A stretch of 64,000 bases of DNA from Flammula alnicola (Eukaryota > Basidiomycota > Agaricomycetes > Agaricales > Strophariaceae): contig JADNRV010000010.1 in assembly GCA_015499995.1 (NCBI GenBank), forward strand, positions 186,001 through 250,000, read 5' to 3'. Position numbers and translations under genes: made by a program. Shown here piece by piece: positions 1 to 64,000 of this stretch (position 1 is its first letter; every line of letters begins with the position of its first letter). The notes beneath the pieces are model-generated. The model was not told the DNA's origin. It did no database searches and saw only the letters and a list, made by a program, of their open reading frames with translations.

Positions 1-1079
1 ATCCCAGGCTACCGAAATACACAGCGGAGAATGGCAGTCGATCCTTCGAAATTAGGTGTTTGAAGTGGTTTACTGGTCCAATCAAGACGGAGAAACTGTG
101 TGAATGTGTACGGAACCAAATTGAGGACGTCTGACGCGATCGACAGGCAGTAACACTCACCCGAACATGACCAGTAGACTTCCCAAGCTAGGATGGCAAT
201 GGTGATGCAACGTTAGACGGACAGATATGAGGCAAATACGGCGAAGTTGATATACCTGAAGGAGAGCGCGAACTTCGCTGGTCTACAATGCAAGCATAAG
301 ACTTCATGTGGAGTTAAGTGATGGCAAAAATACGCACCGTAAGGCAAGGAACGGTAACGTCATAAACGAGACGAAGAAACAAACTGCTGCGCCTAATAGA
401 CACCCTCCAAATCCCAGCAACCTATAAAGCAAGAATAAATGGGCAGAATTCAACAACGATATGCGTTCAAACGACGGACCTTTCCCATCTTGAGAGTGCA
501 AACCACGCTTCCTCTTCGTTGGATTGTTCGCTCGACCTCAGTGGTATATAATCGCCTGCGACCGCATTATAAAATCGCGCAAAAGGGTTCCCAGGTTGTG
601 AGCTCTGTGTCGTCGTCTGCGAATCGTCGTTGTTCCCCCGCGCCCAGCGGAATTGCGACAGGTTTGCGCGGAAAGTCTGTTCTGAGGATGCTGGGGGCAT
701 AATTGTAAGGATGGTGGGAGTACTCGGTAAACAAGCACAAAGTTGAGTTCATTGTGTGCAAGTGGAGTTAGGGGCTCCGCAGCTAGGCATTATTCTGCTC
801 TCTCTTCTTCTGTAGTATATGCCTGAGGGCTTTTATGCGAGTAATAAGAGCAAGGAATACTGGTAGCTCAGAGGTGTTCAATGCGTGCAGCAAACATGAA
901 CCGATCTCTAAAGTTATTCCGTTGCGAGATTAGATTAGATTACTTATATCGGTGCTCCGTTGAATGTTGACTCGTCGCCCACAATTAAGCCAATTTATTT
1001 GAGGTTATGCTTGCTTCCAATTGCAACGCGAATACTTATTGGGAGAAGCGTTGCTTCTCCCACATTAACTATGATAGTA
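1..1079. other. No gene recognised
   Basis: Only short overlapping reading frames occur here, none with a recognisable domain or a convincing exon series. A short GATTAGATTAGATTA run near 925-945 has an inverted counterpart near 18610-18632, just beyond the leuRS start. The homology shared with the 20.1-kb region starts at about 1080. Confidence 0.5.
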
Positions 1080-4000
1080 GGAAAGTTGTAATACAAGCTG
1101 CTTTTCAGACAGCTTGTAATACAAGCTGCTTTTCAGACAGCGTTCAGTTGTCCATTTCGTTGCTTCTGGGTTGTATTTTTAGACACGGCCAAAAACAGGA
1201 TGTTGCCCTTTTTTTTTAACAGAGGAAACCATGCACGAGACATAACATAGACTAAGATAGATCTCAATGACAGGAATGACTGCCCGTCTATTATTTGAAT
1301 GGTGTCAGAGATAAGCATCATCATGATGACACAAATTCAAGTGCAGGTCATAATATTTAGACAAAGGCGCTCTATGTCATAAAAAGGAGATTAAGTAGCA
1401 TTGAACTGTCCGGTCTGGCGATATTCCCCACCGGACCAGTTAATTGCTCCGAATTGACGGGGCACGCTGGAAGCTCGAATTACGGCCTGCGCCCTCGCAT
1501 GTCTGTTGGAATTGGGCCGACTCGGAGGTAGCATTCGGCCCTACAATGACGATAAAAGTTAGTACTATATCCTGACCCGATGTGAATTTTTGAGCGCTTA
1601 CCACCAGTTGTGGGTTGCGATGGAGTCGCTCTCGGGTGGGCCGCCGTTGGACTATGGGGATGACTGTAGCCCCCCAAGTATCCGTCGCTGTCTCCCGCAG
1701 GTTGGCCGTGGAGAGATAAGACGCGGGGATAGTCGATGGGTCGACAGGCTTAGTGAAAACAAGTAACTTCAAAAAGCCTATAGTAATATCCCGTCCATCT
1801 TGTAGAGAGTAAGCGAATGGTGGTACTCCTCCCGAACCATAGCCGATAGTGAGAGTGCCTCCGTCCTTCTTCAAAGGGACATCCAGAACGTATTGGCCAC
1901 TTGAACACGGTTTATAATAAGTTACTAGATCAGAAAGGTTAGTCAAGCATCAACGTATCATATCATTCAGGAGATTAGCGTACCTCTACCGTTGAAATCA
2001 GTGCTATCGAAATAAAACAAGCTTGGATATAAATCATGAGAACTGTTGTTCGTGAGCTTGATCCCATAAACACGGTCTTCGCCAACCGAAAAGTCGACTA
2101 CGCCATCTTGGCAAAGATCGTCGCCGACAGGGAACATTTCTGGCTGGGCCGCACCGTAGAATGAATATTGCGATTCCTGCAATCTGTAAAACGACAGTTG
2201 AACGTGGCTCGCTATTTCATTCAAGTTGTCATCGCTCGCACGACGGAGATCCCAATAGTGCTTTGATGCTGCAGTGAGAAATCGAGCAACCTCGTCGACT
2301 GAAGCTGCAACGCTGCGGAATTGATGAGCGTAGCCGTACTGCATTGCCGTCTTGTCCCTGAGGTGGAAAATCGCCTCGTGGTTCTCAATGGTGAGCTCTA
2401 GGTGTGCATGATCGACACCCCTGGCAATTGCGATATTATGCAAATCACGTTTGCCATCCTGCAGCAACGAGACCAGAAACTGGTAGGCTGGGTCCTCGAA
2501 AGGAGAAAGGTAGTTGCGGGGTGTGATGTAAACATAAAGGTGCTCTCTTTGGCCTGCTTTCGTTCGAACGGCGACAAGTTCCGGGGAGGGATGTCTACGG
2601 AGAGCATTGAGGAAGGAATTCTGCGAGAGCTTGGATATCGTCACGACCGAAGAGTAACTGGTCACTTTGTCAGCAGTGAGAGTTCCGAGGGGTAATCGAG
2701 ACGTTAAGTCGCGTTGGTGATAGATACCGAATTCGGTTCCCTTGCTGACACCATGAGCAGTGCCTGCGTCGATAATAATTTTACCCAGCATTTCGTCGTA
2801 CCGACAAATGAATGATGCAGGTGAAGGAGGGGCAACCTTCCCATCGAAGAGGTACCTGTGTTGATTGATACCTTCACACTGAGGATTTTGCCTATCATAG
2901 GCGCAATATTGCAACGTCAACAATGATCGGAGATAGACATAGGATAACTCTCACCCTGGGATAACATCAATATAGGTTAGAATGTCGGAATACCTCAACT
3001 TGTCTAGTGGAATGGTACGTAGGAGCTTGATAAACGCAGTTGTAAATTTACCACGGCCATATCTCTCCCTGGCGGTTTCATCGGAGCCGCATGCCGAAAT
3101 AAGGATGTGCGAGCGTAAACCATAGTATAGATATCTAGGAGAGTTGTTTGGGATTCTGAAGGCTACTGACTCCAAAATTTCCTGATCGAGGTCTTCTGTG
3201 TGAATTGCAAAGTCGACTACCACAGAGCGAACACGCTCTGGTCCCACATTTCCTCTTGTACCAGATGCTGAATGGCAACAATCAAACACAACGGTCTAAA
3301 CCCCAGTCAGACAGATTGCGTGGAAGACATTTTAGAGCAACTCACGATGTTATCCCCTTTCTTCTCTGCTATTCCTTGCAGCAGAGCTGCAATCGTGCGA
3401 TCAGGTATACCAGGGACCGGCGTTGACTCCAATGACTTGGAACAATAGTCTTGCGGCACCAACATTTGCATTGTGATTCCGAGGCCCCGAGATGCCCAGT
3501 CATCCGACGGCTGAAGTTCGCTGCCATGACCAGCAAAGAAAATCAAGATCGGGGCTCCCTTCTTTATGCGCTCGTCATTCTTGAGAGCAATGAAGGCTTC
3601 GATGATCGCTTTGCATGATGCAGCTTGATCGAGGAGAACGCAAATCTGGTTACTGGGCACCTTGAGATCGGTCTTGAGATAGTCCTCCAACAGACGCGCG
3701 TCTGGTACAGCGCCGCAAAGGTCTGAAAATTCCTTCGACTTGTATGAATTGATTCCGACAATTAAAGCGAAAAGACCAGGTCTGTCAAGGAATCTAAACT
3801 GCAAGTTATCAAACAGAAAGAGGACGGTAATTACTTGGAAAAATCCGCTGGCAGCACAGATGTACCAGAGCTACAACAACATCATTGGTTAACTGTTGAG
3901 GCCTCCATGAGCGACAAAAACTTACCTTTGACCAGGACGCTCTAGCAAAATGTTCTTGCGCTTTACCAACATAGTATGGGGGTGCCGTTTCGGAAGTGAG

Positions 4001-4125
4001 GGATTTCTCTAATGGCTTGAAAACTATTAGGGGGGACAGCATTTAGTCGACTGTGAATATAAATCTGGTCGAGAATAAAGTGTTGCTTGAAATACGGTGG
4101 CATGACCACCATGCAGCACAGATCA
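1080..4125. repeat. Segmental duplication, copy 1 (gene A with both flanks)
   Basis: This stretch matches 20103-23115 almost base for base, in the same orientation. It includes about 350 bp downstream of gene A and about 80 bp upstream of its ATG. Within this copy a 27-28 bp segment ending in CTTTTCAGACAGC is tandemly doubled (about 1087-1141); copy 2 has it once. Differences are scattered substitutions and small indels, and indels inside the coding exons keep the frame. Confidence 0.9.
1440..4042 (-). CDS. Caspase-like (peptidase C14) protein, gene A
   Basis: Predicted cysteine protease of the caspase/metacaspase clan, 779 aa. Exons (minus strand): 3926-4042, 3835-3870, 3346-3798, 2955-3295, 1984-2891, 1440-1924. 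All junctions are GT-AG and in phase. The ATG at 4042 is supported by copy B, which starts at the same place and keeps the same frame through a 6-nt indel. The p20-like domain starts near residue 52 with the FALIVGINSY strand. The catalytic dyad is visible as His142 in FFAGHG and Cys209 in FDCCH. After about residue 310 follow a conserved NPQCEG block and a long beta-rich region, ending with a TLTIGYGSGG segment and an IVQRRPT motif. The segment 3799-3834 (36 nt, multiple of three, no stop) may be a very short intron or retained exon; retention gives 791 aa. No signal peptide is seen. The substrate is unknown. Confidence 0.85.
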
Positions 4126-4643
4126 TCTACTAGTAAAGCCACCCTGGGGTTTTAATATTCTCCAAACCATGAGGAATGGGTGCTCAAGCATTCACTGGTT
4201 CAAGCGCTCAGCCTGCACCCTATACAATCACGCGGTCTTACCTGTGAGTGATAGGAAGTAAGTGCGTGTGTAAGTGAGGTGAGTGCGGAAGTGAATGAGG
4301 TGCACGAGAGTGAGTGAGTGCACTCACCTCACTCACCGCACACTGCTTTTTCTAATTGCCCAAGTCCATCTCGTGCCACTGTGCCAGAGAGCCGGATCGA
4401 AAAAATGGATTCGAATACTATGCGACAGAATCATCGGAAACTGAGAGAAACTGACAGAACGAGGAAAAATGTCAGGGCCAGAGAAACCAAGGACGAAACG
4501 GCTATTCAAAGTATTTTCTGAAAGGAGTTAATTAGACTGCTGTGTAAGTGTTAATTTACGTACTGACTGGAGCTGATAATGATATTTATGGACTTGAGAT
4601 CATACCGCCCAAGCTTTTGTGTTCAAGTAAACAGGTAGGCATG
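4126..4643. other. Intergenic, GTGAGT-rich low-complexity patch
   Basis: No gene is recognised. About 4240-4340 is a degenerate GTGAGTG/CACTCAC tract that can fold on itself. The 67-codon reading frame at 4318-4521 shows no domain and is probably chance. Confidence 0.5.
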
Positions 4644-7600
4644 TTACAGTGTACCGTATAATATGGTACAGCGAACATGTACAGTGTGCCGTGTGATATG
4701 GGTTCAGCGAATTCGCTGAACCAGTGAATAATGTAGTGTATATAATTATTAATAGGTAGTATACACTGTACTGTATAATATGATCTAGCAACCTAATACA
4801 TATTTATTAATGCGCAATGGGCCCGATAAAATTAAATCGGCAATGCCGATGGTCACTAAATGACATCGGCAGTGAATAATGTAGTCTATAATCATGTACT
4901 ATGTACTATATGGGTGATTGGCATTAAATAAATAGGCCTACCAGCATTTTATTAGAGTAAGCCGATCAGCATTTGTCCGATCGGCATTCAGTATTGCGAA
5001 AATAGGCTGATCGGCATGTGTCCAATCGGCATTTTGTTGAATAGGCTGACCGGCATATGCCCGATCAGCTTTCATACATTCTGGTCATTGTAAGTCAAAA
5101 ATGTATCTAATATTAATTTAATCAAACACGGCACATTCCTGAATGTCTCGGACAGATGCTGATGCCGATGCAACCAATAGAATGCCTCTTGGCACTTCGA
5201 GATATTTTTTCAGGACTTTATTGTTGTTCAATTGATTCATGTTCTGGTCATTTTGGTCGCAAATGCATCTAATATTAATTTAGTCGGACATGGTCCATTC
5301 ATGGGCATCTCTAACTGGTGCCGATGCCGATGCCGACTCACAGAGAATCTCTCGGCACCCTAATATATTTTTTCCAGCCTTTAATTGCTGTTCAATTGAC
5401 TTACGTTCTGGTCATTTTGGTCGCAAATGCATTGAATATGAATTTAATTGGACATGGTCCATTCACGAGTGTCTCTAATTGGTGCCGATGCCGATGCCGA
5501 CTCACAGAGAACCTCTCAGCACTCTGATATATTTTTTCGGGACTTTATTGCTGTTCAATTGACTCACGTTCAGCCATTTTAGTTGCAAATGCATCTAATA
5601 TTAATTTAATCAGACATGATCCATTCACGAGCATCTTTAACTGTTGCTGATGCCGATGCCGACTCACAGAGAACCTCTCAGCACTCTGATATATTTTTTC
5701 GGGACTTTATTGCTGTTCAATTGACTCACGTTCAGCCATTTTAGTTGCAAATGCATCTAATATTAATTTAATCAGACATGATCCATTCACGAGCATCTTT
5801 AACTGTTGCTGATGCCGATGCCGACTCACAGAGAACCTCTCGGCACCCTGATATATTTTTCCAGCCTTTAATTGCTGTTTGATTGACTCACGTTCTGGTC
5901 ATTTTAGTCGCAAATGCATTGAATATGAATTTAATTGGACATGGTCCATTCACAAGTGTCTCTAATTGGTGCCAATGCCGATGCTGACTCACAGAGAATC
6001 TCTCGGCACCCTGATATATTTTTCCAGCCTTTAATTGCTGTTCGATTGACTCACGTTCTGGTCATTTTGGTCACAAATGCATCTAATATTAATTTAGTCA
6101 GACATGGTCCATTCATGGGCATCTCTAACTGGTGCCGATGCTGATACCGACTCACAGAGAACCTCTCGGCACCCTAATATATTTTTTCAGGACTTTATCA
6201 CTGTTCAATTGACTCACATTCTGGCCATTTTAGTCGCAAATGCATCTAATATTAATTTAATCAGACGTGATCCATGCCTGAACATCTCTGACTAGTGCCA
6301 ATGCTGATGCCAACTCACCAGACACCTCTCGCCATCCCAATACATCTTTTTGCAGGTGGTATCTATGTTCAATTGACTCATGTTCTGGCCATTTTGGTTG
6401 CAAAGGCATCTAATATTAATTTAATCAGATGTGAGAACGTGAGTCAATTGAATAGCAATTAAAGGCTGGAAAAAATATATCAGGGTGCTGAGAGGTTCTC
6501 TGTGAGTCGGCATCCGCATCGGCACCAGTTAGAGACATCGTGAATGGACCATGTCCAATTAAATTCATATTCAATGCATTTGCGACCAAAATGACCAGAA
6601 CATGAGTCAATCAAACAGCAATTAAAGGCTGGAAAAATATATCAGGGTGCCGAGAGGTTCTCTGTGAGTCGGCATCGGCATCAGCAACAGTTAAAGATGC
6701 TCGTGAATGGACCATGTCTGATTAAATTAATATTAGATGCATTTGCGACTAAAATGGCCAGAACGTGAGTCAATTGAACAGTGATAAAGTCCCGAAAAAA
6801 TATATCAGAGTGCCGAAAGGTTCTCTGTGAGTCAGCATCGGCATCGGCACCAGTTAGAGATGCCCATGAATGGACCATGTCCGACTAAATTAATATTAGA
6901 TGCATTTGTGACCAAAATGACCAGAACATGAGTCAATCGAACAGCAATGAAAGGCTGGAAAAAATATATCAGGGTGCCGAGAGGTTCTCTGTGAGTCGGC
7001 ATCAGCGTCGGCAACAGTTAAAGATGCTCGTGAATGGCCCATGTCTGATTAAATTAATATTAGATGCATTTGCGACTAAAATGGCCAGAACGTGAGTCAA
7101 TTGAACAGTGATAAAGTCCCGAAAAAATATATCAGAGTGCCGAGAGGTTCTCTGTGAGTCGGCATCGGCATCGGCACCAATTAGAGACACTCGTGAATGG
7201 ACCATGTCCAATTAAATTCATATTCAATGCATTTGCGACCAAAATGACCAGAACGTGAGTCAATCAAACAGCAATTAAAGGCTGGAAAAATATATCAGGG
7301 TGCCGAGAGGTTCTCTGTGAGTCGGCATCAGCATCAGCAACAGTTAAAGATGCTCGTGAATGGACCATGTCTGATTAAATTAATATTAGATGCATTTGCG
7401 ACTAAAATGGCCAGAACGTGAGTCAATTGAACAACAATAAAGGCTGGAAAAAATATATTAGGGTGCCGAGAGGTTCTCTGTGAGTCGGCATCGGCATCGG
7501 CACCAGTTAGAGATGGGGGATTGGACCGTATCTGATGAAATTCATATTAGATGCATTTGCAACCAACTGACCAGAATGTCATTCAATTAAACATAAATAC

Positions 7601-8206
7601 AACCTAGAAAAAAATGAGTCGGCTGCTGGGGGATGTCCTATGAGTCGGCACTGGCACTAGCATCAGTCAGTGATGTTCAGAAATGCACTGTGTCTGATTA
7701 AATTAATCTAAATATAATCTATATTAAATTTATCAGGGTGCCGAGGGTTACCTGGTGAGTCGGCATCAGCATCGGCATCAGTCCAAGACATTCAGGAATG
7801 GACCATGTCCAATAAAATTAATATTAGCAACCAAAATGAATCCAACATAATTCAATTGACCACCAATAAAACCTGGAATTTTTATCGGGATGCCGAGAGG
7901 GTCTCGCAACCTTTTAGACAATGCCGATCAGCCATATTTAACGAAATGCAAACCCAATTTAGCAGGCATCGGCACTGCCGATCTAATTTTGAACCTAATG
8001 GCATTGCCGATTTACTTTTATTGGGCCCATCGGCCATGTGTAACTAATGTATTAGGTCTACTGACTTTACTAGATCATAGTATATATACATAGTATACTA
8101 TCTATTATATATAGTACATTATTCACCAGTTCAGCGAATTCGCTGAACCCATATCACACGGCACAGTGTACACGTTCGCTGTACCATATTATACGGTACA
8201 CTGTAA
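4644..8206. mobile_element. Foldback-type element with long terminal inverted repeats
   Basis: The ends are inverted copies: TTACAGTGTACCG at 4644 and CGGTACACTGTAA ending at 8206. The inverted match continues inward through a perfect 22-bp palindrome at 4701-4722 (counterpart 8129-8148) and on to GGGCCC and TGCCGAT motifs. Both arms then consist of tandem repeats in opposite orientation, meeting near 6424, so the whole 3.56 kb could form one giant hairpin. The reading frames inside are repeat translations with no transposase motif, so the element is non-autonomous. I could not define a convincing target-site duplication. Confidence 0.85.
5130..7790. repeat. Tandem repeats of about 162 bp, inverted about position 6424
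   Basis: The marker CTCACAGAGAA recurs near 5338, 5501, 5663, 5824, 5987 and 6151 (spacing 161-164 bp). Its reverse complement recurs in the right arm from about 6490 to 7480. Each unit carries a TGCCGATGCCGA block, an ATATTTTTTCCAGC block and a GCAAATGCAT block. The outermost units are more diverged, as expected if central units were homogenised. Confidence 0.9.
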
Positions 8207-10052
8207 TAAAGGTATGTGACTGGCCGATGAGACTTGAGGCCTTGAAGAGAGCTCCGTCATACATAGTCATGGAGGGGTGATTCCATTATCACATCCAGGC
8301 TTGTTAGACCCACATTCCAAGGCCACACTTTCGTGGTGTCAGAATTTTTTGAAAAATCCCAAGGTAATACATAGCAGCGATGAGATTCTGACTCATGAGA
8401 ATGCCCTGAATATAGCAGAATGAGCAAAGCATGTACCAGAGAATTGGCTTTATTGGAGAGCTTGCTGAGCCTTGCTCCCCTTTTGTCTAGTTAGCATCAA
8501 TTTTCCTATGCATATGTCAGTTACCGTCTTGTAGAAGTTTGATTTCAAAGCTTTTGTCACCCCGCGAGAATAAGTGTTGCACTGCCTCCGCGCTCCCAGA
8601 AACCGTTTAACGCAGAACGGCGAAGATGTACTTAGCACACGAGTGAAAGAATGTTATCAAGGTTAGACTTACCAAAAGTTGTGCCATTTCCGGATCCCAG
8701 CCACTTCCAAGCCATTTCCGATGATTATTGAAAAATGATGGCCGCACAGTTTCTGACAGTTTGCAAATCTTTGAAGATCAACAAGTGCCATGGTGGTTCA
8801 TCCCGGGACCCAGATGGGAGACAAAAAGCAGGGAAGCCAGCCTGGCTGTTATGCGGAGAAAACATGTGTTGCGGTGCTGCTAGGTTATGAGTCCGAATGA
8901 AATGAGGATTCGTTCTTACAGTGACTTGCACTGCCGTTTGCACGACCAAGTTGCGAAATCGTGTTTGTATATGTTGTGTTGTGACCTGGACAAATTGGGA
9001 TGTAACGGGCAAATGACCATGTAACTTCCCAACTCACTCAGATCTGGTCCTGATGCGTGACAATCTGGCAGGGTCCATAACGGAACATACAAATGCAAAC
9101 ATGGTTTTGGCGATGTTGTCATGCAAACGGCTGTGCAAAACTCTGTATAGCGGCCCACCCCAGCTAATTTTGGGCCATGTAACGTTTATGCAGCCGGTAA
9201 CTTCCGATGTTTGTTTTAATTAATTTGTAAGCTGCTTATCTCCGAGGGCTATTTTTAGTTACCTCACAGCCGCTGTTCAGATTCAGGCGTTTGGACGATC
9301 ACTACCTCCCACCACCGCCCATACTTATCGACGGCCCATAAGGATCCCCATGTACAATGAGAGGAAATCCAGCACATCGCTCCTCAGCAATCACGACCCA
9401 ACTTGCCAGCCTTCAGCAATAGCGCGACAGTTTCCATTGGCCACGTAGTATGGGACGGGAAACAGGAACGCATGGGGGGAATCTGTGCAGTGGGAGGCCC
9501 AGCAGGTAGGTTGCTCACTAACCTCGCACTACTTACCCTGTACCCTTCTACACAGTTTCCTGGGCTACGAACCCCCGTGCTTCGCCCTTTTGCCGCTCTT
9601 TCGACATTGCAAGCATCCCGGATGCTACCAGCCCCAACGTATATATATATCGGCGAAGCCAGCCATGCAAAATGCGCCCACACCCCTGCCAAACCATTGC
9701 TTGACGCCGACCTGGGCCCATGCGAAGACAAATGCCATCCCAACAGGTGATCCAGATGGGGCCGTCTATGCTTCTCCATTGATCAGGTTTGGGTTAGAGT
9801 GTTCTGAATATAGGATCATCGCCCAGGATGGAGGCTTGTACCGGTAGATTTTTCTTGAATATATCTCTCTAAAGCCCAAAAACTTGAAAATGAAATGGCC
9901 ATTTTGGACCTTATCAATTAGCAGAAACATTATGGGCTGGATTATCCCATCAACCAACTACTTGGCGTAACGAAAGCAACAGACACTGCGAAGGGCCGCC
10001 CACTCACGCTGTTCGACGTCAATGACGCACTCATACTGATCAGCGACGCGTA
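8207..10052. other. Intergenic, no gene recognised
   Basis: Short overlapping reading frames occur on both strands, the longest at about 9384-9847 in several frames at once. None shows a domain or a consistent intron pattern. I see no RNA gene or mobile-element ends here. Confidence 0.45.
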
Positions 10053-10055
10053 TAT

Positions 10056-11784
10056 CACTATGAACCCTAGGACTGGGAAGAATTCCCGGTTTGATAACCT
10101 GTCGTTCAAGGGAGTTTTCCTTGTCTGGCCGGGAAAGATTTAGGGTATGACTGACATATCCCCTGTCAGACGGGAAATTCCATAACCAGGAATGACCCAG
10201 GAAAAATGTCCTGCCCCATGGCCACCATTCCCGGTTTCGTCTAGGCAGGGTATAACTAGTAATTTTGTCTAGTTTCACATAGAATCTTTCCTGAGGCTAG
10301 CATAGGCTGATTTTCCTGGTATTACTAGTTTGTTTTACTCGAGTTCAGATGGTTTTTTCTTAGGTCAGACAGCATATGGATTGTTCAAATAAATTCTGCA
10401 TTTAATAGTAGTAAATGTACATAATACATAGTAGGTACAGTAGGGCGATAGTACAATATGAAAACGCGTAGCCTCACTGACAGTCTCGAACGTCATCAGA
10501 CGGCAATCTGCAGCGCTGACGAGGCGGTAAGGGTCATTCAGGCTCTCCACAGGGCGAGCAGAGGGCTTGAGTTTCCTGGAGAGAGTTAGATAAGGACCGA
10601 GATCATGGAGGAGCTTGCTAACCGGTAGAAGAATTCATTGAAAGTTTCTGAGAAAGAAGAATTAGTATCGGTTAAATTCACGATAGGGCAGCAGACGTAC
10701 TGAATGAGTCGAGAGGATCGAGAATTTCATCCACGTTTAGGCCGTGGAATTCAACAAAAGTAGGAATTTCTTTGGCCGACTCGGGGTTGTCGTACTTAAC
10801 ACCCTACTTGATAGATAGCGACTTGAGGAGACGTCGAGCTGAAGACATCGACCAGCATAAATATATATCCTAGAGAATCGACAAAACTGAACTGACGCAC
10901 CTCTTGCACCCTCCATGCGGCTCGTAGCACCCTTGTACAGTAGCCTGATGCCCAAACGAACATATACCTGCATCTTTTCCTCCTGCAACTGACCCGTTAT
11001 TCTACTCTGAACAATAATATTGGCCGAGTTCTGCACACATCCGATCAGTTCACATTATGAAGAAGGGAAACGAGGAAGAAACATACAGCCCCAAGCCTGT
11101 AATACATTGAAACATTGGCCCTTATCATAAGACGAGTTGCAGCAGCCACGGCGATGGCGGCTGACATCGGACCTGGGGCCTCACCCACGCGTTCTTGTTG
11201 TACAGCCAGTGAAGTGGTGCTTCCTTGACTTTGGCAAATGGGCAATGTCAAGAAAAAGCATGAATAGAAGCGCAGAGGGCGGGAGATGGATGTGGGCGAG
11301 GAGGATCCTCATGGCAGTGAAAGTCCTGATGGCAGTGAGAGCGACGAAATGGAATTCAAATTCCGCGCTCGCCGCTCATGCTGAATACGGAGAATCACAT
11401 GACGCTGTTTGGACTTAGCAATTTTCCCCTGATCATCGAATATGTACCCGCCAGACCAGGAAAAAAGAATTACTCCTTGATTTGAGCTCATTACAAGCTT
11501 ACTATGGTCCTTTTTGTTGGATAAGGGTTAGAATACACATGGGAAAGTCTGGAATTGGCATAGAAACTGCAACGGACAAGCTTCGAGATAAATATTTGGT
11601 AAATTTAGTATAAATCTGGTGAGTGAGAAAAGAAATCCTGTGAAACCAGGAAAATATTTACCAGTCTGAAGACGGGGAAATTTTACCAGAAACGACTTTT
11701 CCCTGTCGGATCCCCGCTAGACCGGGAAAAAAGAATTATTTCCGGTCAAACTAGGAATTGTTTCTGGGCCTAGGGTTCATAGTG
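10056..11784. mobile_element. CACTA-type non-autonomous DNA transposon
   Basis: The element starts CACTATGAACCCTAG at 10056 and ends with the inverted CTAGGGTTCATAGTG at 11784. It is flanked on both sides by TAT (10053-10055 and 11785-11787). CACTA ends with a 3-bp target duplication are the hallmark of the CACTA/EnSpm superfamily. The imperfect inverted repeat extends inward (CCGGTTTGA against TCAAACTAGG). No transposase is seen. The interior carries a captured gene fragment, listed separately. Confidence 0.85.
10461..11034 (-). pseudogene. Phosphatidylserine decarboxylase fragment captured by the CACTA element
   Basis: Read on the minus strand, exon-like pieces encode [65 protein letters not shown] and RLVSAADCRLMTFETVSEAT in order. 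This matches the part of Psd2-type phosphatidylserine decarboxylase (PtdSer to PtdEtn) just before the catalytic core. Introns remain, so it was captured as genomic DNA. A TAG replaces the residue after LLKSLSIK. Similarity stops after the SEATRF block, so the C-terminal autoprocessing site is absent and no enzyme can be made. Symbol withheld because the intact donor gene is not in the window. Confidence 0.85.
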
Positions 11785-11787
11785 TAT

Positions 11788-12350
11788 GCTATACCCTCTA
11801 GTCCAGGCTTTTAGCCTCCGCATTTTCTTCGGCTGAAGTGACCTCCTCCTTGTCATCAACATTCATCGCATTTAGTTTCATCCTCATCTTGGAAATCTTT
11901 TCGTCCACGTATCCCACCCTACGTTTGAGCTTGGGCTCCGCCTTCGAGATGGCCCTCCTCGTTATTGCAGTTCAACATACATGTGGGTAGTGTCATTCTA
12001 TGTATGAGCAGTGAGCAGTGCTCTGAGCATGAGAAAGGACTCGTATATGCCGTGCGTAAGCAATGGCCCACTTACAAGTTGCAGTCTGCGGGAAGTGAAG
12101 AGAGCATGAAGTTCTCGAGGAGGCAAGACATGAAAATCAATGAATTCTAGGCCTGATCGATGATCTCACAAAAAGGCAAGGAGATCAAGGAGCTTATCCC
12201 GGAAAATGATGCTTACTTGTCTAGCATACTGGTCATCAACAAAGCTACTTCGCCGTGGTTTACAAGCGAAACGTAGTCATGCGAAACGTATGCACACTTG
12301 CCTACTGAAAACATGTTCTCATGATCATATTTGCTTTTTCTTTTCTCCCA
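11788..12350. other. Intergenic, no gene recognised
   Basis: Sequence between the CACTA element and the first coiled-coil gene copy. One 61-codon frame at 11965-12150 has no recognisable feature. Confidence 0.4.
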
Positions 12351-12520
12351 GGTCATTGTGAGAACGTGATGGGTTTTCGCCGCGTTGTCAATTTCGTTGT
12401 GCCTGGCAGCCTCTAAGTTGTCTCTACCCCACCTCCAGAAACGGCGGCTCTCATGCCACTGGAAACTCTCTAGTTACTGTCGTTGGGCCTCGCTCATGCC
12501 TGGGAATTAGGACGGCGGTA

Positions 12521-13180
12521 ATGAGACCGCTCTGGCATGACGAATGTGTCATGACGTCGAGCCGTCCCATTGCATCAGTGAACGAGGACGTGGATCTGAG
12601 CCGCTGTGCAATAGAGGACGATAGCGTTTCAGCCGCCACATCGGATTCGATCATGGGTCCACAAAAAATGCACATGCTCAAACAACGTCTGCGACAAGAT
12701 ATCCTTCAGGAAGTAGACTATGCTTCGTGACCTATTTTCTTCTCCATTCACATACCTAGTAAAAGTTGGCCTATTTTAAAGAAAATCGACGAGCTTGAGT
12801 TGAAAACCGAGAAGCTTCCGGAACTGGACTATGCATTGCGTCCTATTTTCTCCTTCCTTGATATACTTGGTAAAAGTTTGCCTATTTTAAAGAACATCGA
12901 AAAGTCGAGAATCAAGCAGGACAAGCAGGACACTGAAATCAATGACCTTAGAAAATCTTTAGATTCTCTACGAGAGGACTTTACTAGGGAGCGTAGGGAC
13001 ATAACGGTGGTTGTGGTCCACTCACTCTTGCTTTTATCCAACATTAATTGACACCACCCCTGCATTTTTTCAAAGTTGCAGCATATTAGCAGGCCTTTTT
13101 GAACTTCGAAGATAAGTTTTGCTTGATGAGGCACAGGAGGTTGCTCGGCGTCTAATCCCAAATCGGAACACGACCATTGA
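12521..13180 (+). pseudogene. Coiled-coil hypothetical gene, copy 1 (probably decayed)
   Basis: Inverted paralogue of 19095-19593. The shared start is RPLWHDECV (12524-12550), after which the two proteins diverge until the coiled-coil exon. Nucleotide similarity begins upstream near 12370 (GATGGGTTTTCGCCGCGTTG). The coiled coil KQDKQDTEINDLRKSLDSLR lies at about 12914-12973. Inside this copy an intron-end segment is tandemly doubled: TAGTAAAAGTTGGCCTATTTTAAAG at 12758-12782, again with changes at 12868-12892. The second copy lacks a donor and is read through as coding. A shared block after the last intron (about 13085-13180, DKFCLMR) is frameshifted here. The family is unknown. Confidence 0.5.
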
Positions 13181-13334
13181 TTGACTGTGATTGCTGCATC
13201 CTCAATTGTTGAGCAGGCTTTTACATTAGTTTATTGTATATATCATATAATTTACATTTTCTGTATGATGAAGTACTATTGACCTTTCACTTCCAACGAA
13301 AGGTGTCAAAGGAGAACTTACCGGAAGCTGTGTG

Positions 13335-14409
13335 TTATAGCACCGACGATGGTTCTGGCTCGTTCTCAATTTCACCAGCCTGTAACATCGGGGCTTCTTC
13401 CGGCTCAAAGCACAGTTGTGCGAGGCCCAAATCATGCAATCGAGTCATCTTGACGAGCATCCCAAGAGTGCGACTGACCTCATTTTGTGCTACGCCTTCT
13501 CCAGGTCCGTTGAGCAGTTCCCAAGTCGCATCATCCATATCGTCGGCCATACACCCCCATGCTGACTTGATTGCGCCCGGGTAGTTGAACGAGGCCATTA
13601 TAAAACATACGGGAGAGCCTGTGAGTTAGAAATGAGTTACAAAGATGAGGTCATGAACGACACAGAAACATACATAAGCCGCTCATTCTCTGCTCTCGGA
13701 TAAGTTGGGGGGAGGTGGGCTTATCCATTGCAGGTGCCTCATTCAGGAGATCTGGCAAGAGATCTCCTAGTCGGTAGAGCCGTTGGCATGCAGGACATAC
13801 GCGACTCTCGGCGCGACTTTTATTGTACCACAGGATCTACAAGGCAATATTAGCTAGTAATGTGAATATGTTAATAATTCTCTCACCAATGCAGTTTCCT
13901 CCGGCAGAATGGTGCATAGCATCTGCAAAACTTCTTCTTGAGCAAATTCGGCACTTAATGGATCCTGAGATGGGGTATCAGAATGCGGGTCAAAGCTGAA
14001 TGTCAACCTGACTGCATAGACTCACATCCATCGCAGGTGGCTTAGCAAAGAATGACGACATAAATGCTCGAGCATCTCGGACACGAGGCCCGTTTCCTGG
14101 GTCGTGAATGAAAGGTTCTTGGAGCATTACTTCCTCCACCGTCCTTGGAATGTCGTCGTCAAGGGAGGATAGCTCTTTCCTATGCGGCGAGAAATCAAAA
14201 GTGACGGGTGAAGGAGTCTTCAGGGAAGGGGTAGATGCCGAAGAGGGTTCGCTGGATGCATCATTGGAACTTAGTTGGTGCTGGTCGTTGCTGGGAACGG
14301 CAAGGTATTGAGTCTGGGTTTGCAGTGGTCGTGGGAGGTTCCCGCTTTGTCTTTTGGGATTCTTCCCTCGTGATTTGCCCTTGCGTTTGTTGTTGGATGG
14401 ACCAGGCAT
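13335..14409 (-). CDS. Conserved hypothetical protein with Cys-pair motif
   Basis: Four exons (14026-14409, 13887-13964, 13674-13836, 13335-13618), all with GT-AG introns of 50-61 nt, give 302 aa. The ATG at 14409 opens a basic, low-complexity N-terminus (SNNKRKGKSRGK), followed by a Ser/Pro-rich stretch and, from about residue 80, a compact conserved-looking region with PHRKELSSLDDDIPRTVEEV. A CPAC pair lies in exon 3 (RVCPACQRLYRLGD), possibly a small zinc site or zinc knuckle. The last exon begins CSPVCF. No signal peptide or membrane segment is seen. It ends about 210 bp from the end of leuRS and is read in the same direction. I do not recognise the family. The splice structure and coding character make it a real gene. 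Confidence 0.7.
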
Positions 14410-14619
14410 ACTTTGTCGTCGTCGTTGTCGTCTAGATTGTAAAAATGAATAAGTATGCCAGCGTTGCAGACTCCAGAGTTGTAACCTAATTGCATGTTTG
14501 AAACCGTGGAAGAATTGACGCGTCGCGTCACATTTATGTAACGCGACCGTGACACAAAAGATGGAGAGCAAATGGACAGTGCAAGTAAACTGAAAACGCA
14601 AAGCATGTATATCTAGGTA

Positions 14620-17600
14620 TTATACATTATAGTACTCAAACCCTGGGCTTCCAGGCTCGGAGGCATCAATGATGGTATTATTGCAGCCTTCCTTCTGGCG
14701 GGCCTCTTCGACGGACAAAACCTCTGCCTCGGTCAAGTTCAGAGTTTTCTTCAAGTAGGGCAACAACTCGCGCAAGACGCCGCTCTCGGAGAAGGGCAGC
14801 GCACGACGGAAGGCAGTCTCTGCGCCATACTGTGCCATACGTCTCTGTTGGTAATGCATTTTGTTAGAACAGCGCAACAAAAAAAGAAAAGAGACAAAAT
14901 AAGGACGAACCTTGAACAGCTGGATGAAAGGCATGGCACGTTTGTCCTTGATCAGATCGTTTTGGATCAGCAATTCCTTAACCTTCGCGTCGTCGACTTT
15001 GTTGTCCTCCTTCGAGTATGCATCCTTGACGATCTGCACGCATGTATCCTGCCATTCGGGGAACTTGGTGGCTACGTAGATCCTCACACCCTTGGGCTTC
15101 TTGGGATCGAACATAGCTTCGTTCATAGAAGCGCCCTTCTTGCCCTTGGCCTTAGTCAAAGCCTTCAGCAGAGACGCCTCGGCATCGCGGATCGTCTTGA
15201 TCGTCCCGCGCATGTACTGTCCAGCCTCGATGATTGTAGGGTCCACTGGGGTCGAAGGAGTAGGCCACAGCGCAAGCTGGATAGACTTGGGCTGCTGGAG
15301 GATGGTGCTCCAGATGTGTTCCGCGAAATGCGGTGCGACAGGGGTGACCAACAAGGCAGCATTGCGGATCCAGTACAGGACGAGGTCGGCGTGCATGCCA
15401 ACGTCGGCGGTCACTTCACGGTACCAGTCACGTGCACTCTGGAAGTCATAGAAGCCGTATTTCAGTGCGTCTTTGTAGTTGGTTCTGTATAAGAAATGCA
15501 TTAGCCAATGTTTCGAGAAGATAAGACGCTTTCACTTACGCTTCATAGTGACTCTGGGTGATGTTGATCAGGTCATTGACTTCTTGTTCGAAGACTTGAT
15601 CGTGGTAGTTGCGAGGTCCATGACGGAGATTTGCCTGATCCTTGACCATTTCCTATCCAGCCGCATAAAACCTCAGCACCACATTCTCAGAAAATAAAAA
15701 GACCAGAAACCAACCTCGCACCAAGCCAATAAAGTATGAATCCTCAGGATATTAGCATTTGCCGTCTTCTCCTCAAAGTTCGCATCCTCCATACCATCAC
15801 CAGCATCAGCCAACGACAACCTCGTCGCATCCGCGCCGAACTTCTCGATCGCCTCACGTAGGGTCAGCGAATTACCCGTGCTCTTGGACATCTTCTTTCC
15901 GTTCAGCATCAGATGGCCGTTCGCGCGCATGCTCAGCGGCCATTTGTCTTCAGGGAAGATCGCGGCGTGGTTGTACAGTGCGAAGGTCAGATGATTGGGA
16001 ATTAGGTCCTTGGCGGAGGATCGGACGTCGAAGGGGTAGAAGTACTGGTACTCGCGTTTCAGAGCGTCGGCTTTCTCGCGGGGCAGGGGCGAGGGGTCGG
16101 GGAATGGGCCATTGCAGAAGATGTATTCCCAAATTTCGTCCGTCATTTGTTCGGGGGTGATGCCCAAAGGACCAGGTTTGCTACCTTCGATGTTTCCCTC
16201 TAGAGAGGAGAAAAGATTCTCGGTTAAATCATCGACTGGATGCTGTGAAATGATGGACATACCATGTAGCAACTGAGCAACAGTGTAGTAACTCATGTAG
16301 ATCGTGGAATCACTCAAAGATTCGACCAAGAACTGGGGGTCCCAGGGCAGGACTGAACCCAAGCCATAGGTACGAGCGCAGGCCCACTTGTTCAACCAAT
16401 CCAAGGTCTTCTCAAAGGCATGGCGAGTCTCTTGTGAGTGTGTGTTCATCCTCGCCAACAGACTAATGAAAATCGTCAGAATGAAAAAAATATATTTCGT
16501 ATTAAAGGTGCAAGAACATACCCCTCAGTCTGCTTCTTCCACGCTGGCTCTCCATAATCCAAATACCACTGATCCATCAACGCGACGACACATTCATCGG
16601 CACTGCGTGAGATGACAAGACCCTCCGGCTCCGCATATGCAAACGCCAACCCGGCATTAATCATCGCCTCGCGGACCTTGGGTTTCGCGTCCTGCACACT
16701 CTCGCCCTTGAACTCGCCAACGAGCATGGTGCCGTTATAGAACCCTTCCTTGTACGCGATCTCCTTGGCCTCAGCCAGCTGCTTGGTGTCTTTCTGCGAC
16801 TGGATCTTCAACTGCTTGACGACCGCCGGCGCGGTCATCTCGCCGTACGTGGGCGTGGAGATAACGGGGACGGGGTCGATGGCAGCCCATGAGGGATCGA
16901 TCTTGTAGAATTCGGGTTTCTTGCGCAGGTCGGTCAGGGTTTGGAAGTCGTCGGGCGAGTCGGAAGGAACAGATGTAACGACACCAGTACCCTGTTTCTT
17001 GGTCAGTGACCAAATATACGTGAACGAAGATCAGCATACCTTGGTAGGCAGAACGTTGTCCATTGGCAGAACGTAGACCTCGGGGTTGATTGCAAATGGT
17101 GCTTTGATTTTTGTCCCAACGACCTTCGCGCCGTCGACTTCAGCCAGCTGTTCGATGTGTCCACGGGGTGTGATTGTGCCCTGGTAGGCCATGTTGCGAG
17201 CCGCGCGCAGAGTGCACATGTATGCCTCCTTGTCATCGGCAGCAAAAATTCCATACTTGATGGCAGTGCCGACAAAAGTATTCGTTTGACCGTACCTGAA
17301 CGAGAAATAAAACGTCAATAATGGGATGATCAAGGCGACAATCAAAACATACATGGTCTCTGGACGCAGAGTAGCAGCGACCATAAACACCTTCCTGCCG
17401 CCAACCTTGTCCCCGATAGCTGCTTTCGCAGCCGGACTCCATTCCAAGACTTCCATCTTAACGCCAGTATATTCTTGAGGGCCATACCCTTCGCCGTCCT
17501 GACGATCGTGGTCCATGCAAGGTTGGCCGTCCTTGGGGCTGTAGATTGTGTATCGTTCTCCGAACTTGATCTTGCCCAGCTTGTGTAGCTTGTTGACCTG

Positions 17601-18415
17601 CCAGCGGACGAAGGCATCATAGTAAGGGTTGGCGTTTGTTGTCAGGAAGGAGCGGCGCCAGTCAATACGCGAACCGAAAGCATTGTTGTCTGCGATCGCA
17701 ATGGGAGGGAAATATGTCAACCAGTATAGAGGGTCCGCGAATTTCTTGATTTCAGCCCGAGGAACACCAATGGACTCCATGATCTGGAACTGGTAGGTCA
17801 ATCCCGTCGATTTAGCGATCAGCTTTCCTTTCTTTGCTTTTCCGACCGCCGTCGTAGGCTCATCCTCGATCATTGCCTTTTCTGCCTCAGCCTTTGCTAG
17901 TTCCAGTTCAGCTTGCATTTCCTCGTAGCGTTCAAAGTCGGGTCCGAACAGTTCCATTTCGCGAATAATCTTGTCTGCTGATGCCTTTGTGCAATTCGTG
18001 AGCGCGAGATCGATAGCACAGAATATGTACACACCTTTATTGGCATTCCAGTGACATGAAAACCATGGGGGAACAAAACGCGCTTGCCCAACATCCTCTG
18101 ATACCCGGCCGCGAATTCGATTTTGGAGATGGTGAATGCATGTCCCAGATGCAGGCTTCCGTTCATGTAGGGGTAGGGAAAGTTTCCAAACCATTTCGGA
18201 AACTTGGTTTTGATTTCGTCGGGGGAAAGACCAGCGAGTTCGGATTGTGACGGGGCATTGACCTCGAACAATTTTTCTGATTGCCAGCGATCTTGCGACT
18301 GCTTTTCCAATGCCTTTAGGTGATCTCTCTTCGCCGTCTGCAATGATATAGGTTAGCCCAGGGTGAATGAGCGATCAAGGACACATACTTGGGCGAGTTC
18401 TATGGTTTGCGCCAT
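14620..18415 (-). CDS. CDC60: Cytosolic leucyl-tRNA synthetase
   Basis: Class I aminoacyl-tRNA synthetase that charges tRNA-Leu with leucine in the cytosol. Ten exons: 18389-18415, 18035-18337, 17353-17984, 17040-17295, 16522-16991, 16263-16462, 15715-16199, 15540-15652, 14911-15484, 14620-14844. Every boundary is GT-AG and in phase, giving 1094 aa, the usual size for the eukaryotic-type enzyme. The HIGH motif is HLGH at residues 72-75, after YPYMNGS. The KMSKS motif is at 732-736 in [12 protein letters not shown]. The CP1 editing domain lies between ([25 protein letters not shown]). The anticodon-binding and C-terminal domains follow ([13 protein letters not shown]). The 63-nt intron at 16200-16262 is in frame, so an unspliced reading looks open, but it has a good donor, a pyrimidine tract and an acceptor. 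No mitochondrial presequence is seen, which supports the cytosolic form. Confidence 0.96.
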
Positions 18416-18900
18416 CCGTCGAATGAAAAGTTTAGATGGGGATCGATTTGAAAATAATGTACAGTGACTCGAGAGTCTGAATGGTCTATTCCAAAGACCT
18501 GATATCGTGGCTGTCTGTATCTAGTAAATCAGTATAGACTTTTTGTTGGTCAACTTATAATTGGACGATCGAGTCACATTCACAAATTTTCGCGTGCATG
18601 GATTGAACGATCTAATCTAATCTAATCGCGAATTTACCACCGGGTCTTATATGTTCCATCATCCATGACCGTGACAAGGTTGAATACTGCTTTCTCCCAA
18701 CGGCTTCCTTGTCCATGTGGAATTTTCTCTGGCAGACGGACCACGGTGCGAGAAGGCTCTGAGCTGCCGTCACTGGTAGAACTGCAAATCATCCCCAAAA
18801 TGTACGAGAAAGCTGGGATCTTGGCCACCCGTCTTTCTGAGTCTCGTCTGCTTCTGGTTGCAACACTGCAAGCCACTTCACACCAATCGTCTGTCAGCTG
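18416..18900. other. leuRS upstream region
   Basis: This holds the leuRS 5' region and a GATCTAATCTAATCTAATCG run at 18609-18628. A plus-strand frame at 18665-18937 lies opposite the distal end of the coiled-coil gene copy and has no recognisable domain. Confidence 0.4.
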
Positions 18901-19094
18901 TCAACCAACGGTCCTGTTCCGGTTTGGGACCAGATGAGCCACCTCCTTATGTGCCTCAGGCCTCATCAAGCAAAACTTGTCGTTGAACTTCGAAGCGGTC
19001 TGGTGAGCAGTACGCTCCATAAAGAACTGATGCAAGAATGGTGTCAATAAAGATAAAATCAAGAGCGAAAGGACCACAAATCACCGTACCATCC

Positions 19095-19593
19095 CTACGC
19101 AACGCATAGCTCAGTCACGTCCTCCCGTAGAGAACTGAACTCGCCGATAAGAGGATCCACAGATTTTCGAAGCTCTCTAGTTTCGGTTTCCTGCTCCTCT
19201 TGCTTGGTTCTCAACTTGTCGATTTTCTTGAAAATAGGAAAAAGTTTTACTAGGTATATAAAGGTAGGACGCGATGCATACCAGGTGTACATTGCGGGCA
19301 GTAGAAGCAGCTATTTTCGTATCCCATCCCGTATCTGGTCCGTCGATCTTGCTGACGTTGGAAAGGTTAGCTTTCCTTGTCCCGTAGATGCAAACGAACT
19401 TATCTTGCCTATTCAAAGTACCCGCCGCCACCGCCATCTCGAACCATTGCCGTTCGTTCACTTCAGGAGCCCAGTGGCAGAGAAGGCGAGCGAGGTGGGT
19501 GGTGTTGGACACGCACGGGTAGCCAAACCTGACCATCCCTTCCAGCCCTTCCTTGACGCATTCGTCATGCCAGAGCGGTCTCGTTGCCGCCAT
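19095..19593 (-). CDS. Coiled-coil hypothetical protein, copy 2
   Basis: Two exons (19282-19593 and 19095-19226) joined by a 55-nt intron with donor GTATGC and acceptor TTTCAAG give 147 aa. The N-terminus MAATRPLWHDECVKEGLEGM matches the start of copy 1 at 12.5 kb. The second exon is a charged coiled coil (KLRTKQEEQETETRELRKSV). Similarity to copy 1 continues past the stop to about 18901, where a segment reading ASKFNDKFCLMRPEAHKEV ends in a stop, so the ancestral gene probably had one more exon. Upstream reading frames extend to 19985 but have no support beyond the shared DNA. The family is not recognised. The two copies lie inverted on either side of leuRS. Confidence 0.5.
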
Positions 19594-20102
19594 CCTAATA
19601 TCCAGGCACGAGTGACGCGCAACGACAATAACCAGAGAGTTCCAAGTGGCACGAGAGCCGCGGTTTCTGGAGGTGGGGTAGAGATAGGGAGCATAAGCTG
19701 CCAGCCGCAACGAAATCGACAACGCGGCGAAAACCCATCTATTCCCACAACTCGAAGGACAGGTTGGGAATGAGTTTTGGGATGGGGCAGTATGTCTGGG
19801 CTAACGTTATGGAGGAGCCGGCATTGGACACCGAGGCGAATGCAAGGGTGGGTGGGCATGCCTAGGTGATGCCCCTTGGGCTTAGGCACGGCGGAGAAGA
19901 TATACACGACCTGGACATCCGCAATCGGGGCGTGTGAACGAATTGGGGGCAACGATGTTAAGAGGGAGGGAAGGGGTTCGTGCACAGAGGTAGAGTAGGC
20001 AGAGAAGCTACGTGTCAGCGTTGTGAGTGTGTTGTTCGGTGGACTACTTGAGGACTTACGAAAGCTGCTCGGTTAAATGCTTTGGTAGCAGCAATTTGTT
20101 CT

Positions 20103-23100
20103 GGAAAGTTGTAATACTAGCTGCTTTTGGGGCAGCGTTCAGCTGTCCATTTTGTTACTTCTGGGTTGTATTGTTCGACATGGCCAAAAACAGGATGTTG
20201 CTTTTTTTAAAACGGAGGAAATCATGCGCGAGAGCCATCGTAAGATAGATCTCAATGACTGGAATGACTGCCCTTCTATTATTTGAGCGGTGTCAGAGAT
20301 AAGCATAACGGTGATTAATGAAACTCGAGTTACATAAATTCAAGTGCAGGTCATAATATTTAGATAAAAGCGCTCTACGGCATAAAAAGGAGATTAAGTA
20401 GCAATGAACTGTCCGGTCTAGCGATATTTTGGAGGTTCCCCACCGGACCAGTTAATGGCTCCGAATTAATAGGGCATGCTGGAAGCTCGAGTTAAGGCCT
20501 GGGCCCTCGCATGTGTGTTCACGTTGGGCTGACTCAGAGGTAGTATTCGGCCCTACAACGACGACATACGTTAATGCATTACCCTGACCCGATGTGAATT
20601 TTTGAGCGCTTACCACTAGCTGTGGGTTGCGATGGAGTCGCTCTCGGGTGGGCCGCCGTTGGACTATGGGGATGACTGTAGCCCCCCAAGTATCCGTTGC
20701 TGTCTCCCGTAGGTTGGCCGTGGAGAGATAAGATGCGGGGATAGTCGATGGGTCGACAGGCTTGGTGAAAATAAATAACTTCAAAAAGCCTACAGTGATA
20801 TCCCGTCCGCCTTGTAGAGAGTAAGCGAATGGCGGCACTCCTCCCGAACCATAGCCGATAGTAAGGGTGCCTCCGTCCTTCTTCAAAGGGACATCCAAAA
20901 CGTATTGGCCACTTGAATGGGGTTTATAATAAGTTACTAGATCAGAGGTCAGTCAAGCATGAACATATCATTCAGGAGATTAGCGTACCTCTACCGTTGA
21001 AATCAGTGCCATCGAAATAAAATAAGCTTGGATATAAGTCATGAGGACTGTTATTCGTGAGCTTGATCCCATAAACACGGTCTTCGTCAACCGAAAAGTC
21101 GATCACGCCATTTCGGCAAAGATCGCCGCCGACAGGGAACAGCTCTGGCTGCTCCGCACCAAAGAATGAATATTGGGATTCCTGTAATCTGTAAAACGAC
21201 AGTTGAACGTGGCTCGCTATTTCATTGTCATCGCTCGCACGACGGAGTTCCCAATAGTGCTTTGATGCTGCAGTGAGAAATCGAGCAACCTCGTCGACAG
21301 AAGCTGCCACGCTGCGGAATTGATGAGCGAAGCCGTACTGCATTGCCGTCTTGTCCCTGAGGTGGAAAGTCGCCTCGTGGTTCTCGATGGTGAGCTCTAA
21401 GTGTGCATGATCGACATCCCTGGCAATTGCAATATTATGCAGGTCACGTTTGCCATCCTGCAGCAACGAGACCAGAAACTGGTAGGCTGGGTCCTCGAAA
21501 GGAGAAAGGTAGTTGCGGGGTGTGATGTAAACATAGAGGTGATCTCTTTGGCCTGCTTTCGTTTGAACGGCGACAAGTTCCGGGGAGGGATGTGCATGGA
21601 GAGCATTGAGGAAGGAATTCTGCGAGAGCTTGGATACCGTCACGACCGAAGAGTAACTGGTCACTTTGTCAACGGTAAGAGTTCCGAGGGGTAATCGAGA
21701 CGTTAAGTCTCTTTGGTGATAGATACCGAATTCGGTCCCCTTGCTGACCCCATGAGCGGTGCCTGCGTCGATAATGATTATACCCAGCATTTCGTGGTAC
21801 CGACAAATGAATGATGCAGGTGAAGGAGAGGCAACCTTCCCATCGAAAAGGTACCTGTGTTGATTGATACCTTCGCACTGAGGATTTTGCCTAGGCACAA
21901 TATCGCAACGTCAGTAACGATCGGAGATAGACGTAGGATAACTCTCACCCTGGGATAACATCAATATAGGTTAGAATGTCGGAATACCTCAACTTGTCTA
22001 ATGGAACGGTGCGGAGGAGTTTGATAAACGCGGCTGTAAATTTACCACGGCCATATCTCTCCCTGGCGGTTTCATCGGAGCCGCATGCCGAAATAAGGAT
22101 GTGCGAGCGTAAACCATAGTATAGATATCTAGGAGAGTTGTTTGGGATTCTGAAGGCTACTGACTCCAAAATTTCCTGATCGAGGTCTTCTGTGTGAATT
22201 GCAAAGTCGACTACCACAGAGCGAACACGCTCTGGTCCCACATTTCCTCTTGTACCAGATGCTGAATGGCAACAATCAAACACAACGGTCTAAACCCCAG
22301 TCAGACAGATTGCGTGGAAGACATTTTAGAGCAACTCACGATGTTATCCCCTTTCTTCTCTGCTATTCCTTGCAGCAGAGCTGCAATCGTGCGATCAGGT
22401 ATACCAGGGACTGATTTTGACTCCAGTGACTTGGAACAATAGTCTTGCGGCACCAACATTTGCATTGTGATTCCGAGGCCCCGAGATGCCCAGTCATCCG
22501 ACGGCTGAAGTTCGCCGCCATGACCAGCAAAGAAAATCAAGATGGGATCTCCCTTCTTGATGCGCTCGTCATTCTTGAGAGCAATGAAGGCTTCGATGAT
22601 GGCTTTGCGTGACGCAGCTTGATCGAGGAGAACGCAAATCTGGTTGCTGGGAACCTTGAGATCGGTCTTGAGATAGTCTTCGAACAGACGCGCGTCCGGT
22701 ACAGCACCGTAAAGGTCTGAAAATTCCTTCGACTTGTATGAATTGATTCCGATAATTAAAGCGAAAAGACCAGGTCTGTCAAGGAATCTGAACTGCAAGT
22801 TATCAAACAGAAAGAGGATGGTAATTACTTGGAAAAATCCGTTCGCAACGCAGATATACTAGATCTACAACAAGGTTATTGGTCAACTGGTGGCCTCCAT
22901 GAGCGACAACAACTTACCTTTGACCAGCAGGCTCTAGCAAAATATTCTTGCGCTGTACCACCATAGCATGGGGGCGCCGTTTTGAAGGTAAGGGATTTCT
23001 CCGATGGCCTGATTAGAGGGGAAAGCATTTAGTCGACTGCGAATATAAATGTGGTCGAGGATAAAGTGGCACGCAGAGACACGTTGCTTGAATGCGGTAT

Positions 23101-23115
23101 CCTGGCCTCGATGCA
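20103..23115. repeat. Segmental duplication, copy 2 (gene B with both flanks)
   Basis: Direct repeat of 1080-4125, starting at the shared GGAAAGTTGTAATAC and ending beyond the gene start near TTGAATGCGGTATCCTGG. The break points show no transposon ends. The 19-kb spacing and identical orientation fit unequal exchange or a copy-and-paste segmental event. Confidence 0.9.
20452..23028 (-). CDS. Caspase-like (peptidase C14) protein, gene B
   Basis: Near-identical paralogue of gene A with an intact frame of 773 aa. Exons: 22918-23028, 22829-22858, 22340-22792, 21949-22289, 20989-21890, 20452-20936. The catalytic His is at about residue 138 (FFAGHGGE) and the catalytic Cys at about 205 (FDCCH). 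The beta-rich C-terminal region matches A. Two structural differences from A keep the frame: a 6-nt deletion in exon 1 and a 6-nt deletion in the NEIASHVQL region. The acceptor used in A (TTGTAG) would place a TAG codon in exon 2 here, but the next AG, six bases on, removes it and keeps phase, so I used that one. The same 36-nt in-frame segment (22793-22828) may be spliced or retained. Confidence 0.85.
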
Positions 23116-25548
23116 AGATCGCACACCATAAGAAATGAATGACCTAAAAGCAGAATCGATGATTTCAGGAGGTTCAAAACCATAATGCTGAGACATGAAA
23201 GCACCGGCGGCAGCGGCAGGCCCAGGACTGCAGGCCCTAAGTCGACCCTCGGCTTCCTCGTTTGAGGTTCGCTTCAGAAAACTTTACAAAAACTTGAATT
23301 TGTGGACATATGATGCCATTAGAAAGTGAGATCGGATGATTGGGACTCGAAATGTTTTGCAACTCGCGGCAGTGATGACAGTTTTGTGTTTTGTGCGCAT
23401 GCCAGCTTTCACTAAGTTTCAGAATCATTGTCAAGCTCAAGGGTGGGTCTCATGCGTTCGGTGATTCTCGGTGATTGCCACAAATTCTAACGTCGGCCGT
23501 CAAAGGCCGTCAAGACTCAAATGACTGACGCTCAGAATTCAAAACTTCAGAATTTCGCGCTATATACAAGATGCAGTAGATTGACCGAAATAACCTGGAA
23601 ATGAAACTATACAATGTAGAAGTCCTAGCGTTGAAGGAGACCAGATCAGGAGGGCCACCAAAAAAAAGACCAAAAGTAACCCTGATGACCACACAAGGCC
23701 CGCGTTTCAACTTTCAGGTATCTTTCATTCTGGGTAAGTTACTCAGAGCACCTTTCAAGTAGCCTTTCTCGGAGGTCGTTAAGGAGATTCTAGAATGACT
23801 TTCCAGGTTTCAGGAAGACATGATGCTGCTAAGCTAACGCCGAACATTCGGAAACAAATCTAATGGTGAAGGAGTTCACACCTAGTAGTCAAAGATAATT
23901 CAGATTTAAAAATCTGTTGATCAAAGTTAATCGATATTTCTACCCGAATCCATACCCAACACTATTGAAATGCCATCGAAGCATGGCTTTTGGGTGCAGG
24001 AAAGTGTTGTGTTTAATAATGTCGAATTCGACCACAATGATCATCGACTCAAAGTGCTGGCTCCCTATCGCATGTTTTGAGTTGGGGGTCTGGAATGAAG
24101 CCATTCGAACACGATATGGATAAAATGTTAAAGAGAATTTACACCACCTGATCTCCATTCTCCATCCGAGTCGAAAGATTCGAGTTTCAAGGCAAATGAA
24201 GAGCCTCTTGCAACCTTGAAACAGATAGTAAATAATATCTTAAAAGAAAAGAAGGGCATGATCTGGAATATCGGAATGTTATGAGCAAGGAGTATGACTC
24301 CTTCCCCTCGAGGGGTGTATATCATGCTAGGCACCTGTCGTTTCATACGATTTTAGTCAAGGCCTGAAGGACGCGACTATCAAATGGTTAGAAGCGACTT
24401 GAAATTTTTCGAGCACCCGACGCAGCAAACTGGCATTGTGCCTACCACGAAGCGACTAACTTCATCGGCAAAGCGACATTCTCACCGTTGTGTGAGAAAA
24501 TGTCAAAACCTATATACAGGCCTTCTTGATTGTATTCAACCCACAGGGAAGGCTGAGAACGACGTTTCATCAGTATCCCAGTTACATAACGCAAATAAAT
24601 AAATACTTAAGGATGCTGGTGGGATTCGAGGGTCGCAGCGTTGACTCCCATCGGGCGATGATCCTTAGCTAGAAATGGATACCGACCCGTCGTCGCAGGC
24701 TCGATGTTCTCGTGGCGGTATTGCCCGGCACGTAGTGCAAAATTAACTGGCCGCATGGCTCAAAAAATCAGCGTCTGTCCTGTGGTAATCTCGGGTTCCG
24801 TGGTTAAACGACAGCGAGCCCCGCAGCAAGAGAGTTCTGCAATGGTACACCCTGCCTGGTGGGAGCATGCATGTTGCAGCATGGAGCCAATCCAACAGCA
24901 GACTTGCTGAAAGGTTTAACCAAAAGGAAAATTGTGGGGCATAGAAATACACCAGGATATGGCCAACCACTTAGAGGTGCACATTGGGGCAATGCTGAAT
25001 CTGTGTGATTTAGGAAGACGAACGACATTGAAGGTGGCAGAGGAAAAGCAATGATGCACTATAGTAAGCGAACACGCTCATGCGAAACGTGAAAAGAGAG
25101 CGACTGGGATTGGGAAGGAATGAAGAGAAGACAGTGGGACAACGGCCGAAAATCGAACGACGACTTGACGAGATCACATGACCGCCCGTCAAGACTGATT
25201 CTCTCCGAGAGATCATCGATCCTAGACGAGCGGCCGTGTGGGAGACTGCTTATCACGATCTGACATTGGTCTCTAATGATGCATCTCTCACTGAACTATG
25301 TTCGCAGTAGTAGAATGAACTTTTTAACCGCAATTGTCATAATTCGCTATGACCTTGAAGGAGATAAGCGCCCACCAGTTTTTGAACAATCAAGCGCCCT
25401 TGCAAACGTGAAAGCATCTCTCAGAACAAGACGAACGCTCGAGTCAATTCAAATGCATTCTCGGTCTGATCAGTAATAGCAGTACAAGGATATCGAATCT
25501 ACGCCATGGTCAGGTATTGAAAAGACACTCGCCGACTCGGACTTCATG
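23116..25548. other. Intergenic; ancient repeat shared with 34.2-34.4 kb
   Basis: No gene is recognised. About 24725-25015 resembles about 34210-34375 (shared ATTAACTGGCC, TCGTGGTTA and GCTGAATCTGTGTG blocks in the same order and spacing). It lies downstream of gene C, just as the other copy lies downstream of a dead C-like fragment, so it probably marks an old duplication of the C unit. Confidence 0.5.
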
Positions 25549-28322
25549 CTAACGGCGCCCAAGCCTACTTGCCGGCGCATGAGGTTTACGACCATCCGGT
25601 CCCGCTGTTTTGTCCTTGGGATCCGGTGGCCTGGAATGCGTGCGACTGGGTTGACCCTGGAGGGTGGTGTGTCGTTCTCGTCTTTCTGATTCAAGTTGCC
25701 TTGTCAAATTTGCAGACTCTTCCTCCTTCTTTCTTAGGTCGTCCCGCAAGTTCGCACATTCCTCCTCGAGTCGACGCACTTCGGTTTTAAGCCTTTCATT
25801 ATCAACTTCCAAATCCCGCATCGTCATCCCTTCCGGTTCCTGTCCAGGGATGTCAGATGCCGAAGTAACCGCGATGGAAAGAGATTGACTTTCGGCCTTG
25901 GGTCTCGAAGGGTATCGGCGTTGGATCACAGGTATAGTGACAGTACCCCAAGTTGGCTTCACTTTTTTCTTCCACGTCATTTGATGGCGCCCTTCTTCGA
26001 ATGGCGTGTCCTGAGCTACATCCGAGAGGTCGACAGGTTTACTGAAGAGAAAGACTTTCATGAACCCGACATCGACATCTTGTCCTTCTCGTAGAAAGTA
26101 GGAGAACGGCGCGGCTCCTCCTGCACCATATCCAATGGTGAGACTTCCGCCATTCATGGGCAAAGGCGGCTCAGCGACATGGTTTGCAGCTCCTGGAAGT
26201 GGGTGTTGGTAATAAGATCCTATATGATGTTGACTCGATCAGCAGAATCTTTGGCAAATATTTCCCGAAGAGACATACCTATACTAAGATCGCTGTTATC
26301 GAAATAAAAAAGGCTCGGAAAGAAGTCGCGAGACTTGTTTATATTTATTAATTTGACGCCATACGGTTGGTCTTCTTCGACTACGAAATCGATTTCGTTG
26401 TCGACGCAGAGATTGTCTCCAACGGGAATCAAATCTTCTGAATCGTCCTCGCGTAGTTTGTAGAATTCTACCTGAATGTTGTTCGCAACTTCAGGGCTAT
26501 CGTTTGTGCGATTAAGGTGCCAGTAGTAGTGTGCCGCAGTCTTGAGTATGGGGCTTAGCCCCTCCAGCGTCGGATCGATGCCATCAATTTGGCGAGCGAA
26601 ATTATACCGCGTCAACTTCTGCTCCACGATGCGCAGCGTTACTTTTCCATTTAACATTTCGATGGAAATCTGTGCATCTTCCTCCTGATCAACGATTGTA
26701 ACATTCGGGAAATCGTGCCTTGTCTCTCGCACTAGCGAGATCAAAGATTGTTGGGGATCAGGGCGGATAAAGAGTCGAAGATCGGGTCGATGACCTGCGG
26801 TTGTTTGCACAGCAACACCAGGCCGAGGAAGAGAAAGAATGGGTGCATCAGGGAGCACCTTCATAGTAGCGGAGTAGGATTCCAGTTTAGTTGAATCAAC
26901 AACCAATACTCCCATCGAATTTTCACGAGCGACGTCCTCCTTCCTGGCGTAAATGGTAAACTCGGCGCCAATGTTGATTCCTTGAGCAGTGCCAGCCTCA
27001 AGAATAAAATTTCCCTGCTCGGATCGAACGGGAATGGGTGCACGCTGATGAGGAAGAACCATCTTGTTGAAGATGAAGCGGTTCTGATTCTCACCCTCGC
27101 ACTGAGGGTTTTGGCTGCGATAAACAGAAATATTTCGTATGTCAATAGGTCGCCCAGACCACAAGGGATTTGATGCTACTAACTTTGGGATAAGATCCAT
27201 GTCGTTCAAGATGTCGGAATATCTTAGTTTATCAGGTCCCGTCGTTCGAAGAAGGGTGAGAAAGGCAGTCGAAAAGCTGCCCCGACCGTTGGATTCTTTG
27301 GCGTACTCAGCGGAGCTGCATGCCGCGACGAGAACGTGTGAGTTTAGGCCGACATGAGCTGTGTCAGGAGCAGGTTTGGCGCCTCTCTCGTCTTCTTGCG
27401 AGGAATATATGTCCCCGTAGATGCTGCAGTCCAATTCTTCACTGCCAGACCGGATGAGGGACGACGACTCGTCTTCATCCCCCCTCGTCCCAGAGGCTGC
27501 GTGGCAACAATCGAATACAACAGTCTGAGATTGGAGTCAGGAAATCAACGAAAAACGTCGAAGAGCATTGAGAAATAACCCACGATGTTATCGCCCTTCT
27601 CCTTAGCAATTCCATTAAGCAACTTTCCCAGCTCACGATCGGTAATTCCAGTAATATTGCGTTTCGTTGAGTAATCGTGAGGTACCAACACTTGGATTTT
27701 GCGTCCGCCCGTGTCCCAGCCCTCCGGCGGTTTGATTTCACCTCCATGACCGGCGTAGAAAATGAAGATGGGATCCCCTCGTTGTATGCGGGGGTCGTTC
27801 TGGAGACTCTTGAAGCCACTAAGGATGGCAGAACGGGAGGCGCCTTTTTCAATCAGAAAGGTTATCTGGCTCCGAGGAACCTTGAGATCAACTTCGAGGT
27901 ATTGCTTGAATGATTCTGCGTCGGCAACACCGCCGCGAAGGTTCCTGAACTCGTCTGATTCGTATGTGTTGATGCCGATTATCAGCGCAAACAGACGCGA
28001 TTTTTCGGTACTGTGCTTGACGTTAGACGCTGCCACCCAACGGAAATCATGTGGAAGCAATGTACTGACGTCACCAGAAAACTTGTCCTTGAGTGCACAG
28101 GCGATGATGGAGGAATTGATTGATAATCAGGACTCCTGTAAGGTGACTGATACCCACTTTGTGCGTTTGGAGGCTAGTGATGGTCTAACGCTAAAGTGTC
28201 ATTTGAATGAGTTATAGTATCGCATAAATATTGCGAAGTGCGATTGCTCACCCTGAGGACGGCTTTACGGCGTTGGAGGAATTGCGACGAACTTCAGTCT
28301 TAGGCAAGAGGAATGAAGGCAT
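25549..28322 (-). CDS. Caspase-like protein with C-terminal coiled coil, gene C
   Basis: Exons 28252-28322, 28158-28190, 27584-28010, 26279-27524, 25549-26219 give 815 aa with all phases matching. The ATG at 28322 (MPSFLLPKTEVRRNSS) heads a small exon whose homologues are seen in the plus-strand array. The protease domain runs from about residue 41 to 300. His123 (FYAGHGGE) and Cys184 (FDCCHAASG) are intact. The NPQCEG block, the middle region and the beta-rich TIGYGAGG region follow, ending in TWGTVTIPVIQRR. The tail after that is different from the array genes: instead of a linker and kinase it has a heptad coiled coil (LKTEVRRLEEECANLRDDLR) and a Pro/Arg-rich end. A 69-nt in-frame segment before SQNPQCEG may be an intron (donor GTTAGT, acceptor TATCGCAG), since A, B, D and E have one exactly there. 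Confidence 0.85.
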
Positions 28323-28560
28323 CTTAGAGGCGATAACCACCCAACAACCACTGGCAGGACGGCGCAACTAATTATACCCATCGTGCGATGAGCTGAAGCC
28401 ACGAGAAGTCGAATCGAATGGGGACATGCGGCTGATACAGCTGGCGATGAACTCGGGAATTCTCTGCAAATTCCCGGATGGAGGGACAACTGGTCCCGGG
28501 CCGTTATCTGATTGACGCCCGTAAGTGTCACGAGGTCTCCGCAGTTGGACCGCAGGCAAC
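28252..28560. repeat. Shared 5' module of the caspase units
   Basis: First exon and upstream region of gene C. On the minus strand it carries GGGCGTCAATCAGATAACGG, a GAGTTCATCG block, GAAGTTCGTCGCAATTCCTC and a CAGG/GTGAGC splice donor. The same series occurs on the plus strand at about 49960-50180, 53640-53850 and 57925-58235, so this is a duplicated promoter plus first exon. Confidence 0.8.
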
Positions 28561-28965
28561 GTTGTCCTTCCGCGCGCTATTCACACAATTGGCTAGGTCT
28601 TTGCGCTAGCGCTTGAATTAATTTATCGTCCCTTGTATCGCACAATCATAAACGGACTTATCCGCAAGTTACAGGCTCCCCGGTCTCAGTAACATTACAA
28701 ATCTCCCAACTGAATTCCAGATTTAGAGATGATGGATGATATCTGCTATTGCTGCCCGTTGGTACATGCGTTACTCTATCTTTGCAGGCGTGAATGACAG
28801 GACACTCCCAGCTTTTGTTTCGTTCCTGGCATAATCTCTGTAAATATCTAATATGTAGGAACTCATTTTCTCAACCGACCCTCTATGTAGTATGTACAGT
28901 ACAGTAGTACTATATTTAGTCTTAACCAATCCGCATGAAGTTCCCCAAGAGATAACAAAATTGGC
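28561..28965. other. Intergenic, no gene recognised
   Basis: Sequence upstream of gene C, AT-rich, with no convincing reading frame or repeat. Confidence 0.4.
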
Positions 28966-29545
28966 CAATCATAATGCGGTTCCCACCGCTCCCGCGACAT
29001 TTGGTATTAATGACAGTATCGTTTAGCGCTCGTATCTACTATCATGCATGGCTCACACGCAGGGACCTGTGGTATATAATTACGGCAAATCTGGGGCGAG
29101 ATAACGGATTGTTAGAAGCCCTACACAGGACCTTGCTTCTTTGCCGTTAAAAGAGCGAATTCGGAATAAAGGGAATGGATTGAGCACACTGAGGACGTTC
29201 TTCGGAACCGCGATTGCGCCGTCGAATCATATGTTCCCAACTGCCAGACTTCCAACATTCAAATTTACCAAACTGACCTGGAACGAGTGGGCGGTGGGAA
29301 GATAGGAGTTGGGGATGTATGGATAGGAGTTGGGGGTGTATAGATAGTGAAGCTGTTGACGACAGACGTCTGAATGTGTCATGATGAGGACTGTCGTCTG
29401 CGGCTGTAAGCAGATAACACGATCCGATGGACCTGCTTGCGATGGACTAAGACAGCGCCAATGTATCGGCTCGCTAAGTATCCTTTAAGTAAGCCATTTT
29501 TGGCGGGTGAGAGAACTCCTTCAACGCTGAGTGATAGCAAAGGAT
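28966..29545 (-). pseudogene. Relic of a caspase-like gene 3' end plus flank
   Basis: This segment is colinear with 34763-35385, the last exon and 3' flank of gene E. Shared blocks include GTATATAATTACGGCAAATC, ACACAGGACCTTGCTTCTTT and GACGACAGACGTC. At 29508-29550 the minus strand still resembles the ILIPIIQRRSSLTR coding end of E, but with frame damage. So a further gene of this family once ended here. A short GGATAGGAGTTGGGG direct repeat (about 29301-29345) lies inside. Confidence 0.6.
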
Positions 29546-30146
29546 GAGAGGGATTCTGGGTCTGCCTGAGCATCTAGAGAAGCGAGGGACTTGTTTATAT
29601 TTATGACATCCTGGTCGTGGTGAATGTGGAGAGCGGCAGAGGGCATAGCAGATAGTCGAATGCAACAAGGCGAGGTTTTCATATCCTCTCATTCGGAGAT
29701 TGCCACGTATATGTACTATGACATATTCAATGAAATCGTTTTCGGAGCTATGTAATAAACCACGCAGCCTCTGAACAAAAGACCTGTCTACCTCGTTGCA
29801 ACCGACTAATAATTCTGAATCATCTGCTTCCAACCTCAGGACACGCATGCGCTTTCGCACAGTCCTTATTCACATCTCAATTGTAGTACGGCCTTGGGTT
29901 GCACAGAACCTAGATACAGACAGAGATACTAATAGCGGTACGTACGTATAGAGTACGGTTAAGAAAGTCTTTAGAGGTGGTCAGGTAGCTTCGTAAATAG
30001 AGAGGCCGTGTGCCAACTACATAGGTATTCCGTTACAACTAGGCGACGATAAACAGCTCTGTGTGCAAAGATAAGTGAATGTGGGTGTTATGGTTAATAG
30101 CATAAATTTGGTATTTGGGAAGCTAATGACCTCTCCAAGGCCGTGG
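29546..30146. other. Intergenic, no gene recognised
   Basis: A minus-strand open frame of 128 codons (29474-29860) overlaps the relic and has no domain. The rest has no coding signal. Confidence 0.4.
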
Positions 30147-32521
30147 TCAGACTAGCCTTCTACCTGGACTAGCCACCTGCCTGCGTCGGTGGCGTTTCCT
30201 CAGAGGGGGTCGGAAGGATTGGGGAATGGGCTCAGAGCTAGACGTGCACGCCGAAATCTCGTTCGACTTGGATAGTTCTCTTCGCTCCGACTACATAGAA
30301 TACCAATAAATGAGCAATGAAGTTTGAGTTCCCGTCAGTTAGAGGACGCTCACCGATTCAGGTGGATTTCGAATTGGTAATATAGACTGGGTTTTTTGTG
30401 GACGAGGGCTGGGTCGGCGACGCTGAATAACAGTGACGAGGCCTGTGTCCCAATGCTCCGTCGTCGTCGGCTGGAGACGAAAGGGAATGGTCGACCGCTT
30501 CACTGATGTCAGAGGCTCGGTATAGAGAAATAACTTGATGAAGTCGACTTGGATATCGTGGCCATCTCGCAGTCGGCTAGATAAAGGAGGCCAGCCTCCA
30601 GAACCGTACCCGATAGTCAGTGTTCCCCCGGCCTTCTTTAAAGGGACATCAAGGTCATATTTTCCACTCGAAGGAGGTTCGTAGAAAGCTTCTATTTCGA
30701 GGTAAGGCGTGGTACTGTCAAAACATAACGTGGAACTTACTCATGCTGAGATCGGAATTGTCGAAATAAAGGACGCGCGGGAATAAGTCGTAGTCACTGC
30801 GATTGATCAGCTTTATGCCATAAAAAGAGTTTTCTTGCGGCACAAAGTCAATGACACCGTCGACACATAAGTTATCGCCTACGGGCGACAACTCTGCCTG
30901 TTCAACATCCGGGAATTTTGACGGAAGGCCTTCTAATTTGTAGCATTCTACCGTGACGCTCTTTCTAATGCAATTGTGGGAAATATTGTTGGTGCGATTG
31001 AGTTGGCCATAGTAGTTCGTTGCCCTGTTAAGAAGCTGAGCGACCTGGGCCACGGTAGTAACACCGGCATCGATTTTACGAATGAGCCCGTACTTTGTCA
31101 CCCTTTTGTCTATGACGCGAACAGTAGCGGTGTTGTTTTCGATTGCAATGTTTAGGTGTGCATCTTCCGCATTATTGACCATGACTATCTTTTGAAATTC
31201 ATCCTTGGCAACATTTCGTAGCGAGCAGAGTAGAGGCCTTCCGTTGAACCTATCATCGCTGCGAATGTAGAGGCGAAAACACTTTCTGCTGCTAGCTTTG
31301 GTTTGGATAGCAACAGCATCCATCGTTACAGGGAAAGGAAAGTCGCCCTCGGGAACCTTCATGATGGCAGAGAAAGTCTTCAGCTGATCGACCTGTAGCC
31401 GGCCCAACGGCTTTCCAGAGATGGCATTTCTGCTCGGATAAACGGCGAATTCAGCTCCAGCGGTAAGATCGTGTGCGGACCCAGCATTCAGGGTATATGC
31501 GCATTGGCCGTCATTTCCAATTTCCTCGAATCGAGTAATGTAGTGAGTTGGTTGAGGCGGAGGGATTTCTGTGCTGAATAGGCGCCTGTTCTGGTTGATT
31601 CCTTCACATTGGGGATTCTGCCTGATAAAATATCTGATATCAATTATCGAAGAGTTTTAATATATGGATTTAGATGTCGCTTACCGTACATGTACCTTCA
31701 TATGTCGTGGGATTTCGGAATAGATCAAGTTGTCGCGTCCTTCTCGCTCCAAGAGCTCGAGGAAGGCAGCCGTGAAATGACCATGACCGCCAGATTCATA
31801 TGCACGTTCCCCGCGCCCACAAGCCGCAATGAGCACATGCGACTCCAGACCACCGTAGAACATATTCCCCCGTACAGGTCGATCACTGTCCCATGTGAGA
31901 CTATGTCGTAGCTCACAGGAACGGACTTGGATATCGGACCTACTGGCCACTTGGTCGGTATCCCCTCTCGTCCCGGATGCCGCATAACAGCAATCAAATA
32001 CAACTGTCTTCATTAATGTCGTAAGCTCATCGTTTTAAAAATAATTACACCCTGAAATTTCCACTCACTATGTTGTTACCCTTCTTATTTGCAATGCCTT
32101 CGAGAAATGCACCGATTGTACGATCAGGGATACATAACACCTTTTTTCCGAGTGTTGAATCCTCAGGACACCAGTCATACGGAACCAGCATCTGGATTTT
32201 GCTACGAACCCCACCCGACTCCCAGCCTGGAGGTGGCCGACATTCAGTTCCATGGCCAGCAAAGAAAATGAATATTGGATCGTCGTATCCAATACGACGG
32301 TCCTCTTCGAGGCGTTTGAGCGCATTAAGGATACTGTCTCGCGAGGCGCGCTCATTTAAGAGCATCTCAATTTGATTAGGTGGAACTTTGAGGTGGGTCT
32401 GCAAGTAGTTTGCCATTGCAAGCGCATCGGCAACAGCATACTTGAGTGGTGAAATGCATTTTTCGCGATAGGAATTTATGCCGATGATAAGAGCGAACAG
32501 GCGAGGTTTGGGTCTGGACAT
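30147..32521 (-). CDS. Caspase-like (peptidase C14) protein, gene D
   Basis: Exons 32069-32521, 31685-32007, 30741-31621, 30354-30691, 30147-30290 give 712 aa. The ATG at 32521 starts MSRPKPRLFALIIGINSY, directly on the first strand of the protease fold, with no N-terminal extension. Catalytic His90 (FFAGHGTE) and Cys158 (FDCCYAASGTRG) are present; the residue after Cys is Tyr, where relatives have His. The first intron ends in AAG, not a pyrimidine-AG, but the join matches all paralogues. The NPQCEG block, the middle region and the beta-rich LTIGYGSGG region follow. A last exon adds a Ser/Arg-rich tail (RPPLRKRHRRRQ) that the other genes lack and that could be a nuclear-localisation-like basic patch. 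Confidence 0.85.
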
Positions 32522-34579
32522 TGGCTGAGCAAGGTCGCATAACTTGTGTTAGCGCTAGATGTAGTATGGAACGTGAAGGGTCCATCTACCTGGATGTGAT
32601 TATCGACGAGTATGCGCTTTGAAAAGAAATGGAAGGCTGGAGCAAAGAGGACAAAGACGGACTGAAGGGGTATGTCAGTTCAAGGTGCACTCTTTCTTTA
32701 AAGGTACAGAAGCGCACAATTGTGATTTCGGTCTTGCCTATTAAAGATCCCAGCCCGCGCCATCGAGGACAACGCATGTGTCGTCGAGAGAACCTTATGA
32801 GTATCACGTTGCAGGACTTGGATTGCATTCTCGGGTTTCTGTTTCTGTCCGCTTGGCAGTCTGGATCATCCTAGATGCGTCCCACCCACACCCACTATGT
32901 TTTGGTAATGTTGACGTCAGCGAAACCTTGCTGTGAGCTCGCGGGTTAAGCATCTCCGTTCCCCCAACATGCAAGTTTTAATATTACGTCTACCAAACAA
33001 TGAGTTAGATATATCAACAGATGCGGTATCTTGAGTGAACCTTTTGAGATGAGCACTTACACCTACATGGACTACACATCAGAATCTTTCCTTAGATCCC
33101 TCCAGATCCCTTGGGCCATTCAGCGCTTCCCCGGGGCAAAATGCCAGTTATTTTGATGTGACGCTCTTGACAAGCCTTTCAGTGGGTTTTTTGGAATCTC
33201 GCTGAAAGGTAAGGAGTCTGAAAAGACGCCATGCGAACAACTAATGAAAAAGATATAAATGTTATTGAAAATACTCGACATAGATTCCGAAATGTTTTAC
33301 TTACTTCATTCTTTCGCTTTGGCTAGTGGTGGATCGTGTTCAACTTGAAACTTCAGAATCCGAATCGCTGGATCAAGCGGAGTCAGTCACGTTATCTTCA
33401 ATCTGCATTACATAATCTCAACGCTCAGTTTCTCGAACCCCTCATAGTAACCCATACCTCTGATAACCCATAACCCCCTATAACCCATAGCGTGGGCCAT
33501 CCACAGAGGGGTATAAGTAGGTTAAGAGAGCCTGTTCGACTGTAATACATACGCGACATGTCCTGAAACTCAAAAAATAAAGCGCCAATGCTAGCGGGTA
33601 ACCATTCCAGTGAATCAAGCTGTCCGAGCTAGTGACGTCACCTTTTGGCTCGCTGTCAACCCCAATTGAATTCTTCTGTTGAAACGTACGCGACGCCCGC
33701 CGCGAGCAACCAACAACTCGGAGTGGCAACGCGCAAGGCCTTAATTACTTTCACACCCCATTCGGGATCCCCTTCAAGATCCGGTAGATCGACCCGTCCA
33801 AATCATTGTTATAACGCGATCCAAATTTCCGGTTAAGTACATAGAGTTTGGTCAGGGTCATTTAGGTTGGCTAGGAGTTAGGGTGGTATATTTTGGTTAG
33901 GTTAGGTTAGGAGCGTGGGGTAGGTTAGGTGTGGCAGGGAGCTGCAGGCTGTCAATAAGCAAATCAAACACGGGTTTTGCAGAAAATTTCTTCTTGAATT
34001 TGTGCGAGGTTCGGAAAGTCTAACTATCAGGCAATAGTGCTAACTTGCTCCTCCCTTGGCTTCCCTGTCCTTGCTGTGTTCAGAGTTAGTAGTCAATTAT
34101 TATAAGTAGATCATTAAACAAGCGTGTTGGTGAGTTTCGACCGTCCGAGGCTCCATATCAATTTATATGTAGTCAATTTATTATACCTGTCACCGCAGGC
34201 TATGCAGTCGCCTGGCACAAGCGCATGATTAACTGGCCAGATGACTCAAAGAAAGCACTATCTGTCTTATCATAATTTCGGCTTTCGTGGTTACATGGAT
34301 CGGATGATATGACGCGTTCAGCAGAAATTGTAAGAAGTTCTGCACATATTGCACCGCTGAATCTGTGTGTATGGATTTACTAGGTAGTTGTTCATTATTT
34401 TAAATTATTTAAGGAGGTGACGATACTCAGTATGAGATTCGGAAGAAACTAAGCCATCTTGGAGTAGTCTGATTTATGGTAATAAGAATATCAATGCTCA
34501 CGTAAAGAGAGAGAGTGAAATGACAACATGGCATGCAAAGAAACGTGTTCTGAGGCGGAAACTCAAGACTGGGTCGAGT
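32522..34579. other. Intergenic with small repeats
   Basis: No gene is recognised. Short tandem runs of TAACCCATA occur at about 33445-33490 and a degenerate TTAGG run at about 33880-33925. The stretch 34210-34375 is the counterpart of the repeat at 24.7-25.0 kb. Confidence 0.45.
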
Positions 34580-34700
34580 CCTTGTGGCATCCATGGTGAA
34601 CTCAGCGCCAACGTTTGATACGGAAGGTGCCAGCTTCAAGAATAAATTTATTCTCCTCGGGGATCGAACGGGAACGCTTCACCATCTTGTTGAAAGTGAA
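34580..34700 (-). pseudogene. Caspase-unit relic, C-like
   Basis: The minus strand matches the part of gene C around 26950-27070: the blocks AAGATGGT, CGATCC and GAATAAATT correspond to FNKMVLP, RSEQGNFILEAGT and IGAEFTIYA. Frame and internal bases are lost. It is about 120 bp long and is followed downstream by the flank repeat at 34.2-34.4 kb, in the order found at gene C. Confidence 0.65.
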
Positions 34701-34762
34701 GACTGAAAACTTAAGAAAACATGGTAGCAGTGACATATCCACATTCCAACGTGAACAAAGTC

Positions 34763-35289
34763 GATAATCATCCTTACTGCGATTCCCGCTGCTCCCACGA
34801 CGCTCGGAAGTCGGCGCGATGAATAAATAGTATCGTCTAGCGCTCGTGTTACGGCACACATGCAATGAACTAGACTGGGTATATAATTACGGCAAATCTG
34901 AATGTTCGAATATGGGTGAGGTAACGAACTGTCAGAAGTCGTACACAGGACCTTGCTTCTTTGCCGTTGAAAGACCGAATACAAGGGAGTGTATTGAGAT
35001 TGCTGAGAAGTCCTAGAACGTTCCTCGGAACACAGTTGCGCCGTCGAGTCGGATATTCTGGACTGCCAGACTTCCAACATTCGAATTTTCCAAACAGCCC
35101 TGGGACGAAACAGGAAGCGGGTGGTGGGAAGGCTGAAGATGGATAGATAGTGATGTTGTCGATGAGACGACAGACGTCCGAAATCTAAGCTTATCACGAT
35201 GGGACTGTTGTCTGTAACATAATCTGAACCTGCCTGCGATGGGAAAGACCGGAGCCAACGTTTCGGCTCATTGTATCCTTTACGCCGTT
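34763..35289. repeat. 3' flank repeat of gene E, second copy at 28966-29545
   Basis: Non-coding stretch between the C-like relic and the stop codon of gene E, colinear with 28966-29545. It holds the ACACAGGACCTTGCTTCTTT block. A minus-strand frame of 204 codons across it has no domain. Confidence 0.6.
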
Positions 35290-37573
35290 TCAACGACGGT
35301 TAATATAACTGCGCGTTGGCTCCTGAGCACGCCGAACACCCGTATTCATGCTTTGCCTGGTGAGAGAGCTTCGACGCTGAATGATTGGGATAAGGATAGT
35401 ATTCCAGGTTTCTTTCGACTTTGGGTACCACGTCTGGATCGTGCGATCCGAAGTAAAGGGTGAAAGCTGCGGTACGTGGGAGAGATTGACAGGCTGGGTG
35501 GACAAATATATCTTGAGGAATTCGATGTCGATATCCTGTCCCGCTTGCAGCTGGAACGAGAAGGGCTCATATCCCCCCGAACCGTACCCGATTGCAAATG
35601 TTCCGCCACACTGTCTTAGAGGAACGTCGACGACAGTGTGCCCGTCGGCACGTGTTTGAGCATAAGCGGCTAGGCAGCGTTAAAGAAAGTGCGTCAGTTC
35701 CGTAATCACCAAGTAGTGTGAGACCACATACCTATGCTCAGGTCGCTGTTACTGAAGTGAAACAAGTTGGGGTAGAGGTCGTGCCTCGTCTTGTTGGTCA
35801 ACTTGATACCATAGGGAGTGTCTTCCTCCACCACGAGGTCGACCATGCCGTTACGGCATAGGTTAGGCCCAGTGGGAGTCAGAACCATCCCTTGCAGCCC
35901 ACTATTGTCCAGTACGGTCAGAGTCTCCTCCAATCTATAGAGTTCCACGTCGATGCGGCCTGTAATTTCAGGATCACTGTTGGCACGGTTGAGTTCGCCA
36001 TAGTAATGTGCTATCCCCTTGAGGACCCAGGATAGGTTCCTCAAATCCGCGTCGATATCCTTAAACTGTCGAGTGAAGCCATATCGTGTTACGTTTTCAT
36101 CTGTGATTTTCAAGGTGATTTTGGAGCGTTGCAACGAAATTTGGACATGGCCATGATTCGGTTCACGGACGAGGGAAATGTTTTGGAAAATCGGGTCTTT
36201 TTCTAGTAAAGTGCGGAAGTGACGGAAAAAGGCGTCATTGGGCGCAATATAGAGACGTAAATCTTCCCTTTTCCCGACTTTTGTCTGGATCGCGATGGCA
36301 GGAGGAGTGAGAGAGAAATTGCGGGTGCCGGCTGGAACATTGGCAGTCGCAGAGAAAGGTCTCAAAGCATTGGCGATTAACGCCCCGATTTGTGTGGAGA
36401 GATTGAAGTCAGCTTTGCGATAGACAGCGAATTCGGAGCCTGTGTTGATTCCGTGTATCATTCCGCCATTAATAACATATTGGTCTCGACCCCCGATTTT
36501 TTCAATCCGAACATCGAAAGCCGTGCGTTCGGGAGGCAGGACCTTGGCATCGAAGAGCGCCCTATTTAGGGTAGCTCCTTCGCATTGTGGGTTCTGCCTG
36601 TAAGCATACAACAATTTTAATATGCATGAGCAATGGGTGAGAAGCAACCGAATCAAACTCACCCTGGAATGGCATCCAGGTGCGCCAGAATGTCAGAATA
36701 TCTCAATTTATTCAGCGAGACATTGCTAAAGAGTTTCAGGAGCGCTACGGAGAATTGGCCGTGACCCATGTATTCATTTGCTTTTTCCGTAATGCCGCAG
36801 GCGGCAAGGAGTACATGCGAACCTAGACCACCATGGTGAAATTTGGAAGGGATGTATGAACCTCTGGGACCGAAGTCCCATATATCTTGATCGAGGGTTT
36901 CTGGGTAAGGGCGAGAATCCAGTTCTACAGAGCGAGTTATCATATCGTCATCGCCACCTCTGGTACCGGATGCCGCATGACAGCAGTCAAAAACCACGGT
37001 CTGATACAAATTTAAGAGTTCTTGAATAAATGTGATAATAATATCAACACTCACGATGTTATCGCCCTTCTTTTCAGCGATTCTGGCGAGCAAAGCTCCG
37101 ATCGTACGATCTGGAATAGGTGGGATCCGTCGTGCTCGCTCAAGAGCGTCGCAGTCGCATGGAATGATGACTTGGATCTTTGTTCCTGGTCCTCCGCATT
37201 CCCAGCTTGGAGGTGGCAGAATTTCGCCTCCATGTCCTGCAAAATAAATGAAAATGGCATCTCCTTTCTTGATGCGGCGATCATCCTTGAGGTGTATAAA
37301 TTCCTCAATAATTGCCGAACGCGATGCTGCCTTGTCTAGAAGGACGCTGATCTGGTCGCTTGGAACATTGACGCGAGTCTCGAGATATGCCTTGAATGAG
37401 AGCGCATCTGGGACAGCCCCACGAAGAGGTCGGAACTCGGTCGAATGATATGAGTTTATACCTATAATGAGGGCAAAAAGAGGAGATCTGTGATTGATTT
37501 CCAGGTCAAATGTTATTGATAGACGTTTGCAAAAGAGAATAGCAACGCACCTGGTAGTACGCGGTCGAGACAT
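35290..37573 (-). CDS. Caspase-like (peptidase C14) protein, gene E
   Basis: Exons 37551-37573, 37055-37487, 36663-37000, 35732-36597, 35290-35669 give 679 aa. The ATG at 37573 starts MSRPRTTR, close to the start of gene D. The first intron is 63 nt and in frame, so the unspliced reading also looks open. Splicing gives a sequence that aligns directly with D. Catalytic His93 (YFAGHGGE) and Cys159 (FDCCHAASGTRG) are intact. The NPQCEG block is followed by the middle and beta-rich regions (FAIGYGSGG) and the ILIPIIQRR motif, then a short tail ending YINRR. This is the plainest member of the family, with neither coiled coil nor kinase. Confidence 0.87.
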
Positions 37574-38534
37574 GCTTATAGAGATGTTCGGGCTGCAGAC
37601 CGCAACCGGTGAATGTACGTAGATATCAGGGATGAGACAAATTCACTTCTTGATGTCAGGGTTTGAAGGTAACCTGCTGCGTCTGCCAGTTTCCCAGTTT
37701 CTATAAGTAAAAATCAATCATTCAAATCCATCCACGAGGAAGACGGTTCCGAATGAGGACTCACTGCCAAATTTAGTCCAACATCTCGGCGTGGTTCACG
37801 ACCGAAACCTTATGTACGAAGGCCATCAGGGAATTCTAAGGACAAGTAGAATATGTGTGTCCGACTTCCTTCCAACGACGTGCCCATGTGGTTGGATTGT
37901 TCAAGTTATGCAAGGGTGTCAATCGAGAGTGGGGATACTCCGTTTGCGCAGGACGTTTCACGTTCACGGTGCTCATGGTAACACCTAAAAATGTCCAAGT
38001 GGGCGCTTGAGGGGAGTCATTGGACTTCGGTCCCTCGGAGTCAGTGAGGTAGAAAAATAAAAGGTGTCAATACCAAGTCGATACATACACATCTCAAGCT
38101 CGGGAAGGGCCGGCCGACGGCCCGTGTCACCGATTCACCGTTCATGCGTCGGCCAAGATGACTGTCGGTCCAGGTCTGTCCAGGTAGGTCAAGATCAGTT
38201 TAATTGCGGCATTGCCACGATGAACTCGGAGTGGAATTTCCTGTACTGAGGCTGAGCTTAGGCTGTACATGCCACTTGTTAACCAGGACCGCTCAATCCA
38301 ACTCGCACTGGCAACTTTGTAGCCCCTGGAAGTGAGCTCGGTTTCCGGCGTTACAAAAGTGTTATCTCGCACGATTCGCACAAGCTCAATTGATATCGTA
38401 TATCCCACCTGCCACCACTGCATACATCTCTCTCTTGTTTTCTGGCTCTTACGATGTCCCACAGTTCCGAAATCACAGATATTCGGCAACCCCAAATTTT
38501 CGGCGTCCTCCAGAATTATACTACCGCAGAAAGA
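37574..38534. other. Intergenic; unassigned minus-strand frame
   Basis: A 161-codon frame on the minus strand (38142-38627) overlaps the first exon of the NACHT fragment. It has no recognised domain and starts at TTG rather than ATG, so I do not call it a gene. Confidence 0.4.
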
Positions 38535-39346
38535 ATGTTCACGGGCGCTCATTTGACGCGGGGCTTCGGGAAACAACGAGGTGAGTATATCCATTTCCCT
38601 CTCATAAGCTAAGATTTCTCTATTCAACGAAGCCGCTAGGATTCGATGTGTTGCGCCAGAACATTGCCCCTGGTGCCCTACATAACTCTATCCAACGCTA
38701 TAATGCTGCGAGATGTCACCCACAGACCCACCGGGCTGACCTCACGCAGATCCTGAAATACTGGGTCCAAGATCACAAAAATGGACGTCGCTTCCTCTGG
38801 GTATTTGGGGAAGCTGGCGCGGGGAAATCATCCATCGCGCAGACTGTTGCAGAGATGTGTCACGAAGCAGGCATCTTGGCGGCCAGTTTCTTTTTCTCCC
38901 AGTTCAGACCCGAGATCAACAAATACCACCTCATCGCGACTATCATCTATCAAATTACATTGGTGGCTCCAATGATCAGAGACTGGGTGGTGAAGACGAG
39001 GGTGGTGAAGATGATAGAGAATGATCCCGGGATCTTTTATCTGCCCCTCTCTGCCCAGATACAGGCATTGATCGTTAAACCTTTGAACGATGCCGCAGAC
39101 CAAGAAGAATACTGGGAAAGTCCCGATCGACCTAAAATTGTTGTCATCGACGGGCTGGATGAATGTGGTGACGTGAAATCACGACTTGAAGTACTCCACG
39201 CACTCTTAGAGCTTAGACAGCTGAAGATCCCTCTTCCTTTAATCATAACCAGCTGACCAGAGCAACGCATCCAGGATATTTTTCACGCTGAGGGTTTAGA
39301 CTCTGACATCATGACAATTGCTTTGGATGCCCACCACCCCGAATCA
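38535..39346 (+). pseudogene. NACHT NTPase (fungal NLR-type) fragment
   Basis: A small exon from ATG 38535 (MFTGAHLTRGFGKQR, to 38580) is spliced over a 59-nt intron to 38640, where GFDVLRQNIAPGALHNSIQR begins. The Walker A motif is GEAGAGKSS, followed by IAQTVAEMCHEAGILAASFF and a Walker B-like IVVIDGLDECGD. These are the features of NACHT NTPases in fungal NLR-like proteins, which bind nucleotide and oligomerise on recognition. At 39254-39256 a TGA stands where the family has Arg in the ITSRPE motif. The same frame then continues as PEQRIQDIFHAEGLDSDI to a possible donor near 39348. No winged-helix or repeat region follows. So it is a 3'-truncated copy with a nonsense change, and would at best give an isolated NACHT half. 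Confidence 0.8.
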
Positions 39347-39349
39347 ACA

Positions 39350-39926
39350 GTGAGTGAAAGTGAAATCCTTACCCATTCATAGCATTAGAACTAAACATAT
39401 GTTGGTGGTTGGGCCTTGCCCATGATAGGTTCGCGAACCGCAGGAAAAATATGATTATCCCCAGCTCCTTATCCCCCAGCTCCGGTCTTGATCGAACTAT
39501 TAGACTTCTTGGAGTTGGAATCTGGCGTTATGAGTTTGACCTCACCAGCTGTACGAATCCAAATGATTCCTCATACATTGATGTTGCTCCTCGTTTAATA
39601 AACTTCCATAGGCGCCTTTCTAAATGCCTGGAGTGAGGAATATTAAAGAGAATGACTGGGATCTGACTTTTCTATGACTATTTTATTTGCATTTTGCCGT
39701 CATCAGAGTTTTACTGATGTATGACTAGTGTATGATCAGCCACGACTAGAGAATACACTGTAATGACAATTTACTGACTATAGACAACATTGACCTGTTG
39801 CCGCAAGTCAAAAACGCGTTCCCCAAAGCAGATAATAGTCAGTGAAAGGTAAGTTTTTCTATTTCCGACTATTTCGTGACCAATTCACGACTAACTACCG
39901 ACTTCATTTTTTACTGAGTATTACAG
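39350..39926. other. AT-rich junction sequence between NACHT and kinase fragments
   Basis: About 39640-39905 is rich in GACTA and TGACTA words (TGTATGACTAGTGTATGATC) and has no coding similarity. It occupies the place where the kinase N-lobe would be expected, so it is probably inserted or replaced DNA. A 75-codon frame at 39409-39636 has no domain. Confidence 0.4.
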
Positions 39927-40771
39927 CTGTCAGAAGTTGCTGACGGACTTGCCTACCGTGAGTACTGACGATATTCTTGGACTCCCCCAATATATGTGTT
40001 CTTAATTTCTTTTTTTGAAAAGTCCATTCAAGGCAAATCATTCATGGGGACCTCACTACGGTGTGTTGTTCGATTCTTCTCCATGGCAGACAACCTTGAC
40101 TTATTTTTCTATTATTTAGGCCAATATCTTGATGCATGAAGGACGAGCCCACTTGCACGACTTTGGCCTTTCAAATGTGATGGCAGAAATTCGAGGCAGC
40201 TCCTTTATGTCATCCAAAGTAGGAGGTGCTGTCAGATGGGCTGCCCCTGAGCTTTTCCACTTTGATCCCGACACCACCGCCGAGTTGGCATCCTATTGCG
40301 ATATCTATTCATTTGGCGGCGTCGCGTTGCATGTAGGCCTCTCTACCTATCCGTAGACGCTCTTCTGAGCTGACAACAGCTTACAGGTAATCTCTGGAAG
40401 AACTCCGTACGAAGACATCGTCTCTGATTTCCAGATTCTCATGCAGCTGACTATGCCTGGGGCAAGCGGTCCTCCCAGACCGTCAGAGTCACTGTTGACC
40501 GATGAGTGTTGGGGATTTATCTTGTGTTGCTTGACACGAGACCATCTTGCCCATCCGGATGTTACTGAAATCCGAAAATTCCTTGAAATGCTGCATTCTG
40601 GGTCAAGCATGGAGGCTCTGACGGCCAACTTATCATACGATCCTGATGAAAGCCTACTGTCACTTATTTCTGAGTCCGACTGTACGTTGCAATTGGTATC
40701 CATTACCTGCACATTGACTGACCGTGAAATATATTTTAGACCACAGAGATCGCAGTATGTACGGCGCATAA
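39927..40771 (+). pseudogene. Protein kinase C-lobe fragment K1
   Basis: Exons 39927-39957, 40023-40060, 40120-40332, 40387-40681 and 40740-40771 are all in phase and free of stops. They encode LSEVADGLAY, LHSRQIIHGDLTT (catalytic loop with HGD in place of HRD), HLHDFGLSN (DFG), VRWAAPELF (APE) and the C-lobe to LLTDECWGFILCCLTRDHL, with a short tail ending RDRSMYGA. The splice pattern is the same as in the kinase parts of the array at 48-57 kb. The N-lobe with the glycine loop and ATP-binding Lys is missing, so it cannot be an active kinase. It could still be part of a fused transcript with the NACHT fragment upstream, but nothing in the sequence shows this. Confidence 0.8.
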
Positions 40772-41570
40772 AACCGGGCGTGTCTTGGCTCGAGCCCAAT
40801 GCAGCAGATCGGTTGTCGGCGGTTTGGGCGTCTATTGATGGAGCGTGGAGTAATTTAAAAGTTATTCTTGAGATCGGTCTTGATTGTCATGATCAGATAG
40901 TTTCAGACCTTTCGTCCAGCGACGAACGTCATTTGGGCTTTCAACAGATGGAACACGCTGGAACATGGATGGATAAGTAAGTAAGGCCGGCAAGCGGCAA
41001 AGCCCGCTACCTTCCAGTGACATTTTTAAGGAGGGGTACTCTCAAAAGAGATACGCGCAACATTTTCATGCTTGAACAAGGTTTCATGTATAGCAGTATG
41101 CATTTTGTGTAAATCATCATTATAAAGAGGAGAACTGGACTATGTACTGCTTTCAGAACGCACGCTGAAGCATGGACAATAAAGGCAGATAAAACAAACA
41201 TCTGCAAATGTGTTTTGGCCAAATAGTAGGCTGCCGCTCAGTAGCGCCACATGATGCCGAAGTTCCTATATAGTACTCAGTAGTAAACAAGGCTTCAGTA
41301 GGATCAGATAGTAATTGAATAACTACCAGCTACTATGTACACAGTTCCCTCTCCACAAGTTTGCCTTCTTCTACATCTCACTATGGCTTCTACTATCCTC
41401 GCGACCTTTCCCAAGGCCATAACATTCTCAATGCAAGTCGCTGCTGTTTCGGCAGTCAAATTATGTAAGACCCACCTACAATAAAAGATGGGTTGGACTG
41501 CGGAGAATTTTTGTCACTCTTCCTTCCCTTCCCCTCTCTCTTGCGTTATCGCTTGGCCCGAAATGTCAAA
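40772..41570. other. Intergenic, no gene recognised
   Basis: A short frame from 41383 (MASTILATFPKAITFSMQV) is hydrophobic and could begin a small secreted protein, but its continuation through the following repeats is not clear. Confidence 0.35.
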
Positions 41571-41902
41571 TTTTCTTCGACTCTGCAGATGGATTGTCAT
41601 TGAAGATGTTATGGCATGCCCTTGTATGCCGTGTGTCGTGTGTCACTGGTATGTTGTTGTCTTTCCTTGACTGAACTTCCCTAACTTACGTGAACCTTTC
41701 TGTCCATCCAAGTCTCGTAGAGTGCTTCACAAATACTAAGCAGTGATTTTCTTCGACTGTGTATATGGATTATTATTGAAAATCTTATGAAACATCATCA
41801 TGCAATGCCTCACGTCTTCGGTACGTTGTTTTCTTTCGTTCACTGAACCTCACTAACTCTTTCTGTCTATCTCGTAGAGCGCTTCATAAAGGCTAAGCAG
41901 TG
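41571..41902. repeat. Tandem duplication of about 160-176 bp
   Basis: Two units start with TTTTCTTCGACTSTG (41571 and 41747) and end with TAAGCAGTG (41746 and 41902). Each contains a GTATGTTGT or GTACGTTGT donor-like site and a CTCGTAG acceptor-like site, so the duplicated piece may once have been an exon plus intron of a small gene. Confidence 0.7.
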
Positions 41903-42661
41903 GGTTGTTAGGGTGAGTGTCCATTCTCGCTTAATAGTAACGCCTCATGATAGGCAGTAGATCCTGCTGTTAGTCTTATCCAGTGTAGCTCGCTCAACCA
42001 ATATATATCTTCATCTTCTCTCTATCTACCCACTGCTTCTCTGACTCTTTGAGTGTATTTGGTCCCAAAAAATTTCACCCAGTGGGTTGCAAAATTCATA
42101 TGTAATAACGCAGATCATGTGGGAGCATACATGCAGACAATTTACTATCGAAACTATCGGTCCTATGGTCCTACACAACTACATCACTATGCGTGCTATG
42201 CATTGCTATATAGTAGGCCAGCATAATTTTTGGCGCTATCATAGAGGGGGGGTTTGCTATGGGCCTACATCTCTATTTCGACTATGTAGCACTCATAGCA
42301 AATGGGTGTTTTGCAGATGAAAGGTAGAAATATTAGCATTGTCATGTGAGCGAGAGGCAACGAAGATGTACCCGATGGAAGTGCAACATAATTCGGTAAC
42401 GATGTGGGCTGAAATTCTGTAGGGAGTCAGACATTGCAGACAGCTGAGATCTATTTGTCGCTCACCAACGATACCGGGGTGGTAGACAGGAACAGAGGCA
42501 AGTAAAGAGGAAAACTCGTTGCGGCCACATGCTTGAGTCCAATCCAACCCGAGCACGGCATCACACAGGCGAAGGTTTGGATCGATAGCAAACTCATGCA
42601 TGCAGGTAAATGTGCCTGAAGATGTAGTAGCAGTCACAGATGCAGATACCACAGAGGAAGC

Positions 42662-43137
42662 AGCAGGGGAAAGACGGTTGATGAAGTTGCAGATAAACTG
42701 GAAGAAAAAGCTTCAGAAAAATAGAAAACGGTTGCAGAAACGCCGACGATGGAAAAAGACACAGTGGGACGTGGAAAGGGAAGAAAGAAAGGGAGGAGAA
42801 GGAAGAATTCAAAGACGATTAGATCGATCCGAGACTTGGTGGCGCGAAGTCACGTGTGCCCAAGATCTGCCCAAGATCTGCAATCTACAGCCAATGTTTG
42901 AAAACGAAGCAGCATTGGGAAAACGGTTGATGAGAGCCGCAAAAGTCGCAGATTAACTGGAAGAAAAAGCTTCAGAAGAATAGAAAACGGCTGCAGAAAC
43001 ACCGGCGATGGAAAAAGACATGGTGGGACGTGGAAAGGGAAGAAAGACGAAGACTCAGAGATACAATTAGATCGATCGGAGACTTGTTGGAGCAAAGTCA
43101 CGTGTGCCCAAGATGTGCAATCTACAGCCAATTTTTT
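42662..43137. repeat. Tandem duplication of about 249 bp
   Basis: Two units, 42662-42910 and 42911-43137, share the blocks AACTGGAAGAAAAAGCTTCAG, GGGACGTGGAAAGGGAAGAA and GTCACGTGTGCCCAAGAT. The plus-strand frame through unit 1 (42600-42956) is very basic (KKKLQKNRKRLQKRRRWKK) and runs into unit 2, then stops. It has no recognised domain. Confidence 0.8.
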
Positions 43138-43140
43138 AGA

Positions 43141-43660
43141 CTTGCTAGCCAGTCACGCTCGCGAGCTCTAGTCACAGAGCATAACGGGAGCACATATGAC
43201 AAGGAAGGAGCGAGCTCGCGAGCGGACTGGGCTATTCCGGGCATGTTTTGGGTGACCCCGCCAATCTTGATGTGTCGACTTCGTCAAAAAAGATGGCCAC
43301 ATCCCGAAAAAAAGTCCTAAAATTGAGTATATATAATACCATTTTTTTTACCTTTAGAATTGAATGAGACGAACTTGAAAAACATGATTTTTTTTTGCAA
43401 AATGATCTTCCTGAACGGCGGCGCACGGACCTGCCAACGATGAGCAATAAATTTTCGAAAAAACTTGTATACTCTAATCGACTTGAAATTGAAAAATAAT
43501 CGCTTTTTGTATACTCAATTTTGGCACTTTTTCCGACCTTGAGACGCTGTTTTCACTAAGTACCGACAACAAGATTGGCGGGCTCCGCCAAAAGTGTCCC
43601 GAAACAGACCAGCCGGCTTCGCCAGTTGTCGAGTTTACTCTCACAGACCACGTGCACTTA
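43141..43660. mobile_element. Inverted-repeat element (MITE-like)
   Basis: Arms around 43228-43331 and 43509-43612 are imperfect inverted copies: CCTAAAATTGAGTATA against TATACTCAATTTTGG, and CCCGCCAATCTTGATG against AACAAGATTGGCGGG. The centre lies near 43420. Outer parts carry the palindrome-like GAGCTCGCGAGC. No coding capacity is seen, and I could not fix the ends or a target duplication. Confidence 0.55.
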
Positions 43661-44486
43661 GTCTCACGTGTGGCGAAGGCGGATGGGGACGAGCCTACCA
43701 ATTTTTCAAAACGAACGACTATAAGACCCTCCGGGAATGAGTATGTCAAATGGGGCTATGCACATATGATCGGCTTACTTGAATGCCAAGCAAGGCAAGC
43801 AAGGCAAGCAAGGCTGCACTGCGCATTCAAGGTATGTAACGGATGGTGGAATCATTGGAATTCATTCCTGCTAGATTCGGCTCGAACCGCGTCATGAAGT
43901 CAAAGCTTTTCGGCACGCAGCACACGCAGCTGACTACTTTCTTACATGGAGTCACAATCTGTCATGACTGTCAAAGAACAGTGCCTTGGACCCTCTTCAG
44001 GATCATGAAGACGCCGTTTTTGGGCAACACTATGATCCACGTACCTTGATTGGGTAGCGAGGCGGTTGTGACCGCGATCAGGAGCGGGGGAGGCCGCTGT
44101 GGACCGCAAAGAGTGACCTAAAGGTGACCTGAAGACGAGATCGGTATTTATCTTGTTAGGAGTCAGCTCGAAGATTAGGAGTCTGAGATCTCAGTGCGAA
44201 CGGATTAAAAGGCTATTTAAATTTACTTTTTTCTAGAGCGTGACTAGACAGATGAGAAATTTGTTGTTTAAGGAAAGATCAAGGAAAGGAAAAAAAGGAA
44301 GAGTTAGACGGATTATTTTTTCCGTTGACGTTGAGCGCTGAGTTTGTGCTTTCCAAAAACGGTGGAGTTCAGGAGTTTGGGGAAATGTGTGACAGGGACG
44401 ATAGCGTGACCCGGGGAGGCAGAGTGGGGAAGCTTAGAACGCCAGTTTCGCTCCCTTTCCTCATACCACCAACACATCCTACAACT
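43661..44486. other. Upstream region of the acyl-CoA synthetase gene
   Basis: No gene is recognised. A short AAGGCAAGCAAGGCAAGC run lies at about 43789-43810. The stretch 44330-44486 directly precedes the Faa ATG and ends CCTACAACT before it. Confidence 0.4.
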
Positions 44487-46920
44487 ATGGCAAAGGTCAA
44501 CACAATGAAGCCGGGCTACTACGGCGAAGGCTCTATCGAGGTTGCGCCTCCCTCTGGCCCAGGGGAGGGCCCCACGCGTCGCTGTTACCTCGCAAAAGAC
44601 GGGCTCGTCACCCAGCCGTTTGAAGGCATCGACACCGTGTACGACATCGTGTTGTATGCTGCGCGGACACACGGCAACAGGAAAGCTCTCGGCTGGAGGG
44701 ACGTCGTCAATATTGTTGAAGAAGAAAAGGAAGTGAAGAAGGTCGTCGACGGCAAAGAAATTTCCGAGATGAAGAAGTGGAAATACTTCGAGCTCAGCGA
44801 CTACAAGTACATAAGCTTCATCGAAGTAAAAGAAGCTGTCTCAGAGATTGCTCGCGCACTCGTTCATCTTGGGGTTACCCAAGATGACGTGTTTAACGTG
44901 TACGCACAGACCAGGTACGTAGCACACCCTCGCGTTGCCCTGCAATTCAGTCGGATCTCACCCACGATGAACACGCGACCAGCCCGAATTGGCAGCTTAT
45001 AGCGCATGCCTGCGGGTCTATCTCCACCACCATTGCTACAGCTTATGATACCCTCGGCGAGGAAGGTCTTACCCATTCGCTGAACGAGCCCAACTGTATT
45101 GGTCTCTTCACCAATGCTGAACTCCTCCCCACCTTGCACCGAGTACTGGCCAAGACCCCGTCTGTCAAATATGTTATCTTTGATGGTGAACCAAGCCAGG
45201 CCATCGTCGACGACCTTCACTCTGTGCGGGACACTATTCAAGTCTTCAGCTTGAACAAGCTTCGCGAAATGGGCAAGGGTCTGCCTTTGGAACCCATTGA
45301 GGCACGCATCCCCAAACCGGAGGACACTGCCCTCATTATGTACACCAGTGGCAGTACTGGCGCCCCGAAAGGCGTCTGCATAACTCACGCCAATCTCGTC
45401 GCCTCTGTCGGTTCCGTATACCTGCTCCTCGGACACCACCTGACGTACGAGGACAGCTTCCTCGCATACCTTCCCCTCGCCCACGTCCTGGAGTACATCG
45501 TCGAGATGATCATGCTATTTGTCGGCATGCCGTCCGGCTACGGACGCGTCAAGACCCTCACCGACGCCTCTGTGAGGAATTGCAAAGGTGATATCCGTGC
45601 CTTCCGGCCATCCATCATGGTTGGCGTTCCTGCTGTGTGGGAGACTATCCGCAAGGGCATCCTTACTAACGTGAATGCCAGCGGAGCTCTCAAGAAGAAC
45701 TTGTTCAATGGGGCTATGGCCGCCAAAAAGAAGAACGTCCCCGTCCTTTCCCAGCTGGCTGACAGTGTCGTGTTGTCGGGTGTCAGGGCTGCGACCGGAG
45801 GACGACTGCGCATTGCCCTTAGTGGAGGGGCGGCCATTAGTCGTGAAACTCAGGAATTCCTAACCACTGCACTCGTCATCGTGCTGCAAGGTGAGTCATC
45901 GTCGCTTTAAATAGCTTCGCTGGATAAGCCAGCTAACGTGATGTTGCTACGTAGGTTACGGTATGACGGAGTCGTGTGGGATGTGTGCCATTCTTCCACC
46001 TGAGCTGATGCGCTATGGGTCTGTCGGTCTACCGGTGCCCTCTATCGATATTAAGCTCCGCGACGTTCTAGACGCGGGCTATCTTTCAACAAATAACCCG
46101 CCTCAGGGAGAGGTCTGCATTCGTGGCCCTTCTGTTATGAAGGGGTACTACAAGCGGCCTGACCTAAACGAGGACGAGAATATCTTCACTAAGGACGGAT
46201 GGCTCAGGACGGGAGACGTTGGCCAATGGAATTCTGATGGAACGCTCTCTCTTGTTGACCGGTATGTTCCGATTTTACGCGTTTTTCCCTTTGAGCGCTT
46301 GCTCTTGTTCCAGAAGACGTGTTTTCGACTAACTTTCTCATTTAATTTTCGTGGTGTTTAGGCTGAAGAATCTCATCAAATTGGCATCTGGCGAGGTGAG
46401 TTTCCATATTTCTCTTGTGATCTAAATTTAAACGTCTTTTCTCTGCGAAATGCAGTACATTGCCCTCGAGCGCCTCGAGGCCATCTTCAAATCCTGCAAC
46501 CTCGTCGGCAACATCTGCGTGCACGCAACGCCAGAGGCGAAGCAGCCCATGGCCGTCATCATCCCCCATGAAGCGCACCTGCGGAGTACCCTCGAAGCGA
46601 AGGGCTTGGATGCCACGCGGTCCCTCGGCGACCTGTGCGCGGATCCCGCCGTGCAGGAGCTCGTGCTCAAAGACTGTAACGCCATAGGCAAGAAGAATGG
46701 ATTCAAGCCCATGGAGCTGCTGCAAGCTGTCGTGCTGTCGCCCGACGAGTGGACGCCGGAGAGTGGACTGGTCACTGCTGCGCAGAAGATCCAACGGGCG
46801 GCGATTGCTAAGGCGTTTAGGGACCAGATTAACGTTCGTCTCTTTATTTTACTTTCTCTCCTTTTGTTCGTTTCATTATTGGCTGACTTGGCTCATCTAT
46901 AGGCTGTGTATAAGCACTGA
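44487..46920 (+). CDS. Long-chain fatty acid-CoA ligase (Faa1/Faa4 type)
   Basis: Activates long-chain fatty acids to acyl-CoA with ATP. Exons 44487-44914, 44983-45890, 45955-46261, 46362-46395, 46456-46833, 46903-46920 give 690 aa with consistent phases. The ATG at 44487 (MAKVNTMKPGYYGEGSIEVA) was chosen because the sequence before it is not conserved-looking and the family starts here. AMP-binding motif: YTSGSTGAPKG, residues 263-273. GYGMTE begins exon 3. GWLRTGD and the acyl-CoA synthetase signature LKNLIKLASGEYIALE follow, the latter spanning a 34-nt micro-exon. The last coding exon is only 18 nt (AVYKH). No peroxisomal SKL-type end is seen. Faa-type enzymes act at the ER, lipid droplets and plasma membrane. 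The gene lies between dead kinase copies but is itself undamaged. Confidence 0.94.
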
Positions 46921-47627
46921 GCACTGCATGCGAGGCCCTGCAGTCATTTCCTTCTCGGATCTCGGACTATCCATTCATTAACATAGTCAATCCTTCTCTG
47001 CTCTTGCGCAACCAAACCTCATTCCATTTCCCTTTCTTAAGACCTTGTTTCGCTTACCCTGGTGGTCTTGGCCCGGCCCACCACCATCTACGACTCACGA
47101 TTCACCATATATCTATATCAGTCCTTTGTTTCTTTTCTCGCTGTCAATCAATCAGTTAGTTTTTTGTTTTTGTTTGCATAGTACTGTATATAGCCGCGTC
47201 GGTTCCCATAATCAATCGATTTTTTTGTCATATATTTTCATATTTGAGTTGACTGGGGTCTTTGAAAGGACTTCCATCATATAGGATAACAGCACGAACA
47301 GCTAGAGGATCACTAATTATAGCCAAAAGACGTCTCCCACTTGAACTTCACTACTAATTCTTAACGACACGTGATGCACTGCTCATTTGCTTCAGAGTCA
47401 GTATTATAACACTGACGGAAGTTAACTTCTATTAGTATAACAGAAGCTTTCGTAATTATGCAACTATACATACTGGCTGCGAATACTCACTGCCTCGAGT
47501 GACAGGTTTGCGTTACCCAGAGACCGTTACCACCTGCCCTCAGATCTCAGAGTCCGCCCCGAGTCGCGCTCTCTTTCCGATCCCTTCTTCTGACCGCCAT
47601 TCCATATATTCCACACTCACCAGCTCT
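46921..47627. other. Intergenic, no gene recognised
   Basis: 3' flank of the acyl-CoA synthetase and upstream region of the Spa2-kinase chimera. T-rich tracts lie around 47100-47250. No coding similarity is seen. Confidence 0.4.
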
Positions 47628-49590
47628 ATGCCGAACCGCCAGCCTTCTCGTGCTCCTTTGCCTGCCATACCCGCCATCGATTATCGCCTGGTCGCGAAAA
47701 CACCTTACGCGGAGCTCGGGAGTTATCTAGCTAGTTACTTGGCCTCAGGTATGCATCGCGTGCTTCTTTCTTTTCCTTGCCTGACGGGCGTGTATTGTGG
47801 TGTTCCTCAAGTTCCTCTAAACCTTCGCTCAAACGCCAGATCGAAGCTGACGAGACTGATGGTTATTCAATTTTATGAGCTATCAACGGATGTGTGCGAT
47901 GAACTTGTTCGTCGAAGAGTTGAGGACATTGAAGGTTTGTCGCTTTCGACTGTAATATGACGGCCTCTCACTGTATTTCAGTTCCGTTTCTTCCGAACAG
48001 AGAGGAGTTCCATCCCAAACGGAATCAAGCGTGTGGAAAATTGGCAACGCTAGATCTTTCGAGCGACATTTATTTCGAGTTGGGAAGACGATATCCTGAG
48101 TTCAAGGATCTCCCAAGAAACTGCGATGAGAATTTTTCAGCTGCACTCGCATCTCGGCATAAACCCTCGCAATCATTCTATTCAGAGATCAGAGGACCGT
48201 GAGCGTAAATTTGGCCTACGACCGGGCCAAGCGCCCAGCACCACAAGCGATGACACTACCACTTGTACCTTCAGCTTCGGATGCCATACAGAGGCTCGGT
48301 CTTCCAGACCTCACAGATAGTATCGCTCTGGATCGCTCTACGTTCGATCCTATAGGTCGAGGAGCCTGTGTCCCCCTCGCAACACTCTCAGCACTCTCAG
48401 CAAGCGGGGTGACGAAGAAGGTTCTTTACAGATCACTTTCACGACCACATCTTATTAGCACTTATGTCGATATTTCAGGCAGGTTGCTGTCAAAGTTACT
48501 CGCGCTCACGTATATAGAGAAGAAAATAAATGGAAGATAGAGAAGGTATGTATTCTGACGTACCGAGGAGTGAGATTCATGGATAATAACATCTACGCAG
48601 CGACTGAAAAGGGAAATACGCATCTGGGCGCGTCTCCAGCACCACAACATTATTCCATCGTCAAACTTCGGATTTTTTTTTTTTGTGTTCATTAACGTCT
48701 ATTGAGGCAGAACTTCGGATCATATACCGCGATGGTATGCCCTTGGATGAGTGGAGCGGATCTTTACAGATACCTCAACACTAGAGGGTCTGGACTTAAC
48801 TTCGGACGTCGGTTACTAATTGTGAGTTTCGCGCTGCATGTAGCTATTTTTCTGAAAACTGAATGCGTCCATTATTACAGCTCTCAGATGTCGCAGAAGG
48901 ACTTGCCTACCGTGAGTACTGAAGACATTCCTGGGCTACCCAAACTTATCTTTAATGTCCTTCTAAAAAGTCCATTCAAGGCAGATAATTCATGGAGACC
49001 TTCCTACGGTATGTTGTTCGCTTATTCTCTACAGCAGACAATGTGACTTTTGCTTTTTTTTAAGGCCAACATCTTGATGCACGAAGGACGAGCCCACTTG
49101 CATGACTTCGGTCTTTCCAATATAAAGGCCGAAATTCGAAGTGAGTCGTTTATGACCTCCAAAGTAGGCGATGCTGCCAGAAGGACTGCACCATAACTTT
49201 TCCATTTTGACCCCGAAGACAGCCCCGAGTTAACAACAAATTGCGATATCTATTCATTTGGGAGCGTCGCGCTGCATGTAGCCGTCTATGCTTCTTCATA
49301 AACATCTTCTGAGCTGACCAAAGTCTATAGATAATCCCTGGAAGAATCCCGTATGAAGACATTACTCATGATTAACAGATTGTCACGCGGGTGACTAAGT
49401 CTGGGGCAAGCGGTCCTCCCAGACCGTCAGAGCCTCTGTTGACTAACGAGTGTTGGGAATTTATCTTGTGTTGCCTAACACGAAACCATCTAGCCCGTCC
49501 GCATGTTAATTGGATCTGGCAGTCTCTTAAAATTCTGCGTTCAGCATCGTCTACGGAGGATAGTAGGCAATCTGACATTTGATCTTGAAA
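47628..49590 (+). pseudogene. Spa2-homology domain joined to kinase, K2
   Basis: Exons 47628-47748, 47812-47934 and 47982 onward encode MPNRQPSRAPLPAIPAIDYR, SNARSKLTRLMVIQFYELST DVCDELVRR and then VPFLPNREEFHPKRNQACGK LATL with YFELGRRYPEF. These are the two repeats of the GIT/Spa2 homology domain found in the polarisome scaffold Spa2. After about 48110 the frame changes, and from about 48295 the array linker (LPDLTDS) and kinase follow: VAVKVTRAHVY (48483-48545), CPWMSGADLYRYL, IIHGDLPT, HLHDFGLSN. Damage: the glycine loop is altered (IGRGACV), the PLLG segment is lost, a 37-nt insertion splits an exon at 48674, RWAAPE reads RRTAP followed by TAA (49194-49196), and the C-lobe is frameshifted. 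So it is a chimeric, dead copy. Confidence 0.8.
48664..48720. other. Small poly-T insertion with 10-bp target duplication
   Basis: AACTTCGGAT occurs at 48664-48673 and again at 48711-48720, enclosing 37 nt that start with a run of T and end GAGGCAG. Undamaged kinase copies have this word once (AACTTTGGAT). Seen from the minus strand, the insert ends in poly-A, the pattern left by target-primed retrotransposition of a very short RNA piece. Confidence 0.75.
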
Positions 49591-50124
49591 ACTTAAGCTC
49601 GCCCATGTACTGACAGGATCATCGCTCAATACCACACTGAGTATTTACATACAAAGCTACCGAAACACGCCAGACGTGATAACCTGCCATTAAGGTGCTT
49701 GAATGAGTGTAGTGTTGTAGTATAGAGTGTCGACTGAGAGTCTCTGCTGAGCGCTGAGCGGTCATCTCAATGAACCCTTGGGATAGACGACATTATTTAA
49801 TCGCGGGATCGGCCGCGATTCCAAGAGCTTTCGAGAATCGTTCAACTGGAGAAATCCGTTCATGGTGGTTTCATGTCAGTTTAAGTTAGAGAACACAGGC
49901 CTGGACAAGAACAGCACAGTTATGCATTCCGAAGTGCCTAGAATCGTGAACACTGGCGGGCGTCAATCAGATAACGGGCCGGGTTCGGCAATGCTACATG
50001 CACGCACGTGCACGTGTTTTTCCATCAGTTCTTCTCATCCCCCCAGTTCTGAGGCTGAGTTCATCGGACTCGCACGATGGGTAAATTGATTATGCCATCG
50101 TGGTTGTTGCTAATTGCCTCCAAG
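49591..50124. repeat. Junction of unit K2 3' flank and unit F 5' module
   Basis: About 49640-49700 matches the 3' flanks after units F and G (TACAAAGCTACCGAA). From about 49960 the shared 5' module begins (GGGCGTCAATCAGATAACGG). This tail-to-head join shows that K2 and F are neighbours in a tandem array. Confidence 0.7.
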
Positions 50125-52202
50125 ATGTCTAAGGCTCTTCAAAAGACCTCCACCGAGAAGCTGTCTCCAGGGTGAGCTATCACATTTCGCATTGATGAGT
50201 TACCCCACTCAAATGATACTGATTAGTGCAAGACCATCATCAGCCTTTAAAAGCCCAAGAGTATTGACATCTACTGTATACGCAAGGACGAGATCAGTGG
50301 TGCCGTTAGTACATTGCAGATGATGTCTATGGGTGATACCGTCTAATGTCACGTACAGCACCGAACAGTCGCGTCTTTTTGCTCTCATCATCGGCATCAA
50401 CACATATGAGTCGGATGAGTTCAGGAACCTTCGCGGTGGTGTTGCCGATGCAGAATCATTCAAGCAATACCTCGAAGTTGATCTCAAGGTTCCTCGGAGC
50501 CAGATAACCTTTCTGACTGAAAAAGACACCTCCCGCTCCGCCATCCTTAGTGGCTTCAAGAGTCTCCAGAATGACTCTCGCATACAACGAGGGGATCCCA
50601 TCTTCATTTTCTATGCCTCTAGAGGGGGAAGATATTGATATTGGGTTCATGAAAATCTTCCTCGTCAGCCAGCCTGTCGATCTCTCGGATGTAGCTCAAG
50701 AAGCGCCATTCGAATCGTTTCACCGTCAAACGATGTGGAAGAAACCAGTCGAGCCAATCTGGGGTACTGTCACTATACCTTTGATCCAACGCCGATACCC
50801 CTTGACCCGACAAAGACCTGCAGTGGATCCGAATACTCTTGCTATCGCACCACGCCGAGAAGGTCTTCCACCTTCTTCAAACTTTGATCTTCCAGACCTC
50901 ACGGATAGTGTCGCACTGGACGGTTCTAGGTTCGATCCTATCGGCCGAGGAGGGTATGCTGATGTTCACCTCGCAACATTCTCAGCAAGCGGGGTAACGG
51001 AGAAGGTTCTGTACCTATCCCTTTCATGCCTGTAAATTATAACTTACGTTTTCATTCCCATAGGTCGCTATCAAGGTTATTCGTTCGCACGTGTATTCAG
51101 AAGAGAGTAAGTGGAAGATAGAGAAGGTATGCATTCTGAATTACTGGCAAATGAGATTTGAGGCCGTCGCTCATGTAGTTTGCCCAGCGATTAAAGCGAG
51201 AAATATACATCTGGGCTAGTCTTCGGCATCCCAACGTTGTTCCGTTATTAGGCACTGTGTCAAACTTTGGATCATATACCGCGATGGTATGCCCTTGAAT
51301 GAGTGAAGGGGATCTTTGCCGATACCTTGACGAAAGAAAAACTGAGCTTAACTTTGGACGCCGACTGCAAATTGTGAGTTTCCCGCATGCGTTGCATTTA
51401 GCTATTTCTCTCGACATTGATTGTGTCAACTCGTGCAGCTGTCAGAAGTCGCGGAAGGACTTGCATACCGTGAGTACTGAGGATATTCCTTGTCTGCTCA
51501 AATATTTTTTAAATTTCCTTTAAAAAGTCCATTCAGCGCGGATCATTCACGGGGACCTTACTACAGTATGTTATCAGCCGCCTGTTTTCTATGCCAGACA
51601 GCGTGACTGTTCTCCTTTCAGGCCAACATCCTGATGCACGAAGGACGAGCCCACTTGCATGACTTTGGTCTTTCCAATACGAAGGCTGAAACTCGCAATA
51701 GCTCATTTATGATCTCCAAAGTAGGAGGTGCCGTGAGATGGGCTGCACCCGAGCTTTTTCCCTTTGACGAGGACACCCCCGAATTGGCAATGCATTGCGA
51801 CATCTATTCATTTGGAGCCGTCGCGTTGCATGTAGGTTTCTGCGCTCGCCCATAAATGTCTTCTGAGCTGACCAAAGCCTATAGGTAATCTCTGGAAGAA
51901 TCCTGTATGAAGACTTGTCCGACTTCCAGATTCTCATGCAGTTAACTCGACCTGAGTCCAGGGCGAGCGGCCCTCCCAGACCCCCAGAGCCACTGTTGAC
52001 CGATGAGTGTTGGGGTTTTATCTGTTGTTGCTTGACGCGAGACTATCTTGCCCGTCCGGATGTCAATGAGCTCCGGAAGTTGCTCAAAATGCTGCGTTCT
52101 GGATCAAGCACCGAGGCATTGGCGGCCAACGTATCATTTGATCGTGATGAAAGCTCACACTCACCCGTTGACGAGTTCAACCATACCGAAATGCCTAGAT
52201 AA
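50125..52202 (+). pseudogene. Caspase-kinase chimera with internal deletion, unit F
   Basis: Exon 1 from ATG 50125 (MSKALQKTSTEKLSPG, to 50171). The protease start lies at 50359 onward (LFALIIGINTYESDEF). At about 50610 the sequence jumps from FYA, just before the catalytic His, to the beta-rich region (DIDIGFMK), with a frame change and a TGA at 50636-50638. Roughly 1.5 kb present in C and G is missing, including both catalytic residues. The beta region then runs into a linker (LPDLTDSVALDGS) and kinase: IGRGGYADVH, VAIK (51064-51126), IIHGDLTT, HLHDFGLSN, WAAPELF and a full C-lobe ending at 52202. Kinase exons: 51064-51126, 51188-51373, 51439-51469, 51528-51565, 51622-51831, 51885-52202. 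TGA at 51296-51298 replaces the Trp of CPWMSG. The donor after the second small exon is also lost. Clearly dead, but it keeps the full kinase exon series. Confidence 0.85.
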
Positions 52203-52540
52203 AGTAGCACACATATTGTTTAAATACAAAGCTACCGAACCACGCGAGAGGTGGTCACCTCCAATTAAAACGGCTAAATTACGGTACTTATTATCTGAAA
52301 AACTGTGGTGTTGCTGAGAATGTCGACTAAGAGTCTAGGATAAGGCTTATAGGATATAGCAGACTCGGACGCGCGGAGTGGCCATCTAGGCTTGATCAGG
52401 TAAACAACACATGTACAAAAATCCGTTCATGATGGTAAGATAAACAGGGCGATATTTTAAGTTAAGAGCACAGGCCTGGCAAAAGAAAAATATTATTACT
52501 GCATGCCGCAGTGAGCGGCGACCTGATGCAGACAGGGATG
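52203..52540. repeat. 3' flank of unit F, repeated after unit G
   Basis: Colinear with about 57569-57890: AGTAGCACACATATTGTTTA, ATACAAAGCTACCGAA, GGCTTGATCAGGTAAACAA and TACTGCATGCCGC in the same order. Non-coding. Confidence 0.8.
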
Positions 52541-53640
52541 AAGGGATGGTCTTGTGGCCTGCTCCGCCAGGTGCGAGCGAGGACCTCGCGACGAACTATG
52601 GTATGGGAATGGGCATGCTTGATTCGCTGATGGTCCGCTCAACGCTTTGAATTCTCTCGGCGGCAGTGGCGGCGGTGTCGGGCCTGTTCCGGGTGTTGTG
52701 GGGAGCGTTGCGGGATTGCAGCCACAGCAGCAGCAGCAGCATTTGCACAGCGCGTTGGATGAGTTTGTCCAGCCGACGAGTTTTGCATCGAATGCGAGTG
52801 GCGTGTCTGGAAGGATTAGCCTTGGGTGGCGCGAGTCGTCGCTTGGAGGTATTCAGAAGCCGTTGCCACTGGCCAAGCAATTCCACGTCCTTGCAGTCCT
52901 CTTCTTGGAACCAGTCGCTGTAGTCTTCTACATCCCAACTACGAACACAGCCACAAGAAGTAATACAGCCGCCAGGCAGCTACATTGCAAAAATGTCGTC
53001 GTTTTCGACACTGTCTTTCGGCTGTGCAGGTCGGGGGGTGAGACGGATACGAGCTTGGTGGGCCTGGAGAGCTTAGAAGGAGGTGGTGCGAGAGGCGTGT
53101 ATGAGCGGGCAAAGGAAGATGCGACGCACGAGAGGGAGAGGAGACGGTACAGAGAGGGAGAGGAGGCGGGACAGAGATAGGCTGTCGGGTTAGCAAGAGT
53201 GGGAGAGGGAGATGAACCTAGTGCGCTTGCGTGCGACGAACCCTACGGCCGTTGGTACATTCCATGGAGTCGATGGTGGGATGTCTTCAGGTAGTGGTGT
53301 CATTGGTATTGGTGGCGGGGTTGGTACGGGGTGAATACGAGTGCGACGCCGACATAGAGCTCGAGCACCCCTTCCGGTTTGGTGTTGGTGCCAGCGCGAG
53401 CGAAGCAATGCGTCGTGAGCATCGCCCACTACTGCTGCTTTAGAGGATCAGCGTGCCACTGCCAATGGGTCTTCTGCAGCGGGATCTGTGGACATTTCAA
53501 CGTTGGCCGGGGCAGAAGCTCAAGCTCATGATCAGCAACAACGAGAGGAGCAGGAGTCAGATCTTCATCCAGAGACAATTGCGACCGGAGGACGGAAGTC
53601 TCCGATGCGCCGTGTCGTCCAGAGAAAGTCGGAATTTAGA
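52541..53640 (+). other. Unassigned coding-like fragment between units F and G
   Basis: Three open stretches (52647-53180, 53231-53443, 53488-53796) carry low-complexity protein: Gly-rich, then LQPQQQQQHLHSALDEFVQP, then AHDQQQREEQESDLHPETI. Frames change between them, and no ATG or splice series joins them convincingly. GC content is higher than in the array around it. It could be remains of an unrelated gene (glutamine-rich, perhaps regulatory) inserted between two array units. I do not recognise it. Confidence 0.3.
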
Positions 53641-53769
53641 CCTGTGACCGGTGACCACCCCGCCTCGGAATTCCTATCCGAGTTCATCGCCATTCTGTAT
53701 CAGCCGCATATCCCCAATCGATGGCTAGGATTAATTATACCGTCGTGGTTGTTGCGTGCTCATTGCCCT

Positions 53770-56700
53770 CAGGGTGTCTTTGTTCCTCGTGGCTAAGACT
53801 GAAGTTCGTCGCAATTCCTCCAACGCCGTAAAGCCGTCCTCGGGGTGAGCAATCGCATTTCGCAATAGTTATGGGATACTATGACTCATTCAAATGATAC
53901 TTCAGCATTAGACCATCTCCAGCCTCCGAATGCACAAGGTAAGTATCAGCCACCATACCAAACTCATGATTATCGATTTCTCCATCATCCACTGTACATT
54001 CAAGGATGAGTTCTGTGACGCCGTTAGTACATTGCAGATGATGTCTATGAGTGACAGCATCTAATATCGCATACAGCACCGAACAATTGCATCTTTTTGC
54101 TCTCATCATCGGCATCAACACATACGAGTCGGACGAGTTCAGGAACCTTCGCGGTGGTGTTGCCGATGCAGAATCATTCAAGCAATACCTCGAAGTTGAT
54201 CTCAAGGTTCCTCGGAGCCAAATAACCTTTCTGATTGAAAGAGGCGCCTCCCGCTCCGCCATCCTTAGTGGCTTCAAGAATCTCCAGAATGACTCCCGCA
54301 TACAACGAGGGGATCCCATCTTCGTTTTCTATGCTGGTTACGGAGGAGAACTCAAACCGCCACAGGGCTGGGACACGGGCGGACGCAAAATCCAAGTGTT
54401 GGTACCTCACGATTACTCGACCAAACGCAAAATTCCTGGTATCACCGATCGCGAAGTGAGAAAGTTGCTCGATGAAATTTCTAAGGAGAAGGGTGATAAC
54501 ATCGTGGGTTTTCCTCCATTCCCGTCGATATGGTTCTTTGATTTCCTTACTCCGATCTTAGACTGTTGTATTCAATTGTTGCCACGCAGCATCTGGGAGG
54601 AGGGTAGATGAAGACGAGTCACCATCCCTCGTCCGATCTGTTGCAGCAGAGTTGGACTGGAGCACCTATTCTGACATTTTTGAAGGAGAGGAGAGAGCTG
54701 CACAATTTTCTCCTGAGACAGCTCATATTGGTCTAAACTCACATGTTCTCGTCACGGCGTGCAGCTTGACCGAGTACGCCAAAGAATCCAATGGTCGGGG
54801 AAACTTTTCGACTGCCTTTCTCACCCTTCTTCGAACGACGGGACCTGATAAACTAAGATATCGCGATATCTCGAAACACCTGGATCTTATCTCAAAGTCG
54901 GTAACATCAAATCCCTTGTGGTCTGGGCGACCTATTGACATACAAAATATTTCTGTTTATCGCAGCCAAAACCCTCAGTGCGAGGGTGTGAATCAGAACC
55001 GCTTCATCTTCAACAAGATGGTTCTTCCTCATCAGCGTGCACCCATTTCCGTTCGATCCGAGCAGGGAAATTTTATTCTTGAGGCTGGCACTGCTCAAGG
55101 AATCAACATTGGTGCCGAGTTTACCATTTACGCCAGCAAAGAGGACGTCGCTCGTGAAAATCTGATGGGAGTATTGGTTGTTGATGCAAAATACCTGGAA
55201 TCCTACTCCGCTACTATGAAGGTGCCCCCTGGCGCGCCAAATATTTTTCTTCCTCAGCCTGGTGTTGCTGTGCAAACACAGGCAGGTCATCGACCCGATC
55301 TTCGACTCTTTATCCGCCCTGATCCCCAACAATCTTTGATCTCGCTAGTGCGAGAGACAAGGCACGATTTCCCGAATGTCACCATCGTTGAAAAGGAGGA
55401 AGATGCACAGATTTCCATCGAAATGTTAAATGGAAAAGTAACGCTGCGCATCGTGGAGCAGAAGTTGACGCGGTATAATTTCGCTCGTCAAATTGATGGC
55501 ATCGATCCGACGCTGGAGGGGCTAAGCCCCATACTCAAGACTGCGGCGCACTACTACTGGCAGCTTAATCGCACAAACGATAGCCCTGAAGTTATGAACA
55601 GCATTCAGGTGAAATTCTATAAACTACGCGAGGACGAAGTTTCAGAAGATCTGATTCCCGTTGGAGACAATCTCTGCGTCGACAACGAGATCGATTTCAT
55701 AGTCGAAGAAGACCAACCGTACGGCGTCAAATTAATAAATACAAACAAATCTCGCGATTTCTTTCCGAGCCTTTTTTGTTTCGATTGCAGCGACCTTAGT
55801 ATAGGTATGTCTCTTCGGGAAAATATTTGCCAAAAGATTCTGCTGATCGAGTCAACGTCATATAGGATCTTATTACCAACACCCACTTCCAGGAGCTGCA
55901 AACCACATCGCCGAGCCCCCTTTGCCTATGAATGGCGGAAGTCTCACTATTGGATATGGTGCAGGAGGAGCCGCGCCGTTCTCCTACTTTCTACGAGAAG
56001 GACAAGATGTCGATGTCGGGTTCATGAAAGTCTTTCTCTTCAGTAAACCTGTCGATCTCTCGGATGTAGTTCAGGACACGCCATTCGAGGAAGGACGCCA
56101 TCAAACAACGCGGAAGAAAACATTGAAGCCGACTTGGGGTACTGTCACTATACCTGTGATCCAACGCCGCTATCCCTTGACCCGACAACGATCTGCGGTG
56201 GATCCGAATACTCTTGCTATTGTACCACGCCGAGAAGGTCTTCCACCTTCCCCAAACTTTGGTCTTCCAGACCTCACAGGTAGTGTCGCTCTGGACGGTT
56301 CTAGGTCCTATCCTATCGGCGTAGGAGGATATGCTAATGTTCACCTCGCAACACTGTCAGCAAGCGGGGGACGGAGAAGGTTCTGTACCTATCCCTTTCA
56401 CGCCTGTAAATTATGACTTACGTTGTCATTCCCATAGGTCGCTATCAAGGTTATTCGTCCGCACGTGTATTCAAAAAAGGATAGGTGGAAGATAGAGAAG
56501 GTATGGATTCTGAATTACTGGCAAATGAGATTTGAGGTCGTCGCTAATGTGGTTTGCCCAGCGATTAAAGCGAGAAATATACATCTGGGCTGGTCTTCGG
56601 CATCCCAACGTTGTTCCGTTACTAGGCACTATGTCAAACTTTGGATCATATACCGCGATGGTATGCCCTTGGATGAGTGGAGGGGATCTTTGCCGATACC

Positions 56701-57365
56701 TTGACGAAAGGAAAGCTGAGCTTAACTTTGGACGCCGACTGCAAATTGTGAGTTTCCGCATGCGTTGCATTTAGCTATTTCTCTCAACATTGATTGTGTC
56801 AACTCGGACAGCTGTCAGAAGTCGTGGAAGGACTTGCATACCGTGAGTATTGAGGATATTCCTTGTCTGCTCAAATATGTTTTTAACTTCCTTTAAAAAG
56901 TCCATTCAGCGCGGATCATTCACGGGGACCTTACTACAGTATGTTATCAGCCGCCTGTTTTCTATGCCAGACAGCGTGACTGTTCTCCTTTCAGGCCAAC
57001 ATCCTGACGCACGAAGGACGAGCCCACTTGCATGACTTTGGTCTTTCCAATACGAAGGCTGAAACTCGCAATAGCTCATTTATGACCTCCAAAGTAGGAG
57101 GTGCTGTGAGATGGGCTGCACCCGAGCTTTTTCCCTTTGACGAGGACACCACCCCCGAGTTGGCAATGCATTGCGACATCTATTCATTTGGAGCCGTCGC
57201 ATTACATGTAGGTTTTTGCGCTCGTCCATAAATGTCTTCTGAGCTGACCAAAGCCTATAGGTAATCTCTGGAAGAATCCCGTATGAAAACTTGCAAGACT
57301 TCCAAATTTTCATGCGGTTAATTCGGCCTGGGTCCGGCCCTCCCGACCACCAGAGCCACTGTTGA
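53770..57365 (+). pseudogene. Caspase-kinase fusion with altered protease site, unit G
   Basis: The most complete copy of the fusion. Exons: first exon to 53844, 53906-53938, 54077-54503, 54562-55804, 55866-56379, then kinase exons 56438-56500, 56562-56747, 56812-56842, 56901-56938, 56995-57207, 57261-57365. The protease part is open throughout and about as long as in C, but FYAGHGGE reads FYAGYGGE (catalytic His to Tyr) and FDCCH reads FNCCH (Asp to Asn). The second Cys remains. The NPQCEG block, middle and beta regions, IQRRYP, linker and kinase follow (IGVGGYANVH, VAIK, CPWMSG, HGDLTTANIL, DFG, APE). Damage: the first exon has no ATG in frame, one base is missing before 56379 (frame lost into the kinase), and one base is missing near 57348, giving a TGA at 57363. 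So it is a recently dead gene or a pseudo-enzyme with a few late lesions. Confidence 0.85.
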
Positions 57366-57924
57366 CCGATGAGTGTTGGGATTTTATCTGTTGTTGCTTG
57401 ACGCGAGACTATCTTTCCCGTCCGGATGTCAATGAGGTCCGGAAGTTGCTCAAAACGCTGCGTTCTGGATCAAGCACCGAGGCATTGGCGGCCAACGTGT
57501 CATTTGATCGTGATGAAAGCTCACACTCACCCGTTGACGAGTTCAACCATACCGAAATGCCTAGATAAAGTAGCACACATATTGTTTAAATACAAAGCTA
57601 CCGAATCACGCGAGAGGTAAACACCTCCAATTAAAATGGCTAAATTACTATCTGAAAAACGGTAGTGTTGTTGAGAATGTCGACTAGAGTCTAGGATGCT
57701 AAGACATATAGGATATAGCAGACACGGATGCGGCTGAGCAGTCCTCTAGGCTTGATCAGGTAAACAAACAGAAACCCGTTCATGATGGTAAGATAAGACT
57801 GGGCGATGTATTTATCAAATTTAAGTTAAGAACACAGGCCCGGCAAAAGAACAACACATTTACTGCATGCCGCGTTGAGCGGCGACCTGCTAATGCCATG
57901 TGTGTCATTGTGTACCTCACGGGC
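57366..57924. repeat. 3' flank of unit G
   Basis: The kinase-tail homology continues out of frame to 57568 (FNHTEMPR end as in F), then the shared 3' flank follows to about 57890. Non-coding. Confidence 0.75.
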
Positions 57925-58435
57925 GTCAATTGCAATCAGATAACGGGCCGGTTGCAATTGCTCCAGGACCGGCCACACTGGTGACTGATTTTCATTTACT
58001 TTTCCGTTACTTGCTCCTTCCCGAGTTCATCAAACAATCGTCAAGCGTCTGTATCGGCCACAAGGAGGCCGTATGTCCCCATTGAATCGATCCAACTTCT
58101 CGTGCCGTCAGCACATCACACGATAGGCATAAATGATTATCGATTAAACCTGGCCGGTTGTTGGGTGGTCTCTACTTGGACTCTTTCGTCGCCTTTCAAG
58201 TTCTTTCAACGCCGTGCAACCGCCTTCAGGGTGAGTATTCACATTTCATACTATGGGATAGTATAACCCACCCAAGTGATACATCAGCATTAGATCATCA
58301 CTGGACTCCAAACTCCTAAGGTAGGTATCATGGCTTTTTCTGGACAGGGCCTAACTTGACATACAAAATGTTTCTGTCTGTTGCAGCCACGATCTTCAGA
58401 GCGAGGGTGTGAATCAGAACCGATTCCTTTTCGAC
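57925..58435 (+). pseudogene. Truncated caspase-unit stub H
   Basis: It begins with the shared 5' module (GGGCGTCAATTGCAATCAGA). The first-exon remnant RRLSSSFNAVQPPSG ends with donor GTGAGT at 58231, and a second small exon lies near 58287-58320 with donor GTAGGT. The sequence then jumps to the NPQCEG exon (GAGCGAGGGTGTGAATCAGA, near 58396) and stops at about 58435. The protease domain is deleted. The stub ends 30 nt before the ATG of the HET gene. Confidence 0.75.
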
Positions 58436-58465
58436 AGCGCGTCCGATATCTAATCCCACATTGAG

Positions 58466-60448
58466 ATGGCCGACGAGGAGAACAGCACCAACATATCAGT
58501 TGAACCGCACGTTTTGTGCACCAGATGCTCAGAATTTGTCCACAACTTTCAAAGGAATCATATCCTCAACTCCGACGATGGTAAATCTGCACGTTTCACC
58601 TATCGCGCTCCCGGCCGCGAAGTCCAAGAATCCGGATTGCGAGGATGCCATTTCTGTTCCACCATCTCGCAGGGATTATGTCCAGCCCACTCTGATCGTG
58701 ACCTCCTCGAAAGCCGGGATTGGTTCATCACTATCGGGCGCGTTCAATCTGTTTCCAGAAGCTCCAGCCCGAAGTTCACCGCTGACATGCTGTTGAAGGA
58801 TCCCGATGGCAAGGTGATCAAGCGGCATTCGATGTGGATCGTTTCTAACCTCAAGATAACGCATCCGCCTGTTTCTTCATGGGCCTGGAGTGTCTCGACA
58901 AGTTCGGATGCGACTTTCAAATTGGCTCAAGAATGGCTTGATCAGTGCCTAGCCAACCATAAAATCTGCGAAGAAGTGAGAATGAAGCCTTCGTCGCGCA
59001 ACGGACAGAGGTTTCCATCCTACCTGGTGGACGTTGGGTCAGCCATGCCCCGCCTCTGCCACTTTAAGGACCGACCTGAACATCCCGATTACTTGACGCT
59101 GAGCCACCGCTGGGGCGGCAGCCATATCTTCCAGCTCACGACGAAAAACGTCCCTCCCTACTCTCCGAAATCCCCCTGACAGAATTACCAAAGACATTCC
59201 GCGACGCCATCATGATTACGCGACGTTTGGGATACCGGTTTCTCTGGATCGATTCTCTGTGCATCATGCAGGACTCCAAGGAGCACTGGCAAACGAATCC
59301 TCAATCATGGGGGATATATACCGAGGTTCGGTCTTCACCATCGCAGCGCTAGGAGCCACCGACGGTGATAGCGGTTGCTTTAAAAGCCGGAATCCACTCG
59401 GCTTTCAGTATTGCAAGCTCGGGTTGAAGTTGGAAAATCAGAACTGTGCCTGGAGCCGCAGGAAGAGGGAAAGCAATTCACGAAAACAGGGTATGGAAAG
59501 TCAGTTGAACCACTTCACGAGCGCGCATGGGTGATGCAAGAACGGATGCTCTCTCCCCGAACGCTGTACTACGGCACGCTCGGATTATACTGGGAATGTG
59601 TCGCCGAGGCAGCAACTCACACTGCATCTAAAGCGCAGACCGCCCCCCAACTCCGAAATACGTCATTAACCAGATGTCCACTCTGCCCGTTAGTGGCTCC
59701 ATCGATGACAGCTATCGGGAATTCCACAAGTGGTGGGAGAGGACCGTGGAGCTGTACTGTTCTTGCGGGCTGACATACGGCAGCGACAAGCTGGTAGCCA
59801 TAGCTGGAATCATCAAGCTCGTGGAACACCAGACCGGGTTGCACAATGTTGCAGGCCTTTGGAAGGAGTCTGCTCTCCTCGAGCTTCTCTGGATGATCGA
59901 AAAGCCGACCGAGCGTCCCACAGGCTCTTATCAAGGACCCACTGGTCATGGACCTCTCTCAACACCCCTACAATTGCCGGAATCCAGGACTTTAACTATG
60001 AGTTCGACTGGAAGGCGGAGGTGCTGGAGATGGTGGCGCATGAAGTCGCTGCGAATGGGCAGATTTCTGGTGCGCATCTGAGGATGCGTGCGCCATGCAG
60101 CTTGTACGCTGGGAGAAGAACGTTGACGGCGACAACTACAAGCTACGGTGGGGAACGGAGACACCAGTGGAGAACAGCGCCAATGACAGGATAATGTTCC
60201 AGCCCGATATTAACCTCGAGCACGACATAGAATCCGAACAGGAGTTATGGGCGCTCCTCATTGTGCATTGTACGGCTGCTACGTCGTGGATGAAGATGGG
60301 ATTGGTGGTGACTAGGAAGCAAGGAGGTGTGGAAGGGGAAGGGCATTGGATTAGGGTTGGGTCGTTTCGGCAGTATGACTGGCCATCTTGCACAACGACG
60401 TTCTTTGAGGATGGCGGGGAGGAGACAAGGGTGTTGGTGATTGTCTAG
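58466..60448 (+). pseudogene. HET-domain (heterokaryon incompatibility) gene, frameshifted
   Basis: The HET domain acts in fungal incompatibility and cell death. The ATG at 58466 opens 237 codons with two CxxC-like pairs (LCTRCSEF, GCHFCSTI), then YLTLSHRWGG, HET block 1. A one-base shift before 59162 leads to FRDAIMITRRLGYRFLWIDS LCIMQDS (block 2) in another frame. A second shift near 59293 leads to ESSIMGDIYRGSVFTIAALG. Further on ERAWVMQERMLSPRTLYYG (block 3) is in a third frame, followed by VAGLWKESALLELLW and a SWTSLNTPT region. At least four frame changes are needed to read through, so it is decayed unless the assembly has errors here. The last frame ends at a TAG at 60446-60448. Confidence 0.82.
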
Positions 60449-61367
60449 TTGAGCATTTGCCTGAGTTTCAGTGTTTGCAAGCCGCTACATGGTGATGTGC
60501 TCGAGAACTCAGTACTCTCGGTAGTGTTGCGTATAAATCTCCAGAGGGAGCATGTAACCAATATTAGTGCCGTTTGCAGAACATAAGGCGCGGACGATTT
60601 CCGCCAAAATTTTGATGAGAAATCCAGCAGGCTGACAGCTGGCACAGTATTCGTGCAGTAGCGTTGGAGAGGGCCGAGTGGAAGCTGAGCTAGTCGCTGG
60701 CTCGGACGATGCAAGAGGAATGCGATTGAGAGCAACAATCAACTGCCACTGCCAGTGCGAACACGGGTGTTTATCTACGGAAGGTCATGTGATCGTTCTG
60801 GACGGTTGGGGGGCGGGCGCCTCGGCAAAGCCGCCTATGTAGTCAATTTCGCTCCGAGTGTCATGTATCTAGCACCGTTAGAATGGCAGTAAAATTCTGC
60901 ATCGAATGATATATCCTTTGTTGTAAATTGAGGATCGTTTCGGTACCTCTTCCACCACGAGGATCGCGGCCCGGCGGAAAGAAGGGAGTTGAATTTTTCG
61001 GTTCTGTAAATGGGTACACAATGATATGGATCAGGATATATTGATAGCCTGCGAGCTACCAGCTGCAGTGTATCGAGGGGTGCTTAAGATTGAGGAGAAT
61101 CTGAAAATCAGAGGGAAGGAGAAACGCCTCTATACAAGCCTCGGGAATAACTCTAAGTAACGACAGGAACCGACGAGTAAGTAGTTGCCGAAAGATCGTG
61201 AGTACAATTAATTACATCGTCACGTACTTATGTAGTCCACTGTATAACTGTCAAAGCTCGAGCAGGTACGCAAGTAAATAACGCGCTAATAGTCTTTTAG
61301 AATAATTCATAACAAACCGAGTTCGCAAAGGACCGCAAAATCCTTTCCTTCACCCCGCCCCGCTTAA
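60449..61367. other. Intergenic, no gene recognised
   Basis: Lies between the HET gene and the GH79 gene, both of which end into it. Only short frames without domains. Confidence 0.45.
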
Positions 61368-63916
61368 TTAATGCACGAGCGCCCTGACAACCCACAGCCC
61401 CCCAACCACCACCGCGCCCATCACAACCACCCCACCCCCAACAACCGCTCTCCTCCTTGCCGCACTGATACTCCCCACACTCGTGCTCCCAAACAGGTTC
61501 CCCCCCGCGCCCATCCCCATGTGCCCATTACTCGTCGCCAGCACGCTCGGGTCCACCGTGGCCGTATTGCGCACCTTCGTCTTCGCCGTCGTCGCGAACG
61601 TCTGCGTCGCCTGTCCGATGGAGAGCTGCGGGACGGACGTGTCGAAGAAGACGAGCGCAAAGCCCGGCGCGGGCACGGGGATGACGCAGTTGTTCGCGGT
61701 GGTGTCGCACGTGATGGAGGTGACGTTGAGCGTGCCGGTGAAGCGGCCGTCGACTTCGAAGTGGCCGCCGAGGGTCTGTTAGTTGTGGTAAAGGGGAGGG
61801 GGGGATAAGAGGATCACGCCGTCAGCGGACGATCCTGATGCGAACGACTAACGACCAACGCACCTGACCAGCCCACGAAATATTCTGCCTCGACGCCACC
61901 GAAGCCGCACTGAGGTACTTAACCTTAACCGTCCCCGGCACGCCCGTCGGCACGTTCACCGTCACCAGCAAATCGCTCTGCGTGGTGTTATCGTCCACGT
62001 AATTAAACAGCGCGAGCTTGCTCAGCGCGCCGCTCTCGTATATCGCGTACGAGGGCGTGTAGACGTTGCCCGCGTTGCCCCAAAGGTCGACGACTTGCGA
62101 GGTGTTTGTCTTTCCGAGCGCCTCGGCGAGGACGATGGCGGCGTAGTAGACGGAGCCGGCGGACCATTCGTGGAAGGTCGATTGGTTGGTAGGCGGGGCT
62201 GTGAAGGGCTGTCGAAAGGAGGGAGGGAAAGCAAAATAAATAAATAATGAGCACTCGTCATTGGATGCAAGTGCAAGGGTACGAGAGAAGAAAGAACGCA
62301 CGTTATAAAAAACATTCTGCCCCCCGACATGCAGCATCCCATGCGTGAAGTTCGCCCACGCCATCTGCAGCCCATAGTCCATAGCCCACAGTGCCGCTCC
62401 GTAACTATCGCTGATCCCCTTGAACCCCCCGCACGACGCCGTATTGGTCTCGAACATCATGAACGGCTTGCCCGCTGCGAGCGCAAGGTTCGACGAGTTA
62501 ACGTACGGCTGCACGAGGCTCACCACGGCCGTGTGCGAGAGGTACGAGGGAAAAACGGTCTGCGGGTCCTGGATGGGCCCGTCAGCGGCGAATTGGGCGG
62601 CGCAGTTGTTGTTGGGGTAACTATTGGGGGGTGTTGATTGATGAGTATTAATTGATTTAATTGGTAAGACCACGAGGAGGCGCAAGACGTACTGTTCGAC
62701 TGTAAAGGCGAACATCCTGTCCTTGTATGTATTCATGAAGCCCGTATCCCACACCTCCTCCGGCGTCCATGGGCCAGTCGCAACGCTGGGCGCCAGCAGC
62801 ATGTTCTTGTTAGTGATGAGTGGGTTAGCGTCCATAACGGTGATGAGCTGGCCGATTTCGTCGTAGTATTGTTGGGGCGAGTACGTCACTCGACGGCCGA
62901 ATCTGTAGTTACAGGTAGGTGGGTGAGTGTTGTCGTATTGGTGTGGTTGGAGATCTGGAGGAAAGAGGAAGAAAAACGCACTGTTGGTAGAAATCAGGTT
63001 CGTTTCCTGCTTGGAGTGCGAGCAGGTTGTCGCCGAGGATGCTCTGCGCGTTTTCGGCGATCGCGAGGCGCCAGTTGGTGGAGTCGTTGAAGGGAATACC
63101 TGGAATATGGCAGTAGTGGTAAGAACGACAGAGAGGAAGGAAGAGAAAGGTGTATATACCGAAGAACCATTTGACGTTGAGCATTGACGAAATGTTGGAG
63201 GCCATGTAGAACATGTCGAGTGTGTATAGCACCGCAGGCGTTTTCGTCTGCGGAAAAAATAAGTAAGAAAGCAAGTCAGTGAAAATGAACTGTCCTGGAC
63301 TGGATTCAGTGGTACATACCGTCTGTGTTGATCCAGAATCGGTCTTGGCGAAGGTATGGCCATTCGGGATTGAATCCACCAGAGCGGCGAATTCTTGTGT
63401 GTTTCCGCCCAACCGAATGATGACTCCTCCTGCGCGCTCTTGCAGGTTTGCCATGAGGTTCAAAAAGGGGACTTGAAGAAGAGAGCTAGAATGATGTCAG
63501 GATAAGGTGGCTCCACAGTCACCTCACAGAAACGCACGAGTTTTTGCCCACTGACGATACGAGCCATCGAATGTGAATCAATGAAAGAAGGTAAAGGCAG
63601 AGTCAAAATACGCACAGACTTGACTGATCACCGACATTTCGATTGAGAAACCCCAAAATCCGACGCCTACGTGGGGTATCGACAGTCCGATCACCCCGGT
63701 GGCATCTCGCTGTAGTTGCAAGGTGTAAACTGTCGCTGGTTTGGGACTGGGTATGGCGGGCGGTTGAAGTTGGGTTTCATCGTAGGCTGCGGCTGTGGTT
63801 GTGGTAGCACTTGCTGCACTGGCCGTTTGTGCAAGGGGTATCTGGCCGTAGACGGTGACTGCTCGTGCTGTGGTGATGGCGCTGCAGAGCAGAACCAAGG
63901 AGGGAAGTAGTAGCAT
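61368..63916 (-). CDS. Glycoside hydrolase family 79 protein, secreted and probably GPI-anchored
   Basis: Family 79 holds beta-glucuronidases and heparanase-like enzymes; the basidiomycete members are taken to act on cell-wall or plant-type glucuronides. Exons: 63616-63916, 63538-63550, 63320-63485, 63160-63247, 62982-63099, 62693-62902, 62302-62620, 61864-62208, 61368-61775, giving 655 aa. The second exon is only 13 nt and is needed to read SQVLGKNSS into LLQVPFLNLMANL. An N-terminal signal peptide (MLLLPSLVLLCSAITTARA) is clear. Putative acid/base Glu223 lies in GNEPDF and putative nucleophile Glu356 in MFETNTASCGG. The Glyco_hydro_79C-type beta domain follows. The end is a Ser/Gly stretch and a hydrophobic tail (VVGGGVVVMGAVVVGGLWVV), which suggests a GPI signal. 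Many N-glycosylation sites (NSS, NQS, NTT). Confidence 0.9.
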
Positions 63917-64000
63917 CCCAAATATTATAAAAGTGTTTCAAATGCTGGTGTTGAGTGTAAAGAAAGACAGAAAAGACAGGTCGAGTATTTGGAAGACAAG
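63917..64000. other. Upstream region of the GH79 gene
   Basis: Only 84 bp; no motif that I can assign. The sequence AATATTATAA lies shortly before the ATG on the minus strand. Confidence 0.4.

What the first reader, a model, noticed from the sequence alone, without database searches (positions are those of the whole stretch)
53770..57365. Caspase-like protease and TKL-like kinase in one gene
Seen: in unit G, protease, NPQCEG block, beta region, linker and kinase follow each other in one exon series, and unit F keeps the same join from the beta region on. Intact relatives A-E have the protease and beta region but no kinase, so the kinase was added once and then copied. Known: caspase-like proteases and kinases both act in cell-death signalling, but I know of no well-described single protein with this order. 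Inference: the ancestor coupled a protease effector to a kinase switch or sensor.
Basis: partly seen in the sequence, partly recalled or inferred. Interest (0 to 1): 0.85.

Follow-up and report, generated by a model that had tools for sequence, protein, structure and literature searches.

The report
Broken caspase-kinase chimera in a mushroom
In a wood-decay mushroom, a caspase-like protease gene lost its usual tail and became joined in frame to a protein-kinase gene; the chimera was duplicated once, but both copies are now broken, so it looks like a failed gene fusion rather than a working two-enzyme protein.

Summary
The join is real; a working two-enzyme gene is not shown. Unit G has a caspase-like domain, a beta region and, in the same exon, the N-terminal piece and glycine loop of a basidiomycete TKL-type kinase (56264-56379); unit F carries the same join. 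The "LPDLTDS linker" is the kinase's own N-terminus.

Both copies are broken. F has TGA in the kinase (51296) and lacks most of the protease. NCBI models G as a 729-residue protein plus a separate kinase fragment. G's protease has lost its catalytic His (GHG to GYG).

Of 113 caspase-like proteins fetched, only G carries kinase sequence; 7 of the 10 others in its clade end in long coiled-coil-like tails. F-G kinase exons show no significant purifying selection (dN/dS 0.69, p 0.16), though adding the beta end gives 0.53, p 0.005.

Best reading: a lineage-specific chimera, duplicated, then decayed. Fungal protease/kinase-like fusions are already reported (PMC12881547).

The parts
54079..54503 (+). 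G, caspase-like domain, first main exon (large-subunit part); catalytic-His position at the GYG motif 54336-54344 is Tyr
   Evidence: PF00656; alignment with C and C90, which have His; Tyr94 faces His of yeast metacaspase Yca1; coordinates
54562..54969 (+). G, rest of caspase domain; VVFNCC at 54565-54582 keeps the catalytic Cys but has Asn for Asp two residues before it
   Evidence: NCBI's model removes a further short intron just before NPQCEG
54970..55804 (+). G, NPQCEG block and first part of beta region
   Evidence: a homologue of this region folds as strands plus two longer helices, the first ~80 residues resembling the FlgT C-terminal domain weakly
55865..56178 (+). G, end of beta region (to ...TIPVIQRRYP), last part homologous to C and its C90 copy
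56179..56201 (+). Breakpoint interval of the chimera: DNA homology to the caspase gene C ends at 56178 (56182 for the C90 copy); homology to the 5' end of solo kinase K90 starts at 56201
   Evidence: (local alignment score 43, best of 300 shuffles 28)
56264..56379 (+). G, kinase N-terminal segment (LPDLTG) and glycine loop (GVGGYANV 56318-56341), same exon and frame as the beta region; the end of this exon is one base shorter than in F, K48 and K90
56438..57568 (+). G, remaining kinase exons (about 56438-56500, 56562-56747, 56812-56842, 56901-56938, 56995-57207, 57261-57568), out of frame with the upstream exon; second frame break within 57324-57348
   Evidence: NCBI fragment P0192
50333..50629 (+). 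F, 5' part of caspase domain; the stretch equivalent to G 54335-55995 is missing and the frame is broken there
50621..52202 (+). F, end of beta region, same join (LPDLTD at 50889-50906) and kinase; in-frame TGA at 51296
   Evidence: NCBI model P0191 starts directly after this TGA
48301..49558 (+). K48, solo kinase without protease, degraded; NCBI model P0205 is 181 residues
39919..40686 (+). K40, 3' remnant of a solo kinase; its counterpart on the other haplotype (C90:3783-5177, K90) has a changed splice donor and a frame break
25600..28322 (-). C, closest relative in the window: caspase with His and Asp present, then a coiled-coil-like tail and no kinase

Best explanation
F and G are two tandem copies of one chimeric gene. 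A C-like caspase gene (caspase domain, beta region, coiled-coil tail) lost its tail and became joined in frame, within about 56179-56201, to a TKL-type kinase gene just upstream of that gene's own N-terminal DLTG segment. The chimera was then duplicated. Since then F has lost most of its protease and gained a stop codon in the kinase, and G has gained two frame breaks in the kinase and active-site substitutions in the protease. Today G can make at most a caspase-like protein of about 729 residues that probably cannot cut, with a stub of the kinase N-lobe. Shown: the join, its sharing by F and G, the lesions, the coiled-coil tails of the nearest relatives. Inferred: order of events, loss of catalysis, and that the ancestral chimera once coded for both domains.
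For: Same in-frame join in F and G, 90% identical over 1923 columns. Breakpoint interval bounded by caspase homology on one side and K90 homology on the other. Frame breaks and TGA private to each copy; the proposed splice reaches a stop and P0001 ends there. NCBI splits G into P0001 and P0192 and starts F's model after the TGA. F-G kinase exons: dN/dS 0.69 over 270 codons, p 0.16 against neutrality; exon mismatches 101 of 1218, intron 16 of 354, 3' flank 34 of 311 (exon limits approximate by a few bases). Tree of 111 family members: G with P0002 and P0003 (support 1.0) within a clade of 11 (0.936), of whose 10 other members 7 have tails of 110-134 residues that read as coiled coils. Only 1 of 113 caspase-like proteins fetched, G itself, matches the kinase. 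Five of five kinase copies at this locus, K90 included, carry lesions or truncation.
Against: The frame from caspase to glycine loop has stayed open in G. G deviates at 6 of 104 conserved columns, within the range of its relatives, 0-15. G against C gives dN/dS of 0.16 (first caspase exon) and 0.46 (beta), so that part is or was constrained. Adding the beta end to the F-G comparison gives 0.53 with p 0.005, and join plus kinase 0.59 with p 0.075. Formally, 41 GT/GC-AG introns could bypass the first frame break, though not the second. Single-base lesions could be assembly errors; no reads were available.
Confidence: 0.72

Rival explanations
1. G is a maintained pseudo-caspase: the decayed kinase is irrelevant, and the open 729-residue product acts as a catalytically dead partner or decoy of the active paralogues, as inactive caspase homologues do elsewhere (c-FLIP, recalled).
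For: Frame open to 56493 with few deviations at conserved sites; the only three G-private changes at columns conserved at 85% or more are H94Y, A141S and D153N, two of them in the active site. The same His-to-Tyr change occurs in 5 other family members (three Armillaria, Galerina, Rhizoctonia) of 113; Fitch count 8 changes for 9 non-His tips, one of them a distant sequence with poor alignment.
Against: No expression data; one site on each of two motifs is also what decay gives; several nodes around the non-His tips have low support.
Confidence: 0.15
2. One reading: a working caspase-kinase protein, made in some cells by alternative splicing or present intact in other strains.
For: In-frame join in both copies; catalytic motifs VAIK, HGD and DFG are still readable in the kinase exons of G; 41 formal introns bypass the first break.
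Against: Two breaks in G, TGA and a 1.66-kb loss in F; catalytic His missing; no intact orthologue in the listed hits; NCBI models split.
Confidence: 0.07
3. Assembly or sequencing errors broke a gene that is intact in the organism.
For: Two of the three lesions are single bases, in one haplotype only; the other haplotype's counterpart of F/G is not in the assembly.
Against: F's TGA is a substitution; F's deletion is 1.66 kb; the solo kinases are broken as well; His-to-Tyr needs two base changes relative to C.
Confidence: 0.04
4. Two neighbouring genes that merely abut, never one reading frame (as the NCBI models suggest).
For: NCBI models P0001 and P0192 are separate.
Against: P0001 itself reads through the join into the kinase glycine loop; no stop and no intron between beta region and glycine loop in F or G.
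Confidence: 0.02

Closest known systems
Agaricomycete caspase-like (Peptidase C14) proteins with a beta region, e.g. P0004 (Flammula), P0005 (Galerina)
   Same: Caspase domain plus beta region with NPQCEG and a ...TIPVIQRR end
   Different: Others end there (67 of 101 with tails of 16 residues or less) or carry a coiled coil, H-type lectin or other tail; only G has kinase sequence, and it lacks the catalytic His
Basidiomycete TKL-type kinases (P0193 Galerina, P0195 Psilocybe; a related hit, P0046, is named TKL-ccin)
   Same: DLTG segment, glycine loop, VAIK, HGD, DFG, PF07714
   Different: Stand-alone and intact, 54% identical; the F/G copies are joined to a caspase and broken
Fungal protease sensors fused to kinase-like domains in gasdermin pathways (PMC12881547, section 20 read)
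   Same: A protease domain fused to a kinase-like domain in fungi
   Different: S8 or CHAT proteases, not this C14 family with a beta region; a gasdermin gene near G was not looked for
Metacaspases (yeast Yca1 4f6o, Arabidopsis metacaspases 4 and 9) and GSU0716 (3bij)
   Different: They have no beta region or kinase; G's catalytic His is Tyr

Membership tests
Peptidase C14 (caspase/metacaspase-like) | Homologous caspase domain | tested here: met
   PF00656, 57.9 bits vs cut-off 21.4; fold
Peptidase C14 (caspase/metacaspase-like) | Catalytic Cys | tested here: met
   Cys in G; 106 of 113 family members
Peptidase C14 (caspase/metacaspase-like) | Catalytic His (needed for an active protease) | tested here: not met
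   Tyr in G; His in 41 of 42 rows of A1 and in 101 of 113
Basidiomycete TKL-type protein kinase | Kinase homology with DLTG segment, glycine loop, VAIK Lys, HGD Asp, DFG | tested here: met
   Exon by exon; group name from hit titles only, no kinase tree was made
Basidiomycete TKL-type protein kinase | One uninterrupted reading frame over the kinase domain | tested here: not met
   G: two frame breaks; F: TGA at 51296
   Not in this assembly; 1 of 113 caspase-like proteins fetched has any kinase match, and that is G's stub. Searches reach only relatives sharing 5-residue words
   No RNA data here
Protease-kinase sensors of fungal gasdermins | Gasdermin gene next to the protease gene | not tested
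   No search was made for a gasdermin
Protease-kinase sensors of fungal gasdermins | S8 or CHAT protease domain | tested here: not met
   The only Pfam match of P0001 up to E 1 is PF00656

The most novel reading that the evidence does not exclude
A functional caspase-like-to-kinase chimera existed in the ancestor of F and G, and may persist intact in other Flammula strains or on the unassembled haplotype; G now survives as a pseudo-caspase that regulates its active tandem paralogues, one of several members of this family in which the catalytic His became Tyr.
Probability: 0.12. Interest if true: 0.6.

Novelty: new variant of a known kind. Interest (0 to 1): 0.3.

Why it matters
It shows a caspase-like gene family in mushrooms exchanging the module behind a constant protease and beta core (nothing, coiled coil, H-type lectin, here a kinase), and how such a join can decay within one locus. 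If an intact copy is found, it would be a single protein with a cell-death-type protease and a kinase. As it stands, it mainly warns against reading a fused gene from exon-by-exon homology without checking the frame.

Full report
Where it is. The window is G000:C2:186001-250000 of a 74.4-Mb assembly in 861 contigs. Contig lengths of C2, C90 and C58 equal those of Flammula alnicola proteins (555,988, 490,114 and 129,893), and P0001, the NCBI protein of unit G, matches G at 97%. So the organism is Flammula alnicola, an agaric.\n\nThe locus. Five caspase units lie on the - strand (A 1599-3774, B 20620-22768, C 25870-28036, D 30369-32500, E 35353-37480), then on the + strand a kinase remnant K40, a solo kinase K48, and F and G; a small caspase-gene remnant lies at 58355-58648. 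C90:1-19401 is the other haplotype of window 20202-47195, 86-93% identical in the main blocks.\n\nThe join. G runs from caspase through NPQCEG and the beta region, and in one open frame into the kinase glycine loop. DNA homology to C ends at 56178 and to the C90 copy at 56182. Homology to the 5' end of solo kinase K90 begins at 56201: local score 43, against a best of 28 in 300 shuffles. In that alignment an ATG of K90 that could be its start (inference; K90 has no NCBI model among the hits) faces ACT in G, so the kinase seems to have been taken over from just upstream of its start. F has the same join; it is like G but without the stretch equivalent to 54335-55995.\n\nPolarity. Of 113 caspase-like proteins among the 310 fetched, the end of the beta region was found in 101; 67 of these have 16 residues or fewer after it, 16 have 17-60, and 18 have more than 60. 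In the clade of 11 that holds G (support 0.936; 111 sequences, 624 columns, FastTree) the other 10 have: 7 tails of 110-134 residues that read as coiled coils; C, whose NCBI model has a tail of 20 but whose DNA continues in frame into the same coiled coil; P0006 with 46; and P0159 with none. Pfam matches of three of these tails (P0002, P0004, P0005) are to coiled-coil families below cut-off, and a fourth, P0141, has none, so 'coiled coil' rests mainly on reading. The kinase tail is the derived state.\n\nThe lesions. G: the exon before the 56379/56438 splice is one base shorter than in F, K48 and K90, so the splice leads to TAG at 56493-56495; P0001 ends with these residues. A second break lies within 57324-57348, and the stop at 57363-57365 follows from it. 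F: TGA at 51296; P0191 starts at the ATG directly after it. NCBI therefore has G as P0001 and P0192 and F as P0191. K48, K40 and K90 are damaged as well.\n\nThe protease. The catalytic His is Tyr in G and the Asp two residues before the catalytic Cys is Asn; C keeps both. His is present in 41 of 42 rows of A1 and in 101 of 113 family members; 6 have Tyr, 1 Asp, 1 Leu, 1 Gly and 3 a gap. The position faces the catalytic-region His of Yca1. At columns conserved to 85% or more (101), three changes are private to G: H94Y, A141S, D153N.\n\nSelection. F against G: kinase 270 codons, dN/dS 0.69, p 0.16; with join 335 codons, 0.59, p 0.075; with beta end 389 codons, 0.53, p 0.005. G against C: first caspase exon 0.16, beta 0.46, end of beta 0.20; G against C90: 0.23, 0.72, 0.19. 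dS differs between segments (0.06 to 0.33), so gene conversion is likely and these values are rough. F-G exons differ at 101 of 1218 positions, introns at 16 of 354, 3' flank at 34 of 311. The composite part thus shows little constraint since duplication; the caspase part of G shows more, shared with the branch to C.\n\nHow it most likely works. I think it does not work as a two-enzyme protein. If G is expressed, its product is a caspase-like protein without catalytic His and with a disordered kinase stub (the last residues have low confidence). Whether it serves as a pseudo-caspase is open (0.15).\n\nWhat is known. Fungal protease domains fused to kinase-like domains are stated in a review on gasdermin pathways (PMC12881547, section 20). 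Expanded TKL-type kinases in Laccaria (PMC2838846, passages) and in Agaricomycetes a kinase lineage in which 16 of 241 members have extra domains and some are truncated after duplication (PMC3937382, passages) are also in print. I found no listing of a C14 caspase with a kinase in eight searches.\n\nVerdict. Real join, copied once, decayed; ordinary as evolution, of some interest as a tail exchange in a caspase-like family. Interest 0.3.

Noticed in passing
P0001 (G), P0051, P0155, P0160 (Armillaria), P0180 (Galerina), P0172 (Rhizoctonia): Catalytic His replaced by Tyr (GHG to GYG) in 6 of 113 caspase-like family members; Fitch count 8 changes for 9 non-His tips on a tree with weak nodes. Possible recurrent pseudo-caspases.
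   Followed up: partly
P0009, P0010 (Dentipellis), P0034, P0040 (Rhizoctonia), P0148 (Sphaerobolus): The same caspase plus beta core carries other tails, three H-type lectin matches in P0009, and an unnamed domain in the last three. The position behind the beta region looks like an exchange site.
   Followed up: partly
window 47195-61013; C90 start; C793:8960-12416: Haplotypes differ: F, G, K48 and the HET-like gene at 58454-60448 (name by recall) have no counterpart in the assembled second haplotype.
   Followed up: partly
window 943-13267: Missing from the continuous C90 alignment (C90:20002-26252 matches 19521-13268, then C90:26425-27362 matches 942-3), a haplotype difference of about 12 kb around unit A.
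   Followed up: no
window 58355-58648: Small remnant of a caspase gene (NPQCEG region) downstream of G.
   Followed up: no
[not shown]
   Followed up: partly
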